Part shown: positions 1 to 64,000 of the stretch, in pieces
Position numbering within the stretch: position 1 is the stretch's first letter
Layout: every line of letters starts with the position of its first letter
Assembly (NCBI RefSeq): GCF_004766125.1
Contig: NZ_SJSA01000003.1
Coordinates: forward strand, 1 to 64,000
DNA: 64,000 nt
Reading direction: 5' to 3'
Origin: Duncaniella freteri
GTDB taxonomy: Bacteria; Bacteroidota; Bacteroidia; Bacteroidales; Muribaculaceae
The notes under the pieces: model-generated
Told to the model about the DNA's origin: nothing
The model's database searches: none
Seen by the model: the letters and a program-made list of their open reading frames with translations, nothing else
Program-made: the position numbers and the translations under genes

Positions 1-418
1 CACGGCTATCAAGTAAACCCTTATTTCTTCGTAGGTGGCGGCGTTGGGTTTCACTTCATGCAGTCCTATAAGACCAAGGCATGGACATCTCACTCGATGA
101 ACGCGACTCAAAGGTAAGCATACCTTTGTTCGCAGACTTTCGAGGCACGTTCACCAAACGCAAGTTCGCCCCTTTCGTTGACCTCAAACTTGGCTACTTT
201 GTAACAACAACGATGGTTTCTATGGAAACATATCAGCAGGTTGTCGAATGCTGACGAAAGGCTCCCAAGCGATCTCTCTGTCAATCGGCTATACATACGA
301 GAAACTAGAGTTCGAGACATTCGACCGGTTCACCAGCTCAACCAGCATGAACTACACGCGCTCCCCCCGTAAACTCGACTGCGAAGGCATCTCCATCAAA
401 CTTGGTTATGAGTTCTAA
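1..418 (+). pseudogene. C-terminal part of an outer-membrane beta-barrel protein, frameshifted
   Basis: The 5' end lies outside the window. Joining the frames gives alternating hydrophobic/polar strands (YFFVGGGVGFHF, FVDLKLGYFV, ISLSIGYTYEKLEF) and a terminal GYEF; an aromatic last residue is the usual signal of an outer-membrane beta-barrel. Two single-base losses explain the breaks: one near 79-82 (GCAATGG read as GCATGG) and one near 205-212 (ACAAACAAC read as ACAACAAC). The likely role is a porin-like or OmpA-type barrel in the outer membrane; substrate unknown. The damage fits homopolymer read errors better than decay, because both repairs restore a coherent barrel. Confidence 0.6.
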
Positions 419-448
419 GTGTCACATTTGTCATAACATAAGTCCCTT

Positions 449-490
449 GCCATGCCTAATTGGCAGGCAAGAGGCTTTGGCATGGCTTTT
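449..490 (+). terminator. stem-loop terminator after the beta-barrel gene
   Basis: GCCATGCC (449-456) pairs with GGCATGGC (479-486) and is followed by TTTT. It lies 31 bases after the barrel stop codon. It also makes the upstream ATG at 452 an unlikely start for the next gene, favouring 509. Confidence 0.5.
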
Positions 491-508
491 GTAATAATTC
501 TTAGTATG

Positions 509-1216
509 GAAACAAAAGTAATTTCGCTTTTTGATACATATGATTTAAAGGCTCGATTTTTTCCTGCTTTTATCTTGGCCTGTGTCATAATATATCGTAT
601 TGCGGGATATGGGAGTATTCTATCCTATGAATCCTTTGTCAACTATTCTCAGACCCTCAGATTCATTTATGGATTCATTGGGCTATCTGTTGTTCTTTTA
701 TTCCTCTGGCCCATTTCAATGATAATTGCTAAACTCGGAGATTTGATGTCAAGGTTAATATATTTGAAGAATGGATTAGTGATAATGCCAACAACCGCCA
801 TGTTATTACCGAAACCTGCATCTCAGTTATCAAAAGAAGATAAAGACTTGAGGATTCGGATTAAACAGGATTACGACATGGACCTCCTTAGGAATCGAAA
901 ACATAACAAAGAAATAGTCGCTGAGATAGGATATGTTGTTAAACGCATAATAGAAAAAGTGCGAGATGAAAAATGGTGACATTAAATCTTACAAATTATG
1001 GAGTAATGAGGAATTTACTTGCTGTGTTTGCCATTTTAGTCTTTTTCGAACTTTGTATGCTGTTCTGTTTAATATATGATGAGATAACAATTTCATCTTT
1101 TTGTTCCGTTAGGAATGGCAATTTTAGCGTTTGTTATCGCCCTAATATTAATGCGGCATTACGGGAAAAGATATTCAGATGCAGTGTATACTGCGTTTCT
1201 AACTAAAACTAATTAA
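509..1216 (+). pseudogene. multi-pass membrane protein of the E2-E1-JAB/MBL cassette, frameshifted
   Basis: Reading across three frame changes gives one protein of about 235 residues with four hydrophobic segments: FPAFILACVIIYRIAGY, IYGFIGLSVVLLFLWPI, a segment near 1012-1080 (LLAVFAILVFFELCMLF) and one near 1112-1150 (MAILAFVIALIL). A charged cytosolic stretch lies between pairs two and three. The breaks fall at A or T runs near 970, 1010 and 1100. The stop is TAA at 1214-1216 and the next gene starts 2 bases later, so the genes look co-transcribed. I do not recognise the family. In a defence-like operon a membrane protein is often the effector, but that is inference. The ATG at 452 lies in the terminator stem, so 509 is preferred. 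Confidence 0.5.
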
Positions 1217-1218
1217 TA

Positions 1219-2363
1219 ATGACTCACAAAATTACTTTTTACCCTGTCGGTAATGGCGATTGCAATCTCATCAGCTTTAGCGATGGAGCTTCGATGATCG
1301 TAGATTGCAATTTCCGTCAGGAAGCAGAGGAAGAAGATTCTCCTTACTTTGATGTATGGAAGGAGCTAACCTCCGAGAAGTTAAATACCAAGTTTGGTTT
1401 GCCATTCGTAGATGCCTTTGTTCTAACCCATCCGGATCAAGACCATTGCCGAGGTTTTGCCGAAAAATTCTTTCTCAAAGATCCTCATAAGGATGCACCG
1501 TCTAAGTCGGAAAAAGATGACAAGCTCATTGTCATCGGTGAGCTATGGTATTCTCCACGTGTATTCTCAGAACACTCAAGAGAACTTTCTGATGATGCAA
1601 AGGCATTCAAAAAAGAAGCCGAACGTCGGATGAAGCTTTGGGAGAATAATGATGCCAACAAGAATAAGGATGGCAATCGTATAAGGATTATCGGTTATTT
1701 CGATGATGAAAAGATCAAGAATTTACCAGACTCCGTCAAAGCCTTTCCGGGAGATACAGTAAAATCTCTAAACGGATCAAGCCGCAAAGAATATCGTTTC
1801 TTCATTCATGCACCATTCAAAGATGATATTGAAGGGAATGATAGAAACTGTACCAGTATAGTATTCCAGATTAAATTTGATGTTGACAAGACATCCGATG
1901 TAGGAAAAGTTATTCTTGGCGGAGATGCTGAATGGAGAGTTTGGCGTAAGATTCAGGAAGCAACTGATGACGATACCAATTTGAAATGGAATATTTTCGA
2001 GGCTCCTCACCACTGCAGCTACACCTTCTTTTCGGATAGTCGCGATAATGAGCCGGAACAATCTGCGCTAAATTTTTTAGCATATAGGGAAGGCAACGGG
2101 TATATAGTGAGCAGTTCTAAGCTCATAAAGCCCAATACTGACAACCCTCCTTGTCAGAAGGCCAAGAATCGTTATCTGGATGCAATGGACGACAAAGAGG
2201 ATGAGGACTATTTCAAGTGTACACAACTAAAGATGACGAAGGTAATGAAGTGTATAACCCCGTAGTGTTTGAGATTGTGGCTGATGGAATAAAACCCGTT
2301 GTCAAAACAAAATCTGAAACCAAGGCGAACCGACATGCTACCACGCCTCACTATTATGGCTAA
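1219..2363 (+). CDS. ComEC-type metallo-beta-lactamase-fold protein (frameshift near its 3' end)
   Basis: The N-terminus reads FYPVGNGDCNLISF...MIVDC, followed by THPDQDHCRG, the metal-binding THxDxDH loop of the MBL fold. Later GGDAEWRVW and EAPHHCSYTF match the downstream Asp and His motifs of ComEC/Rec2-like MBL proteins. The fold normally supports hydrolysis, often of a phosphodiester. The open frame ends early at 2265; adding one A to the run near 2230 extends it to TAA at 2361-2363, about 381 residues, where it overlaps the ATG of the E2-E1-JAB gene by 8 bases. That tight coupling supports the extended end. Computational surveys of prokaryotic ubiquitin-like systems describe MBL proteins beside E1/E2/JAB genes; substrate unknown. 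Confidence 0.75.
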
Positions 2364-4510
2364 ATTCTCAGATAGTTTACCGACCATTGAGGAGGCTACG
2401 GCCTTTTCAACAGTAATAAACATTATCAACCAGTTTCTTGACGAATCCTTCAAGAAACTGGTTGCTTTGCCAGATGGCAGAATAGGTTATGTCTGTTCTG
2501 TTATTACTGGAGCAGCTTCTAATTCTAATTTGAAATATCGTGAACCGATTATAATAGCAAGCCCAAGGAATTCCGATATAGAGTCTCCTGAGATGACTTT
2601 GAATGTTTACCCTGACAGGCTGGATTTCCCATTTACATATTTCCTCTCATATAAACCCTAAGGAAGAGGGATTCCCTCGATCAATTTGTCTTGTTCGGGA
2701 AAACTTTAATGATTGGTATGCTGAGCATACATTTGAAGATTTTCTATGTCTCATAATCAAATGGTTTACTGATGCCAAAGACGGGAATCTTGTCAAAACC
2801 AAAGAGGGGGATCGCTGGGAGCCTTTTTTACCTTGGTGAGCCAGATTTATATTATTTCCGATTTCCTATGTTTGACAATACTCTTCAAACGTACGACGAC
2901 CCATTTCAATTGACATTTGAAATTGATTCTAAAACATTCAAAGGACCTCATGATTATAAATCTGATCCCGATAACGGAATTTTAGGATTGTTACTTTATA
3001 GGGGCGCCCAGCCGTCCTCTTAAAACATGGATTTATGACAGACCCCTGACAGTAGGTCAACTCTTAAATTTAATAGAGACATACGAGGTTTGGAATACAG
3101 ATTCTCTTATCAACAAAGTGAGAGAGTGTCGGGACAAGTACGAATATATATTTTTGCAAATTGGATTCTGTAGACCGATAAACATTATAGGAAAGACTAA
3201 TAAGGTAGATTACATTTGCTTTAAGGCTTCCGTTGATGCTATTGTCGAAAGAAAATTTGATGATAAGATTCAGTTGGTCCAAATAATAGATTTGCCAACT
3301 CCACAATTTGCACGAGGCCTGAGCAATACATCAGAAGATGTCGGCTCCAAAGATATTGCTATCATTGGTTGTGGAGCTATAGGAAGTAAATTAGCATACC
3401 ATCTTTTTAGAACTGGATTTGAGAAATTGACGCTTATAGATTCTGACCAGATGCTCCACATAACTACTTAAGACATGGCTTATCAATGGGAGGATTTTTG
3501 GATAATAAAGCCAAGCTGCTTAAAGAGTTTCTCAAAATAATGCTACCAAAATTTGGGGGGCAAATCAAATCGGTTGAAGAGGATGTTATACCAAAAATCA
3601 ACTCGAATAGTCTACATAACGATATAATAATCGATTGCACAGCATCTGCAATGCTTCTCCATGCTATGGATGATCATAGGCCAGATCTTTCCCAGTCGAT
3701 AGTCCGATTTGCAATATCTGATGGTGGAAAGGTCGGGTTGGTATATTTAACAGCACAAAAGGCGTGAGGCTTTCCGATTACTATATGTACCTTTTGCGTA
3801 TATGCGTCACAAATTCAGAATATGAGGAGGATTTTTGTCAATGGTTCAAGACTGAATCCAGTTACACTTTAGATAAAGTCCGTATTGGCGAAGGATGTCA
3901 TTCGAACACGATGGTTCTTGGAGATGATTTGATTTCTACCCATGCCGGAATTGCATCCAATTTGATTAGAAATCATAATTATAACAACCAGAATAACGAG
4001 ATATATCTATCTTTCTTAGACTATGATTGGCCAGGTTCATGCCATACAGATAGAATTTCTTTACCTGATTTTAAACAATACGATGTAGACTCATCCGAGT
4101 GGAAAGTCCGGCTTCCCAAAGACTTGGAAGATTTAATAAGGGTTCAATCACGTCGAGCTGGCAAAAATGAAACTGGAGGCTATCTTATGGGCTGTTGGGA
4201 TATTAAACGGAAAGTAGTATATATTCTACATACCTTCGTACCTACAGATATTCGAGGCACCCATTCAAAACTGACGTTAGGAACAGGAGGCTGGAAAAAT
4301 GAGATCGATAGGGTACAAAAATTGACATCAGGCTCTCTCAGATATATAGGAGATTGGCACTCACATCCTAAAGGTTCAACAAAAATGTCAAATATTGACG
4401 TTGAATCATGTGCGACTACCTTATATTCAGAGATGGACAACAATCGGTTCCTCTGTTTAATTTGTAATAATGACCAGCTGTCTTTCAATATCATATCGTT
4501 AAATACTTGA
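2356..4510 (+). pseudogene. E2-E1-JAB fusion (ubiquitin-type conjugation/deconjugation protein), frameshifted
   Basis: Five frame changes split one reading of about 715 residues. First domain: E2-like, with HINPKEEGFP followed by SICLVRENFNDWY; the Cys in ICL sits where E2 enzymes carry the catalytic Cys. Second: ThiF/E1-like adenylation domain with IAIIGCGAIGSKL (nucleotide-binding Gly-rich loop), LIDSD, then HNYLRH. Third: JAB/JAMM isopeptidase with ETGGYLMG and HSHPKGSTKMSNID, a complete HxH-x7-S-x2-D zinc site. Breaks lie near 2646, 2826, 3005, 3455 and 3750; several are mended by one base in a homopolymer (CCC read as CC near 3455, one T lost near 3750). Start 2356 overlaps the MBL gene. 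Role by family: attaching and removing a small protein or modifying a partner, as in type II CBASS Cap2/Cap3 and Bil systems. Confidence 0.75.
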
Positions 4511-4617
4511 GTTCAGTGATGATTGTCAGATAAAATTATGCGTCCGTTTGACTGCGATGCAGCTGTTGTCGTTACCCCTCAGGGAGCCGAGATTATTGTT
4601 TTAAAGATTATTAGAAG

Positions 4618-4684
4618 GTAATCTTAGTATATGAAACGCCCCGACAAGAGGGTGAGTCTTGTCAGGGCGTTGGGTGAGATTACC
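4618..4684. terminator. bidirectional terminator between convergent genes
   Basis: AACGCCCCGACAAG (from 4635) pairs with CTTGTCAGGGCGTT (to 4671), flanked by an outer inverted repeat GGTAATCT (4618-4625) / AGATTACC (4677-4684). It separates the plus-strand cassette from the minus-strand mobilisation genes. The rest of 4511-4686 shows no gene. Confidence 0.7.
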
Positions 4685-4686
4685 TC

Positions 4687-5199
4687 TTAGTAGAGGCGGA
4701 TGCAGGTGACGTCGGCTTCTTTGACGATGGCCGGGTTGTCAGGCTTGTCTTTGGAGAAGGCGAAAGCGAGGTGCTGGATGCGATGCTTGGGGCAGAGCTT
4801 CATGAGGAAGTTGGTGAACTTTTTCAGCTCGGCGGCGAGCCATTCTACATCGTTGGTCGAGGTGACTCCGCCGAGCAGCAACACGTTGTCGGGGAGATGT
4901 GCAGCTCCGTTTGTGGCTGTTAGGATTACGAGCGATACAGCAAACGTTGCATCTTCGGATGTAAGAGTGGCTCCATTGGTGTAGTCCTGATAGCGCAGTT
5001 TGGCTACCGGTGTACCGTAATTGTCGGCGAGATATTTCTCGATGTCGGCGAAGGCTGCTCTGAGGCGAGGGTCGCTTACGGATGCGATGCCGGTGGGCGG
5101 CTCTGCCTCAAGTGGGCTGTTGGCTGCCGAGGTCGCCTTGCGGCCAAAGATGGTTTTTACACGGGAGAGAAGTTGGTTGAGGTTGTTTGCTACTTTCAT
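4687..5199 (-). CDS. hypothetical protein, last gene of the mobilisation operon
   Basis: 170 residues, no membrane segment, start overlapping the preceding coiled-coil gene by 4 bases. The C-terminal part (LRYQDYTNG...LLLGGVTSTNDVEWLAAELKKF) looks like a mixed alpha/beta soluble domain. I do not recognise the family. Its place directly behind relaxase and coiled-coil genes suggests an accessory role in mobilisation or simply co-expression. Transcription ends at the hairpin just downstream. Confidence 0.65.
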   Translation of the reverse strand: MKVANNLNQLLSRVKTIFGRKATSAANSPLEAEPPTGIASVSDPRLRAAFADIEKYLADNYGTPVAKLRYQDYTNGATLTSEDATFAVSLVILTATNGAAHLPDNVLLLGGVTSTNDVEWLAAELKKFTNFLMKLCPKHRIQHLAFAFSKDKPDNPAIVKEADVTCIRLY

Positions 5200-5876
5200 T
5201 TTCTAGAATTTTTGTTGGTGTTTTGGGAATTGAGTTCGTTGATTTTTTCTTCGAGGCGTTGCTTTTGGTCGAGGGCGCGGGCAGTTTCCTGCACACGGTC
5301 TTCGTAGGCTTTCACCTCCGATTCGATATGCTTGACGCGCTCCGGGTCACGGAACCAGCTCTCGATGCTGTCGAGTCCTTCGGTCCCGACTCCGCCGTGC
5401 ATCAGGATGTAGTGATACTTGATGTCGGAGATTCGGGCCTTCTCGATGCGTGATTCCTGCCATATCGTAGTTGCGCCAAAGAAGATGAACGTGAATACCG
5501 CGATGAACATGGCGAGATAGACCTGCCATGATTCCGGGGCGATACGGATTGTCTTTTCAATCTTCTGCACCGGCGGATTGGCGGTGAAGTCATCAATTCT
5601 ATTGGTGATTTCGGTCTTCAGGTCGTTGACTTCGGTTGTCAGATTACTTCCTATTTCGCTGACCGTCTGCGTCTGGGTTTCGATGGATGTCTGCATCTCA
5701 TCGACTTTCTCGGTGACGGCTGACGTTATGGTTGTACCCATATTGTTCAGGTCGTCGGCGGTGGCGCAGTTGAGCTGCGACTCCTTGATTTCGGTACAGG
5801 TACCGCTGATGTTGCTGAGGTCTTCAGCGATGTTCTGGAGAATGTTCTCCTGAGAATTTTCAAAATTTTCTTTCAT
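5196..5876 (-). CDS. single-TM coiled-coil protein of the mobilisation operon
   Basis: 226 residues. Residues 1-105 are polar, with heptad-like spacing typical of coiled coil (LSNISGTCTEIKESQL, VDEMQTSIETQTQTV). One membrane helix follows (VYLAMFIAVFTFIFFGATTIW) and a second charged coiled-coil tail (RVQETARALDQKQRLEEKI). It sits 18 bases behind the relaxase gene, in the place where Bacteroidales mobilisable elements often carry small membrane proteins. A membrane anchor for the relaxosome is plausible but unproven. Confidence 0.65.
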   Translation of the reverse strand: MKENFENSQENILQNIAEDLSNISGTCTEIKESQLNCATADDLNNMGTTITSAVTEKVDEMQTSIETQTQTVSEIGSNLTTEVNDLKTEITNRIDDFTANPPVQKIEKTIRIAPESWQVYLAMFIAVFTFIFFGATTIWQESRIEKARISDIKYHYILMHGGVGTEGLDSIESWFRDPERVKHIESEVKAYEDRVQETARALDQKQRLEEKINELNSQNTNKNSRK

Positions 5877-5894
5877 GCTTTTTCGTTTTTGAAA

Positions 5895-6869
5895 TTACAA
5901 ACTTCTGCCTTTTTTTCTCTTTTGACGGCGTTTCATCTCGTTGATGAACGCCTCTTCTTCCGGGTCGTAGGCAGGTCCGACTTGGAAGATGCCGCCGATT
6001 GCGTTGCCGAGATTTTCGGCAATATCGGCTACGGCTTCTATGGCTTTGCCAATGGCGCCGGATTCCTGTTTGGGGTGGGATTGCATCTGTTTCGGAGCGG
6101 ATGCCGCCGGTTGAGCCTGACTGTTTTTATTCCTTTCGAGTGCCTTGCAGATTATCTCGTAAGAACATCTGCCGTCGCGGTCAATCTGCGAAGCCTTGAA
6201 CTTCCGGCCATCCTTCGTGTATGACAGTCCTTCGACTTCGGTCGAGTTCCGGCGGAATTTCTTTTTCACGGAGATGCCTTTCTGTGCCAGTTCGCGTTGG
6301 AAAGTAGTCCAGTCTTTGGCAGTCCGTTTGGCAGCCTGAACCGCGAGGTAGATCTCCTGACGGGTCTTCGAGCGTCCTTTAAGTCGCTCAGTTTTCACTT
6401 GGTCTTTGTTCAATCCGTAGGTCAGACCATACTTCTTTTTCATCTCGTCGCAGATTTCGTTGTTGCGGTAATACTCGAAACTGTCGCTTACGCATTTGCC
6501 GTCATTGTCCACTCGGTTATATACGATGTGGCAGTGCGGATGCTCCTTGTCGAGATGACGGGATATGATAAACTGGGTGTTTTTGATGCCCATTTTCTCC
6601 ATATATTCCAGAGCGAGTTTCACCATAAATTCATCGCTCATGCGCTCCGCGTCTTTCGGAGAATAGGACAACGAGATATGTCCGCACCAATGCTGAACGC
6701 GGTAGTTGAGATGTCTCTGACACTCAAAACCGTCGATAATATCTTTCGGTGTGTCGGTCAGCAGTCCCTCGGAATAAAGCAGACGAGCCTCTTTGTTTTT
6801 CTCTTTCAGCGCGAGTGCATACTCCACGCAGCCGGAAAAACAGCTTCCTTTAGTTATGCCTCCAATCAT
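5895..6869 (-). CDS. relaxase / mobilisation nuclease (MobA-BmgA type)
   Basis: 324 residues. The N-terminus MIGGITKGSCFSGCVEYAL and the motif DKEHPHCHIVYNRVDNDGK (His cluster near residues 110-125) match the Relaxase family (MobP-like) that nicks oriT and stays bound to the transferred strand. The usual catalytic Tyr is not obvious at the very N-terminus; several Tyr lie between residues 17 and 75. The C-terminal third is basic and ends in KRRQKRKKGRS. It overlaps mobC by 20 bases, so the two are translated together. The element therefore looks mobilisable rather than self-transmissible: no type IV secretion genes are in the window. Confidence 0.85.
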   Translation of the reverse strand: MIGGITKGSCFSGCVEYALALKEKNKEARLLYSEGLLTDTPKDIIDGFECQRHLNYRVQHWCGHISLSYSPKDAERMSDEFMVKLALEYMEKMGIKNTQFIISRHLDKEHPHCHIVYNRVDNDGKCVSDSFEYYRNNEICDEMKKKYGLTYGLNKDQVKTERLKGRSKTRQEIYLAVQAAKRTAKDWTTFQRELAQKGISVKKKFRRNSTEVEGLSYTKDGRKFKASQIDRDGRCSYEIICKALERNKNSQAQPAASAPKQMQSHPKQESGAIGKAIEAVADIAENLGNAIGGIFQVGPAYDPEEEAFINEMKRRQKRKKGRSL

Positions 6870-7215
6870 ACGACAGTCGTGTATAAAGAGTTTTTATTTC
6901 TTTGCTAAGACCTTTGAGAGACCACTCCACGAGCTTGAACCCCGCTTCGTTGGCCTTCTTCGCAAGCTGGTTCAGATTGTTCGCCATGCTCCCGATCTGA
7001 CGCAGAATCGCCATGTCATCGGGTGTGGCTACTGCCGTAACCTTGGCGTTGAGCAGAGCGTGGCGCCAGAAGTCGGATAGCTTTCTGCCGGATTTTCGAC
7101 AGTTCTCCTGCACGGTATGATACTGTTCTTCATTGAGCCGGACACTGACTACGTATGACTTGCCGGACTTCTCGGTTGCTCCCGGAGGAGCCTTCTTTCT
7201 TTTTGTGAAAGTCAT
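6850..7215 (-). CDS. MobC-like mobilisation accessory protein
   Basis: 121 residues. A basic start (TKRKKAPPGATEK) is followed by VSVRLNEEQYHTVQENCRKSGRKLSDFWRHALLN, a ribbon-helix-helix-type DNA-binding segment, and then IGSMANNLNQLAKKANEAG, the classic MobC C-terminal stretch. MobC proteins bind oriT and help the relaxase open the strands. First gene of the mob operon; the 185-base region upstream is the natural oriT candidate. Confidence 0.8.
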   Translation of the reverse strand: MTFTKRKKAPPGATEKSGKSYVVSVRLNEEQYHTVQENCRKSGRKLSDFWRHALLNAKVTAVATPDDMAILRQIGSMANNLNQLAKKANEAGFKLVEWSLKGLSKEIKTLYTRLSYDWRHN

Positions 7216-7400
7216 TGTCTTGGAATTTTGGAATTTGACATTGTGACCATCGGGAACGGACTCCAGCCACCCGGTAACGGAGGATGCAAGGTCGGAAATG
7301 TTTACATTGCCACTACCTTGCTATCCTCCTATTCTAGACAGAATATCCGGATACCGGCGCTGCCGATGGCTTCGCCATTTTCACTGCCGAGGGGCAGTGG
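7216..7400. other. non-coding region upstream of mobC, candidate oriT
   Basis: No gene fits here. It holds an inverted repeat CAAGGT/ACCTTG (about 7287-7320), a hairpin AATGGCGAAGCCAT-like segment near 7364-7380, and CACTGCC-GAGG-GGCAGTG (7382-7399). Inverted repeats just upstream of mobC-mobA are the usual arrangement of an oriT; the nick site cannot be fixed from sequence alone. Confidence 0.35.
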
Positions 7401-7811
7401 TCAGAACGATTTACTGATTAGAGTGAACCAGCCTTCATAGTTGGCAGCGTTATTGTCGAGGTGTTCATTGATGATGTGTTCGACAAAGTTGCTGACGCTG
7501 TAACCGGGACCGCCGAAGAATCGGGCAGTGCGCTCGACTCGGTCAAACGTGTCATTGCTGATGGCTACCTGATGCTTGTTGTCCTTGCCGAGTTTAATCG
7601 GGGCAAAGAAAGCGGTTCGGTAATCTTCAAGTTCGCTCTTGCGCTGCTTGGCGGTGGGACGGGTTGACTTGGGCTGAGCGGTTTCGCTCTGTCCTGCGAT
7701 TGGCTGGACATTGGAGTTGACGTGATTTTCCACAGTTTCGGAAAGATTTGAGTTGTTGAAAATATCAGTCACTTCAGATGACTGAGGATTTGAGATTTTT
7801 GATTGTGCCAT
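7401..7811 (-). CDS. DUF3408-family protein
   Basis: 136 residues. The first 55 are polar and low-complexity. The second half (KQRKSELEDYRTAFFAP...RVERTARFFGGPGYSVSNFVEHIINEHL) matches the DUF3408 proteins found in Bacteroidales conjugative and mobilisable elements. The C-terminal half resembles a ribbon-helix-helix fold, so DNA binding is likely. It lies one base from the Toprim-type gene and upstream of the mob genes, a recurrent order in this element type. Confidence 0.7.
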   Translation of the reverse strand: MAQSKISNPQSSEVTDIFNNSNLSETVENHVNSNVQPIAGQSETAQPKSTRPTAKQRKSELEDYRTAFFAPIKLGKDNKHQVAISNDTFDRVERTARFFGGPGYSVSNFVEHIINEHLDNNAANYEGWFTLISKSF

Positions 7812-7812
7812 T

Positions 7813-8598
7813 TTATTCAGATTTCAGTGAGCTTTCGCTCGGTTTGTATTCTTCGATGCCTACGAGTTCCAGCTGTAGCGCGTCAACGAGTTGTCGCAAT
7901 GCCGGATTTCGTTGCATCATTTGTTCAAGGATGCCGTGTGGAGTTTGCTCGGCTATCAGGAAGTCCGCAATGTCGAGACCTTGTTCACGCTGCTCATCGG
8001 TAGCCATCTGTTCAAGCGATTCAAACAGAGTTGCCTTTATTCCCGAATCATCGAATAGCGTCAGTTTCTTGCGCCAATCGTCGGTAGCGTTAAGGTCGGG
8101 CACAAGCATCACCTCTCTGCCTCGAAGTGCCTTGATTGCCTCGCGGTTGAGACAACTGCACTTGCCGCCTGTGGCGAGCCACAGATATTGCGGGAGGTAA
8201 TGGGTTGCGAGTATTGCCGTCTTTTCACTCTCCACAATGGCAACCGGTTTGTCGCGGATGTATGGGAGCAGATGCTCACCGAAGAAACATTGGGTTAACT
8301 TGAAATCGGGCAATCTTAACACTGAGTGTACCCAGTTGATGTGGGGGAACGGTTCCTGCACACGATGTCCGGTCAATCGGTCATACAGCATAATCTTACC
8401 ACCACGGACGTTACCGTCAGCCGAGATTTGCCAGAACACCGTGGCACCTTGCCAATGCTTCGATGTGCCTACGCGATACATTTCCATCAACCGCTGTGCT
8501 TCTTCACTTCCGATTATCGCCGCCACGAAAGCGAACAGATTGTTTCTGTCGTAGCCACGCATGGTGGCCGCTACCATTGCATCATCAATCCTGTTCAT
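7813..8598 (-). CDS. Toprim-type / DUF6371-like replication protein
   Basis: About 261 residues from the ATG at 8598 (MNRIDDAMVAATMRGYDRNNLF); a longer start at 8658 lies deep in the upstream gene and is less likely. The motifs AIVESEKTAILATHYLP and GREVMLVPDLNATDDWRKKL resemble the Glu and Asp-x-Asp signatures of Toprim domains in primases. It overlaps the DUF3987 gene by 14 bases, so the two are probably partners in initiating element replication. The exact family name is inferred. Confidence 0.65.
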   Translation of the reverse strand: MNRIDDAMVAATMRGYDRNNLFAFVAAIIGSEEAQRLMEMYRVGTSKHWQGATVFWQISADGNVRGGKIMLYDRLTGHRVQEPFPHINWVHSVLRLPDFKLTQCFFGEHLLPYIRDKPVAIVESEKTAILATHYLPQYLWLATGGKCSCLNREAIKALRGREVMLVPDLNATDDWRKKLTLFDDSGIKATLFESLEQMATDEQREQGLDIADFLIAEQTPHGILEQMMQRNPALRQLVDALQLELVGIEEYKPSESSLKSE

Positions 8599-9997
8599 CG
8601 GAAGTAACTTTGTTAGTGGAGTAACAAGACAGCTTCTTATACCACCCTTGGCGTACACGACGGAAGAGAGTGTTGAGATTGCGGGTGAGGAACATCTTGA
8701 ATGTATGGTCTTTCATCCCGAACCGCTCGGCTATACGGATACCGTCGGCGGTTGAAAATTCCTCGGTGAGATGCTCATACACGGTGCGGTGCAGTTCATT
8801 CAATTTCTCCTCGCTGATGCAGGTGAGTACGCTGAGCGCATTGCTTCGGAAATATTCAGCCAATTCTATCACTCCTGCCACGTCGTCATCTTCGATGTAT
8901 GAGGGGCGCGGCTCTTTATCACTGACAGCCCAGCGAACCAATCGGAGTATAAGGCAGAACCGGAGCACATAGATTTCGAGTTTGCAGAAGAAGCTGACCA
9001 CATTATCGCTCATCTCGTTGTCGCATAGTGCGGCATTCTCATGTTGCCATTCATAGAGTCTGCGCTTGGCATCCGCAGTGAACCGCATGACAGTGGGAAT
9101 TGGCTCCTTTTCCTCGTTGACCACACACTCCACCGAAAGAAGTCGGTTGAGTATGCGCTCCCATTCACGGTCGAGATCGTCGCGCACTTCATCCTCGTTC
9201 CATCTCGGCTTGCCGTTGCTCTTGGTCATTGCAAAGAGTATGCGGTCAATAAACCCGTTGGCGGCTCTCTCACCGTTGGCAAGTTCGGTGAGCAGACGTT
9301 TTTGGATTGTTCCGACCACCGAGATGAACGGACGCTTGATGAAGATGGAGTTCTGGCAATTCTTGCGGTCCGACATTGTTGTGCTGCCGTTGAAAGCCGA
9401 AAGCCAGAATTGTTCTTCCGAGCCGGTGTTGTAGCGGGTGAAGTTCTTGAACCATGCCGACAGTTCATCAACCCAAAGGCATAATCCACGAGGATTATGG
9501 GAGTGGATGGCACTGAGACCCTCCTGCGTCACGTCCGACACCAGGTAGCGCAACCGTTTCGGCTCTTTCGGAAATTCTTCCAGTCCGGCACTGATGCGCT
9601 CCTTGCGGCTCATCGCTATAGCCTGCTGATATTCGCAATGCTTTTTCTGAAACTCCTGATTGTTTTTCCAGTCGGCATTGACCAGCGGGCGCATCACGAA
9701 TGTAAGCGGATGTGATTTGCAATCTCCGGGGCGTCCGACAATCGCGATATACACGATTGCCGATTCTTGCCAGCTGCGTTTCACTTCTACGCGGTGGGTA
9801 TTGCCGATTGCCACAGATATTGCGGCAATCATAGCCGATGCCGTGTAGTCAATCGGGAAACCGCATGTGGTGTTGAGTTCGAGGATGATCCGTTGCATCT
9901 TGGCGGGGAACACATGTACCGGGAAATCACTATCGGATGTCTTGATGTGATTCATCAGTGCGCTGATTACTGAGTCAGTGGTAATATTCTTTTCCAT
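8585..9997 (-). CDS. DUF3987-family protein, probable primase/helicase-like ATPase
   Basis: 470 residues from MEKNITTDSVISALMNHIK; the ATG at 10021 lies inside the upstream gene. FPIDYTASAMIAAISVAIGN and IVGRPGDCKSHPLTFVM are hallmarks of DUF3987 proteins; GRPGDCKSH looks like a divergent P-loop. LWVDELSAWFKNFTRYNTGSEEQFW may be the Walker B region. Such proteins sit with Toprim partners in Bacteroidales mobile elements and are thought to act in replication. Start is 5 bases beyond the HTH gene stop. Confidence 0.7.
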   Translation of the reverse strand: MEKNITTDSVISALMNHIKTSDSDFPVHVFPAKMQRIILELNTTCGFPIDYTASAMIAAISVAIGNTHRVEVKRSWQESAIVYIAIVGRPGDCKSHPLTFVMRPLVNADWKNNQEFQKKHCEYQQAIAMSRKERISAGLEEFPKEPKRLRYLVSDVTQEGLSAIHSHNPRGLCLWVDELSAWFKNFTRYNTGSEEQFWLSAFNGSTTMSDRKNCQNSIFIKRPFISVVGTIQKRLLTELANGERAANGFIDRILFAMTKSNGKPRWNEDEVRDDLDREWERILNRLLSVECVVNEEKEPIPTVMRFTADAKRRLYEWQHENAALCDNEMSDNVVSFFCKLEIYVLRFCLILRLVRWAVSDKEPRPSYIEDDDVAGVIELAEYFRSNALSVLTCISEEKLNELHRTVYEHLTEEFSTADGIRIAERFGMKDHTFKMFLTRNLNTLFRRVRQGWYKKLSCYSTNKVTSDEQD

Positions 9998-10001
9998 AGG
10001 C

Positions 10002-10388
10002 TCAGAAGTTATATCCACCACGGGGACGGCGTTTCATTCCGGCAGTTATGGCAGCCGCAGTTTCGGCGAGTGATGGAGCGACGGAATGTTTGCGTCCGCT
10101 TTCAATCCATGCGTACAGTTCATCCTCATAAAAATAGAGGAGTTTGCCGCGCTTGTAGCTCGGAATGGGGTCATTCGGAGCCTTGATGCCGCGGTAGAGA
10201 CTCGAAAGTGACTTGCCTATTATCTGGCAAGCCTCTTTCGCATACACGAGTCTGCGCGAGGGCTTGGACTGTTTGGAGTGGCCGGTGAAGCCTGCCTTTT
10301 CAAGCAGTTCAAGCACTCGGTCGAGTTTCTCTGAGAGACCGCCTACCACGTGGGGCAGTTGGTCGAAGGTGATTGTTGGTGCTTCCAT
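10002..10388 (-). CDS. helix-turn-helix DNA-binding protein (excisionase-like)
   Basis: 128 residues. After a coiled N-terminal part (LPHVVGGLSEKLDRVLELLEKAG) comes RLVYAKEACQIIGKSLSSLYRGIK...YKRGKLLYFYEDELYAWIESG, the HTH_17/MerR-like layout used by Bacteroidales excisionase and replication regulators. First gene of the leftward replication operon. A 9-bp inverted repeat covers the DNA 4 bases before its ATG, so it may regulate itself. Confidence 0.75.
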   Translation of the reverse strand: MEAPTITFDQLPHVVGGLSEKLDRVLELLEKAGFTGHSKQSKPSRRLVYAKEACQIIGKSLSSLYRGIKAPNDPIPSYKRGKLLYFYEDELYAWIESGRKHSVAPSLAETAAAITAGMKRRPRGGYNF

Positions 10389-10391
10389 TTT

Positions 10392-10430
10392 AGTGCGGTT
10401 TTATATTGTTTACGGAAATAGAACCGCACT
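10392..10430. promoter_or_regulatory. inverted repeat directly upstream of the HTH gene
   Basis: AGTGCGGTT (10392-10400) and AACCGCACT (10422-10430) frame an AT-rich centre and end 4 bases before the start codon of the HTH gene. It may be an operator or a leader hairpin masking the ribosome-binding site. Confidence 0.45.
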
Positions 10431-10572
10431 GATTGAAAGTGAGTTGTCGGTGAAATAAATAACCGCAATCACGTTCTAAAATAACCGTTTGGCAAGTGTT
10501 AATACTGTGATATTCAGAAGGTGTTTTGTGAAAATATTTGTATGGTGATTCGTAAAAACAGTAGGTGATTTC

Positions 10573-10596
10573 AAGGTTATTTTGAGCAATAACCTT
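10573..10596. repeat. inverted repeat in the divergent intergenic region
   Basis: AAGGTTATT-TTGAGC-AATAACCTT, a perfect 9-bp inverted repeat between the leftward replication operon and the rightward GNAT gene. Possible operator. The rest of 10431-10650 holds no gene; GGTGWTT-like words recur but without clear spacing. Confidence 0.4.
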
Positions 10597-10603
10597 TAAT
10601 GGC

Positions 10604-10634
10604 TTTCATTGGTGTGGAAAGTTGAGTAAATTTG
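10604..10634 (+). promoter_or_regulatory. Bacteroidota-type promoter for the GNAT gene
   Basis: TAAATTTG at 10627-10634 matches the -7 consensus TAnnTTTG. TTTC at 10604-10607, 19 bases upstream, is a one-mismatch -33 element. The gene starts at 10655. Confidence 0.5.
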
Positions 10635-10654
10635 CGTTATAATTGAGATTCATT

Positions 10655-11179
10655 ATGGTATATATCGAAACTGAAAGGCTTATTTTACGTTCGTGGAAAC
10701 CGGAAGATTTACCATTGTTCATTGCTATGAATAAGGATGAACAGGTAATGCGCTATTTCCCGGCTATACTGAGTGATGGGGAAACTATGGCATTTTACAA
10801 ACGGATACAGGATGAGTTCAATCAAAAGGGTTGGGGGCTTTATGCAGTGGAAATAAAGTCTACCGGAGAATTCATCGGATATGTCGGGCTTCATGGGATA
10901 GGCTTCGATGCAGTTTTTACTCCCGGAGTTGAGATAGGCTGGCGACTTGCAGCCGATTATCACAATAAGGGATATGCAACTGAGGCGGCAAGATCAGTTT
11001 TGAAATTGGCAAAAAAATCAGGAATTGAACGGTTGTTTTCTTTCACAGCCAAAATTAATGCTCCTTCAGAACGTGTGATGCAGAAGATTGGCATGGTAAA
11101 GGCTGGAGAGTTTAATCACCCGAAACTGTCAGATGCTTCACCGCTATGTGTTCATGTACTTTATGAGATTGAGTTATAG
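10655..11179 (+). CDS. GNAT-family N-acetyltransferase (RimJ/RimL-like)
   Basis: 174 residues from ATG 10655; a TTG 12 bases earlier is a weaker alternative. ETERLILRSWKPEDLPLFIAM is the classic opening of RimJ/RimL-type acetyltransferases. GVEIGWRLAADYHNKGYATEAARSVLKLA carries the acetyl-CoA-binding loop (R/Q-x-x-G-x-A pattern), and NAPSERVMQKIGM is the usual late motif. It would transfer acetyl from acetyl-CoA to an amine; the substrate cannot be told. It is the only plus-strand gene of the element and has its own promoter and terminator, consistent with cargo. Confidence 0.85.
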   Translation: MVYIETERLILRSWKPEDLPLFIAMNKDEQVMRYFPAILSDGETMAFYKRIQDEFNQKGWGLYAVEIKSTGEFIGYVGLHGIGFDAVFTPGVEIGWRLAADYHNKGYATEAARSVLKLAKKSGIERLFSFTAKINAPSERVMQKIGMVKAGEFNHPKLSDASPLCVHVLYEIEL

Positions 11180-11185
11180 CAAAAT

Positions 11186-11223
11186 AGGCGAATAGTCATG
11201 ACTTTTGTCCCGACTATTCGCCT
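11186..11223. terminator. bidirectional terminator between GNAT and the two-TM gene
   Basis: AGGCGAATAGTC (11186-11197) pairs perfectly with GACTATTCGCCT (11212-11223), 12 bp, between two convergent stop codons. Confidence 0.75.
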
Positions 11224-11246
11224 GTAATATACTTAGGATTTCCTTG

Positions 11247-12644
11247 TTATTTCCCGCTTTTCTTTTTTGCAGCCTCTAATTTGGCTTTAGCCTCTTCCTC
11301 CGCCAATCTTTTGGGTATAATGTCGAGGTTGATTGTCTTATAGCGTTTATAGTGTTCAAAGAGATAATTCATTTCTTTGGCTGACAGTAAAGGAATACGA
11401 TCCTTCTTTGGATTCTTATCTGCAAGTTTTGCTATAATTGTTCCTATTTTTACGGTGTCAAAACTCTCTGCAAATACATTTTTGACGAATAGTGCAATTT
11501 CATTCCCCTTAAGATTCAGGAACTTGCCGACATTGTAACAAAGATGTTTGATGTCTTCTTTCGACAGGTGATTGCTTCGGAGCCGAACAGAAGCGAATTT
11601 AGCTATGGGATTTTTAGTCCATTTTTCAGCGTTCTTATGAAGTTTATCGAGTTCGTGAGACTCCATGAATTGTTTCATGGTATGTGTGATATATGCACAT
11701 ATAAACGACACCTGTTCAAGATTATATAATTCTTCGTGACGTTGCATCTCCTCAAACGCCTCATCACATTGTTGTTTTCTTGTGATTATTTCTTCATGCG
11801 TTTCTATGGTGTCTTTGTATTTCTCATAAAAATTGCATATTGGACCCATGTCTTCGAGATAATACACCGAACCGTCGGGAGTAACATAGACCTCTTGCTC
11901 TGTTTCCTCGATCAAAGTAGTTCCATCCGGATTGTTGTGGATCTCTTGAACTGATACTGATGAAAAGAAACCTACTTCTTCACCATATTCTCTCTTCTTT
12001 TTAACGCGTTTAATACCGTGGTCGTGGTCATATCGTTCTTCCGCAGTCATAGAGTCAAGATACTCCTTGTATGCCTCTTCAAGTTCGGCATCATAATCTC
12101 TTGAATCGTTATACGCTTTTTCAAGGATAATCTCTTCATCAGATAGACCAATACCCACATAGGCTTCCTCTCCGTCCGAGAAACGGATATGACGCATATC
12201 GTCTACAACTTCCAAGACCTCAAACGGTGCTTTGTCCGTTGATTTCTCAAAAGTTGCATTGCTCTCTTCAATGTCAGACACTTCTGAGTTGGTCTCGAAA
12301 TATTGCGTCATTGTTACTGATGGTTCTTCAACTGAAACGTGCATTTTCTCACCGTTGGCAGTTTCAGCAATAGCCATAACTTCACGACGGCGAAAAAGAG
12401 TTGAAAGACGATTGAAAACATCTTCGACTGCCGACTGGAATCCGCAATATAGACCGATTGTGAGGACAAAGAAAACGGCAAAGAGAACATTGCCGGTAAA
12501 TTCGTCAGTGCCGAAACGGGTTATGGCGGCATGACGACCAAGTAAAGCCATGATGCCGCAACCGGCAACCACGGCACTCCAGATAAAAATTTTGTCCCGG
12601 GTAGGGGGAGCGAGGCTCCTCAAGCGCTGGGGCGTTTCCTTCAT
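11247..12644 (-). CDS. two-TM protein with large cytosolic domain, unknown function
   Basis: 465 residues. Two membrane helices lie near the N-terminus (IFIWSAVVAGCGIMALLG and VLFAVFFVLTIGLYCGF). An acidic middle follows with many Glu/Asp (VSDIEESNATFEKSTD, DEEIILEKAYNDSRDYD), then a helical C-terminal domain ending in a Lys-rich tail. I do not recognise a catalytic motif. It lies behind a strong 17-bp inverted repeat whose second arm ends 4 bases before the ATG. As cargo between toxin-antitoxin and replication genes it could be a defence or stability factor, but nothing in the sequence proves that. Confidence 0.6.
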   Translation of the reverse strand: MKETPQRLRSLAPPTRDKIFIWSAVVAGCGIMALLGRHAAITRFGTDEFTGNVLFAVFFVLTIGLYCGFQSAVEDVFNRLSTLFRRREVMAIAETANGEKMHVSVEEPSVTMTQYFETNSEVSDIEESNATFEKSTDKAPFEVLEVVDDMRHIRFSDGEEAYVGIGLSDEEIILEKAYNDSRDYDAELEEAYKEYLDSMTAEERYDHDHGIKRVKKKREYGEEVGFFSSVSVQEIHNNPDGTTLIEETEQEVYVTPDGSVYYLEDMGPICNFYEKYKDTIETHEEIITRKQQCDEAFEEMQRHEELYNLEQVSFICAYITHTMKQFMESHELDKLHKNAEKWTKNPIAKFASVRLRSNHLSKEDIKHLCYNVGKFLNLKGNEIALFVKNVFAESFDTVKIGTIIAKLADKNPKKDRIPLLSAKEMNYLFEHYKRYKTINLDIIPKRLAEEEAKAKLEAAKKKSGK

Positions 12645-12648
12645 AAAT

Positions 12649-12701
12649 AAAACAGTGGGTTAAATATTCACGTCTTTATAGACAATTTAACCCACTGTTT
12701 T
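12649..12701. terminator. 17-bp perfect inverted repeat, terminator or attenuator
   Basis: AAAACAGTGGGTTAAAT (12649-12665) and its exact complement (12685-12701) with a 19-base loop. On the minus strand the stem is followed by TTTT-A-TTT and then the ATG of the two-TM gene. It can end transcription from the acetyltransferase gene and may hold back expression of the next gene. Confidence 0.7.
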
Positions 12702-12724
12702 GTTCGTTCAGGTAAGGCCACAAT

Positions 12725-13393
12725 TTAATCGTATTGAATGCGGAGATATTCCGCTATATCAATTTTTGCCTGGGCTATATCTGGATTTGAGAGTATAGGA
12801 ATCAATGTATCAACCTCTTCAATGGGACGGTTCCACCATTGTAGACGCTCCAACAGGTCTATCATTTCATCGTCAAATCTGCGGCGTATGACTTTTGCCG
12901 GATTGCCCACGGCTATCGAATATTGAGGAATGTCGGAGGCAACCGTGGCATTTGTGCCGATTATGGCTCCGTCGCCAATATGCACGCCGGGCATGATTGT
13001 CACATTTTGCCCGATCCACACATCATTGCCGATGACTGTGTCACCTTTGAGCGGCAATTCATCCATTACCGGAGCAATCGCACCTCCCCAATCTCCTCCC
13101 ATTATGTAGAAAGGATAGGTGGTGGCGCAATCCATCCGATGATTGGCGCCGTTCATAATAAAAGTAACTCCCTTAGCAATGGCGCAAAAGTTACCGATTA
13201 TCAGCCTATCACCGATGAACTCATAGAAATGTGTAACGTGTTCCTCAAATCTGTCGGCTCCGTCTATATCATCGTAATATGTATAATCTCCGATAATGAT
13301 TCTCGGATTCTTCACCACATTTTTTATGTAGCAAATGCTCGGAATCGCAGAATTTGGAAATGCTTTGTCTTTGTCAGGATATATTTTCATCAT
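12725..13393 (-). CDS. Vat-like xenobiotic acetyltransferase (left-handed beta-helix)
   Basis: 222 residues, the length of streptogramin A acetyltransferases. GNFCAIAKGVTFIMNGANHRMD...YPFYIMGGDW contains the NGANHRMD segment with the catalytic His. GDTVIGNDVWIGQNVTIMPGVHIGDGAIIGTNATV is the hexapeptide-repeat coil that builds the beta-helix, and AVGNPAKVIRRRFDDE closes the acetyl-CoA site. These features fit Vat/CatB-type enzymes that acetylate streptogramin A, or in some members chloramphenicol. The HRMD and YPF context is closer to Vat than to CatB. Activity on any drug is inference. It lies on a mobilisable element, so spread is possible. Confidence 0.8.
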   Translation of the reverse strand: MMKIYPDKDKAFPNSAIPSICYIKNVVKNPRIIIGDYTYYDDIDGADRFEEHVTHFYEFIGDRLIIGNFCAIAKGVTFIMNGANHRMDCATTYPFYIMGGDWGGAIAPVMDELPLKGDTVIGNDVWIGQNVTIMPGVHIGDGAIIGTNATVASDIPQYSIAVGNPAKVIRRRFDDEMIDLLERLQWWNRPIEEVDTLIPILSNPDIAQAKIDIAEYLRIQYD

Positions 13394-13421
13394 TATAGAA
13401 ATCTTTGCGAAGAAGGATGTA

Positions 13422-14702
13422 TTATATAGAGAGCTTCAAATTCGGCATAATGGCATCTATCATGGGCTGGGGAACTTCACATTCCCTTGCCAAGAGAGGC
13501 CAGCGTGAAGACACTTCGGCAATACGGTCAATTATTTCAGTAGCTTCCTTTATATTGTTGTGTCTCGCAAATTCCAAAAGGTCTTGGCGAGTGATGTCGT
13601 CAAACTTTCCGTTTATTGACATCTGGTGCTGTGCTGTCCATCCACCCTTCGGATTATAGGCAAATCCCATGTCGTATGCCGGCGAAAGAGTCCATTTCCC
13701 TTGTCTGTCCATAAGGAAGGATATGTTTTTTGTGTGGTCATCCTGATTGCGGATTACAACATTGAATACCATGCGACGATACATTTCCTGTGCCTGTGAG
13801 TATGGCAGTCTCAATGCTCTCATCACGTTGAACGCCTGCTCGTAAGAGTATGAACGGGGATTACGATAATCATAATGCGCTATACCACAGAGTGTCTGCA
13901 TATGAATTTTCTCACCATTCCGGCGGTCAAAACGCTTGGTGAGAAAATGGGCGCGTCCATTCTCTTCTATCAGACTGCAATCCGACATTTCTATGCCGCA
14001 TTCCTTTACAAGCCGATAGAAAGAGTATTCCAGTCGGCCGAAATTCTGAGTTTCCCTGAATCCGGCTTCAGCGGTTACACCGTCGAGTTTTATCAGATAA
14101 TAGTCAAAGCCTTCCGGGGCTTCAATCTGTCCTGAACGAACTTCCCCGGTCGATGGATTGTAGGCTATGATGGCTTTCGCCCTCTGTCCTCCGGCAGAGG
14201 TACCAAGTCGCACTATCTCGGCTATTGCCGCCTTCTTGTCCTCTTCAAGATTAGCTCCAAATTCTTCCTTTTCCGACAGTGCTTCGCTTGCCACTTCAAC
14301 AAGGGAATCAAGTTCTATTCTGACATCGGGACCATAGGGCGCATCCATGGCCGGTTCAAACTCCAACGCTCCCATACAGCGTTTCCCAAGAAAACATAAC
14401 GTCTCCACAGCGTTCCCGCTGCTACGCCCGGTCAGCGCAAGCCAGCGGTCGAACAATGCTCGTCCGTAAGTATCGGGCAATGAATCTGCAAGCATACCGG
14501 GAAGTCCCTTGAACGTCTCACGACCTATGTCGGAGAATGAATACACCCTTCCCTGACGCACAGGCATCAGAAGCGGCGAGGGTTCAAGACCTTTGCCTAT
14601 GAAGCTTTCGGCATACTCGAAATGTGCCAGCTGGCGGTTGCTGTCCCATCGGAATGTACCGACGGGTTGACCATACAGGTTTACTCTTGCTATATCTACC
14701 AT
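13422..14702 (-). CDS. hipA: HipA-type serine/threonine kinase toxin
   Basis: 426 residues, the usual HipA length. The N-terminal HipA_N part (VNLYGQPVGTFRWDSNRQLAHFEY, GLPGMLADSLPDTYGRALFD) is followed by GTSAGGQRAKA, the phosphate loop containing the autophosphorylated Ser in classical HipA. The kinase core RNQDDHTKNISFL (catalytic Asp) and SPAYDMGFAYN (metal-binding Asp) are intact. E. coli HipA phosphorylates glutamyl-tRNA synthetase and induces dormancy; the target here is not known. It overlaps the upstream HipB-like gene by 7 bases, as in hipBA operons. Confidence 0.9.
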   Translation of the reverse strand: MVDIARVNLYGQPVGTFRWDSNRQLAHFEYAESFIGKGLEPSPLLMPVRQGRVYSFSDIGRETFKGLPGMLADSLPDTYGRALFDRWLALTGRSSGNAVETLCFLGKRCMGALEFEPAMDAPYGPDVRIELDSLVEVASEALSEKEEFGANLEEDKKAAIAEIVRLGTSAGGQRAKAIIAYNPSTGEVRSGQIEAPEGFDYYLIKLDGVTAEAGFRETQNFGRLEYSFYRLVKECGIEMSDCSLIEENGRAHFLTKRFDRRNGEKIHMQTLCGIAHYDYRNPRSYSYEQAFNVMRALRLPYSQAQEMYRRMVFNVVIRNQDDHTKNISFLMDRQGKWTLSPAYDMGFAYNPKGGWTAQHQMSINGKFDDITRQDLLEFARHNNIKEATEIIDRIAEVSSRWPLLARECEVPQPMIDAIMPNLKLSI

Positions 14703-15055
14703 TCTGATTCCTCGGTATTAGGTTGTGTGTTGGTCTTGTTATTGCCGCTTGCGCGTTTGCGCTGCTTCTTCTTGCTTGCTTCGACAAACTCGAAATATTC
14801 ATTGGGACTCATCTCATCTTCCTTAATGAGTGACGAGAACACATCCAGTTCGCCAAGTATGCGAAGCACGCGCATCAGGGAATCGAAATAGCTTATATCG
14901 CCTTTCTCGATTCTCTTTAGTGTCGTCAATGAGACTTGCGCCTGTTCTGCGAGTGATGTCTGAGTGAAGTTCTGTCGGAGTCGCAGATGCCTTATTTTTT
15001 GTCCCAGCCGACGGCGGATTTCACTGTCAGGTAACATGTATATATTCTCTTCCAT
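14696..15055 (-). CDS. hipB: HipB-like XRE antitoxin / autorepressor
   Basis: 119 residues from MEENIYMLPDSEIRRRLG; a longer start at 15103 would place the -7 box inside the gene. IRHLRLRQNFTQTSLAEQAQVSLTTLKRIEKGD is a clear Cro/C1-type HTH. A Lys/Arg-rich tail ends the protein. By family it neutralises HipA and represses the operon. A 9-bp inverted repeat around its promoter is the likely operator. Confidence 0.85.
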   Translation of the reverse strand: MEENIYMLPDSEIRRRLGQKIRHLRLRQNFTQTSLAEQAQVSLTTLKRIEKGDISYFDSLMRVLRILGELDVFSSLIKEDEMSPNEYFEFVEASKKKQRKRASGNNKTNTQPNTEESEW

Positions 15056-15114
15056 AGTCGTACTTGCGTCTATTAGGTTGCAAATATAGCAATAATAGCT
15101 CAAACTACGACTAT
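15054..15114 (-). promoter_or_regulatory. hip promoter with flanking operator half-sites
   Basis: ATAGTCGTA (15054-15062) and TACGACTAT (15106-15114) form a 9-bp inverted repeat flanking the minus-strand -7 box TATATTTG (15071-15078). TTTG at 15101-15104 may be the -33 element. This is the expected layout for HipB autoregulation; the left arm overlaps the start codon. Confidence 0.6.
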
Positions 15115-15157
15115 TTTGTGCGATTTTTTTTGAGCCAGTCTGAAGATTATTGTCTAT

Positions 15158-15481
15158 TTACAGGATGGTCAAAGATACCCTTCTGCCGAGACCCTCAAAG
15201 ATTCGGAAGAGGGTGCTGAGCTGGACATCAGATTTGCCGTTTTCCAGACGAGAGATATAGGTTTTCTTAGTACCGATACGCTCAGCGAGCTGCTGTTGGG
15301 TCAGTCCGGCTTTGAGACGTTCTTCTTTGAGTGTCTCTGCCAGACAGAACGCCGCCGCATCAGCGTCGAACTGTTCCCGCTCCGAGGTGCCGGGCTTGCC
15401 ATATTCTGCATCAAGAAGCTCGTCGAAAGTTGAGCAATGCATTATCTTGTCATCGTGATTAGAGGTATTGCTTTCCATCAC
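15158..15481 (-). CDS. XRE-family HTH protein, third gene of the toxin-antitoxin operon
   Basis: 107 residues. FCLAETLKEERLKAGLTQQQLAERIGTKKTYISRLENGKSDVQLSTLFRIFEGLGRRVSLTIL is a complete XRE domain at the C-terminus. The N-terminal half (FDELLDAEYGKPGTSEREQFDADAAAF) resembles HigA-type antitoxins. It starts 1 base after the previous gene, so it is translated from the same message. It could be a second antitoxin or the regulator of the operon. Confidence 0.75.
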   Translation of the reverse strand: MMESNTSNHDDKIMHCSTFDELLDAEYGKPGTSEREQFDADAAAFCLAETLKEERLKAGLTQQQLAERIGTKKTYISRLENGKSDVQLSTLFRIFEGLGRRVSLTIL

Positions 15482-15482
15482 A

Positions 15483-15746
15483 CTATATGGTTAAAAGTTT
15501 GACGCCGAGAGCATCGGAAATCTTTGCTATCGTTCTCAGTGTGAAATTATGAGTGCCTCCAAGCCATCGAGATACTTCTGCTTCGGTCTTGCCCATCTTT
15601 TTTGCCAACTGTTTCTGACTGATATTCTTTTCACGAAGAATCATGTCAATCTTATCGGCCAAGGCAAACGACATGTCAAGTTCCATCTTGACATCGTTCT
15701 TAACGGTAGCAAGACATTCATCGAATAGTTGGGCTGTAGTTTTCAT
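15483..15746 (-). CDS. XRE-family antitoxin
   Basis: 87 residues. MILREKNISQKQLAKKMGKTEAEVSRWLGGTHNFTLRTIAKISDALG is a full HTH with the QLAKKM...EVSRWL recognition helix. It overlaps the upstream RelE-like toxin gene by 4 bases. The toxin-before-antitoxin order is that of higBA-type systems. It should bind both its toxin and its promoter. Confidence 0.8.
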   Translation of the reverse strand: MKTTAQLFDECLATVKNDVKMELDMSFALADKIDMILREKNISQKQLAKKMGKTEAEVSRWLGGTHNFTLRTIAKISDALGVKLLTI

Positions 15747-16222
15747 AACTCAAATGTTTTATCGGTTATTCCATTCAGGACTGTTTCTTCGACAATGATG
15801 GATCCTTCTTTCTCAGCTGCTTTTAATAGCGCATCAAATTTCTGAAGATCCATGACATAACCATTGAGTTCCTGATTCTCATTGTATGTCTTTGTTTGCT
15901 TAATACCTCCATTGCCAAGAATCAATATTTTATCCGAAATTCTCAGGCAATATAATCTCAGTTTGCCTGAGTCAATCGGGAGTGCGCATACTCTGTCTGC
16001 ATATTTCCCCTCGGGACGGAAATATCGTTCCTGCACTCCATTTTCCAGAATTTTTTGCAGGGCATACAGAATCAGCTGATAGTCACGCTGGAGTTTGCCA
16101 TTGTCCTTGAAGCGGTTAAGGAATTTTGCGAACTCCGACATATCACCATCCTCAAAGATGATGGTGTAGAGGCTTGCCGATTCGGAAGACCTCACAGGCT
16201 CTATTTTTACTTTCTTACTCAT
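15743..16222 (-). CDS. RelE/HigB-like toxin
   Basis: 159 residues from MSKKVKIEPVRSSE; an ATG at 16246 lies in the promoter region. YFRPEGKYADRVCALPIDSGKLRLYCLRISDKILILGNGGIKQTKTYNEN matches the longer RelE/ParE-type toxins of Bacteroidales, which cut mRNA on the ribosome. Coupled to two XRE proteins. Exact residues for catalysis cannot be fixed. Confidence 0.7.
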   Translation of the reverse strand: MSKKVKIEPVRSSESASLYTIIFEDGDMSEFAKFLNRFKDNGKLQRDYQLILYALQKILENGVQERYFRPEGKYADRVCALPIDSGKLRLYCLRISDKILILGNGGIKQTKTYNENQELNGYVMDLQKFDALLKAAEKEGSIIVEETVLNGITDKTFEL

Positions 16223-16232
16223 AATTCGTCTA

Positions 16233-16275
16233 CAAAGATATAACAAAATTTCGAGAGTGTTAGCTTATATGCTAA
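16233..16275 (-). promoter_or_regulatory. promoter and palindromic operator of the RelE/XRE operon
   Basis: Minus-strand -7 box TATCTTTG at 16233-16240, 11 bases before the ATG at 16222. Just upstream lies TTAGC-TTATAT-GCTAA (16260-16275), an inverted repeat in the -33 area that would suit the XRE antitoxin. Confidence 0.55.
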
Positions 16276-16353
16276 TTATTTTATTTCAGGATAATTGAAT
16301 TTTAGCGGCATCGCGTAGCTTTCAGCGTACACAGGTTATGATGATTCAACACA

Positions 16354-16445
16354 AATCGGTGTTTTTGTGGCGTTTTAATCGGTGTTTTTGCGGCATTTCA
16401 ATCGGTGTTTTTGTGGTGTTTTGATCGGTGTTTTTGCGGTGCCTG
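16354..16445. repeat. four tandem 23-bp direct repeats beside the integrase gene
   Basis: Units start at 16354, 16377, 16400 and 16423. Each contains ATCGGTGTTTTTG, then T or C, GG and a variable T-rich end. The period is exactly 23 bp, close to two helical turns. They lie 22 bases beyond the integrase stop codon. Likely uses are integrase/excisionase arm sites or replication iterons. There is no spacer diversity, so it is not a CRISPR array. Confidence 0.8.
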
Positions 16446-16467
16446 CTTTGAGCTTTAACCTTATCAA

Positions 16468-17574
16468 TCATTTGAGGGTGATTGAGTTGGCGGCATCACG
16501 CTTCTTCTGGCTGATGACCTCTGCATATATCTGAGTCGTGGCGACGTTTTTATGCGTTAGCATCTTGCTGACGGTGTAGATATCTGTACCGTTGGTAATC
16601 AGAAGTGTAGCGTAGGTGTGGCGAAGACCGTGGAAGGTAAATTTCTTCTTGATACCGGCATCTTTTAGCCATTTCTTGAACGGTTCGCGGGTATGGGCAC
16701 GGCTCAGTCCTTTGAATACCATGCCTCGACCTTGTTCACCACAGTACGACAAGGCTTCATCGCTCAATGGCAGTGTTGCCTGCGTCTTAGTTTTCTGGGT
16801 ACGGATGCGCATACAGTAGCCGCCATCGGGTGACAACTCAATATTCTCCCAACGGAGCTGGAGAATATCGCTGATGCGAAGTCCTGTCATACAGGCGAAG
16901 AGTGATGCACGTTTTAGTACATCGACTTTGCATGGCGTGGCAGCCAGTTTCTTAACCTCCTCGATTTCGAGATAGTTGATTTTCGGTTCCTCCCAGTCAA
17001 TGCGGTCAAGGTAGTCATTGACGTTCTCACGGAGCCAGCCTTCCTTATATGCCAACTTCAACAGAGCGCGGAAGGTTGACCAGTATCCGGCGGCAGAGTT
17101 GCGTGAGATTATGTTGCCCGTTTGTTTCACCCCGATTCTGAGAATGTAGGTGCGAAAGTCGTTACACAGTCCGATAGTCACGTCTTTCATCAGACATCTG
17201 CCATTACAGAAGTCCTTGAAGTGTTTATAGACGATTTCCCATTTCTGATATTTCTCTTTGGTCTTGCTCTCGAAGTATTCAAGAAAGTCCGCTTGTTTCT
17301 TGGTGCGGTCAAGGAAGCCAAACTCCTCATTGATGATTGCCAGTTCGCGGGTGGCACGGATGCCACGGGCTTTGAGCATGATTTCCTCGTTGTAATCAAG
17401 CTCGAACTTGTCTTTTGGATTACCGATGAGATACAGACCGAGAAACTCCCGGCGCGACATCTTCTTGATGTGCGGATTCCAGATGGGTGGGTAGTAGTCG
17501 AGATAGAGCGACAGTTTGCCGCTGCGGAGTTTTTCTTTTCGGAGGGTCACTTTGGTGATTGTTGCTGATTCCAT
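16468..17574 (-). CDS. tyrosine recombinase / integrase
   Basis: 368 residues. The N-terminal arm-binding part (VTLRKEKLRSGKLSLYLDYYPP) precedes a SAM-like core-binding domain. The catalytic domain shows ACMTGLRISDIL (first Arg), TFHGLRHTYATLL (His-x-x-Arg), LTHKNVATTQIYAEV (second His and the Tyr nucleophile): the full R-H-R-H-Y set. This layout is the Bacteroidales phage_int_SAM_5 type used by mobilisable and conjugative transposons. It should catalyse integration and excision of the mobile element; whether it serves the neighbouring phage cannot be excluded. Confidence 0.9.
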   Translation of the reverse strand: MESATITKVTLRKEKLRSGKLSLYLDYYPPIWNPHIKKMSRREFLGLYLIGNPKDKFELDYNEEIMLKARGIRATRELAIINEEFGFLDRTKKQADFLEYFESKTKEKYQKWEIVYKHFKDFCNGRCLMKDVTIGLCNDFRTYILRIGVKQTGNIISRNSAAGYWSTFRALLKLAYKEGWLRENVNDYLDRIDWEEPKINYLEIEEVKKLAATPCKVDVLKRASLFACMTGLRISDILQLRWENIELSPDGGYCMRIRTQKTKTQATLPLSDEALSYCGEQGRGMVFKGLSRAHTREPFKKWLKDAGIKKKFTFHGLRHTYATLLITNGTDIYTVSKMLTHKNVATTQIYAEVISQKKRDAANSITLK

Positions 17575-17621
17575 ATTATGCTGTTTTAGATTTATAATGT
17601 GTTAGGGAAAGAGGTGGTTGC

Positions 17622-17641
17622 CCGGTGAGAAAAATCACCGG
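17622..17641 (-). terminator. hairpin between the HTH and integrase genes
   Basis: CCGGTGA-GAAAAA-TCACCGG directly after the stop of the upstream HTH gene. On the minus strand the loop is TTTTTC and no long T-run follows, so it may only reduce read-through into the integrase gene. Confidence 0.45.
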
Positions 17642-17642
17642 A

Positions 17643-18536
17643 TTATAACTCAATCTTTGGGTTGAATAACTCGGCTAACTCTTTGGCGTTCAGTTTGACA
17701 TGCTTACCACAGCGGAGCTTGGTTATCTTGTATCTTTTGACGTAGTGATACAGCTGGTCACGGGTCAATAAGTATTTCTCCATGGCATCAGCCACCGAAA
17801 TAAACTCTACATCCTCGGCTGACTTAGCACCCTTGGCCACATCGAAGTGATATTTGGAATAGTAGACCTTTGAACCCTCTTTGCGCTTTGGTATACCGAT
17901 TTTCGACACCAGAGAATATATCGCAGAGAGAGTCATACCATACTTTGACTGAATATCCTCGACCGAATACCACTCCGTAATTTCCGGATTCTCCTTTCTC
18001 GCAGAGAAAAGCCGGTCGATATGGCTCTTGCTGAAATATGCCTTACCACGAAGAATGGTCTTAGGCACATTGTTCTCGGCAACGACCTTGTATATCCACG
18101 AATCCTTGACCCCGAACTTCTCACGAATTTCTGCGCGAGTATAAAACTCACTTATCGTTTTCTTTTCATTGGTTTCCCTTTTTGTATATGGGGAACCATC
18201 AAGCATTTTGTCTATACTCTCACGTTTGATAAGTGTCAAACGAGAACTGAGTTTGGCCGCAACAAGATTACCGCGATAAATCAGTTTATAAATACCCTGC
18301 CGAGTCATACCCAGCACTTGCGCTGTTTCCGCGACTGTCAGATAATCTTTCTCCTTAATAGCAGATGTCGTCGCTGGCACAGTTGAGTTTGCGAGTTGAA
18401 TCTTCTGCTGTCTCATTCGCTCCTTATAGGAGTGCTCCGCACATCGCTTCGAGCAGAAGCGAGTGACGGTAGTCTGAGCGGTGAATTGTTTGCCACACCA
18501 CTCGCAAATTTTCTCAATTCTAATGTTGCTACTCAT
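17643..18536 (-). CDS. zinc-ribbon protein with four HTH repeats, integrase-associated regulator
   Basis: 297 residues from MSSNIRIEKICEWCGKQF; longer starts run through the palindromic leader. A Cys4 zinc ribbon (CEWCGKQF...FCSKRCAEHSYKER) comes first. Four MerR/excisionase-like HTH units follow, each with a Tyr/Phe-rich recognition helix: YLTVAETAQVLGMTRQGIYKLI, FYTRAEIREKFGVKDSWIYKVV, WYSVEDIQSKYGMTLSAIYSLV and FISVADAMEKYLLTRDQLYHYV. Such proteins precede integrase genes in Bacteroidales elements and probably act as excisionase or recombination directionality factor. Four DNA-reading units could match the four 23-bp repeats downstream of the integrase, which is speculation. Confidence 0.7.
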   Translation of the reverse strand: MSSNIRIEKICEWCGKQFTAQTTVTRFCSKRCAEHSYKERMRQQKIQLANSTVPATTSAIKEKDYLTVAETAQVLGMTRQGIYKLIYRGNLVAAKLSSRLTLIKRESIDKMLDGSPYTKRETNEKKTISEFYTRAEIREKFGVKDSWIYKVVAENNVPKTILRGKAYFSKSHIDRLFSARKENPEITEWYSVEDIQSKYGMTLSAIYSLVSKIGIPKRKEGSKVYYSKYHFDVAKGAKSAEDVEFISVADAMEKYLLTRDQLYHYVKRYKITKLRCGKHVKLNAKELAELFNPKIEL

Positions 18537-18889
18537 TTCATTTGTGGAGATTTCTCCGTTGTTTGTAAATGTTCGTAAACCATTGACAACCATTGTCAAC
18601 TTTCTCCACCACCTTGCTGACGCTTGTGGTGAAATGAGTCGCTGTCGTACAAAATCCGTACAAAATAGTGCATAAAAACGCCTAGCACTGACAGTTATCA
18701 GCATTAGGCGTTCTTGTAAGATTTAAGTTTTATCGTTCAGTAATAGTCAATTACTATCAATTTAACGCATTGATAATCAACCATTACTTGCCGATGCAGA
18801 ATGTGGGTATATGTAAGGTAACTATTTGTGTAATAATATAATATAATCTCTTATACGTTTTGAAAGTCACAAAATAACAACAAAAATGT
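18537..18889. other. element boundary region without genes
   Basis: No convincing gene. It holds TTGACAA-CCA-TTGTCAA (18583-18599), a possible operator for the HTH gene; a direct repeat CGTACAAAAT at 18646-18655 and 18657-18666; a terminator (18673-18712); and AT-rich DNA to 18889. The mobilisable element and the phage meet here, so an attachment site is likely, but no matching copy of the 10-bp repeat was seen near 4.5 kb. Confidence 0.5.
18673..18712 (-). terminator. terminator upstream of the HTH-integrase operon
   Basis: AACGCCTA (18677-18684) and TAGGCGTT (18705-18712) with an inner CTGA/TCAG pair. Read on the minus strand the stem is followed by TTTTT-rich sequence, a normal intrinsic terminator. 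Confidence 0.65.
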
Positions 18890-18968
18890 AAAAAACAAGC
18901 ACTCCGAGCCGAGAAAATTCACGATTCGGAGTGCTTCAACGCAAATGATGATTGAAAGAAATCATCGA
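18890..18968 (-). ncRNA. candidate small RNA downstream of the lysis cassette
   Basis: A consensus promoter (18972-19002, minus strand) is followed within about 80 bases by a strong terminator, with no coding capacity between. The predicted RNA has a first hairpin GATGATT-TCTTTC-AATCATC (18947-18966) and a terminator hairpin with an 11-bp stem, AAGCACTCCGA/TCGGAGTGCTT (18897-18936), followed by GTTTTTT. The terminator also ends the leftward phage late transcript. An alternative is that the promoter is fortuitous and only the terminator is real. Confidence 0.45.
18897..18936 (-). terminator. intrinsic terminator at the end of the phage late region
   Basis: Stem AAGCACTCCGA (18897-18907) / TCGGAGTGCTT (18926-18936); on the minus strand it is followed by G and six T. 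Confidence 0.8.
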
Positions 18969-18971
18969 CCA

Positions 18972-19002
18972 CAAAGGTAGTCAATAATTATGAGTTTTCA
19001 AA
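18972..19002 (-). promoter_or_regulatory. consensus Bacteroidota promoter
   Basis: Minus-strand TTTG (18999-19002), exactly 19 bases, then TACCTTTG (18972-18979). This is the full TTTG-N19-TAnnTTTG pattern, the best in the window. It points away from the lysis genes into the candidate small RNA. Confidence 0.6.
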
Positions 19003-19003
19003 C

Positions 19004-19031
19004 ATTAGCCGCATTTCTCAACGCGGCTAAT
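19004..19031 (-). terminator. hairpin just after the spanin gene
   Basis: ATTAGCCGC (19004-19012) pairs with GCGGCTAAT (19023-19031), 9 bp. The following T-run is weak, so it may be an mRNA 3'-end hairpin rather than a full terminator. Confidence 0.45.
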
Positions 19032-19062
19032 ATCCAATATATTATTAACAAAACAAAATGAG

Positions 19063-19665
19063 TTAGTCCTTATGACATAACCGGCGGCGTAATCTGCGGA
19101 CTATGACGCATAACGAAATTACCGTGGCTATTGCGCCGGTAATTGCGCAAAGGTGGTAGAGTGTTCCGCGTATTGGCTTTTCGTCAGATTTTACTTCGGT
19201 GCCGTTGTCTTCGTCACGTGAGGAATCAATGCTTTCATCGGACTGTGATTTATCTTCAGTCACTATGTCGGCGTCGGTCGTGGCGTTTCGATTATTGTTA
19301 ATGTTGATGCGCCCGGTGGTAATTGCTTTTATGCCGCCGTGATTATTGGGAGGTTTCTTGCTCTCTCGGTTGCGAGGCTTGGGAGTTGCAGTATCTCCGG
19401 CGCGTTTCGTAGTGTCAGTTTCACAAGTACCGTCATTATATTCTACTTTCGTAAACTCGATAACGGCATTTGTAGTTTCGTTAATGTTCTGCGAGAGGTT
19501 GACGGCTTCTTTGCTTTGGCTCTCGTCATGGCGGTCTTCACTCTGTGAAGCTGTGATGTGCTGCTCGGTGGAGCTTTGCACGATTTTTCGAGCCGAGCCG
19601 CACGATTCCGCCATTGCGGCAATCAGCAAGCCGACTAAAAGCGGCAAGATGCGGTTGTTAGTCAT
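19063..19665 (-). CDS. candidate unimolecular spanin (lipoprotein plus C-terminal TM)
   Basis: 200 residues. It opens with a signal peptide (ILPLLVGLLIAAMAESCGSA) whose Cys lies in a lipobox-like AESC. A long polar, probably extended, periplasmic stretch follows, and the end is a membrane helix plus positive tail (LYHLCAITGAIATVISLCVIVRRLRRRL). A lipid anchor in the outer membrane and a C-terminal anchor in the inner membrane is the design of u-spanins, which fuse the two membranes at lysis. It is the last gene of a holin-amidase-spanin order. No sequence family recognised; the call rests on topology and position. Confidence 0.6.
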   Translation of the reverse strand: MTNNRILPLLVGLLIAAMAESCGSARKIVQSSTEQHITASQSEDRHDESQSKEAVNLSQNINETTNAVIEFTKVEYNDGTCETDTTKRAGDTATPKPRNRESKKPPNNHGGIKAITTGRININNNRNATTDADIVTEDKSQSDESIDSSRDEDNGTEVKSDEKPIRGTLYHLCAITGAIATVISLCVIVRRLRRRLCHKD

Positions 19666-19675
19666 AAGTCGTGAT

Positions 19676-20266
19676 TTAGTTGTTCTCGAAATACTTTTTT
19701 ATCGCGTCAATGTGTAACGTGGCTATGGCTTCTTTGCCAGACTCGCTTACGAGATATTCAACATCATCTTTGTTGTCTTGAAATAGATTCTCGGTAAGCA
19801 CCGCCGGGCATTTTGTGTCACGCACGATTGCGAAGTTTCCTACCCAATAGCACGATGATGAGGGCAGTCGATTGCCCTGCAATCCGGCTCGGCTTGCTTC
19901 AATGTATAGCAATCGTGCAAGAGTCTTCGACTTCTGCGATGATTTGGGAGCAACCCACCCGGTCCATCCACGCGCATTGAGCCACTTCCCTTCGTTTCCG
20001 GCAGCGTTGATATGCACCGAGATTAATGCGCAATTCTGTGTTCCGTATTTGGCGCACAACGCATTTACTCTGCGCACACGCTCCCTTAGCGGTATGTCTG
20101 ATTCTTCCGGCACAACAATTTCGGTATGGATTCCAGCTAAACACGCTTTCTCTGCAATACGGCGCACCATATCACGCGCCCACTCGTATTCAAGTATTCT
20201 CTTGTCGGGGCTGCATTTTCCGGGCGTGTTCTTTCCGTGTCCGTTGTCAAGTATTAACACTTTCAT
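19676..20266 (-). CDS. N-acetylmuramoyl-L-alanine amidase endolysin (Amidase_3)
   Basis: 196 residues from MKVLILDNGHGKNTPGK; an ATG at 20293 lies within the holin gene. Zinc ligands are visible: His in DNGHG, Glu in ILEYEWARD, His in ISVHINAAG; the catalytic Glu lies in LTENLFQDN. This is a complete Amidase_3 domain cutting the amide bond between muramic acid and the stem peptide. No signal peptide, so release depends on the holin. Overlaps the holin gene by 20 bases. Confidence 0.85.
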   Translation of the reverse strand: MKVLILDNGHGKNTPGKCSPDKRILEYEWARDMVRRIAEKACLAGIHTEIVVPEESDIPLRERVRRVNALCAKYGTQNCALISVHINAAGNEGKWLNARGWTGWVAPKSSQKSKTLARLLYIEASRAGLQGNRLPSSSCYWVGNFAIVRDTKCPAVLTENLFQDNKDDVEYLVSESGKEAIATLHIDAIKKYFENN

Positions 20267-20714
20267 CTTTAACTGTGCTTTTGGGTTCAACATCTTCTAA
20301 GGCACGTTCAATGTCATGCCGTCCGGGTACGAGCTTCCAAAAGTTCAACTTTTTTTTAAGCCCTTTGTAGTCTGCATAGTTGTTTCCTATGCTTGCAAGT
20401 TCGTTGAGGTACACGTACATTACTATTGCGGCAGATACGACCGGCACGCCGAATAGCGCACCGAATGAATTGCGACACGTGTAGGCGACAAACATCCAAC
20501 ACGAGTAATCGAGTACTTTGTTCATAGTGCGGCGGCGCATACGTGAGCCTCTTATTTCATCTCCACGTTTTTTCGCGGCTAATATGCCGAATCGAAGGTC
20601 TGCCAATATGAATGCTATCGCTGCGTACAACCACCCTTGCATTGTGTCGTAGAAGTCACAAAAGAGCGATGAGAGCAACGCCTGCATGGCTTCGTGTAGA
20701 GAGTGATGTTCCAT
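20247..20714 (-). CDS. phage holin
   Basis: 155 residues with hydrophobic segments near residues 28-48 (WLYAAIAFILADLRFGIL), 70-85 (YSCWMFVAYTC) and 88-110 (FGALFGVPVVSAAIVMYVYL), then a charged tail. This matches the holin family common in Bacteroidales phages (toxin secretion/lysis holin type). Upstream of the amidase and first gene of the lysis operon, directly behind a promoter with a palindromic site. Confidence 0.75.
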   Translation of the reverse strand: MEHHSLHEAMQALLSSLFCDFYDTMQGWLYAAIAFILADLRFGILAAKKRGDEIRGSRMRRRTMNKVLDYSCWMFVAYTCRNSFGALFGVPVVSAAIVMYVYLNELASIGNNYADYKGLKKKLNFWKLVPGRHDIERALEDVEPKSTVKDESVNT

Positions 20715-20741
20715 TGGAGTTGTGATAAACTGATTTTACCG

Positions 20742-20775
20742 CAAAGATAGGAAAATAATACTTAATAGGTACTAT
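20742..20775 (-). promoter_or_regulatory. lysis-operon promoter with shared palindromic site
   Basis: Minus-strand -7 box TATCTTTG (20742-20749). Six bases upstream lies the near-palindrome ATAGTACCTATTAAGTATTAT (minus strand, 20755-20775), covering the -33 position where no TTTG is seen. The same element occurs at 42.4 and 54.7 kb. Confidence 0.65.
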
Positions 20776-20799
20776 TTTGGGTAAAATTTTTTACTCGCT

Positions 20800-21249
20800 C
20801 TACAACAACGCTTCAAGCTCGTTGATTCTATCTCGTACAGTCTGCCTTTCTGAATGCAACTGCGCTATGTCATAGGGCAGTGTGTCGCCGAGCAAAGATG
20901 CTTCATAACATTTAGTCACGCGGTAGTCAGTCGCGGCGAGATTGTCTTTTAGGTCTTGAATCTGCTTGCGTACCTTTTGGGTATCAAATTTCCGCTCGTA
21001 GCGATATTTGATACAATCTCCGGCATCGTATGGTATTGGCACGACGATGCAATCTTCATCGTCGGCTATCATTTGACTTTCGTCAATCGGTTCTACCGGC
21101 TTCCAAATATCCGGGAGTGCCGCGATTTGCTCTTCAATGGAAACTTCTACACTCGCGACTGTTCCGTCTTCTTGTTTACGCTTGTAGATTTGGGGGGTCA
21201 ACTCAATCGCCCTCAAATATCCATTTTCGATATATCCGTATTCTGTCAT
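20800..21249 (-). CDS. hypothetical phage protein downstream of the large tail protein
   Basis: 149 residues from MTEYGYIENGYLRAIEL; an alternative ATG at 21264 overlaps the previous stop. The middle is acidic (DESQMIADDEDCIVVPIPYD) and the C-terminus is a probable coiled coil (KVRKQIQDLKDNLAATDY, SERQTVRDRINELEALL). Family not recognised. Small proteins here are often tail-fibre chaperones or minor tail components. Confidence 0.55.
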   Translation of the reverse strand: MTEYGYIENGYLRAIELTPQIYKRKQEDGTVASVEVSIEEQIAALPDIWKPVEPIDESQMIADDEDCIVVPIPYDAGDCIKYRYERKFDTQKVRKQIQDLKDNLAATDYRVTKCYEASLLGDTLPYDIAQLHSERQTVRDRINELEALL

Positions 21250-21254
21250 ATTGA

Positions 21255-24200
21255 TTAGTATTTCCATCGTGACACAAGCCACGACTCTTTTTTAGTTGTA
21301 GTATTTCCGGAAGTCACATATCCGATAGAGAAGACGAACATTCCGCCTTGCCCTTCGGAAAAATCGTAGTAATCATTTTCGGTTGCATCATCGTAGATAT
21401 GATGCCCGGAACGAGGCTTAAATCTCATGCTGCCAGTCCACCATTGTTTAACGAATATCACTTGCCCCTCGTAAGGGTTGGAGGGGAGATATACAGTCGC
21501 TTGGTCGGAAGTATAACCAACTACGATAGTGTGATTATAGCTTAGGTACACAGTTTGATTACTACCGCTGACTGCTCGGCGGTGCAGTATCAGTCCGTGC
21601 GCATAGAGCTTATCAAAGAATCCTCCGACAGCCATTGCAGTCCCGGAGTTTTGTGCGCTGCCATAAACGCCCATGACAAGAGTGCTGAGTTTATCAATGT
21701 TCCATTCGCTCTTATCAACATTGGCAAAACCAAGTCCGACAAGTGAAGCGCGGAATGTTCGCCCGGTTGTAGCTGACATTGCTTCCGTTCCGGCTCTGTT
21801 AGCAAATATGCCGGACGGCGACATATAGCTAACATCGTAATTCTGCTTTGAGCGAGTTTCGACAAGGCCGCTCGTTGCGTCTAATGTTACCACTGCGCCT
21901 CTGCTCGATTCTCCGGGCATGATATGGTCGCCGCTCGAAGTATCGGTTTCAAGAATGATTTTAGGCTCATAGATGAATGTTGAGCCGACATATCGACCGA
22001 CTTGCAGGAGTATTCGGTTTGCTGCTGTGTCATCGAGCGTTGAAACTATCTGACCGGCTTTGATAAACCAATCGCCAATGTTCGCGCCCTCGGCTAACAA
22101 CAAGTTAGTCGCAATGCTCTCGAATGAAGCACCAAACGAGTTCCATTTTGAGGTACTGTCGGGAGTCACGCCGGAGAATGTTCCGGCATCAATCCTTGCA
22201 ATATAATACTCGTTGCCGTATTTTACTGCGTCTAATCTATGTTCATTGCCGTAATATGTCTTCGTGTTGTCATACTTGCCGCAGAAAACCAATACGGGGC
22301 TTTTGCCGTCTTTGCCTGGCTTACCGTCAACACCGTCATAGGGCGTTACCCGCACCGGGCTACTCCAATCAGAGAGTAATTCGTTTGTTTCGCCCGATAT
22401 TTTGGCAAACGTGCGCCACATATACTGAAGCGTTCCGAGTGTCGGCTGTCCTACGCTCCAACCGCTTGGGTTACGATTCTTTGAGGCAAGTGCCGGCGCA
22501 CTTGCCTTTGAGCCGTTGACTGCGTATCGGTATTCCGTGAAGTCGCCGTTGAGGGCATATCGTAGCCATAGTGTCGGCGTTGAGAATGCACCCCAAACGC
22601 CGTCACGCTTGTATCGGACTGATTCAAATTCGTACTGATGCGTATATGTTACACCGCTCGGATTGTCAGTCCAAGAGTTTACGACCGTCCAATACGTTGA
22701 ATCGCTGGGGTTATGAGCATTGCCGCTGCTGCTTGCTTTGATAGCCTTATAATACCGGTTATTGTATCTTACCAACGCACCGACACTATAAGATTTATCA
22801 GCGGCATACTCGTTGTTTGTCAGTGGTGGCACATAATCGTCAATATGTGGGTCACTGTATGGAGTACCCGGCACGGTGTCGCTGTCTGATAACAAATATA
22901 TGCGCTCCGTGTCGGTTGTGTCGATTGAGAACGGCACCGGCACGCTCCACGCTCCAACATTTTTCGACATACCGTTGAAACGACCTACCGACACCCAACA
23001 ATTTTCAACTGTCAAGATTCGATATTTCACGCAATCTTCATTCTGCGAGGTTGATGAGTCTTTCGCATAGCCGACTTCAACAAAATGGCTTCCGGGCGTT
23101 GGCACATTCACATAAAAGACTTCAGACTTTTTGCCGCTGATTCTTGCGGCATAGTTGGTCGTGCGGGTCATTCCGGCATCATCAAGTATGCCGAGAATGC
23201 CGAAGTCATAGTTTTCTTCAGATGAAACTACAAGCTCTATCGCGATAGTCTGATTTGCAGTCCGGGTCGTGAAGCTGATTCGGTTTTTCGAGAGATTGCC
23301 ATCGGCAGTAGCCGGAGAAACGCGATAGCCGTCCTTGTACGTGAAAGTTGAGCCGTGATTGAAAGTGATAGTGTCTTTGTCGGGCGTGTCACTCCAACCG
23401 GCAGGCGAATTGCCCTCCGGCGTAGTCGGTCTGTTGATTGAATAGCGATATATGAGCTTGCTCCAATCGCCGTTTGTACCTTGAGATGCGTACAACGACC
23501 AATAAGCATTGTCATCGCCGCCGGGCACGCGTCCGGTACAATAAGATGGAGCAATACAAACATACATTGAAGTGCCTCTACCGTCATTGTATGAAACGAG
23601 GTCGCCTTTGTAATACGTTGTTTGAGAGTTCCAAACACCGCGATAGCAAGGCACCGGAAATTCATCTCCACTCTCGCTTTGCACCATCGTTCCGTTAAGA
23701 ATGAGCTTATTGTCGCCGTTGATGTTGAAACGGAGCTTGTTGCCGAGCTTGAATGCGTTAGCAAGCATATCAAAGAAACTGTTGCCGTCAGCCGACACAA
23801 CTTTGTCCGTTGTCACGCGCCCTGGCAATATCTCTGTGAAACCGTATAGGGTAGCGAAACTGCGCTCTCCGTCATATTCGCTGTTCAGCACGCCTACGAG
23901 CAAGTGATAATAATTTGCTTCTTGCTTCATCGCGATTGCCGTAGGCGACAATAGGAATGAGCCTACAGCCGAGGTGTTAGTACGATGCACTCTTGCATAC
24001 AGATAGTACTGTTTAGAGCCGTCAGTAAGTTGTGGCGACTGATAGCCGTTCATCTCCCAAATAAGATATTCATTCGGGGTATGGGACGGTGCAAGTGTGT
24101 TGATTCCGAGTGTCAGATGTTGTAAATATCCGTGAGGGCAGCTTAATTGTTTTGTCGTGTCATTGTAAGTGATATTGAATCCGACCGCGACAAGTGAAGT

Positions 24201-25862
24201 CCGGCTCTGAACGAAACGGAACTGCAAACTCTCGTCTCCGACAAGCATCTGCATTGTTCGGACTGCTATTGGATTTATTGAGTTCGTGAAGTTGTCGAGC
24301 AAGGCATCTTCAAGCATCGACATCGTTTCGGTTGCATCGCGGAATCTGCGTTTTGTGAATCGTATCGCATCGCCGTGAGCTTCATCAATCTTCACTTCGT
24401 TTTGGTCTATCTCTTTCAGTTTTGAGCTTACACTTGTTCCGCGAGATTCGTTTGAGATAGTGATGATTGGCGAATATGGAGATGATAGATTTTCTTTTAT
24501 GCCTACGATTCGGATAGGCACGCCGTCTTTTGCAAACTGTTCGTCAGTAAAGAGTATATAGCTTCCGATTTTAAGACGGCCGCCGATGCGCAACCAATTC
24601 TTTTTAGTGTAGAGCGACTGAAGCTCTCCGCTAAAAGTAAATTTCGGGTCTTCGTTCTCGTACAAGTATCGCGCCGCTTCTCTGAACATCTCCCAAGATG
24701 CGCCGGATTTGTCGGCATCGTTGCGTATGTATTCGTTAGGCAGCATGATTCCGAAGACAGCGTACTTATCGCCGACTTGTGGAATGTAAGACGCATTCGG
24801 CATTGTAATGCCGTCTATCTCTTGCGGTTTGAGTTCAAAACGCCGCTTATCGTGGTCGTACTTAAATTCAAACTGCTTTTCATCTCCGGCAAGCATTCCG
24901 CTTTGAAAGATGATTGTAGCTGTTTCGCCCTCAATCAGATAGTCGTTGAAGTTAAGATTGCTCGGTATCGTGTTATCCACAAAGTCATACCAATTCTTAT
25001 TTGCATCGACTGTCACGACTGAAGTAACTTCGCCGACACGAGAGGGGTATATTTCCGAACAATCGAAGCTATCCTCTTTGCGTGCTGAAGATATTATGTC
25101 GTAGCGTTCTATGAAGTAACCGTCACTGTCGGCTTTATAGACACGCCCCTCATATTCGAGCGTCTGACCTTTCGGGAGCAATAAGTCCGGCGCACCATAC
25201 TTGGAGCGGTCTATATTTCGTGAGCCGCCTTGAACGTAGAGCCTCTTGACCGGCACTTGTCCGCTGTCGGTCGAGCGTCCGACACCCGGTTTGAATCCGT
25301 TGCCTTTGCCGTAGCCAAGCGGCAGTGGGTCATTCTTGAAGTATTCTACTTTACGAAGATGAATCACCTTACCTATGATTTCAAACTCCGTGTTAAACAC
25401 TTCTGCCACACTCTGTAACGCTGCATCGCAATATGAATGATTAAACTCAACCGTCTTTTCGGTCACGTCAATACATTCGCCCACACTCCAGCCACCTCCG
25501 GCGCGTTGATTGAGATTCGCAACGATTATCTCAATAAACTCGTGAGGCTTTGCGCACAACGACCACTTCAAGCGGTGGTCTACTGTGTTGCGCATTTTGT
25601 ATTCGCCGAGCAATTCGGATGGGTCGCCAAGCGTCAGAGTGTATTCAAGCCTACGAGTTCCGCTTTTCTTGAAGTTCTCCGGCTTGTTGAGCGTATAGAC
25701 TTCGCCTTGATACTCGCACCAAGCTCCGACCGGGATTTCGATAAATTCCGGCATCGAAAATTTGAGTGTTAGAGTGGTCTTCTCTCCAAGGGCACGGTAG
25801 CGGTAAGAACTATCGTCCTCGTAGATTTTTAGAGTCTTGTTATTGAAATGGAGCGTTATCAT
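21255..25862 (-). CDS. very large tail protein, adsorption/host-specificity type
   Basis: 1535 residues. The N-terminal 350 residues (LHFNNKTLKIYEDDSSYRYR..., LTLGDPSELLGEYKMRN) look like the baseplate-hub/Tal N-domain of siphophages. Later come segments shaped like carbohydrate-binding repeats: YRGVWNSQTTYYKGDLVSYN...YVCIAP and YAADKSYSVGALVRYNNRYYKAI, both with the Trp/Tyr pattern of ChBD/CBM5-12 modules, and a short collagen-like GVDGKPGKDGKSP. The C-terminus (VSGSNQTVYLSYNHTIVV...YLPSNPYEGQ) resembles a fibre tip. Its likely place is the tail tip, binding a host surface glycan. Confidence 0.65.
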   Translation of the reverse strand: MITLHFNNKTLKIYEDDSSYRYRALGEKTTLTLKFSMPEFIEIPVGAWCEYQGEVYTLNKPENFKKSGTRRLEYTLTLGDPSELLGEYKMRNTVDHRLKWSLCAKPHEFIEIIVANLNQRAGGGWSVGECIDVTEKTVEFNHSYCDAALQSVAEVFNTEFEIIGKVIHLRKVEYFKNDPLPLGYGKGNGFKPGVGRSTDSGQVPVKRLYVQGGSRNIDRSKYGAPDLLLPKGQTLEYEGRVYKADSDGYFIERYDIISSARKEDSFDCSEIYPSRVGEVTSVVTVDANKNWYDFVDNTIPSNLNFNDYLIEGETATIIFQSGMLAGDEKQFEFKYDHDKRRFELKPQEIDGITMPNASYIPQVGDKYAVFGIMLPNEYIRNDADKSGASWEMFREAARYLYENEDPKFTFSGELQSLYTKKNWLRIGGRLKIGSYILFTDEQFAKDGVPIRIVGIKENLSSPYSPIITISNESRGTSVSSKLKEIDQNEVKIDEAHGDAIRFTKRRFRDATETMSMLEDALLDNFTNSINPIAVRTMQMLVGDESLQFRFVQSRTSLVAVGFNITYNDTTKQLSCPHGYLQHLTLGINTLAPSHTPNEYLIWEMNGYQSPQLTDGSKQYYLYARVHRTNTSAVGSFLLSPTAIAMKQEANYYHLLVGVLNSEYDGERSFATLYGFTEILPGRVTTDKVVSADGNSFFDMLANAFKLGNKLRFNINGDNKLILNGTMVQSESGDEFPVPCYRGVWNSQTTYYKGDLVSYNDGRGTSMYVCIAPSYCTGRVPGGDDNAYWSLYASQGTNGDWSKLIYRYSINRPTTPEGNSPAGWSDTPDKDTITFNHGSTFTYKDGYRVSPATADGNLSKNRISFTTRTANQTIAIELVVSSEENYDFGILGILDDAGMTRTTNYAARISGKKSEVFYVNVPTPGSHFVEVGYAKDSSTSQNEDCVKYRILTVENCWVSVGRFNGMSKNVGAWSVPVPFSIDTTDTERIYLLSDSDTVPGTPYSDPHIDDYVPPLTNNEYAADKSYSVGALVRYNNRYYKAIKASSSGNAHNPSDSTYWTVVNSWTDNPSGVTYTHQYEFESVRYKRDGVWGAFSTPTLWLRYALNGDFTEYRYAVNGSKASAPALASKNRNPSGWSVGQPTLGTLQYMWRTFAKISGETNELLSDWSSPVRVTPYDGVDGKPGKDGKSPVLVFCGKYDNTKTYYGNEHRLDAVKYGNEYYIARIDAGTFSGVTPDSTSKWNSFGASFESIATNLLLAEGANIGDWFIKAGQIVSTLDDTAANRILLQVGRYVGSTFIYEPKIILETDTSSGDHIMPGESSRGAVVTLDATSGLVETRSKQNYDVSYMSPSGIFANRAGTEAMSATTGRTFRASLVGLGFANVDKSEWNIDKLSTLVMGVYGSAQNSGTAMAVGGFFDKLYAHGLILHRRAVSGSNQTVYLSYNHTIVVGYTSDQATVYLPSNPYEGQVIFVKQWWTGSMRFKPRSGHHIYDDATENDYYDFSEGQGGMFVFSIGYVTSGNTTTKKESWLVSRWKY

Positions 25863-25873
25863 GTGGGTGTCGA

Positions 25874-26290
25874 TTATTCGATGTTTAATTCTTCACAGTC
25901 CGCGTCAACCTGTGATTTGATGGAATCGCGCTGCGTGAGGAATGCTTTGTATGCGTTGATGGCAGACTGTGCCTTTTCGCCGGTTTTGGAGCCGAAACAA
26001 CCGAGCTGCGCGGCGTTGTAGTCGTTGATTAACTTCTGTTCGCGATTGTTCGGCCACATAGCGGAAATGACGGCTTCGAGTATGGCGTTACTTGACACCG
26101 GCGACCACACAACGACTTCCAGGCACGAGTACTGCGTGCCGCTCTCCTGCGCGTTGGCTGTTTCGCCGTCAGCGGCTGAATGTTCAGTTGCGGGCTTTGC
26201 TTCTTCTTGAATGTCCCAACGGTAGAGATAGCTTCCGTTGCCGACTGCCTCCAGAGTAGAAGGCATTTCATCGTAAAATGCACGTTTCAT
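25874..26290 (-). CDS. hypothetical protein between the reverse transcriptase and the tail-tip gene
   Basis: 138 residues, overlapping the 3' end of the reverse transcriptase gene by 23 bases. The N-terminal half (GSYLYRWDIQEE, CLEVVVWSPVSSNAILEAVISAMWPNN) is soluble alpha/beta; the C-terminal half is helical. Family not recognised. Co-translation with the reverse transcriptase may just reflect gene packing. Confidence 0.55.
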   Translation of the reverse strand: MKRAFYDEMPSTLEAVGNGSYLYRWDIQEEAKPATEHSAADGETANAQESGTQYSCLEVVVWSPVSSNAILEAVISAMWPNNREQKLINDYNAAQLGCFGSKTGEKAQSAINAYKAFLTQRDSIKSQVDADCEELNIE

Positions 26291-27293
26291 AAAATTGGGG
26301 TTTGATGATTGTTTTTAGTAGATGTTTTGAGTTGCATACTTTCGCCCATCCAAACCAACTGCAAAGCTGTTGTTTGTAATCGGCGGCGGATATGTCACTG
26401 CGTTTGTTCAATCGGGCTGCTGCGCGGCAAAAATTCTTCTTGATGCCTTTGCGTATCAGCGTCTGATTGTGATAGAAGACGAAACCGACAAAATCCAATC
26501 CGCGACCGTGTTTGTCGTTTCGGCTCTCGGCGATTGGAAACACTTGCTCATTACCCTTTAGATTCAATTTGAGTGTAGCGAGGTATGCTTTTATGTCTTT
26601 GAGCAACGCTTGAAGTTCCTCTTTGCTCGATGAGAGAAACACCATATCGTCAGCATATCGGAAATAATACTTTATACGCTTGACTTCTTTAATCCAATGG
26701 TCGAAGTAAGCAAGCATGAGATTGGCGAAGTATTGGCTTAGGTAGTTTCCGATAGGCACGCCGTCAGTGCTGTCAATTATCGTGTCTAAGAGTTTGAGCG
26801 TGTCGGCGCATTTGATTTTTCGCCGGACAACTTGCTTCAGTATGTCGTGGTCAATAGACGGATAGAACTTGCGCACGTCTATTTTAAGGCAATAGCGCGT
26901 GTTCTCTTTGTCGCGAAGTGCTTTCTTGACTTTCCGCATTGCGCCGTGAATGCCGCGACCTTTGATGCAACTGTATGTGTCAACTGTAAATGTTGATACC
27001 CAAATAGGCTCTAACACATTCATTATTGCATGGTGGAGTATGCGGTCGGGATAGTACGGCAGTCGGAAAATCAATCGTTCTTTCGGCTCGTAGATTGTGA
27101 ATGTCGAATAGGGCGAATTGACAAACGCCCGATTCTTCAGTTGCTCGTGAAGCGCGATGATGTTGGCTTCACGGTTCTTGTCGTGAAGTCGCACACCGTA
27201 GGAGCGAAGTTTTCCGCGCCTCGCCTTTTCATCGGCAAGTCGAAGATTCTCCAATGAGATTATTTTCTCATATAAGTTTCCTATTCGCTTCAT
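26268..27293 (-). CDS. diversity-generating retroelement reverse transcriptase
   Basis: 341 residues. RT motifs are intact: KIDVRKFYPSID (motif A, Asp139), IGNYLSQ (181-187), the I/VGxxxSQ signature that marks DGR enzymes where other RTs have QGxxxSP, and FRYADDMVF (YADD, 213-216). The length is that of DGR RTs without extra domains. With the template repeat 138 bases upstream and the variable repeat further up on the same strand, it should copy the template RNA with adenine-directed errors and supply cDNA that replaces the variable repeat. Confidence 0.95.
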   Translation of the reverse strand: MKRIGNLYEKIISLENLRLADEKARRGKLRSYGVRLHDKNREANIIALHEQLKNRAFVNSPYSTFTIYEPKERLIFRLPYYPDRILHHAIMNVLEPIWVSTFTVDTYSCIKGRGIHGAMRKVKKALRDKENTRYCLKIDVRKFYPSIDHDILKQVVRRKIKCADTLKLLDTIIDSTDGVPIGNYLSQYFANLMLAYFDHWIKEVKRIKYYFRYADDMVFLSSSKEELQALLKDIKAYLATLKLNLKGNEQVFPIAESRNDKHGRGLDFVGFVFYHNQTLIRKGIKKNFCRAAARLNKRSDISAADYKQQLCSWFGWAKVCNSKHLLKTIIKPQFYETCILR

Positions 27294-27430
27294 TCGCTTT
27301 GCTTTTCATTGTTGGGGCTTTTAGCAACGCGGATTACTCCGCGCTGCTTACTAACTCCGTTTTGAGGTGATGTTTTTTGCCAAGGGGCAGGGTCATTGCT
27401 CCGAGTTTTGTATATTTTTTACCAAATTGA

Positions 27431-27546
27431 AAATCATTGACGGGATCTGATATTCGCATTCGTATTCGAGGGCGTGTTATTCGAGTTCGCATACGCAAAA
27501 CCGGCATTCGCGCTGTTATTCGCATTACCGCTGAAAAGGACACCGC
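27431..27546 (-). repeat. DGR template repeat (TR)
   Basis: 116 bases between the accessory gene and the reverse transcriptase gene. Read on the minus strand it is full of AAT/AAC (Asn) codons, as in other DGR templates. Aligned without gaps to 27998-28113, it differs at 22 positions, and every one is an adenine in the template strand; all C, G and T positions are identical. It is presumably transcribed with its flanks as the template RNA. Confidence 0.95.
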
Positions 27547-27568
27547 AAGAGCAATCAACCTTATATCG

Positions 27569-27928
27569 TCACTCGAAGTAATATCGGTTGCCGTTCACTT
27601 TGAGGGTCACTCTGCGAGGAAAAGCGTTGCGCTTCTTAATCTCGTTGAGAACGTATCGTATATCACGCGAGTTGGTAAAGAACTTTCGAGCGTCTTTCTC
27701 CGGGTCTTCAAGATTCATCTTGATTTTCACGAGGACGCGATTCTCGCCAAACTTCGTCTTCATTCCCTCGAAGAAGTCACACACCCAAAAAGTGGTGTTG
27801 ATGAGATGCTGCTGATTCGTTTCTTTGCAGTTGAACTGCTTGTTTGTTTCGTCAGCCGGAATTTGGAGGAAGTCAAGTGAGCCATCATCGACTCTCTCTT
27901 TGTTTTCGATTTCTTGTTTATTTTCCAT
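27569..27928 (-). CDS. DGR-locus accessory protein of unknown family
   Basis: 119 residues, located where avd lies in many DGRs, between the target gene and the template repeat. It does not look like Avd: it lacks the basic four-helix pattern and instead has LVKIKMNLEDPEKDARKFF...IRYVLNEIKKRN followed by a short beta-like end, RRVTLKVNGNRYYFE. The mixed alpha/beta pattern and basic C-terminus would suit nucleic-acid binding. It may replace Avd or be an unrelated passenger. Confidence 0.6.
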   Translation of the reverse strand: MENKQEIENKERVDDGSLDFLQIPADETNKQFNCKETNQQHLINTTFWVCDFFEGMKTKFGENRVLVKIKMNLEDPEKDARKFFTNSRDIRYVLNEIKKRNAFPRRVTLKVNGNRYYFE

Positions 27929-27982
27929 TGCGTTGTGGATTATTATGTTACTTGTCGTATTTTGTGGGCGCGGCGTGCCGTG

Positions 27983-29425
27983 TTACGCTTGGGGGATAAA
28001 GCAAAGACGGGAGCCGAAATCCGCAGACGTATCCGAGGGCGTGTCAGACGAGTACGCATACGCAAAACCGGCATACGCGCCGCAATACGCAGCACCGCCG
28101 AAAAGGACACCGCGCAGAGCTTCAGCCGTTGGAATGTTCGTATAGTGGTAGTCACAGAAATACGTTGTCGAGCCTGCGCCGGAGCTTACAGAAGGCATAA
28201 TGTCGCCGTGTTCGCCAAAGATGATTTCTTTGACATATCCCTCGTTTCGAGCTTCATTGCCGACATGAGCATAGCCGGTGTAATTGCTATCTGTAAACTT
28301 TGTCGGGTCTGCACACACGAATACCTTGCTAAGTCCGTCACCGGTCGGGGTGTTCGGGCTGATACGCACGTTGATTCCGTCAGTCCATTGCCAAATGTGA
28401 CCGAACGGATTTTCAACGCCGCGATAGCGAGGCACACTGAATGTTTTAAGCACATCACCGGCTTCATTGTGCGCTTCATAGGCTACGATGCCCGAATTGT
28501 TGCCGAGGCTGTCAGTGTGACCGCATGGAACGAAAGGATGATTACCGTTAAAATTGCTCCAACTGCTCCAATCCCACGTTGTCACGCCATCGCCTAAGCC
28601 ACCTTGCGCATAGCCGTTAGCGTCTTTTGCCGCGTTGTATGCGGCTTGGCTGTCGAGCGTTGCATACTCAATCACAAAGAGCCAATAGAGCGTCTTTTGT
28701 GCTTCGTAGGTCATGCAGTTCCACTCGGTGCTTCCGGCTTTGCGGTTACGCGCATAGGTGCGGAAGTTCGTGCGGCTGATTTGAGTGACCGGGCGACCGA
28801 GTGCCGAGCGGTATGTGCCATCCCATGCACTCTGATTGCCGCACCCTCTGAAGTCGGCAGAATCATTCACGACTGATGAAAGTTTGTTGCCGGTGCGCTG
28901 CAACGATGCTTCATAGGCAGACACGTACATTTTAGGCACGTGGTGATAGCCGGGAAGTGGATGTTCTGATATTTTCACGCGCTGTATGTTGCCGCTCGTT
29001 TCAAACTTGCGGTAGTGGTCAGGGATTTCGACCATGACTTGACCGCGTGAGCCGTCACGAGTCGAGCCGAGCCACGATTCCGGCGGCAGATACTCAACAA
29101 CTTCGCTGTCATCATTCAGCAAGCAACCTTTCATGCGGTTGTGAATCGGGAGTGAGCGGTGCAAGTCCATGTTGCCGATGCGTGTGCAAGCCGGAGATGA
29201 AACGGTCTTGTCGCGCTCTATGCCGTAGGCGCACTGGCTCTCCAAATAAGGGAGCATCGTAGCGAGTGCGGCTTTCTTGCTCTCTCCGTCTTCGTCAATA
29301 ACGTGAGTTACGAGCTTGAACGGATTGGTACCGTTGACTTCCGGCAGGTCTTGAATGCGTTTGCCGGACTGAAACGCTGCAAGCATCTGAATTACGCCTG
29401 CTTCTTGGTCTGATGTTAATGCCAT
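27983..29425 (-). CDS. DGR variable protein, C-type-lectin-fold tail fibre tip
   Basis: 480 residues. The C-terminal 200 residues (FGHIWQWTDGINVRI, NEARNEGYVKEIIFGEHGDIMPS, GVLFGGAAYCGAYAGFAYAYS...GSRLCFIPQA) fit the FGE-sulfatase-like C-type lectin fold of DGR targets: a Trp-rich core, then GVLFGG and a terminal RLCF. The variable repeat covers residues about 438-476. Template-encoded residues at variable sites are mainly Asn; here they have become Tyr, Asp, Ser, Ala, Cys, Gly, Phe and Leu. It lies among tail genes, so it should be a receptor-binding protein that changes host range. Confidence 0.9.
   Translation of the reverse strand: MALTSDQEAGVIQMLAAFQSGKRIQDLPEVNGTNPFKLVTHVIDEDGESKKAALATMLPYLESQCAYGIERDKTVSSPACTRIGNMDLHRSLPIHNRMKGCLLNDDSEVVEYLPPESWLGSTRDGSRGQVMVEIPDHYRKFETSGNIQRVKISEHPLPGYHHVPKMYVSAYEASLQRTGNKLSSVVNDSADFRGCGNQSAWDGTYRSALGRPVTQISRTNFRTYARNRKAGSTEWNCMTYEAQKTLYWLFVIEYATLDSQAAYNAAKDANGYAQGGLGDGVTTWDWSSWSNFNGNHPFVPCGHTDSLGNNSGIVAYEAHNEAGDVLKTFSVPRYRGVENPFGHIWQWTDGINVRISPNTPTGDGLSKVFVCADPTKFTDSNYTGYAHVGNEARNEGYVKEIIFGEHGDIMPSVSSGAGSTTYFCDYHYTNIPTAEALRGVLFGGAAYCGAYAGFAYAYSSDTPSDTSADFGSRLCFIPQA
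27998..28113 (-). repeat. DGR variable repeat (VR)
   Basis: 116 bases at the 3' end of the target gene, pairing without gaps to the template repeat. The invariant end TCCCGTC followed by TG-TTT is the likely mutagenic-homing start region. A short palindrome CGGCGTGCCG (27971-27980), just after the stop codon, could be the hairpin that many DGRs need next to the repeat. Confidence 0.95.
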
Positions 29426-29442
29426 ATTTTGTTAATTAGAGG

Positions 29443-30195
29443 TTAGTTTAATAGGAAGTTGCCCGATGAGAGAATCATCGCCGTATTGCGGTTGTTGACA
29501 AGCGAGATTCCAGCACATTTTACCCTTATCGAGATTGTCTTATATAGCTGCGTGTTGCCGGTCGGTATCACATGAATCACACTGACACCCTCGTGATTTA
29601 TTGATATTCGACCGTCCGGCGCGACTGATACGGCGTTATTGTCGCTGAGATACATGATGTTAGGCAGTGAGTATTCCGGCTGCAATTTAGCGCGTATGAA
29701 TATCTCGGCAAGATTTCCGAGCGTGAGTTCTTCCGGGTATTCAACCGTCATGCCGGACGGCAGCAATCCAAGCGAGGTAACTTGTGATGCAGCGTCAATC
29801 AGTGCCTGGCATAGTTCGGTTGCCGAGATTGTTTCTTCTTTGGCTGTCTGCGCTTCACTCGCTGCTGTCGTGGCGGCAGCTGCGGCGGCTGAAGCTGCGG
29901 CGGCTTGCGTGTTCGCGTTTCCGGCTGCTGTATTTGCGACATTCGCCATCTGCAACGCTTGCTCCTTTGCGGCGTTTGCATTGGCGGCAGCTGCAAGAGC
30001 TTCAGCGGCAGAAACGACACAAAACCACCACGCGCCATCTGTGACGGCGTGATTTGTATTGCCGTCTTTGATAGACAAATACGCGCCGTTATTATACGAA
30101 ACGAGGTCTAAACGCTCGTATGTGGTCGCGGATGAATATGCACCTTTGGGCGATATTGCGACTTTTCCTAAGTCGATTGAAAGATTACCTGCCAT
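29443..30195 (-). CDS. tail fibre/baseplate upper protein, Ala-rich coiled coil
   Basis: 250 residues. The first 60 (SIDLGKVAISPKGAYSSATTYERLDLV...YLSIKDGNTNHAV) are a small beta domain found at the start of Bacteroidales phage fibre proteins. An Ala/Asn-rich coiled coil follows (ANANAAKEQALQMANVANTAAG), then a beta-rich C-terminus ending in GNFLLN. It probably trimerises and connects the fibre tip to the baseplate. It starts 3 bases beyond the preceding gene. Confidence 0.65.
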   Translation of the reverse strand: MAGNLSIDLGKVAISPKGAYSSATTYERLDLVSYNNGAYLSIKDGNTNHAVTDGAWWFCVVSAAEALAAAANANAAKEQALQMANVANTAAGNANTQAAAASAAAAAATTAASEAQTAKEETISATELCQALIDAASQVTSLGLLPSGMTVEYPEELTLGNLAEIFIRAKLQPEYSLPNIMYLSDNNAVSVAPDGRISINHEGVSVIHVIPTGNTQLYKTISIRVKCAGISLVNNRNTAMILSSGNFLLN

Positions 30196-30198
30196 AGT

Positions 30199-31017
30199 TT
30201 ACTGATATATGAATTTTAAGTGACCGGTTTCATTGTCGAGAACGAATTGATTTTCGGCGATTTGGTCTTGATAGTACATGATAAGGTGCATATCGCTTTC
30301 GTCAACGATGAATGACGGATACAATACACCGCCTTTCGCGAGTACACCGGTATCGACATACTTCTTCGCGGTTTCGTCCCAACGCCACCAATTACCATTT
30401 TCACCCATCTTCGGAGGGTTGTTGGCTTGCTCTTTCGCTCGTCCGGCTTGTTTGTCTGCTTCTTTTGCAGAGTTGTTTGCAGTCGTGGCGGCATTATTGG
30501 CGTTTGTGGCGGCATCGTTAGCGGCTTTCGTTGCTTCTGCGGCAGCTTTCTTTGAAGCATCTACACTATTGGCGGCATCGTTAGCGGCTTTCGTTGCATC
30601 TTCAGCGTTCTTCTTCAGAGTGGCGTGTTCTGTCACTCTGTCGGATTCAGCTTTCGCACGAGCTTGCTCGGCTTGTTTCCGGGCTTTCTCATTGTTTATG
30701 CGTGTCGTTTCATTGCCATTTCGAGTCTGCTCATTTGACAGTCTATCTCGCTCGTTGCTTTGTCTGGTCTGCTCATTGGCTTCGATGGCAGCTCTCGATT
30801 TGTCGGCATTCTGTGCGGCCGTATTTGCTCGTGTCGCTGCTTTGTCGGCATTGCCAATAGCGGTTTCAACACCCGATTTCAACGATGCGATAGTGTCTGC
30901 AATATATTGCAGCGACACGCGGACACTCCGATTGAGAGCGTCAACGCCGATAGTCCACAAACCGTTGAATGCGGTTGACGGAGTAAGCTCCGATATTTTC
31001 TTTCTTATTGCACCCAT
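30199..31017 (-). CDS. tail fibre shaft protein with long coiled coil
   Basis: 272 residues. After a short head (KISELTPSTAFNGLWTIGVDALN) comes about 150 residues of coiled coil: NEQTRQSNERDRLSNEQTRNGNETTR, then repeats of ATKAANDAA. A short beta tip (GENGNWWRWDETAKKYVDTGV) ends it. A 27-bp DNA repeat (30508-30534 and 30571-30597) encodes one repeated heptad block. Typical of trimeric fibre shafts. Confidence 0.65.
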   Translation of the reverse strand: MGAIRKKISELTPSTAFNGLWTIGVDALNRSVRVSLQYIADTIASLKSGVETAIGNADKAATRANTAAQNADKSRAAIEANEQTRQSNERDRLSNEQTRNGNETTRINNEKARKQAEQARAKAESDRVTEHATLKKNAEDATKAANDAANSVDASKKAAAEATKAANDAATNANNAATTANNSAKEADKQAGRAKEQANNPPKMGENGNWWRWDETAKKYVDTGVLAKGGVLYPSFIVDESDMHLIMYYQDQIAENQFVLDNETGHLKFIYQ

Positions 31018-31019
31018 AT

Positions 31020-32009
31020 CTATTCGTGTAGTTTCAAGTTAATTTCTACATCCTCGCTTCCCGGCTCGGTAATGACTATCTCTCCGTCTTCGGTTACAAG
31101 CACGAAATAATTGCCGAGAGGTCGGCAGTTCGTGAATGTGAGCGTAGTGGTAAATTCGCACCAAACCGAGCCATTGCGCCGAATGTCAAACGTCGTCACG
31201 CTGTTGCTCTTATAGTGACATTCGAACTCATCTATCGGGTTGTCGATATATAACTTTCGCGATTCCGGCTTCAATACGACCGCCCAAAAGGAGTACCACC
31301 GTTGCCAAAAGTCCGAAATGCTCGGAGCGTGTATCAACAACTTCAGTCCTACATCTTTCGACTTATACATTACCCAGTCATTGTCATACACGACACCCGG
31401 CGAGTTTTTGACATTGACGGTAAGATTCGCCCTTACATTCGGAGCTTTCTCTATATTGTCATCGGTGCCGTCAAGCACATAGATTCCAAAGCGAGAAAAA
31501 TCTATATCGTCAAGTTCATAGCCTTTCTGCTTGAATCCGGCTGGAGCTGTCGCATACGGCTTATGATTCAATATGATGTTGGAATCGTCCAAATCATCTT
31601 CATTAATGAAGTCGTTAAGCACGACCGGGGGGAAGTCATCTGCGAAGTTGACCGATATTTTGCCGAGATGAATCAGAGCCGACCGCGAGGGGTTTCCGAC
31701 AAGTCGCAACTTGTAAGACTTGGAGAGTTCTGCAAAATGGAATGTGTGATATGATTTGTCCGACAGCAATTCAAAAAGATTGTCGACCATATCAATTTCA
31801 GTGATGCAGAACTGAATCGCGAATGTCTTTGTGTCGAGAATCGGACTTGTGAGGTCGGTTTCCTCGCCGTCATACTCATCCCATTCGGTAGATTCCAACT
31901 TTTTGAAAGAGGGCATCTGTACGAGTGCCTTGTACCCGTACTGTTCAACGAATACGCCATATTCGGCGTAAGCGTCTTTGCCGTCTATCAAAAGTTTGTT
32001 GAACATCAT
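31020..32009 (-). CDS. distal tail (Dit)-like protein
   Basis: 329 residues. The opening LIDGKDAYAEYGVFVEQYGY and the following beta-rich region with RLVGNPSRSALIHLGKISVNFADDFPP resemble the N-domain of siphophage Dit proteins, which form the hexameric ring joining tail tube and tip. It lies between the tape measure side and the fibre genes, the expected place. Overlaps the upstream gene by 4 bases. Confidence 0.6.
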   Translation of the reverse strand: MMFNKLLIDGKDAYAEYGVFVEQYGYKALVQMPSFKKLESTEWDEYDGEETDLTSPILDTKTFAIQFCITEIDMVDNLFELLSDKSYHTFHFAELSKSYKLRLVGNPSRSALIHLGKISVNFADDFPPVVLNDFINEDDLDDSNIILNHKPYATAPAGFKQKGYELDDIDFSRFGIYVLDGTDDNIEKAPNVRANLTVNVKNSPGVVYDNDWVMYKSKDVGLKLLIHAPSISDFWQRWYSFWAVVLKPESRKLYIDNPIDEFECHYKSNSVTTFDIRRNGSVWCEFTTTLTFTNCRPLGNYFVLVTEDGEIVITEPGSEDVEINLKLHE

Positions 32010-32494
32010 AATACTTTTGCGTTGTCTTGTGTCATTATCGCGACTTGTGATTTTTTGTCATTCTCGATTTTTACTACACTGTACCCGGACGCTATGACCG
32101 TAGCTTTCGCGCCACACATGAGGCAAACGGTATAGGCTGCGGTTTCGCGGCATTTCAGCACGGCGGTGGTATCTCCCACCAAAAAGACATTTCGGACATC
32201 TGTAAGCGTTATTTCTCCACAGTCGATATACACGCCTAACCGCTCCGGGCTGTACGGCTTGAACTTTCGGAATGTATCGAGTTTCGGGAATCCGAAAGTT
32301 GTCATAAACTCCATTCCTTGCACTGTAAACATAAGACGCACCAAGTCCGCGAAATCTTCATAACCGGCAAACATACGGCACTCGGAGAGTTTCCGGGCGA
32401 CATCGTGCCGTCCGGCTCTCTCGCATTGAGCTTGCGCCTTTGCTTTGGCTTTGAGCCAATCTTGCTGTATGGATTTAATAAGCTGATTTATCAT
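32006..32494 (-). CDS. hypothetical tail protein between tape measure and Dit
   Basis: 162 residues, overlapping both neighbours by 4 bases. A helical, basic start (KSIQQDWLKAKAKAQAQCERAGRHDVARKL) leads to a beta-rich part (LGVYIDCGEITLTDVRNVFLVGDTTAVLKC). Family not recognised. The tight packing says it belongs to tail assembly. Confidence 0.6.
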   Translation of the reverse strand: MINQLIKSIQQDWLKAKAKAQAQCERAGRHDVARKLSECRMFAGYEDFADLVRLMFTVQGMEFMTTFGFPKLDTFRKFKPYSPERLGVYIDCGEITLTDVRNVFLVGDTTAVLKCRETAAYTVCLMCGAKATVIASGYSVVKIENDKKSQVAIMTQDNAKVL

Positions 32495-35400
32495 GTCCGT
32501 AATTTTAATCCGCGAGTATCAATTTCATCTACGCTGTCTTTGATAGCTTTGACGTTTTCTTTGACATCATCGAGTTTTTTGTTAGTTTCTTCGGTGTTGT
32601 CTTTGATGCCGGTTGCTACTTCAAGTAACCGTGTGCCGGTCGCGTTAAGCTCTTTTACACCTTGCACAAGCGTATATGTATGCTCTTGAATCATCGAGAG
32701 CCTTGCATTATTTTCATCTACGCTGTCTTGTGAAGCTGTGGCGATTCCTTTTTGAGTGCCCTCGCGTTCGGCATCATCCAACGGAGCAAACCACTTCTTC
32801 ATATCGTCCGGCAGATTGTTCCAAACTTGTTGAAAGTTTGAGCCGACTTCGTTCAAGTCCGAAGACAGGTCATTCATCGAGTTAATCACGTTGTCAATGC
32901 CTTTGAATCGACCGTCAGAGCCAAACCAGCGAGTCTTGTATTTGTCGAATATTTGCCCGATAGGTTCTTCAATGAATTTCGATATAAGCATTCGTTTCGT
33001 GATGTCGGCGATAATGTCCTTGACGGTCGAGTGCCACGCTTCCATCGCGTCCTCGCCTTGCGCTGCGGCATCCATAAAAGCATCTCCGAGCCGCTTGGAA
33101 ATATCTTCAGATGAGCCACCGATAATGTCTTCAAGCATCTCATTGATGATTGTAGCCATTTCGTGCGCAATCTCTTGGATTTGGCGTTGCCAATCCTCAA
33201 TCTTGCCGTTGTCGGTGTCTTTTTTGTCGCGCTCTTGATTGATTTGCCGCTGAATCAAGATTTGTTGCTCTGCGAGATTCTCAATCTGCTTGCGCGATTC
33301 CTCATATTTCTTGCCGCCGAGAGCTTTGTCAGCGGTATATCCGACACTTGCATAGGCATCCGCGAGTTTCTGAATGGATTTCTCGTAAATCTCGTTACGA
33401 TATACCATTTGACCGATAGCGCGGTTAAACCAATTCGCATATTGCTGCGAAGTCAGATGCAAGCGGAGTACTTCTTCGGTCGTATCGCGATAGACGCTGT
33501 TCAGCTTCTTCACGGCATCGCCCACGCGCTCTTTGAATCGCACTGTGTCGGCGTTGTCAAGCTCCCATTGCAGTTGGTCGATGCGTTCTTGCAGCCGCTC
33601 GATTTCTTTCTGCTTGGATTCATCATCATTGAAAAGGCTTGCAATAGCTGTCGCAATCTGTAATGCGGCAGATATTACAGTCAGAATGATAGATGCTTTT
33701 TCAACTGTCGATATTGAAGTGGCGGTCGCTTGTGCGGTCGCTTGGGTGGCTGTTCCGGCTGCTTCGGCAGTTTGAGCGACATTCTTAGACACGCTCTTGC
33801 CGACATCTCCAATCGCGGAAATGACATCTCCGGCTGCGTCTACGACTTCATCAATAAAGCCGAGTGCCTTATCCATACTGTCGGCAATATCGGATGAGAA
33901 TATCCGGGCGAGCTTTGACGCACGGCCGCCGATATCGGTAACGACTGTTCCGGCAGATTTGAGTTGTGTCGCGAATGTCTTGTATGACTTAGTGACATTG
34001 TTCCGGGCATTTAATGCGCGTTGGTCTGCTTGGAGGCTCTTTGTCTTTGCGTCAGTGAATTTTCTCTCTGAAGCTGTGACACGCTCGTTAGCATCTGCAA
34101 GCTCCTGACAATCTTGTGCGAGTTCGCCGGTTTCGATTAGTTCGAGAATCTTATGTTTAGCCTGCAAAGCGGCGTTGTATTCCGCTTCGGCTTCGTTGAG
34201 TGCTGTTTGTGCGGCCGCAACTTCGGCGAGAGCCGCAACAAGCTCGTCTTTCGCCGTAGATATGTCCTTGAATGACTTATGAAGAGCCGTGAATGGGTTG
34301 CGTGAAGCAATCTCATTCTCCATCGCCGTTATCGCCTCCTGGAATGTCTTTATCTGCTCAACGCTCATGCTTGCTTTCTCACGGTCAAAATAGGTCTTGA
34401 CCTTTTCAAGAGAGTATTGCAATGACTGAAGCGACTGATTGCCAAGGTCGCCGAAAACAACATCCCAATTAATGGTCTTCTTGAAGTCCTCGGCTTTCAA
34501 CGATGAAAACGCTTCTTCCATTTTGTCTAATGCTTTCGGCAGCATATCGGGCGCGATTGCGGCGACTTGATTAATCTTTTTAGTCCATTCAATAGTCAGC
34601 TTGTCGAATCTGTCCTCATACGAGCCAAATTCATCTATTAGCTGATTCATGTATTTTGTGCGCACGTCGGCGAGTTGACGCTCTACTGAATTGGCAATGT
34701 CGGCTAATCCCTGCGAGTAGTTAGCTGCGACATCTTTGTTTTTCAGTAGTTCATCAATCCAATCTTGCAAAGAGCGTTTGCCTTGAGCGGAGTTTTCCCA
34801 AGTATCTTCAGTGGCTCCGTTCTGTGTCATAAACATTGCGTGAGCGTTGTCGCGCATTGCTTCGGCAAGCTCGATTAACTGCTGCTCCCATGCTTTCTTG
34901 CGGCTCTCGCCGTTCCGGCGTATAGTAGCGAGTTCTTTGCCGTAACCGGCTTCCATGCTGTCTATCATCGCTTGCGAGATAGCGTTATTGGTGTCGGTTA
35001 TGTATTTTTTGACTTCAGCTTGATATTCAGCAAGTAGTTTACGCTGTTCACGTGCCGCTGCTTTGGGGTCGAATGTCTTGCCGCTACCGCGATTGCCGCC
35101 GGATTTCGGGTCAATGTGAACGACATCGAAGTGATTTTCTTTTTGGAATCTTTCGAGGTCAGCTTTTTGCTGGGTCATCGCTTCTTTCCAATAGTCTGCT
35201 TCTTTGTTGGCTTCTGCAATCATATTCGCCCGGCGTTCCTCGTTTGAATCTCCAAACCAACGTGCCGGATTATACCAACTGCGGTCAAATTCTCCGTTTT
35301 CGGCTTTGTGGGCTACTTCAAGAGCTTCAACGTATGCTTCAACGTATTTGTTAAGCAAACCTTGCTGAACGGCTTTCATCCGCAGCATCTCGCAATACGC

Positions 35401-36933
35401 GGGGCCGCGTTCAGTCAATACGCGCTCCCACTGTTCAAGAGAATCATAATAGCCAAGAGCTTCACCGTATTTGCTGTTAAGCTCATTGACTTTCTTCTTC
35501 TCTTGCTCTTTGGAGCCGGTAAAGTTTTTGCAAGCCTTGATGTTGTCTTCGAGTGCGACTTGTTCTTGAATGTAGGTCTTTGCCGCATCTTCGTTGATTT
35601 TATTGAGGTCTTGTGTATGTTTGACGGCTTCGTCTTCGGCTGAACATAAATCGACAATCCACGAAACAAGTTCGCCAACGAGTACGACCAACGCGCCTAT
35701 GCCGGTTGATATGAGAGCGAGTTTCAAAACGCGCATTGCAATCGACATGGCTTTTGATGCGGCAGTACCGGCAACCAATGCGCCGGTATGTGCGTTCTGT
35801 GCGGTTGTCGCTGCTTTTGTCGCGCTCGTGTTTGTAGCTTGTGCGCCTGCTCCAGCAGTCGTTACGGCATTGTTCTCTTGCTGTGCGGCCGTATCGACTT
35901 TCGTAACGGTCGCGTTTTCTGCTGTCGCTGTAGTGTTGGCATTCTGTGCCGCTGTCGCACTTGCTGTCGCTGTCGCTTCTTGGGTCTGCGATGCTGCGCT
36001 TTTGCCGGTCAGCTTGTTCCACTTTTGTTTGACCGCATTGAGCGTTACGAGTGAAAAGGCTGAATCCTTGTTTAAGGTCTGCTGAACTTGCTGCAATCCC
36101 ATCGTAATAGCCATTAGGGACTGCACCTTTAGCATTATTTCTTGCAGATGTTCATTCTCTCCGGCGAAAAGTCCGACCGCGCCTTGTGCTGCCGAAAACG
36201 CGCCTGACAAACCGGTTAAGCCGGAGATTATTCCGGCAAACTGATTTTCATCATTAGCGAATACATTTCCGGCTGACTGAATATCGCCTTGAATATCTTT
36301 GAGCCGACCTATTTCTTCTATGATTTCACGATAACGCCCTGTCGTTTTGTCTATTTCGCGCCCTTGCGCTTGCTCGGCATCGCGCAATGCGGCAGCTTCC
36401 ATTGTAAGCTCACGGATGCGCTGGCGTAATGATACTGCGGCAGTGCTTTGTTTCTCTGCGGCATTGGCGGCAGCAACTAATGACTTCTCGTTTTTTTGTA
36501 GCTCTTTTTCTTCAGCTTGTGCGGCCGCAATAACCTCTTTGCGAGTAGTGATTACTTCTTGAATAGCCTTGCGCTGCTGTCGTAGCTCTTTGACATACTC
36601 GCTACGTCCAGGCACATTCGCATACTTGTTGGCTTCTTCGGTTACTTGGCGATATGCCTCTTGAAGTTCGTTTACGGCAGAGTTGTTTTCGCGTATGACA
36701 CGCGCAATCTGCGCGTATGCTTCGCCGATAGCGTTCAGTGTCGGAGTATCATCATACAGAAATTTGAGGTCAACTTCCGGGATTGAAGACGATATGAGTT
36801 GCTGAATCCTCGCGCTCTCCTGCTCAATCTGTGAGGTCACGCCGCCGACTTTCTCGGCCATGTGGTCGAGAGCTGCGTCATATTCCGAGGTATCTATCCT
36901 CGCGGCATAGGAAAGTCCGTCATTAGTATTCAT
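32491..36933 (-). CDS. tail tape measure protein
   Basis: 1480 residues, the longest helical protein of the tail module. Long coiled-coil stretches (VNELQEAYRQVTEEANKYA, LRQQRKAIQEVITTRKEV) alternate with hydrophobic segments near residue 400 (MRVLKLALISTGIGALVVLV) and near 1085 (SIILTVISAALQIATAIASLF), as usual for tape measures that form a channel. It follows the tail-chaperone genes, as in lambda-type siphophages. By the usual rough rule its length suggests a tail near 220 nm. It starts inside the stop of the frameshift product. Confidence 0.85.
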   Translation of the reverse strand: MNTNDGLSYAARIDTSEYDAALDHMAEKVGGVTSQIEQESARIQQLISSSIPEVDLKFLYDDTPTLNAIGEAYAQIARVIRENNSAVNELQEAYRQVTEEANKYANVPGRSEYVKELRQQRKAIQEVITTRKEVIAAAQAEEKELQKNEKSLVAAANAAEKQSTAAVSLRQRIRELTMEAAALRDAEQAQGREIDKTTGRYREIIEEIGRLKDIQGDIQSAGNVFANDENQFAGIISGLTGLSGAFSAAQGAVGLFAGENEHLQEIMLKVQSLMAITMGLQQVQQTLNKDSAFSLVTLNAVKQKWNKLTGKSAASQTQEATATASATAAQNANTTATAENATVTKVDTAAQQENNAVTTAGAGAQATNTSATKAATTAQNAHTGALVAGTAASKAMSIAMRVLKLALISTGIGALVVLVGELVSWIVDLCSAEDEAVKHTQDLNKINEDAAKTYIQEQVALEDNIKACKNFTGSKEQEKKKVNELNSKYGEALGYYDSLEQWERVLTERGPAYCEMLRMKAVQQGLLNKYVEAYVEALEVAHKAENGEFDRSWYNPARWFGDSNEERRANMIAEANKEADYWKEAMTQQKADLERFQKENHFDVVHIDPKSGGNRGSGKTFDPKAAAREQRKLLAEYQAEVKKYITDTNNAISQAMIDSMEAGYGKELATIRRNGESRKKAWEQQLIELAEAMRDNAHAMFMTQNGATEDTWENSAQGKRSLQDWIDELLKNKDVAANYSQGLADIANSVERQLADVRTKYMNQLIDEFGSYEDRFDKLTIEWTKKINQVAAIAPDMLPKALDKMEEAFSSLKAEDFKKTINWDVVFGDLGNQSLQSLQYSLEKVKTYFDREKASMSVEQIKTFQEAITAMENEIASRNPFTALHKSFKDISTAKDELVAALAEVAAAQTALNEAEAEYNAALQAKHKILELIETGELAQDCQELADANERVTASERKFTDAKTKSLQADQRALNARNNVTKSYKTFATQLKSAGTVVTDIGGRASKLARIFSSDIADSMDKALGFIDEVVDAAGDVISAIGDVGKSVSKNVAQTAEAAGTATQATAQATATSISTVEKASIILTVISAALQIATAIASLFNDDESKQKEIERLQERIDQLQWELDNADTVRFKERVGDAVKKLNSVYRDTTEEVLRLHLTSQQYANWFNRAIGQMVYRNEIYEKSIQKLADAYASVGYTADKALGGKKYEESRKQIENLAEQQILIQRQINQERDKKDTDNGKIEDWQRQIQEIAHEMATIINEMLEDIIGGSSEDISKRLGDAFMDAAAQGEDAMEAWHSTVKDIIADITKRMLISKFIEEPIGQIFDKYKTRWFGSDGRFKGIDNVINSMNDLSSDLNEVGSNFQQVWNNLPDDMKKWFAPLDDAEREGTQKGIATASQDSVDENNARLSMIQEHTYTLVQGVKELNATGTRLLEVATGIKDNTEETNKKLDDVKENVKAIKDSVDEIDTRGLKLRT

Positions 36934-37693
36934 CTCGCTTTAACTTCTATTTCTTCGTCTTCGTCAAAATCCTTGAAATTATTGGGGTTATTTGCGTCTT
37001 TGCTGTCATCGTATAGCGGCGCGTCTGAATTGTCTTTGTTGCTCGTATCATCCGGCATCGGCATCGCGCGGCTGTAAAGCAAAGCATTCAAAAAGCTCAT
37101 TTCATAGAGCGCGTATTTTTCGGTTACGCCGAATATCTTTGCTACTCCAAGTATCGAAGCCCAGATACTGTCATTCAGCTTATCACTTCCGCTTTTGTTG
37201 GCTTTAGTATATTTACCGCGCTTAGGGAAGTGATAATTGCGAAAAAACTTGCCGCCTCGTTCTGCTTCAGTCGCTCAATTATCATGTCGTTAAGCTCCGA
37301 GGGACGCACGTTCAAGAGAATCGCATTGGCAAGCTCCGATTTGCGGTCTATTATTTCGACAACTTTTTTACGGCGTTTGATAAGTCCGAAGAACTTGCGT
37401 TCTTCGATGATTTTTTCACGCCTCTCGGTAAGATTCTTTGCACCGAGAATCAGCACGGCGGCAATTTCTCCGAGCGGCTTGAAGTCTTTTGCATGATGCG
37501 CTACTATGTCGAGCCACTGTTTTTTGTCAAGATTCTCGAATGTCGGGAGTGTCGATATAATCTCCGACACGAGAATGAGCGTAGCAAGAGAGGGCGGCGC
37601 AATCTCGTATTTCTCGCCGTCAATCTCGAAAGTGATGTTCCTTTCAAGAATGGTGGCTGCAACCTTGCTTTCTATTGTCGTTTTATCGTTCAT
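36930..37693 (-). CDS. tail assembly chaperone, long form made by -1 frameshift (gpGT type)
   Basis: The short-form gene contains AGT-TTT-TTC, the canonical slippery heptamer T-TTT-TTC, at 37247-37241. After a -1 shift the frame stays open through FFRNYHFPKRGKYTKANKSG and LNDSIWASILGVAKIFG to TGA at 36932-36930, adding about 104 residues and giving about 254 in total. The added part has no good start of its own and its stop overlaps the tape measure ATG. This is the G/GT arrangement of siphophages, where the T part holds the tape measure during tail assembly. Confidence 0.8.
37175..37693 (-). CDS. tail assembly chaperone, short form (gpG type)
   Basis: 172 residues from MNDKTTIESKVAATILERN. 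Upstream in-frame codons exist only because the tRNA-like element is read through, so 37693 is the true start. The protein is helical (SLATLILVSEIISTLPTF, AAVLILGAKNLTERREKIIEERK). It directly precedes the tape measure and carries the slippery site near its codon 150. Confidence 0.75.
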   Translation of the reverse strand: MNDKTTIESKVAATILERNITFEIDGEKYEIAPPSLATLILVSEIISTLPTFENLDKKQWLDIVAHHAKDFKPLGEIAAVLILGAKNLTERREKIIEERKFFGLIKRRKKVVEIIDRKSELANAILLNVRPSELNDMIIERLKQNEAASFFAIITSLSAVNILKPTKAEVIS

Positions 37694-37712
37694 TGCTTTT
37701 AATGATGAATTA

Positions 37713-37781
37713 GTGCGCCGAGCCGAATCGAACGGCTGTTTCTCGCCTAAGCGAGCGCATGACCAACTATGCTGCAACGCG
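37713..37781 (-). tRNA. tRNA-like element with shortened anticodon arm
   Basis: 69 bases on the minus strand. Acceptor strands CGCGTTG and CGGCGCA pair in six of seven positions with a C1-A72 mismatch. The D arm GCAT-AGTTGGTC-ATGC and the T arm AGCCG-TTCGATT-CGGCT are canonical. Between them only CTCGC-TTAG-GCGAG is present: 14 instead of 17 bases, giving a 4-base loop if five pairs form. No CCA is encoded. It cannot read codons in the ordinary way, so it may be a degenerate tRNA, a tRNA mimic, or an mRNA processing signal between two tail genes. Confidence 0.55.
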
Positions 37782-37836
37782 GATGCGAGTTTAACCTCCA
37801 ACTCGAAAGGGCGTCTTTCCGCTTGTCATTGCCGGT

Positions 37837-38394
37837 TTAGGAGCCGCCACCGGCAGTAAGGTCAGATGCAAACGTGGGGTCTGCCCAGTCTGTCTTTTTG
37901 ACTCTGAACTTCTTGTAGAGCAAACCGTCTTCGGTTTCGATGATTTTGAAAGTGAGGTCAACATACGAGCCTTCGTCTTCAGATGAGCCGGGACGGAATT
38001 TGACGGAGCATTTCGGAGCTTTTACACCCTGCGCTCCGATATTCTTCGGGGTCACTTTGACTGAAAACTCGCCCTGCACGATGTTTGTCTTGACATCGAG
38101 TTCATCGCCGTCAGTGCTGATAACTGCGCCGGTCAACATCTTCTCGGTGTCGAAGTCCATCTCCTTGACGCGAGTAGTGATTACTACTTCGGGTTCGCCC
38201 TCTTCTTCGGCAACGGTTTTGCCGCCGGATGCTTTCGCGGTCAGCGTTTCGCCATCAGAAGTTGAGAGTGAAGTCGATTTGTCGTTAGTCGTGCCGACCG
38301 AAACGAGCTGCGTTGCCATAGCATCGTTAGCCCCGGTTGGTCCGATTTCAACACGACATTCCGACCACGACATGATGATTTTCTTGCGTTTCAT
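37837..38394 (-). CDS. major tail tube protein
   Basis: 185 residues, rich in beta structure (VSVGTTNDKSTSLSTSDGETLTAKASGG, EFSVKVTPKNIGAQGVKAPKCSVKF). It lies between the tail completion genes and the chaperone genes, where siphophages carry the tube protein. Function given by position and fold type; no family signature recognised with certainty. Confidence 0.6.
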   Translation of the reverse strand: MKRKKIIMSWSECRVEIGPTGANDAMATQLVSVGTTNDKSTSLSTSDGETLTAKASGGKTVAEEEGEPEVVITTRVKEMDFDTEKMLTGAVISTDGDELDVKTNIVQGEFSVKVTPKNIGAQGVKAPKCSVKFRPGSSEDEGSYVDLTFKIIETEDGLLYKKFRVKKTDWADPTFASDLTAGGGS

Positions 38395-38398
38395 ACTG

Positions 38399-38809
38399 TT
38401 ACTGTGTTAATCGTTGAAATTTTAATCGTGTTACAATTAGATGCTGCTCTATTTCTTCGGGGAGTTCCGTTGATTTTGGCAGTCCGTCACATCGAATCAG
38501 ATACTCGGTATCTTCGCAATTCTTTACAAAGGCTATTATCGCGCTTTCCAAGACACCGACACGCGCTTTGTCTTCGACTTTGCGCCCATCGTTGTTTGCA
38601 ATGTCAGGGACATAGACGTGAATCAGCATTATGCCGCCTTGCACTTGTTCGTCAGTCCCGGCAAGAAACTTGACAATCAAATCTTCGCTTTTAGCGTTTG
38701 TCGGTCGCATCCCGCTTCGGTACACGCTTCCGCGAATTTCCTTGCCTAAGTCGCTGTTTTTTACGAGCGTATAGAAGTCGCGCTCAAAGTCTATTTCCGT
38801 CTTTGTCAT
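38399..38809 (-). CDS. tail terminator/completion-like protein
   Basis: 136 residues. The order LVKNSDLGKEIRGSVYRSGMRP...VKFLAGTDEQVQGGIMLIHVYVPDI resembles small alpha/beta tail completion proteins. It overlaps the HK97 gp10-like gene by 4 bases and precedes the tube gene, the normal position of a tail terminator. Confidence 0.55.
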   Translation of the reverse strand: MTKTEIDFERDFYTLVKNSDLGKEIRGSVYRSGMRPTNAKSEDLIVKFLAGTDEQVQGGIMLIHVYVPDIANNDGRKVEDKARVGVLESAIIAFVKNCEDTEYLIRCDGLPKSTELPEEIEQHLIVTRLKFQRLTQ

Positions 38810-39300
38810 TGCGGCGTGATATATCCTTTTAGAAGTTTGTTCAGTAATCGTTCTGCTTCGAGTTCGGCAGATGCAAGCACGTTTTTACCGCGCACGTTTT
38901 CAACATAGGCGGCGTATTCCATGCCAGCGCACACAATCAGCACCACGCCCCAAGGGAATTTAGCTTGCAGACGCTTCAAGAGAGCTTGCCCCTCTGATAC
39001 GCCTTGCGCTCCGTTTCCTTGTTTGCCGGAGTATTGCTTTGTCGCGCCATGCACTTTGACTTCGCCATCAACGAGAATGACATACCCGATAGAACTTCTG
39101 AGATTGCCGGTAATGTCGTTGTAATCTCCGCTTTCACGCGCCATTTTGACACAAGCCTCACCGATGAACGAAAATTGCTTGACGAGATGAGCGATAAGCT
39201 CTTTTCGCTTTATCTTCAGCGATTGATACAGCTTGCGCGTGTCAGTCTTTGACACCAACACGCCTTTGTATTTGCCGTGTGTCTGCGTTGTTTTTGCCAT
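38806..39300 (-). CDS. HK97 gp10-like head-tail joining/tail protein
   Basis: 164 residues. KMARESGDYNDITGNLRSSIGYVI carries the TGNLRSS-type motif of HK97 gp10-like proteins, and GMEYAAYVENVRGKNVLASAELEAERLL is their usual C-terminal segment. Its ATG shares one base with the upstream stop. Confidence 0.7.
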   Translation of the reverse strand: MAKTTQTHGKYKGVLVSKTDTRKLYQSLKIKRKELIAHLVKQFSFIGEACVKMARESGDYNDITGNLRSSIGYVILVDGEVKVHGATKQYSGKQGNGAQGVSEGQALLKRLQAKFPWGVVLIVCAGMEYAAYVENVRGKNVLASAELEAERLLNKLLKGYITPQ

Positions 39301-39623
39301 TACACAAGTATCTGAATACGTCCTACGGTTGTCAGCGGCTCACGACTCATTACCCGAAATTCGCCAAGTTCTTCAGAGTGCCGGGTCAGTTTCACACGTT
39401 CAAATTGCGCTTCTTCGTCAGATTCGATAAGCACTGTGAATGAAGCCATGCGAAATTCGCCATCCTCGTACTTGCCCTTGCGGTTGTCGGAGTTCGTTTT
39501 GATAGAGCATTCTATCGGGTCACTCCATTCGGTAGTGGCTTCGATAGGCTCTCCATACTCGTTCTCCCCACCGGGTACGACTTTCAGATATTGAAGTGTG
39601 CCGTTTGTTCTCATTCTTACCAA
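39300..39623 (-). CDS. head closure-like protein
   Basis: 107 residues, mostly beta (LQYLKVVPGGENEYGEPIE, FRMASFTVLIESDEEAQFERVKLT, FRVMSREPLTTVGRIQIL). The small beta-barrel pattern and position after the head-tail connector fit stopper/head closure proteins such as SPP1 gp16. Overlaps its neighbour by 7 bases. Confidence 0.5.
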   Translation of the reverse strand: MVRMRTNGTLQYLKVVPGGENEYGEPIEATTEWSDPIECSIKTNSDNRKGKYEDGEFRMASFTVLIESDEEAQFERVKLTRHSEELGEFRVMSREPLTTVGRIQILV

Positions 39624-39949
39624 AGATTAGTGGCATCATCAATCGTCCGTAAATAGTCGCCAAGTTCCTCGTCTGCATCAAGTCCGTATTGCTTGCACCA
39701 ATACGATAGAGATTCTTTTACGGAATCCTCGCGTACTGAAGTCGATACGCCGTTTTCGCTCCGGCTGCTTTCGACATATCCCATGACAAGGCGAATCGCC
39801 ACCCGAAAGAGTTTTGCATCTTTCGGGGTGGCTTCAGCTTGTGCCTCGATACCCTCATTGAATAGCGCGAAGTTGAGTGTCGCGCTATCCGGGTAAAAGG
39901 TATTCGCGATTGCATTGCAAAGTCTGCTTAATGCTTCGAGATTCTTCAC
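39617..39949 (-). CDS. head-tail connector-like protein
   Basis: 110 residues, all helical (ALSRLCNAIANTFYPDSATLNF, LFRVAIRLVMGYVESSRSENG, LSYWCKQYGLDADEELG). The size, helix content and position behind the capsid gene fit gp6/gp15-type connectors. Confidence 0.5.
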   Translation of the reverse strand: MKNLEALSRLCNAIANTFYPDSATLNFALFNEGIEAQAEATPKDAKLFRVAIRLVMGYVESSRSENGVSTSVREDSVKESLSYWCKQYGLDADEELGDYLRTIDDATNLW

Positions 39950-39953
39950 GACT

Positions 39954-41066
39954 TTACGATACTACTGTTTTGAGGGTATAGATACCGTTCATTTCGGTAA
40001 TAACCGGCAGCGACTGTGATTCAGCCTTGGTATATTCAGTGTGCTTCGAGCCCTCTTTCTGACCGACACTCCACAGAGAAGTGACAATGCGGCCGTAGTT
40101 GGCATACGACACTCCGTCATCCGGCTTCAACTCGCAATCCGAGTAGGCATTCTTGACAACGCCAAGTTCGCCGGCAGGGACGAATACGATGTTGTCTTGA
40201 TTCCACGGGGTGTAAGGAATAGCCTCACGCCCTTTCTGAATGCGTACTATTCGACGGATAGGCTCGAATATCGGGTAGTTGTTCGTCTCCATAAACTCGT
40301 TTATGTCGCGGAGAAGTACCGGCTTTGAGGACTTGTCAGTACCCCAAATAAGCTGCTTCATCTTCTTTGTGCGACACATATACGAGAGTCGGGAGGGCGA
40401 GAGTAGAGCTTTTGCAAGCGCGACCTTATCCTGCGATGCGTCAAGGATAGCTTGAATGTCCTCAAAGCAATCCACAGTGTCGATATTGGCGAGAGTCCAA
40501 GCGGTCTTGCAGCTTGCGATGTTCTCGCCGGGCTGATTGAACGAGATAGAGCCTTTGACACCGCCCTCCGGGTTGGTTGTTTCATCGAAAGTGAACGTAC
40601 CTTCGTTGGAGAGTGCGCCGAGGAATATCATATCGAGTTTGCCGTAAACCGCGTTGACAACGGTCTTAACATCGCCCATCATAAGATTTATGAGGCGGTT
40701 TCTTTTGTCCTCATCCTTGATGAGCTTGCTGTCGAGCAACGAAAGAATCTTTCGGTACGTCTTCATCAGCATCGGGAGCGTGAGGGCGTGGTTTACGAGA
40801 GTTTCTTTGAGTGTTTCTACACCCGAAGTACCCATAATCGGCTCGGCTGCGTTTTCTCCGATAGTCGGTGCGGCTATCGTGATGTTGTACTTGCCGATTA
40901 ACTCTTCAAAATCGAGTTCGATTGTGGGGTCATCCCAGTGCATATATCGCTCAAAGATAACTTGGTCGAAAAGCTGCTTGTTGAGTTCACTTGCAGCATC
41001 GAATCGTATCTGCACCTCTTTGGTGAGGTCACCAAAGACGGAGCTGGATAAAAATTCCTTTGGCAT
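39954..41066 (-). CDS. major capsid protein (phage capsid E-like)
   Basis: 370 residues. TLPMLMKTYRKILSLLDSKLIKDEDKRNRLINLMMGD, LLSPSRLSYMCRTKKMKQLIWG and PFEPIRR-like PIFEPIRRIVRIQKG fit the HK97-fold capsid layout, and the N-terminal FFDQ-like FDQVIFERYMHWDDP resembles the capsid E group. It lies between the scaffold/head genes and connector genes. No cleaved N-terminal delta domain is evident, in line with a separate scaffold gene. Confidence 0.7.
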   Translation of the reverse strand: MPKEFLSSSVFGDLTKEVQIRFDAASELNKQLFDQVIFERYMHWDDPTIELDFEELIGKYNITIAAPTIGENAAEPIMGTSGVETLKETLVNHALTLPMLMKTYRKILSLLDSKLIKDEDKRNRLINLMMGDVKTVVNAVYGKLDMIFLGALSNEGTFTFDETTNPEGGVKGSISFNQPGENIASCKTAWTLANIDTVDCFEDIQAILDASQDKVALAKALLSPSRLSYMCRTKKMKQLIWGTDKSSKPVLLRDINEFMETNNYPIFEPIRRIVRIQKGREAIPYTPWNQDNIVFVPAGELGVVKNAYSDCELKPDDGVSYANYGRIVTSLWSVGQKEGSKHTEYTKAESQSLPVITEMNGIYTLKTVVS

Positions 41067-41071
41067 AGTGA

Positions 41072-41692
41072 TTACTGCTTAATGTAGATGATGTTGGGGT
41101 TGTTTTTGAGCGCGATGCCGGTCAACCATTCCGGCAGCATCGGGAAGAGAAGTGACGGCATGAGAACGACTGCCTCATAGGCAGCATCGAGAGTAGGCAG
41201 TCCGCGACCGGTAAACTCTTTGTCTTCGCCCACGATGTTGTTTGGGGAGTAGCGCACGGAGTTTGTAGTCGTAGCTGAATCTCCCTGCCCCTCTGTCACT
41301 GCGACACCCTCTGCGATTACATCATCGGCTTGTATGCCGGTGTATGCTGCTTTGAGCTTCAGAATGTCGTAGGCATCGTTGGTGCGGTCGATTGAATCAA
41401 TCTCGCCGAGCTCGGTTGCACCGAGCTTGATGATTTTGTCGCCTGCCACGAAATAGTGACCTTTGGGGACTCTCACTTCCTTTGTAGTGCCGCCATTGAG
41501 GACAGTCGCGGTCTTGCAGACGGCGGCGGTCATAGTGTCAAAATCGACATACAAAGGCGTTGCGCGGCGTACTACTGTTCCGACCGGAAATTCTTGTGTA
41601 GGCTTGAAGCCACCGGGGAGCATCTTGCATTCACCACGCCAAATCTCCGGGAAACGACCCGGAAACTGCTGTGTCTTAAATTCAATAGCCAT
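41072..41692 (-). CDS. head protein, possibly decoration/capsid-associated
   Basis: 206 residues. PGRFPEIWRGECKMLPGGFKPTQEFPVGTVVRRATPLYVDF and VRVPKGHYFVAGDKI-type segments are beta-rich, as in capsid decoration proteins. It lies 5 bases upstream of the capsid gene. Structural role by context; no family recognised. Confidence 0.5.
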   Translation of the reverse strand: MAIEFKTQQFPGRFPEIWRGECKMLPGGFKPTQEFPVGTVVRRATPLYVDFDTMTAAVCKTATVLNGGTTKEVRVPKGHYFVAGDKIIKLGATELGEIDSIDRTNDAYDILKLKAAYTGIQADDVIAEGVAVTEGQGDSATTTNSVRYSPNNIVGEDKEFTGRGLPTLDAAYEAVVLMPSLLFPMLPEWLTGIALKNNPNIIYIKQ

Positions 41693-41727
41693 TTTGGGGT
41701 TGATGAATTAGAAGTTGATAATTGACC

Positions 41728-42324
41728 TTACTTTTTGTCGGGGAGTGACTGCGCCCAGGCTTTTGCAGCCGCTTTCGACTCTTCCTCGGAGTTTCCGAGT
41801 TCATGCGAACGGTCTTTCGGCATGAGATTGTTGTTTACAAGGTCTTGTTTGAAGCTGGTGAGTTCTGCGTCAACATCCGCATCGTCTGCCAAATGCAGAC
41901 GCTTCACGAGATAGTCAGGAATGCCGAGCTTCTTTGCCTTGTCAGCGATGAGCGATGCACGTTCCGACTTGGCTTTTTCCTCTTTGAGCGTCTTATTCTC
42001 TGTTTCGAGAGCGTTCAGTCGTTCAGTAAAAGGCTTCATCCATGCCGGTATTTCGTCTTCGCCGGTTTCGCCGTCTTCTTCCTCTCCGTCGCCCTCGCCT
42101 TTGGATGGCTTGGTAGATGATTTCTTGCGTGACTTCCTCGTAATCTCCCCCTGCATCGCTTTTGCATAGGGTACGAGCGAATCCACTTTTGCGGCTATTT
42201 CGTCATCGGTCGCTTCGTCTGTGAGGTCGGAAGCTCCGATTTCAACGAGTTCTTCTATTCCTTTGGGTGTAAGTCCGTATTGCTTACATTTTGCGGTCAG
42301 TGCCGCGAGTAGTTTCTTCTTCAT
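41728..42324 (-). CDS. capsid scaffold-like protein
   Basis: 198 residues, highly charged. A central acidic run (GEGDGEEEDGETGEDE) is followed by coiled coil (FTERLNALETENKTLKEEKAKSERASLIADKAKKL) and an acidic helical end. This composition and position just upstream of the capsid genes are typical of scaffolding proteins. First gene of a leftward transcript starting at the 42.36 kb promoter. Confidence 0.65.
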   Translation of the reverse strand: MKKKLLAALTAKCKQYGLTPKGIEELVEIGASDLTDEATDDEIAAKVDSLVPYAKAMQGEITRKSRKKSSTKPSKGEGDGEEEDGETGEDEIPAWMKPFTERLNALETENKTLKEEKAKSERASLIADKAKKLGIPDYLVKRLHLADDADVDAELTSFKQDLVNNNLMPKDRSHELGNSEEESKAAAKAWAQSLPDKK

Positions 42325-42361
42325 TGCAATGGTTGATTGGGGTTTGAATATTCAATACGCG

Positions 42362-42558
42362 CAAAGATAGGGAGAATTTTCGACATAATACCTATTAAGT
42401 ATCGGAATTTTTCAAAACTTTTTTCTTCTCTCATGTGGCTACCTATTAGCAATATAGGAATTTGAGTAAATTTTTATCAAAAAATAATTGGTGAAAAAGT
42501 TGCCTATTATTAGGATAGTCTATAACTTTGCGACATGAAACAATACTTAATAGATAAC
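42362..42558. promoter_or_regulatory. divergent control region with several palindromic sites
   Basis: Leftward -7 box TATCTTTG (minus strand, 42362-42369); rightward promoter TTG (42500-42502)-N20-TAACTTTG (42523-42530). Four related sites lie between and around them: AATACCTATTAAGTATC (42387-42403), CCTAT-TAGCAAT-ATAGG (42442-42458), CCTA-TTAT-TAGG (42503-42514, between the -33 and -7) and AATACTTAATAGATAAC (42542-42558, just past the start site). They share the TACCTATTA / TACTTAATAG core with sites at 20.76 and 54.71 kb. It looks like the main switch between the virion operon and the plus-strand genes. Confidence 0.6.
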
Positions 42559-42562
42559 GAAA

Positions 42563-42718
42563 ATGAAAATCCGAAAGAAAATAATCAAAGTGAGCCGAGA
42601 AAGAGCGATAGAGTTAGCCGCTAATCTCAACTGCATCTCAAAAGAGATGGCAAGCAAGTACACCGACAGCGAATTGAAAGAGTGCCTGCGTCTTCTCAAA
42701 CTCAAAGCTGACTTCTAA
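42563..42718 (+). CDS. small basic protein, first gene of the plus-strand island
   Basis: 51 residues: a basic start (MKIRKKIIKVSRERAIELAAN) and a helical rest (CISKEMASKYTDSELKECLRLL). It starts about 33 bases after the rightward -7 box. Lys/Arg content suggests nucleic-acid binding. Family not recognised. An overlapping 29-codon frame from 42535 starts too close to the -7 box to be preferred. Confidence 0.5.
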   Translation: MKIRKKIIKVSRERAIELAANLNCISKEMASKYTDSELKECLRLLKLKADF

Positions 42719-42743
42719 TCATCAACCCTCAATCTCAACGCAA

Positions 42744-42953
42744 ATGAAACCCGAACACCTTGCCGAAGCTATAAGCATCATCAGCAACAGCAACTCAATC
42801 AAAGTGTCGTTCAATGTGCCGGTCAATGATAACTACTCGCACACATACGCGATACTCATTCACGAGAGCAACGCATCAGTCGTTAATCAACTCGTAAAAG
42901 CCGGATTCTCGCTCTCTATGAATCCTAAAGGGCTTTCAGTCGATAAATTCTAA
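42744..42953 (+). CDS. small hypothetical phage protein
   Basis: 69 residues, alpha/beta: LAEAISIISNSNSIKVSFNVPVND, then YAILIHESNASVVNQLVKAGFSLSM. No motif recognised. It lies in a run of small genes spaced 10-25 bases apart. Confidence 0.6.
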   Translation: MKPEHLAEAISIISNSNSIKVSFNVPVNDNYSHTYAILIHESNASVVNQLVKAGFSLSMNPKGLSVDKF

Positions 42954-42967
42954 ATCCAATCTACGCA

Positions 42968-43168
42968 ATGAAGACTTATGACGAAACAATGAGCATACTC
43001 AATAGCTCAAAGCAATTCAAATTCGAGTATAACGAGGATAGCGGTCGCCCGACAGTACTTGCCGTAACTGATTACTATACCGGCGAGAGTGTCAAACTTG
43101 ACCTCTCACGCCTCACCCCGGAGATGCTTGATGAACTTCAGATAGAAGATTCGGAAGATGAATACTAA
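42968..43168 (+). CDS. small acidic hypothetical phage protein
   Basis: 66 residues, acidic at the C-terminus (EMLDELQIEDSEDEY). FKFEYNEDSGRPTVLAVTDYYTGES suggests a small beta sheet. No family recognised. Overlaps the next possible start by 11 bases. Confidence 0.6.
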   Translation: MKTYDETMSILNSSKQFKFEYNEDSGRPTVLAVTDYYTGESVKLDLSRLTPEMLDELQIEDSEDEY

Positions 43169-43352
43169 AGCAAGCATGGAACAATATACTGTAACTTTCT
43201 TCGTAGAAAAGACTGATTTAGCCGGGAATCATAAGGGCATGGAGAAGCGAGTAATCCGAACCGGCAAAACTACTATCGCAGAAGCCGCAGAAGTGGCGAT
43301 TGCTCACGGTGCCAATCCGTTCAAAAATTGGAAGCTAACTTGGGAAAAATAA
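43158..43352 (+). CDS. small hypothetical phage protein
   Basis: 64 residues from 43158, or 58 from the ATG at 43176 (MEQYTVTFFVEKTDLAGN), which avoids the overlap. YTVTFFVEK...KRVIRTGKTTIAEAAEVAIAHGANPFKNW looks like a compact alpha/beta fold. No function assigned. Confidence 0.6.
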   Translation: MNTKASMEQYTVTFFVEKTDLAGNHKGMEKRVIRTGKTTIAEAAEVAIAHGANPFKNWKLTWEK

Positions 43353-43373
43353 CAACTCTAAAATACAACGCAA

Positions 43374-44276
43374 ATGATTACTGAAACCACTCTCGAAAAC
43401 AAGATGTTTGACTTCGACAAAGCGAAAGTTCAAACGCTCTCACTCGCTCAATTAGAGCGCACACACCGTGAAAACGATGTCTACGGCAAGCCGCTTCGTG
43501 GTATCTATCACTTCGAGCTGCTGCAAACGCTCATCAACGAGTGCAACAACCTCGGCTATAACGTAGAGGTTTATGACCTCTTTGCCGCGCAGAACAAAGA
43601 CCGCAGCACTCCCGGCGTGGTGCTGCTCCCACAAGTCGAAGCACAATACGGCGAAAGAGCCTTTGAAGCTCACATATTGCGCCGCGTCTTCGCTAACATC
43701 CGTATAACTGACTTCGATGATGAGGAAAAGACAACAAACCTCGCAGTCGCTTTCCATCAGAAAGGCATTCAAGTCGGCTTCGGAAACATGGTCAAAATCT
43801 GCCACAATCAAACTATGCTTTGCGCCGACAAGTATATCGCCACATACAATGAGCGCGGCAAAGGGCGCGGCGAAGCTATCACGATTCCGCAAGTTCTCGA
43901 TGTTGTCAAGTCGTGGCTTGTAGATGCCAGGCACATCATCGTGACCGAGCGCGAAAAGATAGAGCGCATGAAAGAGATTGAGGTCGGCGTTCAACAAGCT
44001 CTCTTGCTCATCGGTATGCTGACCGCAATTCGCGTTAAGTGCGACTCTGCATATCCGACAATCAAGGAGAATCGCGTCTATCCGCTCAATCAAGCTCAAA
44101 TAACAAAGTTCACGGAGAGCTTGTTGCTGAAGTATCACGATACACCAAGCGTTTCAGCGTGGGACTTGTATAACGCCGCGACTGACCTTTACAAAGCTGA
44201 CTCGATGGATATTCCGGCACTCATGCCGCAGAATCGCGCAATGGTGCAATTCCTCAACGAGCAATTCAATATCTGA
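43374..44276 (+). CDS. DUF932-like phage/plasmid protein
   Basis: 300 residues. HQKGIQVGFGNMVKICHNQTMLCADKYIATYN is typical of the DUF932 family, which occurs in phages and plasmids with unknown role. YPLNQAQITKFTESLLLKYHD and SAWDLYNAATDLYKADSMDIPALMPQNRAMVQFLNEQF also match its C-terminal part. Largest gene of the first half of the island, followed by a gap of 39 bases. Confidence 0.65.
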   Translation: MITETTLENKMFDFDKAKVQTLSLAQLERTHRENDVYGKPLRGIYHFELLQTLINECNNLGYNVEVYDLFAAQNKDRSTPGVVLLPQVEAQYGERAFEAHILRRVFANIRITDFDDEEKTTNLAVAFHQKGIQVGFGNMVKICHNQTMLCADKYIATYNERGKGRGEAITIPQVLDVVKSWLVDARHIIVTEREKIERMKEIEVGVQQALLLIGMLTAIRVKCDSAYPTIKENRVYPLNQAQITKFTESLLLKYHDTPSVSAWDLYNAATDLYKADSMDIPALMPQNRAMVQFLNEQFNI

Positions 44277-44342
44277 CACAACATATCATCAACCGGCGAG
44301 AGGTAGCCTTAGCCGTTGCCTCTCGCCCTTACAATCAATCTA

Positions 44343-44516
44343 ATGGCAGACAGTAAAGAACAACTAACAGCAAACGATGAGGAGCTTATCGAGCTTGCTT
44401 ATTCGACAACATACCGCAGTTCCATTCGTCAGTATATCCGCGAAGCTGACACGGAGCGTTGTCGTGAGATTTTAACCCGAATTATGAATGAATCTGATGT
44501 TGAATGGGAGGACTGA
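44343..44516 (+). CDS. small acidic hypothetical protein
   Basis: 57 residues from MADSKEQLTANDEELIEL; an in-frame ATG at 44316 is less likely given spacing. Helical and acidic (YIREADTERCREILTRIMNESDVEWED). Family not recognised. Its stop lies 2 bases before the next ATG. Confidence 0.55.
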   Translation: MADSKEQLTANDEELIELAYSTTYRSSIRQYIREADTERCREILTRIMNESDVEWED

Positions 44517-44518
44517 AG

Positions 44519-44908
44519 ATGAAAAAAGCACTTATTATCGACACCGGCGAAGTGATTAGGGTTGTCGAAGTTATCAAAACGACTAACAACGGCACGATAT
44601 TTCGCGATGTCGCTACCGGCAAAACATACTACGACCGCGAGATTCAGATATTCGATGACAGTGGCGTTATGGAGTTCGTTGAAATGTGGCTCCCGAACTA
44701 TTATCACTCTGACATGATTGGGTGGATTGACGACCTGCATTGCGCTCTTGATAACGAGTGCGATGATGAAAAGCTCGCTCGTATAGAAGAAGCGTGGGGA
44801 ACTGACCCCAAAGGATGGCTCTACGAGTTAATCAATCTTGAATCGGCTGCATATCGCCACGCCCTTGAAAGATTCTACGAGCTGCAATATCCCGGTATTA
44901 AATCCTAA
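44519..44908 (+). CDS. hypothetical phage protein
   Basis: 129 residues from MKKALIIDTGEVIRVVEVIKT. A small beta domain (TIFRDVATGKTYYDREIQIFDDSG) is followed by an acidic helical part (DMIGWIDDLHCALDNECDDEKLARIEEAW). Family not recognised. Last gene before a hairpin and a new promoter. Confidence 0.6.
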   Translation: MKKALIIDTGEVIRVVEVIKTTNNGTIFRDVATGKTYYDREIQIFDDSGVMEFVEMWLPNYYHSDMIGWIDDLHCALDNECDDEKLARIEEAWGTDPKGWLYELINLESAAYRHALERFYELQYPGIKS

Positions 44909-44940
44909 TAGGCACGGTAAGGTTAGCCTACTCCGCATTT

Positions 44941-44987
44941 CTCGCTTTCAGTTGATAAAATATACATTTATTCGGCTGAAATGCGAG
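44941..44987 (+). terminator. hairpin between two parts of the plus-strand island
   Basis: CTCGCTTTCAG (44941-44951) and CTGAAATGCGAG (44976-44987) pair with one bulged A. It separates the DUF932 group from the ADP-ribosylhydrolase group. Confidence 0.45.
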
Positions 44988-45005
44988 GATTAGCGAGGAA
45001 ATGAG

Positions 45006-45013
45006 TAATTTTG
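45006..45013 (+). promoter_or_regulatory. -7 promoter element for the ADP-ribosylhydrolase group
   Basis: TAATTTTG fits TAnnTTTG and lies 25 bases before the next ATG. No good -33 element is visible. Confidence 0.4.
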
Positions 45014-45038
45014 CAAAACCTTAAAACTCAACGCAAAA

Positions 45039-45278
45039 ATGGAATCATCGAAAGTCGTACACGTTCACTTCAAAAAGCCATACGAGGGAATGACTGACCT
45101 CTATTTCGGCTCTCTGAAAGCGATATATCTTCAAGTGCCGGAAGATATAATCGGGATAAAATACAAGTCGCTTACAAACGCCATTCGAGGCAAAGATTGT
45201 TACGAGAATAAACGCTGCATTATCCGCATCGGTGCATTGCAGCGTATGTCAAATATAAAAAACAAAGACAAACAATGA
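45039..45278 (+). CDS. hypothetical protein upstream of the ADP-ribosylhydrolase
   Basis: 79 residues, basic (VVHVHFKKPYEGMTDLYFGSLKAIYLQVPEDIIGI). Overlaps the hydrolase gene by 4 bases (ATGA), so the two are translated together. Beta-rich; family not recognised. May help the hydrolase or be a separate small regulator. Confidence 0.6.
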   Translation: MESSKVVHVHFKKPYEGMTDLYFGSLKAIYLQVPEDIIGIKYKSLTNAIRGKDCYENKRCIIRIGALQRMSNIKNKDKQ

Positions 45279-46045
45279 TAGGAGCAATAATAGGCGACAT
45301 TGCCGGTTCTCGTTTCGAGTTCAACAATACGAATGACTATAACTTCGAGTTCTTTCACAAAGATTGCCGTTATACCGATGACACAATATGCACGGTTGCC
45401 GTTGCAGACGCTATTCTACACGGCGTGAGCTATAAAGATAGCATCTTGTATTGGTGTCGCAAATATCCGCATCCTATGGGCGCGTATGGTGGCTCTTTCT
45501 CACGTTGGCTGCATGAAGATGACCCGCAACCGTACAATTCATTCGGGAATGGTGCTGCAATGCGAGTATCGCCGGTTGCATGGGCATTTGATGATGCAAG
45601 CGATGTTATGCGTCAAGCTATGTCAAGCGCGGAATGCTCACACAATCACTATGAGGGTATCATTGGGGCAATAGCGACTGCGGAGTTGATTTTTTCATTT
45701 CGCAAGCTGCCGGAAAAAGATAACTTTGTGAATCTAATCGGAGGACTGTATTACGGTCAAAATTGGGAAAACAATTTGCCGCGTCCTGGCGTTTTCGATG
45801 AAACTTGTCAAGGCTGCGTGCCACTCGCATTTCACATCATCAAAGAGAGTTCATCATTTGAAGATGCTGTGCGTAATGCCGTAAGCTACGGCGGCGATTC
45901 AGACACGCTCGGCGCAATAGTCGGCTCAATAGCTGAAGCTCGTTGGGGTGTGCCTATCGAGATGCAAAAGATGGCTCTGAATATGCTTCCACAAGATATG
46001 CTCAAAGTCGTTACTAACTTCATACAAAAGTGTCAATACAAATGA
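45275..46045 (+). CDS. ADP-ribosylglycohydrolase (DraG/ARH family)
   Basis: 256 residues. The N-terminus IGAIIGDIAGSRFEF, the metal site RYTDDTICTVAVAD (TDD) and the C-terminal YGGDSDTLGAIVGSIAEARWG (GDSDT) are the three signatures of DraG/ARH enzymes, which use two Mg ions to remove ADP-ribose from protein Arg or other acceptors. Complete and of normal length for phage/bacterial members. It is encoded tail-to-tail with a head protein that carries an ADP-ribosyltransferase, which suggests it protects the infected cell or phage proteins from that activity. Confidence 0.9.
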   Translation: MIGAIIGDIAGSRFEFNNTNDYNFEFFHKDCRYTDDTICTVAVADAILHGVSYKDSILYWCRKYPHPMGAYGGSFSRWLHEDDPQPYNSFGNGAAMRVSPVAWAFDDASDVMRQAMSSAECSHNHYEGIIGAIATAELIFSFRKLPEKDNFVNLIGGLYYGQNWENNLPRPGVFDETCQGCVPLAFHIIKESSSFEDAVRNAVSYGGDSDTLGAIVGSIAEARWGVPIEMQKMALNMLPQDMLKVVTNFIQKCQYK

Positions 46046-46350
46046 GCAAAGATTCATTACTCAAATTATGCCGTTACTATCACGGTGAAAAAAATAATCC
46101 ATACGAGGGCGATAAAGCTCTATTATGGGATTATGAAAGAGCTTGGGTTGAAGATTCTGCGAATGATTCAGATTCAAATTCCGAGTATCTTTCGGATTAT
46201 CTGACTTACGGACTGCGTGACTTCTCGAAGTTCGATAAAATCCCGGTCACGCTCAAAGCAATGTTATTCAATCGCTATGCGAAAAACGCATACTCAATGA
46301 AAGATGCCGTTTCCGGCTTCAAAGAGTTTTATCAGAAATACTACAAGTAG
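46042..46350 (+). CDS. hypothetical protein coupled to the ADP-ribosylhydrolase
   Basis: 102 residues from MSKDSLLKLCRYYHGEKNN, overlapping the hydrolase stop by 4 bases. KALLWDYERAWVEDSANDSDSNSEYLSDYLTYGLRDFSKFDKIP is acidic and Tyr/Trp-rich. Family not recognised. The protein ends one base before a strong terminator shared with the head gene. Confidence 0.6.
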   Translation: MSKDSLLKLCRYYHGEKNNPYEGDKALLWDYERAWVEDSANDSDSNSEYLSDYLTYGLRDFSKFDKIPVTLKAMLFNRYAKNAYSMKDAVSGFKEFYQKYYK

Positions 46351-46376
46351 CAAAGGGCGCGATTATGCGCCCTTTG
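46351..46376. terminator. bidirectional terminator between hydrolase group and head gene
   Basis: CAAAGGGCGC-GATTAT-GCGCCCTTTG, a perfect 10-bp stem filling the gap between two convergent stop codons. Confidence 0.85.
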
Positions 46377-46378
46377 TC

Positions 46379-49162
46379 TTACTTCGTCATACCGGTTGGC
46401 TGTGTGAACTGCTGACCGATTAACATTAAGTATAAATTTTTGCCGCTCTTTCTGATTACTTTGAATCTACTGCCGCGCTGACCTATCCATTCAAACTCAC
46501 CTCCTAACCCCACTTTTTCAGTACCGTTCCATATTCGGGTCTGATAGTCATAATAACCGGCGTTATAATGAGTGAACGGTTCTGCGAATATGCCTTGTGC
46601 GCCCTTCGGTATCAAAATAATCATATTAACAGAGCCGCCGAATCCCTTATCTCGGTGACACGCCGTTGATAAGAATGCGCCGTCAATGAACGTATCGCCA
46701 ACTTCGGCTTGGCTCAAATTCTTGCCGATTTCCGGAATATAATAATCGCTCGTACCTCGCCTTACGACCATATCTTGCTTTGTCTTAACACGGCTCAAAG
46801 CTGCGGTTATTTTCGGCATATCATTGTCATATTCATCTTTCGCTCGTCCGCCACAATATGACATATTACGCAATGGCTCGTTGAGGTAGCTATATGTCTG
46901 CGTATATTTAGTGAGCAACATACGTTCTTCTTCGATAAGTCCTTTCCATGCTTCTTCAGTAGCCGGACGCATCACATCATCCATGCCCTCTACTGTATTG
47001 ACTTTGTAATCATCGAGCAACTCTTTTTGTCGCTTTTTTGATAGCTCCTTAAATGTGACTTCACCGATTTTGCTACCCTTGACAGCTTTTTGCGCTGCTG
47101 CTTTTTCTTGTAGTTCTTTTCGTTTTTGGGCGTAGTCAATCTTCGCTTTAATCGTAAGCATATCGCCGCCGGATGCAAGCAACAATTCTGCTTCCAAGAC
47201 AGCATTAGCGACCGTAGTGGCTTTCGGGTGTGAAGCGACATACACTTTCAGTTTGTCGATAGTGTCTTTCGCCTCCGCTACTGCTATTTGCTTCTTAACT
47301 TCATCGAGCTTCTTCATATAAGCATCTTGAGCTACATTCCAAGTCGGATATTGCTTATGCGGCTTCAGATATGTAGGGTCAGATACCCACTTGATTTCTT
47401 TCTCAATCGCTTTGACTTGCTCGTATAATGGAAGTGTCGATATGTTCGCGAGTTTCGATTCAACGGCGGCATACACTTGTTGCAGTTCTGCAAGCGTGAA
47501 TTGTTCGTGCCAAGTGTGAGCATCCGGGATTATAGCTGACAATGCTTGCTCGGCTTTCTTCATCGCGAGTACACTTTGAGCGAGGGCGCGTGTCTGCTTG
47601 TGTATCGCTTCAAGATTGCCGGATGCAAGAGCTTCGTTGAGTGCGGTCGTATCGACTTCGCTATAACCGTCAGCAATACTATTGACCTTTTTGGCAGTTG
47701 CTTTGATAAGCTGCTGTTTTGCTGACATAGCGAGTGCGAGCGTCCGTGTCTGCGCTTGAATGAGTGCTGTGTTTCCGCTCTTGATTGCTTCTTCGAGTTC
47801 GGCGGTAGATATGCCGAAAGATGCAAACCGCTTGGCGGCTGCATTGAGTACGTTGTTTGCAGTAGCGTTGACTTGTCGCGAATGTCTTTTTTCGGCTTCG
47901 ATTCTCTCGCTTCGCTCTTTCCAACGGCGGCGAATCTCGTCCTCTTGCTCCGGCGTTCTCGCTTCATGCCGTTTCGCCGCGATTTGCTGCGGTGTGAGCT
48001 TCTTTAATGACGGGTCAAGTATTTCATCTATCGCCATAGCGTTGTTGCGGATAAAGTACGGTTCTGTGCCTCTATCGCGAGATTGTGCGATGTCTTCTTT
48101 ATGCTCTGACACCCACTGTTTGAAATTGTCCGGGTAGTCAGTTATTCGCTTGCCCCTCGGCACATACTTTTCGCCACGCAAAAACGCTTCTGATACTTTC
48201 GCCATTTCATCTTCATCCATCAGAATCGGAGTAACGAAACAAAAGCATTGCGGATGCCAACCGTCAAAGACAAAATCAACCGGATAATCACCTGCGAGCT
48301 TGTCGCAAATGTCTTTTTTCGGGTGCGAGCGTGAGAGATTGACACGTTGACCGAGAACAAAGTCCATTTGTTGCCACCGTTCATTGTCTGCTCTGCGATA
48401 TGCGATATTCGTTTCAGTTCGAGCAACACGCATAGCGTTTTGAGCTGAAGACTTGTAATAGCCGCGCCCAGTCCATTGGTCTTGATAAGTACGCTTGTCG
48501 TAGTCTATCCATTTGACTTTGCCGGTTGCCGGGTCTTTGATACGCTTCTTCCATTTGCGCCGCCATTCGCCGGATTCAGGGTCTTTATATCTGAATCGGC
48601 GAAACATCAAGTCCGGGTCGTTGAGGTACTGACGGACTTTGCGCGACATTTGCGCCGCCGATTCTCCCTCTCCGACTGAAACTGTTATCGCGACTTCCAT
48701 TTCATCGCGTAGCTGCTCGACGGCTTTCCATACTCGCTGTGACAAATTCAACCCCTTTTCACTTCGAGCGATAAAAGCGTTCATCGCCGCATTGTTACGT
48801 TGAGTCCATGCCGAAAATTCGGGTGAAGATAATGCGCGTTTGCCAAAGCACGATTGCACGAGCTTGTCACATTCTTCATTAGCTTGCGCCCATTCGAGTT
48901 TGATGCCTTTTTCGATAGCCATAGTCGCGACTGCATGAAGCTGACGGAGTAACCGCTCAACTTCCTTTTGTCGCTTCATTGATTCTCCGGCGAAAGAAAA
49001 CATCTCGCCCTCGTCAAGCTGCGGCATAGAGCGATTCAAAGCGAGAATTTCATTGACTGTTGCCGCGAACAACGTGCGCACACGCTCGGCGTATGCTTCA
49101 GTACGCTTTATTCGCGCTTGTGTCGCGCTCTTGGGGTCTATGTCATTTTGCTTCTTTGCCAT
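46379..49162 (-). CDS. SPP1 gp7/Mu gpF-type head morphogenesis protein fused to ADP-ribosyltransferase
   Basis: 927 residues from MAKKQNDIDPKSATQARIK; starts further upstream overlap the previous gene more. The head-morphogenesis domain shows ARTETNIAYRRADNERW and HPQCFCFVTPI, as in Mu gpF-like proteins that enter the capsid. A long helical middle with repeated AL-rich segments follows. The last 130 residues have the R-S-E core of ADP-ribosyltransferases: RRGTS (Arg near 801), GAFLSTACHR (STx near 831) and GEFEWIGQRGSRFKV, an E-x-E near 889-891, typical of Arg-specific toxins. Probably injected with the DNA, like T4 Alt. Confidence 0.85.
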   Translation of the reverse strand: MAKKQNDIDPKSATQARIKRTEAYAERVRTLFAATVNEILALNRSMPQLDEGEMFSFAGESMKRQKEVERLLRQLHAVATMAIEKGIKLEWAQANEECDKLVQSCFGKRALSSPEFSAWTQRNNAAMNAFIARSEKGLNLSQRVWKAVEQLRDEMEVAITVSVGEGESAAQMSRKVRQYLNDPDLMFRRFRYKDPESGEWRRKWKKRIKDPATGKVKWIDYDKRTYQDQWTGRGYYKSSAQNAMRVARTETNIAYRRADNERWQQMDFVLGQRVNLSRSHPKKDICDKLAGDYPVDFVFDGWHPQCFCFVTPILMDEDEMAKVSEAFLRGEKYVPRGKRITDYPDNFKQWVSEHKEDIAQSRDRGTEPYFIRNNAMAIDEILDPSLKKLTPQQIAAKRHEARTPEQEDEIRRRWKERSERIEAEKRHSRQVNATANNVLNAAAKRFASFGISTAELEEAIKSGNTALIQAQTRTLALAMSAKQQLIKATAKKVNSIADGYSEVDTTALNEALASGNLEAIHKQTRALAQSVLAMKKAEQALSAIIPDAHTWHEQFTLAELQQVYAAVESKLANISTLPLYEQVKAIEKEIKWVSDPTYLKPHKQYPTWNVAQDAYMKKLDEVKKQIAVAEAKDTIDKLKVYVASHPKATTVANAVLEAELLLASGGDMLTIKAKIDYAQKRKELQEKAAAQKAVKGSKIGEVTFKELSKKRQKELLDDYKVNTVEGMDDVMRPATEEAWKGLIEEERMLLTKYTQTYSYLNEPLRNMSYCGGRAKDEYDNDMPKITAALSRVKTKQDMVVRRGTSDYYIPEIGKNLSQAEVGDTFIDGAFLSTACHRDKGFGGSVNMIILIPKGAQGIFAEPFTHYNAGYYDYQTRIWNGTEKVGLGGEFEWIGQRGSRFKVIRKSGKNLYLMLIGQQFTQPTGMTK

Positions 49163-49364
49163 GCTTGCATTCATCGGGGTAATAGTCCTCATCTTCCACG
49201 CATTCCGGCGCATATTGCGGAAATACGTTGAATCCTACCTGACGGCGTGAAGATTCTTGCTCAATCGGCATTTCTTCTGAATAGATGCAAATGCCGAATG
49301 CGTAGATTGAAGTCCGCTGAATCTTTTTGTCAGTCGTGATTCGCTTGAAGATTATCGACTTCAT
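49143..49364 (-). CDS. small hypothetical protein between portal and head morphogenesis genes
   Basis: 73 residues, overlapping the portal gene by 4 and the head gene by 20 bases. IIFKRITTDKKIQRTSIYAFGICIYSEE is beta-rich; the end is acidic (EDEDYYPDECKHGKEAK). Family not recognised. Coupling on both sides suggests a virion or assembly role. Confidence 0.55.
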   Translation of the reverse strand: MKSIIFKRITTDKKIQRTSIYAFGICIYSEEMPIEQESSRRQVGFNVFPQYAPECVEDEDYYPDECKHGKEAK

Positions 49365-50890
49365 TTCTTTTCTTTTTTCGATTTCTTCTCATCGCCAGGC
49401 TTCTTTTCCTCATCTTCCTCTCCGTCTTCTTCATCGTCACCGTCAGAGAATGATTGCGCTCCGGCTTCGCCTCCATCATCGCCGAATATAGACTGTTGCT
49501 GTTTCATTCGCTCGTCTGCTTCAGCTTTGATGCGTTCTTTTTCGAGTGCCGTGTCAGAAATAAGAGGATTCTTTTCGATAGCTGTTTCATTCGACATGAT
49601 TTCTGCATCGAGGCAAGCTGTGATGTTCTTGATGTCAGCTTCGATGTCTTCTCCGAACGGCTCTTGAAACTCGTGAGCAACGCTCAATTCGTCACACTGA
49701 CTTTTGAGCGACACATCGAGTACATTGCCGATGATTGCTCCAATGAGAGAGCCGGTGCGGTCAAGTAGTTCATCGTGGCTTTCTTTGCGCTTCGATGCCT
49801 TGATGTCTGCAAGCATCATAACCGTGCGCAATGCCTTTGCCGAGAGTTGCGAGATTGATTTGAGCGTGTCGAGAGTGATGTTCGGCGTGAATGACTTTGA
49901 GAGTATATGAGCTTCGAGGAAGTCAAGCTCATCTTTCTTCGACTGTGGAGCGTTATCCCACGTGACATAAGCCATTGCGTTTTGAACACCGTCTTTATTG
50001 TTCGTGTATAGAGCTTTGCCGACATCTCCTTTTTCGGGCAGATTCTTGATAACATCGGCGTTATACACGGCAATAGGGTCGGCGAAGTAGTCATTGGTAT
50101 CGGCGTTTCTTGACGCTATCCATTCCTCGCGGTTGATAAGATGCTCTACGCCCTCCCATTCTTTCTCTTGCTGAAAAAGAATGATAGGAATCTTGCCTAT
50201 GAAGTTGATTTCTTTCTCAACTTGCCACCCGAGGGACTTCTTTGTGCATCGGTATATAAATTCCGGCGTGAAGATGTCGAAGTGATATACGACTTTATCC
50301 TCTTTTTCGCGCACGTTATATCCCCATGCCACCGAGATTAGATTCTCGTACTGGTCCCAACGTGTGTATATCTCATCGCCTTTGCTCTTGGCGAGTACGC
50401 GAATCTGCACGTCCGGGTTGCCGTCATCGTCTTTGAACACGCGGAATAGCATCGCGCTCTCTGTTTCCTTTCCGGCGAGTCGCTTGCATTGGCGTATCTT
50501 ACTGTTGAATCGGGTGCGCTTGATTACATCGAGGAACTTTGCAAACGCTTCGTCAGTACCCTCGGAAACTTGTGTCCACTTAACCGGGCGACCGTAGAGA
50601 AACACAAGCGCGATTTCGTTGATATAGGCTTGATACGGAATGGGGAGCTTCCACAAGTGTTGCACCCCACGCCGGTTGCCTTTCTTGTCGGTTAGAATCT
50701 TATCCTTTCGGGACATTACTTCGTGCGTTGCGGTGTCATACTCACGCATCGCGCTGTCTGCTGCGCGTCCGTTGGTGCGCATCTTCGACCGAATCTGCGA
50801 TATGTCGCCGGAAGCGAGTAGTTCATCAAACTCTTGCTTTCTTCCGGCAATTCGGTTGATGAGGTTAGTCGTTACTTGCAAAAACTGCAT
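49361..50890 (-). CDS. portal protein (SPP1 gp6-like)
   Basis: 509 residues. HLWKLPIPYQAYINEIALVFLYGRPVKW, YFADPIAVYNADVIKNLPEKGDVGKALYTNN and VTWDNAPQSKKDELDFLEAHILSKSFTPNITLDTLKSISQLSAKALR match the SPP1-type portal that forms the dodecameric DNA channel. The C-terminus is disordered and charged (GDDEEDGEEDEEKKPGDEKK). Placed after the large terminase, as expected. Confidence 0.85.
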   Translation of the reverse strand: MQFLQVTTNLINRIAGRKQEFDELLASGDISQIRSKMRTNGRAADSAMREYDTATHEVMSRKDKILTDKKGNRRGVQHLWKLPIPYQAYINEIALVFLYGRPVKWTQVSEGTDEAFAKFLDVIKRTRFNSKIRQCKRLAGKETESAMLFRVFKDDDGNPDVQIRVLAKSKGDEIYTRWDQYENLISVAWGYNVREKEDKVVYHFDIFTPEFIYRCTKKSLGWQVEKEINFIGKIPIILFQQEKEWEGVEHLINREEWIASRNADTNDYFADPIAVYNADVIKNLPEKGDVGKALYTNNKDGVQNAMAYVTWDNAPQSKKDELDFLEAHILSKSFTPNITLDTLKSISQLSAKALRTVMMLADIKASKRKESHDELLDRTGSLIGAIIGNVLDVSLKSQCDELSVAHEFQEPFGEDIEADIKNITACLDAEIMSNETAIEKNPLISDTALEKERIKAEADERMKQQQSIFGDDGGEAGAQSFSDGDDEEDGEEDEEKKPGDEKKSKKEKK

Positions 50891-50909
50891 AATTTAGAGA
50901 TGTTGAGGG

Positions 50910-52382
50910 TTAAAAAACTTGTAAATCGTCATAATCAAAATTATCATCGTCTTCTTCGTAGAGGTCATTAATGGCATAGCCGAGAACATCCACAAACTCA
51001 TCGTGCGTTGAAGCCGGGAATGCGCATACTTGATTCAAAAAATCTTCGTTCCAAGAGCCTTCGACTATGAAGACACGGCCGCACTCTATGCGCGGCGAAA
51101 CGACACGGAAACGCACTTCTTTATCGTCTGTCGGTGTCGGCGTTTCCTTGACGTTGAGAGTCGATATTTCACGCAACATCTGCACAACTGATATGCCGTT
51201 AGCCTTTGGCTCGATATTGAGCTTGCTTTCACGAGTGCCTTTGTGCGCTGATATGTATTCGGGGAGAAACCGCAGTAAGTCAGGCATTTCTTTGTAGACG
51301 GACTGTGCATCGTAGATGTAGATGTTGTTCTGAATGCGACACGCTGCAAGTATGCCCGATGGGTCATTGTCTTTGCCGACTTTCTTCTTGTTGTAAGCGG
51401 TATCGAGATAGAAGTGCATCGGCTCGTTGTATCGCAATGAGAGAAATTCAGCCATTGAGATTTTACGAAACCAATCGCGCTTAACGATGTTGCCGCCCTC
51501 GATTGTCGGGTGCTGCTGATAGAGTGCTGAAAACTCACGCGGTGCGCGTTGCTGTTGCTTCAGTAGCTTTGCAAGCGAATGTTTCCACGGCCATAGAGCA
51601 TCTCCAATGTGCCGCTGTGAGAGTCCGTTGTCATTCTCATACTCACATATCGCCGGAATCACAAGCACAGTCCAATCTTGCGGCTCGGCTTTCAATATGC
51701 GCCCTGCCAAATCGTCTTCATGCCAGCGCGTCATAATAAATAGCTGTTTGCTCTCATTGTGAAGTCGGGTTGTCAGTACGGTATTGTACCAATTCCACAC
51801 CTTTTCACGATATGTAGCCGAGTATGCTTCGCTTGCGTCTTTAACCGGGTCGTCAATGATTGCAATATCGACCGGCGTACCTGTCAAGCCGCCGCCAACG
51901 CCGACAGCTTTGTAGAATCCTTGTCGCCCGACTGTTTCAAAAATATCCACATTACGCAAATAGCCTTTTGTGTCAGTTCTCACATTAGAGCCATTGAGAT
52001 AAGTGTTAGGGAAAATTGCCTGATACTCTTTACTGTCGATTGTGCGCTGTATCGAGCGAGAGAATTGAGATGCAAGATCAATCGTATATGAACTGCCGAC
52101 TATTCTTAAATCGGGATTCTTTCCGAGTACCCAAGCCGGAAAGTTGCGAGAGATGATTTCTGACTTACCGTGCTGCGGCGGCATGAATACCATAAGATTT
52201 TTGATTTCGCCATTATATAGTTTCTGACAATAATCAGCGATTAAGATATGAAACCACTCCGCACGATATTTCGGGTTGACATAGCCGAGAAAAGACGCAA
52301 AGCGTTCCGGCGCATCTCGCTTCAGCTTAATGCGCTTCAATTTCAGTAGCCTTTTCATCGTGTCACTCTCCGTTGATGTCAT
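50910..52382 (-). CDS. terminase large subunit
   Basis: 490 residues. ATPase motifs: MPPQHGKSEIISR (Walker A, with PQHGKSE), VDIAIIDDPVKDA (Walker B) and LFIMTRWHEDDLAG (coupling segment). The nuclease part has HFYLDTAYNKKK and later VDVLGYAIND. This is the Terminase_6 type motor that cuts and packs DNA. Overlaps the small subunit by 4 bases. Confidence 0.9.
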   Translation of the reverse strand: MTSTESDTMKRLLKLKRIKLKRDAPERFASFLGYVNPKYRAEWFHILIADYCQKLYNGEIKNLMVFMPPQHGKSEIISRNFPAWVLGKNPDLRIVGSSYTIDLASQFSRSIQRTIDSKEYQAIFPNTYLNGSNVRTDTKGYLRNVDIFETVGRQGFYKAVGVGGGLTGTPVDIAIIDDPVKDASEAYSATYREKVWNWYNTVLTTRLHNESKQLFIMTRWHEDDLAGRILKAEPQDWTVLVIPAICEYENDNGLSQRHIGDALWPWKHSLAKLLKQQQRAPREFSALYQQHPTIEGGNIVKRDWFRKISMAEFLSLRYNEPMHFYLDTAYNKKKVGKDNDPSGILAACRIQNNIYIYDAQSVYKEMPDLLRFLPEYISAHKGTRESKLNIEPKANGISVVQMLREISTLNVKETPTPTDDKEVRFRVVSPRIECGRVFIVEGSWNEDFLNQVCAFPASTHDEFVDVLGYAINDLYEEDDDNFDYDDLQVF

Positions 52383-52900
52383 TTTTGTATCATTTCGAGC
52401 CGTTCAATTTCGGCTGCGAGTTCTTCGGGTGTCATTTGCTCATCCGGGTCACTATCTTTCTTAATCGCCACATCGTTGCGCTGCCGGTTCTGATAGTGTT
52501 CCGGGTCAAGATTGCAAAGCAAGAAGATTGCGGCCGCAACATCTGATTTGACGTGAACGGTCGTAGTCTTTCTTCGCATTCGGTGTATGATTGGCTGTGA
52601 GGGGTTTTGTGGATTCTGCCGGTATTCGGTGTTTTCTTCCGTAATTTGGTGGTCATATCCTTTTGCTGATTTGGCAAGCGATTCAACCAACTCCCGGCAT
52701 AGATGCTCTTTGAAATACTGCTTTGCTCGGTCTATCGCTTCGCGAAATTCCGGCTTCTGCAACCACTGATAGTAAGTCTTGTGGTGCAAGCCCATCGCTT
52801 TGAAGAAGTCTTTGAGCTTCGCGCCGCCGTGTTCCATTAGGCCGTTCTCCATTATCCACTCCTCACACTCTTTGATTTTAGCTTGGGAGTATTTAGCCAT
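52379..52900 (-). CDS. terminase small subunit
   Basis: 173 residues from MAKYSQAKIKECEEWIMEN; an upstream ATG at 52960 lies in the previous gene. GGAKLKDFFKAMGLHHKTYYQWLQKPEFREAIDRAK is an HTH of the Terminase_2-like small subunits. A coiled, acidic end (EQMTPEELAAEIERLEMIQK) follows. It recognises the pac/cos site and recruits the large subunit. Confidence 0.75.
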   Translation of the reverse strand: MAKYSQAKIKECEEWIMENGLMEHGGAKLKDFFKAMGLHHKTYYQWLQKPEFREAIDRAKQYFKEHLCRELVESLAKSAKGYDHQITEENTEYRQNPQNPSQPIIHRMRRKTTTVHVKSDVAAAIFLLCNLDPEHYQNRQRNDVAIKKDSDPDEQMTPEELAAEIERLEMIQK

Positions 52901-52905
52901 AGCGG

Positions 52906-53781
52906 TTATTCTTTCTTTTTGTATTTCTCTCTGATGATTTTTGGAGCCGTAAGAGTCCAATTTACGCGGTGGTGTAAACGCTTCTGATTGACATACTCGT
53001 TACCCATAGTCCGCACTTTGACTGATGACGGCTGATACATGACCGTGAAAAACGACTTGAGATAAGTGCCGGAATCGAGATATACTTCAGTCATGCCACC
53101 GGCATTCGATTGAGTCTGTTTTTGCAAGAGGCATATTTGCTGAATCTGCAAAAACAAGTCGCCGGTTGAAGTATTGCGCGTGTACGTGTTCACATCTTCA
53201 TTGATGCGCCCAAGAAACGTGAATCGCCGTTCAGTGTCGCAAATAAACGAGTTCATTGCTTTTCGCTTCGTGCGTAGCTGCTTGCCCTCGCCACCGGCAC
53301 CACCGCCGAGATAATCGCCACCCTGCGCCATTGCGATTGACTTAGCCGGAATCTTCTTGAAGAAGTCGAGCATAATATCAAAGACGGCATCGAGATTGCG
53401 GATTACCTTGTCTTTGGTAATGTAGCGTAGACGGTTATCAAACCTCCATTCAAAGACTGTATAATCATCGTCAAGCTCGATAAAGTAGCGATAGCCGAGT
53501 TTCTTTGCGATGTCGAAACAAGCATTTCGGGCATACACAATCGTGCGTCTATCTCCAGGCACTCCCTCATCGAATGTTTCAGCGATTGCGGCTTTGTCGA
53601 AGATTACTACATTCTCGTTGCCGAATCGTGATATGTATTCCGGCGCGGATGGGTCTTCGTTGTCAAGCACGATGACAATACGCCCGGTATAGCCCGACTT
53701 CTTCAAGCTGTCATAGGTCACAACTCGGTCAGCTCTGCCGTGAGAGAGGATAAAAGCGACAAAATTCTTATTCTTCATCAT
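52906..53781 (-). CDS. GT-A-type glycosyltransferase, possibly acting on DNA bases
   Basis: 291 residues. The N-terminus FVAFILSHGRADRVVTYDSLKKSGYTGRIVIVLDNED and the metal motif YFIELDDDYTVFEW (DxD) give a GT-A fold. GGDYLGGGAGG, FICDTERRFTFLGRINEDVNTY and NAGGMTEVYLDSGTYLKSFF are further conserved-looking blocks. It overlaps a ParB-fold gene by 14 bases and precedes terminase. In phages this pairing is described for glycosyltransferases linked to hypermodified DNA (TAGT-type). No TET/JBP or base-hydroxylating gene is seen in the window, so the acceptor is open. Confidence 0.65.
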   Translation of the reverse strand: MMKNKNFVAFILSHGRADRVVTYDSLKKSGYTGRIVIVLDNEDPSAPEYISRFGNENVVIFDKAAIAETFDEGVPGDRRTIVYARNACFDIAKKLGYRYFIELDDDYTVFEWRFDNRLRYITKDKVIRNLDAVFDIMLDFFKKIPAKSIAMAQGGDYLGGGAGGEGKQLRTKRKAMNSFICDTERRFTFLGRINEDVNTYTRNTSTGDLFLQIQQICLLQKQTQSNAGGMTEVYLDSGTYLKSFFTVMYQPSSVKVRTMGNEYVNQKRLHHRVNWTLTAPKIIREKYKKKE

Positions 53782-54640
53782 AATCTTCTGCGATGTCGTT
53801 TTCGGTTAGAGCTTCTTCATCCGTAATGTCGCGTTCAACGCGGTAAGCATTCGCGAGGTCTTTGGTCAGTGTGATAAAGCCGTTCTCAATGGCTTTGTCG
53901 AAGTCGATAATCACAAGTGCGGATTGCTCCATGAGAGCTTGTATTTGCGGCGATGCCTGCGCGTAATAGTCCGCAATCTTGGCGTAGTTGAAAACCGTAT
54001 GCCGTCCGGCTGCCTGACGTAGAAACTCGCGTACATCATCCGGCAAGTCTGCGTTCTCTATCTCGTGAAGCAACGCATCTCGCTTTGTGGTGTCGTACAT
54101 CTCGCCGAAGCTCGGAGTGCGGCCGCTTGGCTCGTATGTCGGGGCTACGACCTTGCGAGAGTAGCTATCATTTTGCGATTGCTCATTCTCTGCGTCTGCC
54201 GCGCTTGTATCCCAATTATCGGGAAGTTCAACGCCCCAAGTCTGCAACTGCTTCGCGTCCCAATTGCCGGACTTCAGCTTGCCCCAATCCCATACGCCGA
54301 AACCGTTGTTGTCGAGAATCGCATACGCTTTCAGCTTCTCGGTCGGAGTGTCATGCTCGATAACTACTGCCGGCACGAATTTATACCCGATTTCGGTCAA
54401 TGCCCGATACCGCATATTGCCTCCGAGAATGATGTAATTGCCGCTTTCAAGCTGATAGACTTTGAGCGGATTATATTTCAGATATTCCGGGTAGTCGATG
54501 ATGTCTTGCTTCAATAATGCGAATCTGTCCTCATCAATAGTGCGAGGATTCTCCGGCACTCCGGCAAGCTGTCCGGCGTTTTCTTCAAGCTGCTCAATGT
54601 CAATGAGCCGCGTTTGTGCGAGGTCGTTAAATTTTTCCAT
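53768..54640 (-). CDS. ParB-like nuclease-fold protein
   Basis: 290 residues. DIEQLEENAGQLAGVPENPRTIDEDRFALLKQDI and YIILGGNMRYRALTEIGYKFVPAVVIEH contain the GGNMRYRAL form of the ParB/sulfiredoxin box. KLKAYAILDNNGFGVWDWGKL is the segment that often follows in phage ParB-like proteins. First gene of the packaging operon, with its own promoter and palindromic site. Such proteins bind or cut DNA, or cooperate with modification enzymes. Confidence 0.8.
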   Translation of the reverse strand: MEKFNDLAQTRLIDIEQLEENAGQLAGVPENPRTIDEDRFALLKQDIIDYPEYLKYNPLKVYQLESGNYIILGGNMRYRALTEIGYKFVPAVVIEHDTPTEKLKAYAILDNNGFGVWDWGKLKSGNWDAKQLQTWGVELPDNWDTSAADAENEQSQNDSYSRKVVAPTYEPSGRTPSFGEMYDTTKRDALLHEIENADLPDDVREFLRQAAGRHTVFNYAKIADYYAQASPQIQALMEQSALVIIDFDKAIENGFITLTKDLANAYRVERDITDEEALTENDIAEDYDEE

Positions 54641-54683
54641 ATTTTTTATATAGCGATGAAATGCGACTTTTGCGGTTTTTGTG

Positions 54684-54720
54684 CAAAGGTAATAAAAAAG
54701 AGTACTTGTTAGGTACTCTT
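54684..54720 (-). promoter_or_regulatory. packaging-operon promoter with shared palindromic site
   Basis: Minus-strand -7 box TACCTTTG (54684-54691). AAGAGTAC-TTGTTAG-GTACTCTT (54698-54720), a perfect 8-bp inverted repeat with 7-base spacer, replaces the -33 element. Same geometry as at 20.75 kb. Confidence 0.65.
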
Positions 54721-54753
54721 TCGGGGTAAAAAATATATTGAAGCGGTTATTTT

Positions 54754-55107
54754 TCAGCGTTGAGCTAAATAATTCCGCATTAGCTCAATAAATTCTTCTA
54801 AGGAACGGACTATTTCGTAGCGATAGCCAAAAGCCTCAACTTTACGTTGGAATCGCTTTTGAGAGTCTTGCTGCTTGCCTTTCGGTGTCTTAAACTCGAT
54901 GCAAAGAGCGTGATGATATTTGTTAGGTAGTAGGAATAACATATCAGCGACTCCGGCTGTTACTCCCTCGCCTTTCATTATCCCGGCTTCGATTCTGTTT
55001 CTTGCTCCACCATTCGGAACGGCAAAGAGCAAGAGCGCGAGGTCTGCATACTGAAGACGAAACCACTTCACGCAATTTTGTTGTATCTGACTTTCTGCGT
55101 GTCGCAT
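54754..55107 (-). CDS. VRR-NUC domain nuclease
   Basis: 117 residues, the length of phage stand-alone VRR-NUC proteins. AVPNGGARNRIEAGIMKGEGVTAGVADMLFL contains the G-VADM catalytic Asp, HALCIEFKTPKGKQQDSQKRFQRKV the E-x-K pair and Gln. It should be a Holliday-junction or structure-specific nuclease in replication or DNA processing. Starts 2 bases after ssb. Confidence 0.85.
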   Translation of the reverse strand: MRHAESQIQQNCVKWFRLQYADLALLLFAVPNGGARNRIEAGIMKGEGVTAGVADMLFLLPNKYHHALCIEFKTPKGKQQDSQKRFQRKVEAFGYRYEIVRSLEEFIELMRNYLAQR

Positions 55108-55109
55108 CT

Positions 55110-55544
55110 TCAGAACGGTAAGTCGGGGTCATTCATACTCGGTTGCTGATAGCCATATTGCGGCTGTTGCTCTGCATACTGTTGCGGAGCTTGTGAAGTC
55201 GCCACGCTTTTGCGGTCGAGCATCTGCACCGTGTCGGCGTGAATCTCTGTGACGTATCTTTTGATGCCGTCCTTATCGTCATACGAGCGAGTGCGCATCT
55301 TGCCTTGAATGTAGAGAGCTGCGCCCTTGCGTATGTAGTCACGCGCTATTTCGGCGAGTTTACCGAAAAGCACTATGTTGTGCCACTCGGTGCGGTCTTC
55401 GGATGTCGAGCCGTCTTTCTTTGTGTAGCCGCGTTCAGTTGTCGCGACTGTGAGCGTTGCCATCGTCTTGCCGTTGCTCGTGGTGATGATTTTCGGGTCT
55501 TCACCAACGTAGCCGATGATTGTTACTTGATTAACGGATGCCAT
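55110..55544 (-). CDS. ssb: single-stranded DNA-binding protein
   Basis: 144 residues. SVNQVTIIGYVGEDPKI, ATLTVATTERGYTKKDGSTSEDRTEWHNIVLFGKLAEIARDYIRKGAALYIQGKMRTRSYDDKDG is a full OB-fold SSB domain. A Gln-rich linker and the acidic tip NDPDLPF, which recruits partners, end the protein. Confidence 0.95.
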   Translation of the reverse strand: MASVNQVTIIGYVGEDPKIITTSNGKTMATLTVATTERGYTKKDGSTSEDRTEWHNIVLFGKLAEIARDYIRKGAALYIQGKMRTRSYDDKDGIKRYVTEIHADTVQMLDRKSVATSQAPQQYAEQQPQYGYQQPSMNDPDLPF

Positions 55545-55585
55545 GAGGTTTACTACGTTATAATTATTATTTAGTTTTATATATA

Positions 55586-55626
55586 CACACTTATTGATTA
55601 TTATATATTATATCAATAGAAGTGTG
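55586..55626. promoter_or_regulatory. AT-rich hairpin upstream of ssb
   Basis: CACACTT plus ATTGAT (55586-55598) pair with ATCAAT and AAGTGTG (to 55626) around an A/T centre. It lies between the preceding gene and ssb and may act as terminator or leader structure. Confidence 0.45.
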
Positions 55627-55632
55627 CGTTGA

Positions 55633-55848
55633 CTATTTCGCGTTTCTGATTTTCACTTGCTTTTGACAAGTATAGGTTGACGGCTCGTATTTCGGCGACA
55701 TGAACGATATTACTCCGGGTATTTTATGCTCACGCCCGGCATATCGTCTGCGTATTTCACGGAATCGTGCGTATCGTTCACAATTCATTCTGATAAGGCA
55801 GTTTGTGCCGGAGCATACGATTGAATCCGATAGTACTGTGCTTGCCAT
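55633..55848 (-). CDS. small basic hypothetical protein
   Basis: 71 residues from MASTVLSDSIVCSGTNCLIR; the longer start at 55932 is inside the upstream gene. Four Cys and many Arg (CERYARFREIRRRYAGREHKI) suggest a small nucleic-acid-binding protein. Family not recognised. Begins 5 bases after the previous stop. Confidence 0.5.
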   Translation of the reverse strand: MASTVLSDSIVCSGTNCLIRMNCERYARFREIRRRYAGREHKIPGVISFMSPKYEPSTYTCQKQVKIRNAK

Positions 55849-55853
55849 GTCGC

Positions 55854-56330
55854 TTAATATCGAAAGTCTGTGAAGTGGATTATTACACCGTTGAAAGTCA
55901 TATCGCCCTGCGGCTCTTTGCCGAAAAACCAATCGGCGAAGTCAGAGAGCGACAAACCGTCATTCTTTGCAAGTTCTGCCACATCAATATTGTTGCCTCC
56001 GATGATTCTTGCCGTCAAGTACGGCTTGTTTGCGTGGAAGTCGTGATGATAGCTGATTTGAATGCGCTGCACTCCTATCGGCTTATCTATCGTGTGGATT
56101 TCTCGTTGCTTCGAGCGGTACGGCTTGCCGGACCACTGCCTTACGGATAGGTAGAAGTCGCCACGCTGCATCTTTTCAGCGTTGACCGCCCACAAGTCGA
56201 AGTTGCGGCGTATCGTGTGAATCTTCTTGCCGGCTTTGAGCTTTGTTTCAAACTCGGTCAGTTCTCCGGCTCTCGGCAATGTTGCCGGAAACACTCTCGA
56301 TAGAGTGATGCAAATTTTCTTCTTTGCCAT
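55854..56330 (-). CDS. ASCH/PUA-like domain protein
   Basis: 158 residues. FETKLKAGKKIHTIRRNFDLW, GDFYLSVRQWSGKPYRSKQ and a final VIIHFTDFRY fit the ASCH fold, which binds or modifies RNA or nucleosides. KIHTIRR with K-x-R and the QWSGKPY strand are the most diagnostic. It belongs to the early replication block. Family call inferred from pattern. Confidence 0.6.
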   Translation of the reverse strand: MAKKKICITLSRVFPATLPRAGELTEFETKLKAGKKIHTIRRNFDLWAVNAEKMQRGDFYLSVRQWSGKPYRSKQREIHTIDKPIGVQRIQISYHHDFHANKPYLTARIIGGNNIDVAELAKNDGLSLSDFADWFFGKEPQGDMTFNGVIIHFTDFRY

Positions 56331-56334
56331 TTCT

Positions 56335-56622
56335 TCAGTTCGGGTTGAATGTTGTTATCAGTTTACGTTTGGCGAGATAGTTGCGCGTTGCAGGGTCTTT
56401 AACCACGTCAATGTCGATTTCATCAAGTCGAATCTTGAGGTGTATCGCTCTGCCTCGCTTGTTAATCTCGCAATGGATGCTTTGCAGATTCTCGTATTCT
56501 TCGCGAATCTGATTCATCTTGTGTTCGAGATATGCCTTTGTGCGCTCGTTTCTTCTCGCTATGCGCACTTGATTCAGCACGAGAGCGATGTTGATGACAA
56601 GGCAAATTATCTGAAATGTCAT
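56335..56622 (-). CDS. small membrane-anchored coiled-coil protein
   Basis: 95 residues. One N-terminal membrane helix (FQIICLVINIALVLNQV) is followed by a basic, helical cytosolic part (RIARRNERTKAYLEHKMNQIREEYENLQ). Family not recognised. Possibly a superinfection or membrane-tethering factor, by analogy only. Confidence 0.55.
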   Translation of the reverse strand: MTFQIICLVINIALVLNQVRIARRNERTKAYLEHKMNQIREEYENLQSIHCEINKRGRAIHLKIRLDEIDIDVVKDPATRNYLAKRKLITTFNPN

Positions 56623-56633
56623 AGGCGCGGTTT

Positions 56634-56849
56634 TTACGGCGTTTTATCGTTTGGGTAGTCGAATATACTCGGAGCTTGCGGAATCGCGTCAGGCAAGCCG
56701 AGAAGCCGCTCTACGCGGCTAATCTCGGCATCAACCTGCGCTTCGATTCGCTTGCTTTCAGCGAGGTCAGATTTGCGGTGATATTTGAAGTAATCACGCT
56801 GCTTGACTCTCATACGCCTCACAAGGTCGAAGAACTGCCGGTTATCCAT
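56634..56849 (-). CDS. small helical hypothetical protein
   Basis: 71 residues, mostly helix (FDLVRRMRVKQRDYFKYHRKSDLAESKRIEAQVDAEISRVERLLG). Overlaps the DUF4494 gene by 8 bases. A basic helix pair of this kind is frequent in Bacteroidales phages and of unknown role. Confidence 0.6.
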   Translation of the reverse strand: MDNRQFFDLVRRMRVKQRDYFKYHRKSDLAESKRIEAQVDAEISRVERLLGLPDAIPQAPSIFDYPNDKTP

Positions 56850-57291
56850 TGTCTGACTTGCTCGTGAGTTTAGCCGGATACACGTCCATTAGGGCGGTTT
56901 CAGTGATGGCGGCAATCTCGAAGTCTGCCATTGTGCCTTTCATGCCGGCGATGAAGTTGTCATAAGCTCCTTTGAAGTCGGAAGCCTGCACGAGTATGTA
57001 AGACGCTTTGCGTTTCTCTACGGCCGTCTTCTCATCTATCGTGATGAAATTGACTTTGACCTTATACCACTTGTCGCCGCTATCATCGCGGAAGATTTCA
57101 GCGATATTCGATTTCTTGACTGCCGACACGGTGAAGTCGCCGCTTATGAACGGCGTTACTTCCTCGATGATACGCGATTCAGCTTCAGTGAATGAAAGCG
57201 CGTCAACGAGATAAGGTTCGGTTACTTTCTTTACGGTGCCGTTCTCCATCATCTTGTCGAAACGGACTTTTGTTTCAATCCATAGTGCCAT
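56842..57291 (-). CDS. DUF4494-like protein
   Basis: 149 residues. ALWIETKVRFDKMMENGTVKKVTEPYLVDALSFTEAESRIIEEV and KWYKVKVNFITIDEKTAVEKRKASYILVQASDFKGAYDNF match the DUF4494 family, common in Bacteroidales and their phages. Its function is unknown. It belongs to the early/replication transcript. Confidence 0.75.
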   Translation of the reverse strand: MALWIETKVRFDKMMENGTVKKVTEPYLVDALSFTEAESRIIEEVTPFISGDFTVSAVKKSNIAEIFRDDSGDKWYKVKVNFITIDEKTAVEKRKASYILVQASDFKGAYDNFIAGMKGTMADFEIAAITETALMDVYPAKLTSKSDNG

Positions 57292-57328
57292 GATTGATTT
57301 CTTTTTTTGAGGTTGATAGATGTTTGAG

Positions 57329-57655
57329 TTATCGGTTATCTCCAGAGCCGCCGAGCATTCCGCGCTCCTTTCGTGATTGCAGCTTGTTGATGTTCATTTG
57401 TGCGATTGCTTCAAGTGTGAAGCCGAGGTCGTTTGCAAGCGTAGCGCAATACCACATAACATCGCCTATCTCTTTCGCGATTTCTATCTTTCGCACTGTG
57501 TCGAAACTCTGATTGTTGTCGCGAATTACTTTCTTGACCTTATCGGCTACCTCTCCGGCTTCTCCGCACATTCCGAGTGCCGGATAGATGATGCGCTTGT
57601 CTTCGGGATAGACGGCGGTTGTGAGTGCTGCCGCCTGGTATTCGTTTATTGTCAT
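57329..57655 (-). CDS. MazG-like nucleotide pyrophosphohydrolase
   Basis: 108 residues. GMCGEAGEVADKVKKVIRDN and KEIGDVMWYCATLANDLG carry the E-x-x-E and E-x-x-D metal sites of MazG-type all-alpha NTP pyrophosphatases. In phages such enzymes clean the nucleotide pool or alter alarmone levels. Confidence 0.85.
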   Translation of the reverse strand: MTINEYQAAALTTAVYPEDKRIIYPALGMCGEAGEVADKVKKVIRDNNQSFDTVRKIEIAKEIGDVMWYCATLANDLGFTLEAIAQMNINKLQSRKERGMLGGSGDNR

Positions 57656-57688
57656 TTGATAGTAGTTATTATATTGTTATATAGATAT

Positions 57689-57860
57689 TATCTCATGTTG
57701 TAGTTAACTGCTAATGGTACGGCAATCTCGCACGGATTGTCGGTTTCGCGCTCTGTCTTCTTCGATTTATAGCCGGGCGAGGTCTGCCGATTACAGTCAG
57801 CACATACCAAAACTCGATGCCTAAGCAAAAAGCTGCATGATGTTCGATTTCAAGTGTCAT
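57689..57860 (-). pseudogene. small CxxC protein, apparently frameshifted
   Basis: An ATG at 57860 overlaps the upstream stop by 4 bases, a sign of coupling. Its frame gives MTLEIEHHAAFCLGIEF and then loses protein-like character. Adding one T to the T5 run near 57830 continues it as LLRHRVLVCADCNRQTSPGYKSKK and on to NYNMR, about 56 residues with a CxxC. A read error or a real frameshift are both possible. Confidence 0.4.
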
Positions 57861-58705
57861 ATTTCGTTGAGTTCTATAATCGCGATTTGTGTCGCGAATG
57901 TTTTTATGTATGTTTCTTTGAGAGAGGCGAAGCGGTCCGATACCGGCTTGTCGCCGACAAACTCCAATACGAGCTTGTCAAGTCGATATATCTCTATCGG
58001 GAGTATTCGCCCAATTTTATGCCCGACTATCTTCTCTATCTTTTCAGTCTGCCATCTGACATATCTCAATAGCGACTTCAAGAGAATATCACACTGATAT
58101 ACGGCTAAAAGATAGTTGAGAGAATCCGGCGAGAGTTGCGGATATTCGTGCATGAGGTCGCAACGGAGATTAACAAGTAACGTCTTGAAGATGTCACTTA
58201 CTCCATCTTCAAACATATACATATTCTGCGTTTCTGAATCGCGGTGCTGCTGGTCTATGTACGTTGAGCGTAAACGGTCGTAGTCACGGCGTAATTCGCG
58301 GATTGCTCGGCTGAGTTTCTTCGTTTCTTTAAGCTGCATTGTTATTGACAGGTCTATGATTGTGTCGGCGTAGTCCCACACAAGTTCGGCGATGACAAAC
58401 GGCACATACGCGAATCTGAAAAGCGTATCGTGGTCGAGTATCTTTGAGAGCTTCAGAGTTTCGCGTTCCTCGCGCTGCTGTGCGGCTAATGCCTTACGGC
58501 GTTCAATTTCTCTGACTAAATCAAACCCCGATTCAGGCGTGTAGTTGGTATTGAGCATTCGCGTTTCGCGGTAGAGCGATTCTACCAGCATTCGCGGTGC
58601 GGCGTTTGCAATTTTCTCTGCATCTGCAAACAACATATCTGCCATAGCTGACTTTTGCTGTTCGGACATTGCCGCGATTTTCTTCCTAACGTCATCTTGA
58701 TTCAT
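57857..58705 (-). CDS. large helical hypothetical phage protein
   Basis: 282 residues, mostly helix (VRKKIAAMSEQQKSAMADMLFADAEKIA, ETKKLSRAIRELRRDYDRLRSTYIDQQHRDSETQNMY). No membrane segment and no catalytic motif recognised. Starts in the stop of the gene before it. Probably a replication or takeover protein by location. Confidence 0.6.
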   Translation of the reverse strand: MNQDDVRKKIAAMSEQQKSAMADMLFADAEKIANAAPRMLVESLYRETRMLNTNYTPESGFDLVREIERRKALAAQQREERETLKLSKILDHDTLFRFAYVPFVIAELVWDYADTIIDLSITMQLKETKKLSRAIRELRRDYDRLRSTYIDQQHRDSETQNMYMFEDGVSDIFKTLLVNLRCDLMHEYPQLSPDSLNYLLAVYQCDILLKSLLRYVRWQTEKIEKIVGHKIGRILPIEIYRLDKLVLEFVGDKPVSDRFASLKETYIKTFATQIAIIELNEI

Positions 58706-58980
58706 ACCCTCTGTTTTTTGAGTTTCAATGAGAATATTCCTTTTGCTTTATCCCATTCGGGGTAACTGTATTTGTCTTGCGGATTGAAAGTGCTTATCCA
58801 CAATTTTATCTGCCTTTCAAACTTTTGTTGGTCTTTTTGTGCTTCAACCGAATTGAGAATGTTGCAAAACTCAATCGCCGCGTTCTGATAGTCGCCAAAG
58901 CATTTAAGTGGAGAAACATTGTACCCGTCCATCCAACTCACAACGTAACCGTCAGAGGTATGTGTCTTTACCGCTTTCAT
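58702..58980 (-). CDS. hypothetical protein after the C5 methyltransferase
   Basis: 92 residues from MKAVKTHTSDGYVVSWMDG, whose ATG overlaps the methyltransferase stop by 4 bases. The sequence YSYPEWDKAKGIFSLKLKK ends it. No family recognised. Coupled on both sides. Confidence 0.6.
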   Translation of the reverse strand: MKAVKTHTSDGYVVSWMDGYNVSPLKCFGDYQNAAIEFCNILNSVEAQKDQQKFERQIKLWISTFNPQDKYSYPEWDKAKGIFSLKLKKQRV

Positions 58981-60677
58981 GCCGTCTGTCGAATTAATCG
59001 TTTCACTGAATCGCATAGAGCGACACACCAAGCGCGGGCGATTGTGACCTCAACCGCGTTGCCAATGAACTTCTTTTGGTCTGCTTGTGTGCCAATCAGC
59101 ACGTAATCTTCCGGGAAGCCCATAATCAGTTTGAGTTCTGATATTTTGAGCATTCGCATCTTGATGTCGATAATGCGATAGAGTGCCATAAACTCTTTGA
59201 TTTTAACCATTATCGGGCTGTCGGTGTCATATACCGCAATCGCGAAGTCGCCGGATTCGGTAGAAATGAGATATGGCGGTCGTTTATCCATCTTGGCTAT
59301 AAGTGTGAAGCAAGGAGATTCGACCGAGCCGCCAGGCGATGAAAATTGCGGATTCATCAAGTAGTGATGCTTGCGATTGGCTGTGATGACCCTTGACGGC
59401 TCATCGATGGAGCTGTCGACATTGTTGTAGTTGGTATCCATTACCCAAGGGCACACGCTTATGAGCTTTTGTTTCGGGTTAGTGAGTACTGCCGGATTGG
59501 GGCTGTCGAGGCTCGAAAGTTGACCGCCACCGGAATACTCGTTTGCTATGAACTGCGTCTGAATCAAAGCAAGCCTATCGCGTGTGAGCAACGTAGGGCA
59601 GGGGCGGTCAATGCTTTTACCTGCGTCTTTGAAGTTGTAGCTGCAAAGGAAGTCAGTGTGTATCAATGCGTGATGGTCTACTGTCGTGATTGTCCCTGCC
59701 GGTGCTTCGAGAGATATGTTCTTATCGTCAGGCGCGCCGCTGTACTGCTTTGAAAGGAACTGAACGGAAGCGAGTGCAAGCCGCCCTTGTGTCGCGACTG
59801 TCGGGCATGGGTCTTCAAGCGAGGGAGCGACATATCGGCCGCGTTGATTCATGGAGTTGTATTTTACCATGAATGCCTGCTTGCCACCGGCGACAAACTT
59901 AATCAGTCCGGCATATATGCGTTCAAGCGTCTTATCGGAGAGCGGCTTCTTGCGGTTGAAGATTGAATTGCCCTCATCCTCCAAATCAAGGACTTCACGC
60001 ACCGGCTTCCACTTGTATAAAGTGCCGAATAATGCCGCTTCGCCGGTCTTGCTGTGTGTAGCTTCGGGAAACACTATCGGCAAGTTCTTTTTCGCGAAGA
60101 TGCCGAAGAATCGTTTGCGAGAAGTATATGCGCCGTAGTCTGCCGCATTTAGGATGCGATGCTCGAAATTATAGCCGTATCGCTTGACATTGTTAACCCA
60201 ACGGAGATATGAGCGTCCCTTGTCGGTCGAGAGCGGCTTTCCGTTTTCGTCTACCTCGCCCCACGACATAAACTCTTCGACATTCTCAATCTGTATATAA
60301 TCCGGGTCGATAGCTTCAATGTATCGGAATAGATGCTCGGCAAGTGTACGGCTGTCTGCATCGCGCGGCTGGCCGCCTTTCGCTTTCGAGAAGTTAGTGC
60401 ATTCGAGAGATGCCCAAAGAACTGTAAGAGCTTCTGGATTCTCTCTGCGGCATTTGTCGAGATGCGCAACGAGCGGCGACAATTCAAGTGTTCGGATGTC
60501 TTCAGTGAAGTGTAAGGCATTCGGATGATTCGATGCGTGGGAAGCTATCGCATTTGCATCGTGATTCACACACGCAATGACCTCGGCGCATTGCTCTCCG
60601 TCAAGCCTTGCGGAGTTAACGCCGGTCGAAGTACCACCGGCACCGCAAAACAAGTCGATATATAGTAATTGCTTCAT
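58977..60677 (-). CDS. C5-cytosine DNA methyltransferase
   Basis: 566 residues. Motif I LLYIDLFCGAGGTSTG, motif IV ASLECTNFSKAKGG (the catalytic Cys follows Glu, where most enzymes have Pro-Cys), motif VI DYIQIENVEEFMSWG, motif VIII YTSRKRFFGIF, and C-terminal motifs IX/X (LKISELKLIMGFPEDYVLIG, KKFIGNAVEV). A long target-recognition region is present. It would methylate cytosine in phage DNA, probably to evade restriction. The Glu-Cys variant motif occurs in some phage enzymes and could alter substrate or product. Confidence 0.9.
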   Translation of the reverse strand: MKQLLYIDLFCGAGGTSTGVNSARLDGEQCAEVIACVNHDANAIASHASNHPNALHFTEDIRTLELSPLVAHLDKCRRENPEALTVLWASLECTNFSKAKGGQPRDADSRTLAEHLFRYIEAIDPDYIQIENVEEFMSWGEVDENGKPLSTDKGRSYLRWVNNVKRYGYNFEHRILNAADYGAYTSRKRFFGIFAKKNLPIVFPEATHSKTGEAALFGTLYKWKPVREVLDLEDEGNSIFNRKKPLSDKTLERIYAGLIKFVAGGKQAFMVKYNSMNQRGRYVAPSLEDPCPTVATQGRLALASVQFLSKQYSGAPDDKNISLEAPAGTITTVDHHALIHTDFLCSYNFKDAGKSIDRPCPTLLTRDRLALIQTQFIANEYSGGGQLSSLDSPNPAVLTNPKQKLISVCPWVMDTNYNNVDSSIDEPSRVITANRKHHYLMNPQFSSPGGSVESPCFTLIAKMDKRPPYLISTESGDFAIAVYDTDSPIMVKIKEFMALYRIIDIKMRMLKISELKLIMGFPEDYVLIGTQADQKKFIGNAVEVTIARAWCVALCDSVKRLIRQTA

Positions 60678-61003
60678 TGCTGTTTGGATAGGTTTATTTT
60701 GATTATTTTATTCGCTCTGTGCTTTGATTCAAGTGCCTTTTCTTTCTCGGCTGCATACTCAGCAAGCAATTCAACGTGTCGTTCAAGTTCTCGCATGAGG
60801 TACTTGTTTTCTTCTCGCAATTCCTTGATTTCAGCATTGCGCCGTTGGATTTCCTCGTTGTATCGCTTCCTCTCAAACTGTGAGAATGTGAGGTCAGAAT
60901 CGCTGCAAGTGCAACGCTCGATGTCGCCGCTGACTGCGACTGCCATGCAGCCTGGTATCAGCACGCGCCCTGCGATTTTGTCAACGATATAGTGGCACTT
61001 CAT
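60674..61003 (-). CDS. small coiled-coil hypothetical protein
   Basis: 109 residues. The N-terminal part has three Cys (IERCTCSDSDLTFSQ); a long coiled coil follows (YNEEIQRRNAEIKELREENKYLMRELERHVELLAEYAAEKE). Overlaps the methyltransferase gene by 4 bases. Possible partner of that enzyme; family not recognised. Confidence 0.6.
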   Translation of the reverse strand: MKCHYIVDKIAGRVLIPGCMAVAVSGDIERCTCSDSDLTFSQFERKRYNEEIQRRNAEIKELREENKYLMRELERHVELLAEYAAEKEKALESKHRANKIIKINLSKQQ

Positions 61004-61410
61004 AGTTTCGTAGCGTATGGATGTTCGGGTATTGCGTCATAGTAGCCGCAACCGCCACTCCTGCGGTTAGGCATAGGCTCGTATTTAGCTTCAGATAAAC
61101 CCTCTCGCATTTCGGCTGACAACTTGACGTTGTTGAATAGCTTGCATTGCTTTTTCGGGTGCTTGCAGCGATTCGGCGAGAATAGCTTTGTATATGAATA
61201 CTCCGAGCCATCCCACCCATAACTCTGCCAATATTCGATGCTCTCTTTCTCGTTTTCGTCAAAAGACGATTCGTAATGTTGGCACGAGTAGCATAGCGGC
61301 CGTATTTCCGGATTCTGTGAGCATCGCATTTCTTCATGCTTCTTGCAGGCGCATTCGCGGAGATACACCTTGCCGCAATACTGACAACGATATGCGGTTA
61401 CTTTTTCCAT
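61000..61410 (-). CDS. zinc-finger hypothetical protein
   Basis: 136 residues. YRCQYCGKVYLRECACKKHEEMRC is a C2H2/C4-type finger; a second cluster PLCYSCQHYES...RCKHPKKQCKLF likely binds another zinc. Starts 3 bases after the helicase-methylase gene and is coupled to the next gene. Role unknown. Confidence 0.65.
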   Translation of the reverse strand: MEKVTAYRCQYCGKVYLRECACKKHEEMRCSQNPEIRPLCYSCQHYESSFDENEKESIEYWQSYGWDGSEYSYTKLFSPNRCKHPKKQCKLFNNVKLSAEMREGLSEAKYEPMPNRRSGGCGYYDAIPEHPYATKL

Positions 61411-61413
61411 ACT

Positions 61414-63621
61414 TCAGAAGTCAAAGAGTGATGGGGTGTTAACTTCTTGCTCGGCATTCTTGATGTTTTTTACTGCTGTCGCAAAGTAGCTGTCCTTTAA
61501 CTCGCAACCGATGCCTCTACGGTTATTCTTCACGGCGACATATACTTCAGAGCCGATGCCGAGGAACGGAGTGAATACGACCTCGCCCTCATTACTCCAA
61601 AGGTGTATCAGTCGCTCGATGACCGAGAGTTGCAGAGGGCAAATGTGCTTTTCATCGCCCTGCGCCGTACCCTCCGCTCCGTTCAGCACGTCAGTACGCT
61701 TTATATCCATCCACACCGGCGATGCCCAGCGTTGCCACGTTTCAAGAGGGAAGTTGTCACGGTTGAGATTCTTGATAGGCTCCCAATCGGCTTCATCGCC
61801 CTCCCATTTCTTGAATATCGTGATATATTCAGCCATTCCGATGCCGGTCTTCGAGCTGTCGGATGTCACTTGCTTGTAGAGAAGTCGCTGTGTCTTCGTG
61901 CGCTGCATCTCCAACACCGGGTCACACCATATCGTGACTTTGGAGTGCAACTTGAATCCCTCGGCGAGTACGGCGCGTGTATGTTCGCCGGTGAAGTCAT
62001 ACATTCCGGTATAGCCGGAAGAGTTCTTATACACGCCGAGGTCTTTTGTGTGGCAGCACATGAGCCGTCCGGGCTTCAAGATTCGGTAGAGTTCTTTCAG
62101 CAAGAATGCGTATTGTTTGAAAAAATCCTCGTGATTCTCGTTGTTACCCATGTCGTGTATGTAGTTCGAGTACGTGAACAATGAACTGAACGGCGGCGAG
62201 AAGATTATGAGGTCAACGCTGTTGTCGGGAATGCGCGAGATTTCGATTGTCGTATCTCCTTTCATCAGAAGTACGTAATCATCGCGGTATTCCTCGTAGG
62301 TGTAATCGTTGAGAAGTCCGTACTTGTGTTCGTTCACGTTTCGGTTTATTTCGCGCTGCATTTCTTCAAACCGCGCTTGTTTTTGTTCGATGATAGCCCT
62401 TGCATTCTGCATCGTATCGGTTATTATGAGGTGGATATTCACTGCGTCAGTTCGCCCGAATCGGTACGAGCGGCGCACTTGTTGATAGAAGTCCTCGAAA
62501 GAGAAGTCGGGAGCTACAAAAACTTGCGTTCCGCAGCTTTGGAAGTTCATGCCGTAGCCGCATATCTTGGCTTTCGAGATTAGTATTCGGATTTTGCCGT
62601 CTGCGAAGTCGAGCAAGCGGCGTTCTTTCACATCGTCTTTGTCGCTTCCGCGCACTTCAACTGCATCCGGCAAAAGCTGACGGAGAATGTCGCCCTCCTC
62701 GTTCTGCTTAATCCAAATCAGAACTTGCCCCTCGGTTTCATTGGCAATCTTGGCAGCGATTTCAAGGCGTTCTGTCTTCGTCTTGCGTAGTTCTGCATTG
62801 AAGTTTGTCGCGTTCACTATGCCACCGGCGAATAACTGCCCTGCCTGGGGTGCTGTTTCCACCATGTGCGTAATGTAGTTCAGCGGTGGCAGCTTGAAAC
62901 GCTTGCCGGTTTCGATGAATCCGATATCTGCCGGATTCTCGAAGACGATAGCCCACGATGCTATCCAGCCGTAAAAATCAGCTTTCGCATGACCTTTAAG
63001 GCGGTAGTTGTTCATGCCATCCTCGCGGACAAACCACTTCGAGCGCATATCCTGCGCGTCAAGCACGTTGAGAAATTCAGAATGATTGCCGATTTCGTTC
63101 AAGTCGTTTGGTGAGGGTGTCGCGCTGCAACATAGCTTGTAGAGCGTATGTTTGAACTTTGCCGTTATGGCATTGCGATAATGCCCGGTAAAGTTCTTCA
63201 GTATCGAGCTTTCGTCAAGCACCACGCCTATAAAGCGAGATTCATCAATGTTATCTAACTGCTCGTAGTTCGTTATGACGAGTTTAGCATCAGCCGGAAG
63301 CGTATCGGAATATCGGTGTATCTCGTAGCCAAATTCCGAGCCGTCTGCTATTGTCTGACGGCTTACCGACAGCGGAGCGAGTATCAGCACCGGGCGAGAT
63401 TCGCGTTTGGCGACTTGCTGCGCCCATTCAAGCTGCATGATTGTTTTGCCGTTACCGCAACCGGCGAATATGGCTGACCTACCGCGCTTCAACGCCCAGC
63501 GCACACAATAACGCTGAAAGTCGAAAAGCTGCGGATTTAGCTGCGATTCTTCGATGTCGAAGCCACTATCAGCCACGCGCTGTATCTTTGTCGATAGGAA
63601 GTCTTGATAAGCTGTATTCAT
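61414..63621 (-). CDS. SNF2/DEAD-type helicase fused to N4/N6 DNA methyltransferase
   Basis: 735 residues from MNTAYQDFLSTKIQ. Helicase part: RSAIFAGCGNGKTIMQL (Walker A), FIGVVLDESSILKN (motif II), LCCSATPSPNDL (motif III), and a second RecA lobe to QVRRSYRFGRTDAVNIH (motif VI). Methyltransferase part: VDLIIFSPPFSSLFTYSN (catalytic SPPF) and late VVFTPFLGIGSEVYVAVKNNRRGIGCEL (motif I FxGxG), so the beta-type order. The fusion could couple DNA translocation to modification. Confidence 0.85.
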   Translation of the reverse strand: MNTAYQDFLSTKIQRVADSGFDIEESQLNPQLFDFQRYCVRWALKRGRSAIFAGCGNGKTIMQLEWAQQVAKRESRPVLILAPLSVSRQTIADGSEFGYEIHRYSDTLPADAKLVITNYEQLDNIDESRFIGVVLDESSILKNFTGHYRNAITAKFKHTLYKLCCSATPSPNDLNEIGNHSEFLNVLDAQDMRSKWFVREDGMNNYRLKGHAKADFYGWIASWAIVFENPADIGFIETGKRFKLPPLNYITHMVETAPQAGQLFAGGIVNATNFNAELRKTKTERLEIAAKIANETEGQVLIWIKQNEEGDILRQLLPDAVEVRGSDKDDVKERRLLDFADGKIRILISKAKICGYGMNFQSCGTQVFVAPDFSFEDFYQQVRRSYRFGRTDAVNIHLIITDTMQNARAIIEQKQARFEEMQREINRNVNEHKYGLLNDYTYEEYRDDYVLLMKGDTTIEISRIPDNSVDLIIFSPPFSSLFTYSNYIHDMGNNENHEDFFKQYAFLLKELYRILKPGRLMCCHTKDLGVYKNSSGYTGMYDFTGEHTRAVLAEGFKLHSKVTIWCDPVLEMQRTKTQRLLYKQVTSDSSKTGIGMAEYITIFKKWEGDEADWEPIKNLNRDNFPLETWQRWASPVWMDIKRTDVLNGAEGTAQGDEKHICPLQLSVIERLIHLWSNEGEVVFTPFLGIGSEVYVAVKNNRRGIGCELKDSYFATAVKNIKNAEQEVNTPSLFDF

Positions 63622-63623
63622 CT

Positions 63624-64000
63624 TTATTTCTTTTTGCGGTTGACCCATACGGTAGGCTTTATCACGTTGTAAGGGCAGATTACGACTGTTATTTCTTCAG
63701 TCAGAATGAAAGTGTTACCGCCTGTGTTTCCGCTTGCAACGTAGTTGCATTTGTCGATACCAAGCAACTCCATTGCATCGCAAAGAGCAAGCAACTGATA
63801 TGCGTTGAAAACTTGCTCATAGATACCGATTGAAGCCTCATACGGAGGTATCAGTCGCCCGGTTGGTTTCTCTATTGCCGGAGATGAATTTCCGGTGCCT
63901 TTGCATACCGGGCACGTGTGATATTCTCTGTGCGTGAAGTTGTGTTTGTCTTCATACTCCCATTCGACTTCGCCGTCACCATCACAATCCTCGCACTCAA
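63624..64000 (-). CDS. protein with DnaJ-type zinc finger, partial
   Basis: At least 125 residues; the start lies beyond the window. ECEDCDGDGEVEW and HTCPVCKGTG are two CxxCxGxG units as in DnaJ-type zinc fingers. The C-terminal part (NAYQLLALCDAMELLGIDKC...ILTEEITVVICPYNVIKPTVWVNRKKK) is a small alpha/beta domain I do not recognise. Ends 2 bases before the helicase-methylase ATG. Confidence 0.6.
   Translation of the reverse strand, partial: ECEDCDGDGEVEWEYEDKHNFTHREYHTCPVCKGTGNSSPAIEKPTGRLIPPYEASIGIYEQVFNAYQLLALCDAMELLGIDKCNYVASGNTGGNTFILTEEITVVICPYNVIKPTVWVNRKKK

Follow-up and report, generated by a model that had tools for sequence, protein, structure and literature searches.

A probable Bxa-type MuF-ADP-ribosyltransferase module with two predicted antidotes in a prophage of Duncaniella freteri

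The window analysed here is a stretch of 64,000 nucleotides of Duncaniella freteri (contig NZ_SJSA01000003.1, positions 1 to 64,000), a Bacteroidota bacterium whose prophage carries a phage-head gene with a predicted toxin tip on the minus strand that faces a plus-strand operon of three genes. The head gene (46379..49213) codes for a MuF protein with a Bxa-like C-terminal ADP-ribosyltransferase (ART) of the R-S-E/ExE type. The operon opens with an ORF of 79 codons (45039..45278; phrog_10608, 2.1e-20) in the position of BACSTE_RS09440, followed by the gene of a BAH-like ADP-ribosylhydrolase of the DraG/ARH family (ARH; 256 amino acids, 45275..46045) and by a gene coding for a Bsi-like protein of 102 amino acids (46042..46350; phrog_19606, 3.5e-22), whose ORF is also listed from a GTG at 46030. 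The stop codon of the 79-aa ORF overlaps the ARH ATG and the ARH stop codon overlaps the ATG of the Bsi-like gene (ATGA). An inverted repeat of 26 bp, which has no strand and is probably a bidirectional terminator, is found between the Bsi-like and MuF-ART genes (46351..46376; perfect 10-bp arms, 6-nt loop, -20.6 kcal/mol, z -5.65). The initial annotation had placed the ARH gene directly convergent to the MuF-ART gene with this terminator alone between them; convergence and terminator stand but the 102-aa gene intervenes. The portal protein (49361..50890; PF05133, 3.8e-27) and terminase large subunit (50910..52382; PF03237, 2.5e-15; phrog_38, 3.3e-106) genes adjoin the MuF gene on the minus strand, which also encodes the major head protein on the other side of the plus-strand island (39954..41066; phrog_29, 1.6e-16) and the prophage integrase (16468..17574; phrog_1, 3.5e-46). 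A scan for sigma-70-type promoters between 42000 and 50000 found 11, which is no excess over the shuffle mean of 12.1. No phage sequence matched 20 kb of the window in a megablast search, and PADLOC matched no anti-phage defence family to four proteins at E up to 0.01.

The MuF-ART ORF has 944 codons, the ATG at 49162 (927 amino acids) being the likelier start. Its N-terminus is of the MuF type characteristic of Bxa-type systems, with matches to phrog_16625 (“Bxa ADP-ribosyl transferase”; 9.4e-138), strongest over residues 18-437, and to phrog_7625 (head morphogenesis; 2.5e-52). The ART tail (residues 685-944; 46379..47161, minus strand), assigned from motifs, alignment and an AF2 model, includes PF03496 (residues 755-887; 1.3e-14) and the catalytic residues R819, S849 and E906-x-E908 (944-aa numbering). 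Serine and ExE are invariant in an alignment of 22 ART tails and the arginine nearly so, while the AF2 model (pLDDT 87.0) matches 8za7_B and other R-S-E ARTs. These data confirm the initial annotation, which had described a Mu gpF-like head protein ending in an R-S-E ART and had named the ART fold and the conservation of the three residues as the points to check. The ExE motif and a PF01129 match in the relative L062 predict an antibacterial, arginine-directed modification that the ARH would reverse. Pfam recognised 4 of the 8 ART-class tails submitted besides that of the window. Other tips, Gln_amidase and CdiA_C, are found on MuF proteins of the same family.

The hydrolase belongs to the ARH/DraG family according to PF03747 (4.1e-31; 109.2 bits for a cut-off of 26.2) and matches phrog_6572 (9.1e-63). 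It features the catalytic Glu15 and the metal-site motifs TDD and GGDSDT, bearing out its earlier description as a complete DraG/ARH hydrolase with TDD and GDSDT sites, and its sequence relatives in the PDB include ARH3, DraG, Lmo0067 and ARH1. The equivalog cut-offs of DraG proper (TIGR02662; 44.3 of 337 bits) and of Tri1 proper (NF041672; 19.4 of 490 bits) were not reached, and NCBIfam gave nothing on the locus beyond these weak scores. The Bsi-like protein is modelled by AF2 as all-helical, with five helices (residues 2-102; pLDDT 93.7); among PDB sequences the Bsi profile had no hit at E up to 1. The Bxa contact residues K89, Y90 and E92, taken as K86, Y87 and E89 in the Versailles phage (see below), align by our own reading with K, N and Y in the window and are only partly kept, which counts against such a contact. 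The homologous family, the adjoining position and the co-variation with the ART make the 102-aa protein a candidate inhibitor that probably blocks the ART by binding. The coding stretch for an N-terminal CRYYxGE is conserved in the Bsi family. Orphan Bsi-like genes are present on chromosomes of the host family, and a Bsi-NADAR fusion was also seen.

A closely similar system was described in 2024 in a prophage of Bacteroides stercoris (excerpts of PMC11699363). Its MuF-ART Bxa is an arginine ADP-ribosyltransferase that kills E. coli, its ARH protein BAH is an arginine-ADP-ribose hydrolase that reverses the modification, and Bsi binds Bxa and neutralises it moderately, both antidotes having been tested in E. 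coli (same excerpts). The window shares with it a MuF N-terminus, an R-S-E/ExE ART C-terminus, an adjoining ARH with E15, next to it a small protein that is a candidate for the non-enzymatic partner, and another short ORF in the RS09440 position. The Versailles phage has the same layout with an 869-aa MuF-ART whose second ExE glutamate is residue 820; this length and catalytic numbering are those published for Bxa (excerpts of PMC11699363), from which we infer that Versailles can stand in for the Bxa sequence. Relative to this presumed stand-in the window proteins are 41% (MuF), 59% (ARH) and 36-38% (Bsi-like) identical, and the ART tail 28%. The locus looks, from its sequence, like a further Bxa-type system, and because domains and gene order are those of Bxa/BAH/Bsi its pairing is not new: the ART-ARH pair noticed in the initial annotation is real, but was already published for Bxa/BAH, and the Bsi-like gene had been overlooked.

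The toxin-immunity pair Lmo0066/Lmo0067 (PDB 8za7) likewise combines an R-S-E ART with an ARH as immunity protein, and is the best Foldseek hit for the window ART model as well as a sequence match for its ARH. We know of no phage-head fusion or Bsi-like third gene for this pair, on which there was no paper among those listed by a literature search. The window hydrolase also shares its family with DraG of the DraT/DraG couple, which is a reversible regulation of nitrogenase and not a toxin with its immunity. The type VI effector pair Tre1/Tri1 (PDB 6drh) joins an ART to an ARH-type immunity protein, as in the window; Tri1 protects by both sequestration and ADP-ribose cleavage (excerpts of PMC7827354), whereas in the window, whose match to the Tri1 model is weak, one predicted protein would bind and another would hydrolyse. 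Certain Aeromonas phages encode an ART and an ARH-type enzyme (ARG) as a toxin-antitoxin pair, in a passage that describes neither a MuF fusion nor a third partner (PMC9503650). In Apk2/Aph1/Tis1 a MuF alarmone toxin is countered by two antidotes, of which one is an enzyme and the other acts by binding (excerpts of PMC11699363), but the chemistry is different, the toxin being a (p)ppApp synthetase. A literature search on ARH in P. gingivalis phages gave nothing useful.

The association between these genes was surveyed in scans of the best 80 each of at least 526, at least 591 and 264 relatives. The 219 loci obtained, the window and three phage records (223 loci) yielded 203 complete MuF ORFs, which at 90% identity fall into 130 clusters. 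Of these, 105 were counted (49 with ART, 56 other), the remaining 25 having less than 3 kb downstream. An ARH gene lies within 4.5 kb in 43/49 ART clusters and 1/56 others (Fisher 1e-21), counting L237 as positive on a 65-aa fragment and L042 and L096, in which an interruption of the MuF gene, conceivably by a recoded stop, precedes the ART, in the ART class to which they were moved after the fact (41/47 and 3/58 without this reclassification); some ART types may have gone unrecognised and be counted as “non-ART”, because the tails used to train the ART recogniser were of our own choice and many of them ARH-linked. Chance placement of ARH by the MuF gene is rejected by these counts, which answer the co-occurrence survey proposed in the initial annotation: the hydrolase is not random relative to MuF toxins. 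Bsi-like genes accompany 42/49 ART and 2/56 other clusters. At least one of the two partners is present in 47 of the 49 ART clusters, ARH being missing from six and both from two (L041, L247). Reciprocally, a MuF-ART gene is found downstream in 37/47 ARH clusters and upstream in one more, and all MuF ORFs downstream of ARH are on the opposite strand (65/65, not dereplicated). Among 119 genomes of the family ARH occurs in 40 and the ART tail in 9, with ARH within 0.6 kb of the tail in 8 of these 9 (G000 and G057 of the 8 look near-identical). ARH is thus frequent where there is no ART, a point against the toxin-antidote reading, and all 7999 scored database candidates, out of 7999, are relatives of ARH. 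ARH adjoins NUDIX- or SIR2-type genes in several fetched loci without ART, and is also seen beside integrases, with or without Bsi.

Sequence identities of ART and Bsi are correlated among loci (partial correlation 0.76 for 64 loci, 0.70 for 51 dereplicated; Mantel p 0.001, the smallest value possible with 1000 permutations), and those of ART and ARH are not significantly so (0.03 and -0.03, respectively). In the closely related phages L018 and L014, a single block of divergence covers the ART tip and most of Bsi. Its left edge is at about Bsi codon 12 and ARH is nearly unchanged; the 2983 bp preceding the block, ARH included, are 99.6% identical. The opposite pattern is found in L155/L156 (MuF 99%, ART 49%, Bsi 93%), where the L155 MuF ORF ends early. 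The comparisons show that ART tip and Bsi-like gene were swapped together among relatives and ARH was kept, a co-exchange that could reflect mere neighbourhood because the two genes adjoin.

We consider it very probable that the locus is a Bxa-type MuF polymorphic toxin module with two antidotes, the toxin being presumably virion-borne. The capsid-type MuF protein would carry a C-terminal arginine-directed ART toxin, travel with or in the virion and act either in the cell reached next or once lysis has occurred. Because the toxin would be made inside the producing cell, the prophage would protect that cell through the opposing operon in two layers: ARH as a generic enzymatic eraser that removes ADP-ribose from arginine, and the Bsi-like protein as a toxin-specific blocker bound over the ART active site. 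By analogy, the window copy would act like Bxa/BAH/Bsi of B. stercoris; all delivery steps are presumed. The antidote reading put forward at first is well supported by Bxa/BAH (excerpts of PMC11699363) and by ARH tracking ART-type MuF genes (43/49 and 1/56); that the ART is injected and its marks erased in the cytosol, also proposed there, is conjecture.

A different purpose with the same antidote mechanism would be that of a gut fitness factor: lysogens release the ART, epithelial host proteins are modified and the bacterium is fed, ARH and Bsi stopping self-harm before release, as reported for Bxa of B. stercoris (excerpts of PMC11699363 and PMC11959909). The window tail shares only 28% identity with the Versailles tail, so its target may differ from that of Bxa, and this purpose appears unlikely here. 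T4 Alt is an ART that comes into the cell together with the DNA and promotes infection by modifying proteins of the host. The MuF-ART could likewise be a host-takeover enzyme whose marks ARH later erases or whose dose it limits, in mutual timing and not as toxin and immunity; this would suit a MuF head-protein domain, opposed strands for ART and ARH, and MuF-ART fusions in other phages (excerpts of PMC9503650). However, immunity, and not timing, would call for a non-enzymatic partner such as the Bsi-like protein, whose sequence co-varies with that of the ART; in addition, other toxin tips occur on MuF proteins of this family and Bxa kills E. coli (excerpts of PMC11699363), which leaves host takeover a quite improbable reading. 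That ARH is an independent auxiliary gene for ADP-ribose salvage or anti-defence, brought near MuF by accident of phage modularity, would agree with its wide presence on chromosomes without ART (40 genomes, compared to 9 with ART, out of 119), with its NUDIX- or SIR2-type neighbours and with its lack of co-variation with the ART, but is hardly credible given 43/49 ART-type versus 1/56 other MuF clusters in the same scans (Fisher 1e-21).

For the Bxa-type module with two antidotes we tentatively suggest, at somewhat less than even chances, a division of labour. ARH would be a generic eraser tolerating any arginine-ART tip and Bsi an exchangeable blocker; the CRYYxGE stretch could serve as crossover point, so that a single recombination event could replace both tip and blocker, with the eraser giving the recombinant immediate protection. 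Both antidotes may also have escaped as stand-alone immunity of hosts or mobile elements against phage-borne ARTs (the orphan Bsi-like genes, the integrase-linked ARH with or without Bsi and the Bsi-NADAR fusion), and orphan antidotes might thus defend bacteria. The survey suggests a rule for MuF toxins: the ADP-ribose eraser follows toxin chemistry and the small partner follows toxin sequence. If this is right, ARH would be expected to protect against different ART tips and Bsi would not. The one-strain system Bxa is in this way set in a broader phage survey.

Homologues of the 79-aa ORF that opens the operon are found near 46/49 ART and 27/56 non-ART MuF clusters (ART enrichment p 1.7e-7), counts that may include paralogues because the profile is broad (140 hits). 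In locus L003 an annotated transcriptional regulator takes its place. Despite the enrichment, a role as ART-specific immunity gene was judged unlikely: the ORF is probably not ART-specific since its homologues also lie near non-ART MuF genes, among them short toxin-less ones (L007, L055, and L204 and L279 at 3-4 kb). This distribution is a possible reason for the failure of RS09440 to neutralise Bxa.

The first 64,000 bases (1-64000) of contig C3 in this 3.55 Mb genome carry a prophage whose genes include those for the integrase, head, tail, portal and terminase. Its head genes are encoded by the minus strand, which is interrupted by a plus-strand island of small genes (about 42700-46350) bounded by a minus-strand ORF (41728-42324) and by the MuF gene. 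The same inversion is found in phages Versailles (L002) and Porphyromonas phage005 (L003). The island ends with a 79-aa ORF (45039-45278), an ADP-ribosylhydrolase (ARH) gene (45275-46045) and a 102-aa ORF coding a candidate binding inhibitor (Bsi-like; 46042-46350), all on the plus strand. The start codons of the ARH gene and of the 102-aa ORF each overlap the preceding stop codon (ATGA), an organization that suggests one coupled operon. A 26 bp inverted repeat (46351-46376) separates the 102-aa ORF from the convergent minus-strand gene (46379-49213) coding MuF-ART, a MuF head protein with a C-terminal ADP-ribosyltransferase (ART). The initial annotation overlooked the 102-aa gene, although it recognized the ARH, ART and repeat on either side. 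The ARH has a single match within its own genome, as has PF03496, whose match lies inside the MuF-ART gene and which was found in none of 14 control genomes. Among the matches listed, the closest named MuF relative lies in a Muribaculaceae record (L242; 95% identity), which makes a Muribaculaceae-like host probable.

The module is a known system, with the same four gene positions as the locus of Bxa, a MuF-ART from a Bacteroides stercoris prophage described by Alexei and co-workers (PMC11699363). According to that report, Bxa is lethal to E. coli and modifies arginine, a mark reversed by the adjoining ARH (BAH), for which E15 is required; Bsi, a small protein coded nearby, co-purifies with the toxin and neutralizes it moderately, while a further small ORF (RS09440) does not neutralize it. 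The same text states that other toxin tips are known on the same MuF and that BAH- and Bsi-like genes co-occur with Bxa orthologues. Phage Versailles has the layout of the window, and its MuF-ART (869 aa, second ExE Glu at position 820) matches the length and catalytic numbering given for Bxa, from which we infer that it can stand in for Bxa. Relative to Versailles in this role, the window proteins are 41% (MuF), 59% (ARH), 36–38% (Bsi-like) and 28% (ART tail) identical. The prophage very probably makes the MuF-ART toxin and shields its own cell, which would be protected by a toxin-specific blocker (the Bsi-like protein) together with a generic eraser (the ARH). The toxin may serve to kill other bacteria, to help infection or to act on animal cells, an effect reported for Bxa (PMC11699363).

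MuF N-terminus scans, together with the window and three phage records, yielded 223 loci, 203 of them with a complete MuF ORF. These form 130 clusters at 90% identity, 105 having at least 3 kb past the MuF 3′ end, which were assigned to ART or non-ART classes by two iterated ART profiles. Among the matches listed, an ARH is found at most 4.5 kb away in 43 of the 49 ART clusters versus one of the 56 others (Fisher 1e-21; 105 clusters), a sorting to be read with caution as the profiles were seeded with many ARH-linked tails. A Bsi-like gene is nearby in 42/49 and 2/56, respectively, again among the matches listed. Both antidotes accompany 38 ART clusters, ARH alone five, Bsi alone four and neither two. 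ARH is missing from L041, L247, L250, L253, L275 and L309; the last four retain a Bsi-like gene, in two copies in L309. Ten proteins were submitted to Pfam, which scored above cut-off in four (L022, L041, L062, L075) of the eight ART-class tails; the remaining two (L035, L048) are outside this class. Loci L042 and L096 were put in the ART class because the ART directly follows an in-frame stop in the same frame; without this reassignment the ARH counts are 41/47 versus 3/58. In these phage contigs (L042:6977-9562, L096:4119-6809) one in-frame stop splits MuF from ART, and the ARH and Bsi-like genes are retained. Non-ART tails include Gln_amidase, CdiA_C and LPD3 domains and, in our reading, HEFGH metalloprotease-like ends. 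One of the latter belongs to the sole non-ART cluster with a nearby ARH (L083, 7052-9556 and 12372-13223).

Viewed from the ARH side, the best 80 of 268 loci in viral contigs form 52 clusters at 90% identity, 47 of them with 3 kb downstream. In these, MuF-ART lies downstream of the ARH in 37, upstream in one (L159) and is absent from nine (L107, L139, L151, L154, L165, L170, L172, L179, L181). All 65 downstream MuF ORFs, counted without dereplication among the best 80 of 268 loci, are on the opposite strand. Phage-integrase-family genes adjoin the ARH in L107, L139 and L154, which lack MuF-ART, as does L151, whose integrase gene beside the ARH is 90% identical to that of L139. Bsi-like sequence accompanies the ARH in L139 and L151, in the latter within one 462-aa ORF combining both, although an assembly error is also possible. 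In L172, L179 and L181 a neighbour of the ARH shares 49–55% identity with the L334 NUDIX protein, and L179 also has a SIR2 gene. Loci L334, L335 and L338 likewise have a chromosomal-type ARH beside NUDIX-like genes. The phage ARH may have come from cellular genes such as the ARH genes with these neighbours in the six loci. Among 119 host-family genomes, an ART tail is found in nine, Bsi in 13 and ARH in 40. The ARH is at most 0.6 kb from the ART tail in eight of the nine; the ninth (G077) has a 502-aa MuF-ART ORF and no ARH match genome-wide. ART thus predicts ARH, but ARH does not predict ART. One genome (G037) contains an additional ART match, which is interrupted.

Pairwise identities were correlated over 64 distinct loci having all parts (2016 pairs) and over a dereplicated set of 51. 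Bsi-like and ART tip identities correlate at 0.82 (64 loci) and, with MuF and ARH held constant, at 0.76 (64 loci) and 0.70 (51 loci; Mantel p 0.001). The ARH–ART correlation is not significant (0.03 and −0.03, respectively). Natural swaps agree with these values, ART and Bsi changing together. Loci L018 and L014 share three stretches at 97–99.6% identity with two non-matching stretches between them. One (L018 2984-4717) spans the ART tip together with the greater part of the Bsi-like gene; its left edge lies at about Bsi-like codon 12, within the sequence coding a conserved CR(Y)YxGE motif, and the 170 preceding columns hold one mismatch. The other (L018 10126-11354) is far behind the MuF gene. 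Similarly, L030 (the contig of L018) and L031 are 100% identical in MuF, 25% in ART, 34% in Bsi and 99% in ARH, and L276/L273 92, 26, 38 and 83%. In L047/L045 the ARH differs as well (57%), so the exchange edge is not always at this position. L155/L156 show the opposite trend (MuF 99, ART 49, Bsi 93, ARH 98%), the L155 MuF ORF stopping before the ART core. Linkage alone could carry ART and Bsi together because they adjoin. However, the ARH, next in line, is uncoupled from ART, which argues for, without proving, function rather than mere linkage. A literature search, with most subscription papers and all supplements outside its reach, found no published account of the block exchange or of the ARH/Bsi contrast.

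In five loci whose ART tails have weak scores against the first ART profile (L041, L044, L237, L247, L312), a Cys-rich 67–77-aa ORF replaces Bsi, possibly representing a second blocker family; L044 and L312 retain a full ARH. Orphan Bsi-like genes occur in G017, G060, G040 and G109 (L323–L326) and, two in tandem, in G110 (L327). No MuF, ART or ARH match was found in the 9.7–12 kb around them, nor an ART-tail match in these five genomes, where ARH is absent or on a different contig. A 517-aa chromosomal protein of G023 (L328:5167-6720) fuses a Bsi-like stretch to a NADAR domain (PF08719, 1.2e-56), which would tie the Bsi family to ADP-ribose chemistry beyond MuF loci.

Homologues of the 79-aa gene are near 46/49 ART versus 27/56 other MuF clusters (p 1.7e-7, among the matches listed). 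They also adjoin some short toxin-less MuF genes, and their presence beside non-ART MuF makes a phage gene of the region more likely than an ART-specific immunity gene, judging by gene neighbourhoods. The enrichment at ART loci and a broad profile temper this reading and leave room for doubt. It fits the failure of RS09440 to neutralize Bxa and runs against the Discussion of PMC11699363, which suggests an immunity role for the gene at that position.

The window also codes a TET-associated glycosyltransferase (52906-53781; PF20691, 1.6e-33), a C5 cytosine methylase (58977-60677) and a helicase-methylase (61414-63648), and the phage DNA may therefore be modified.
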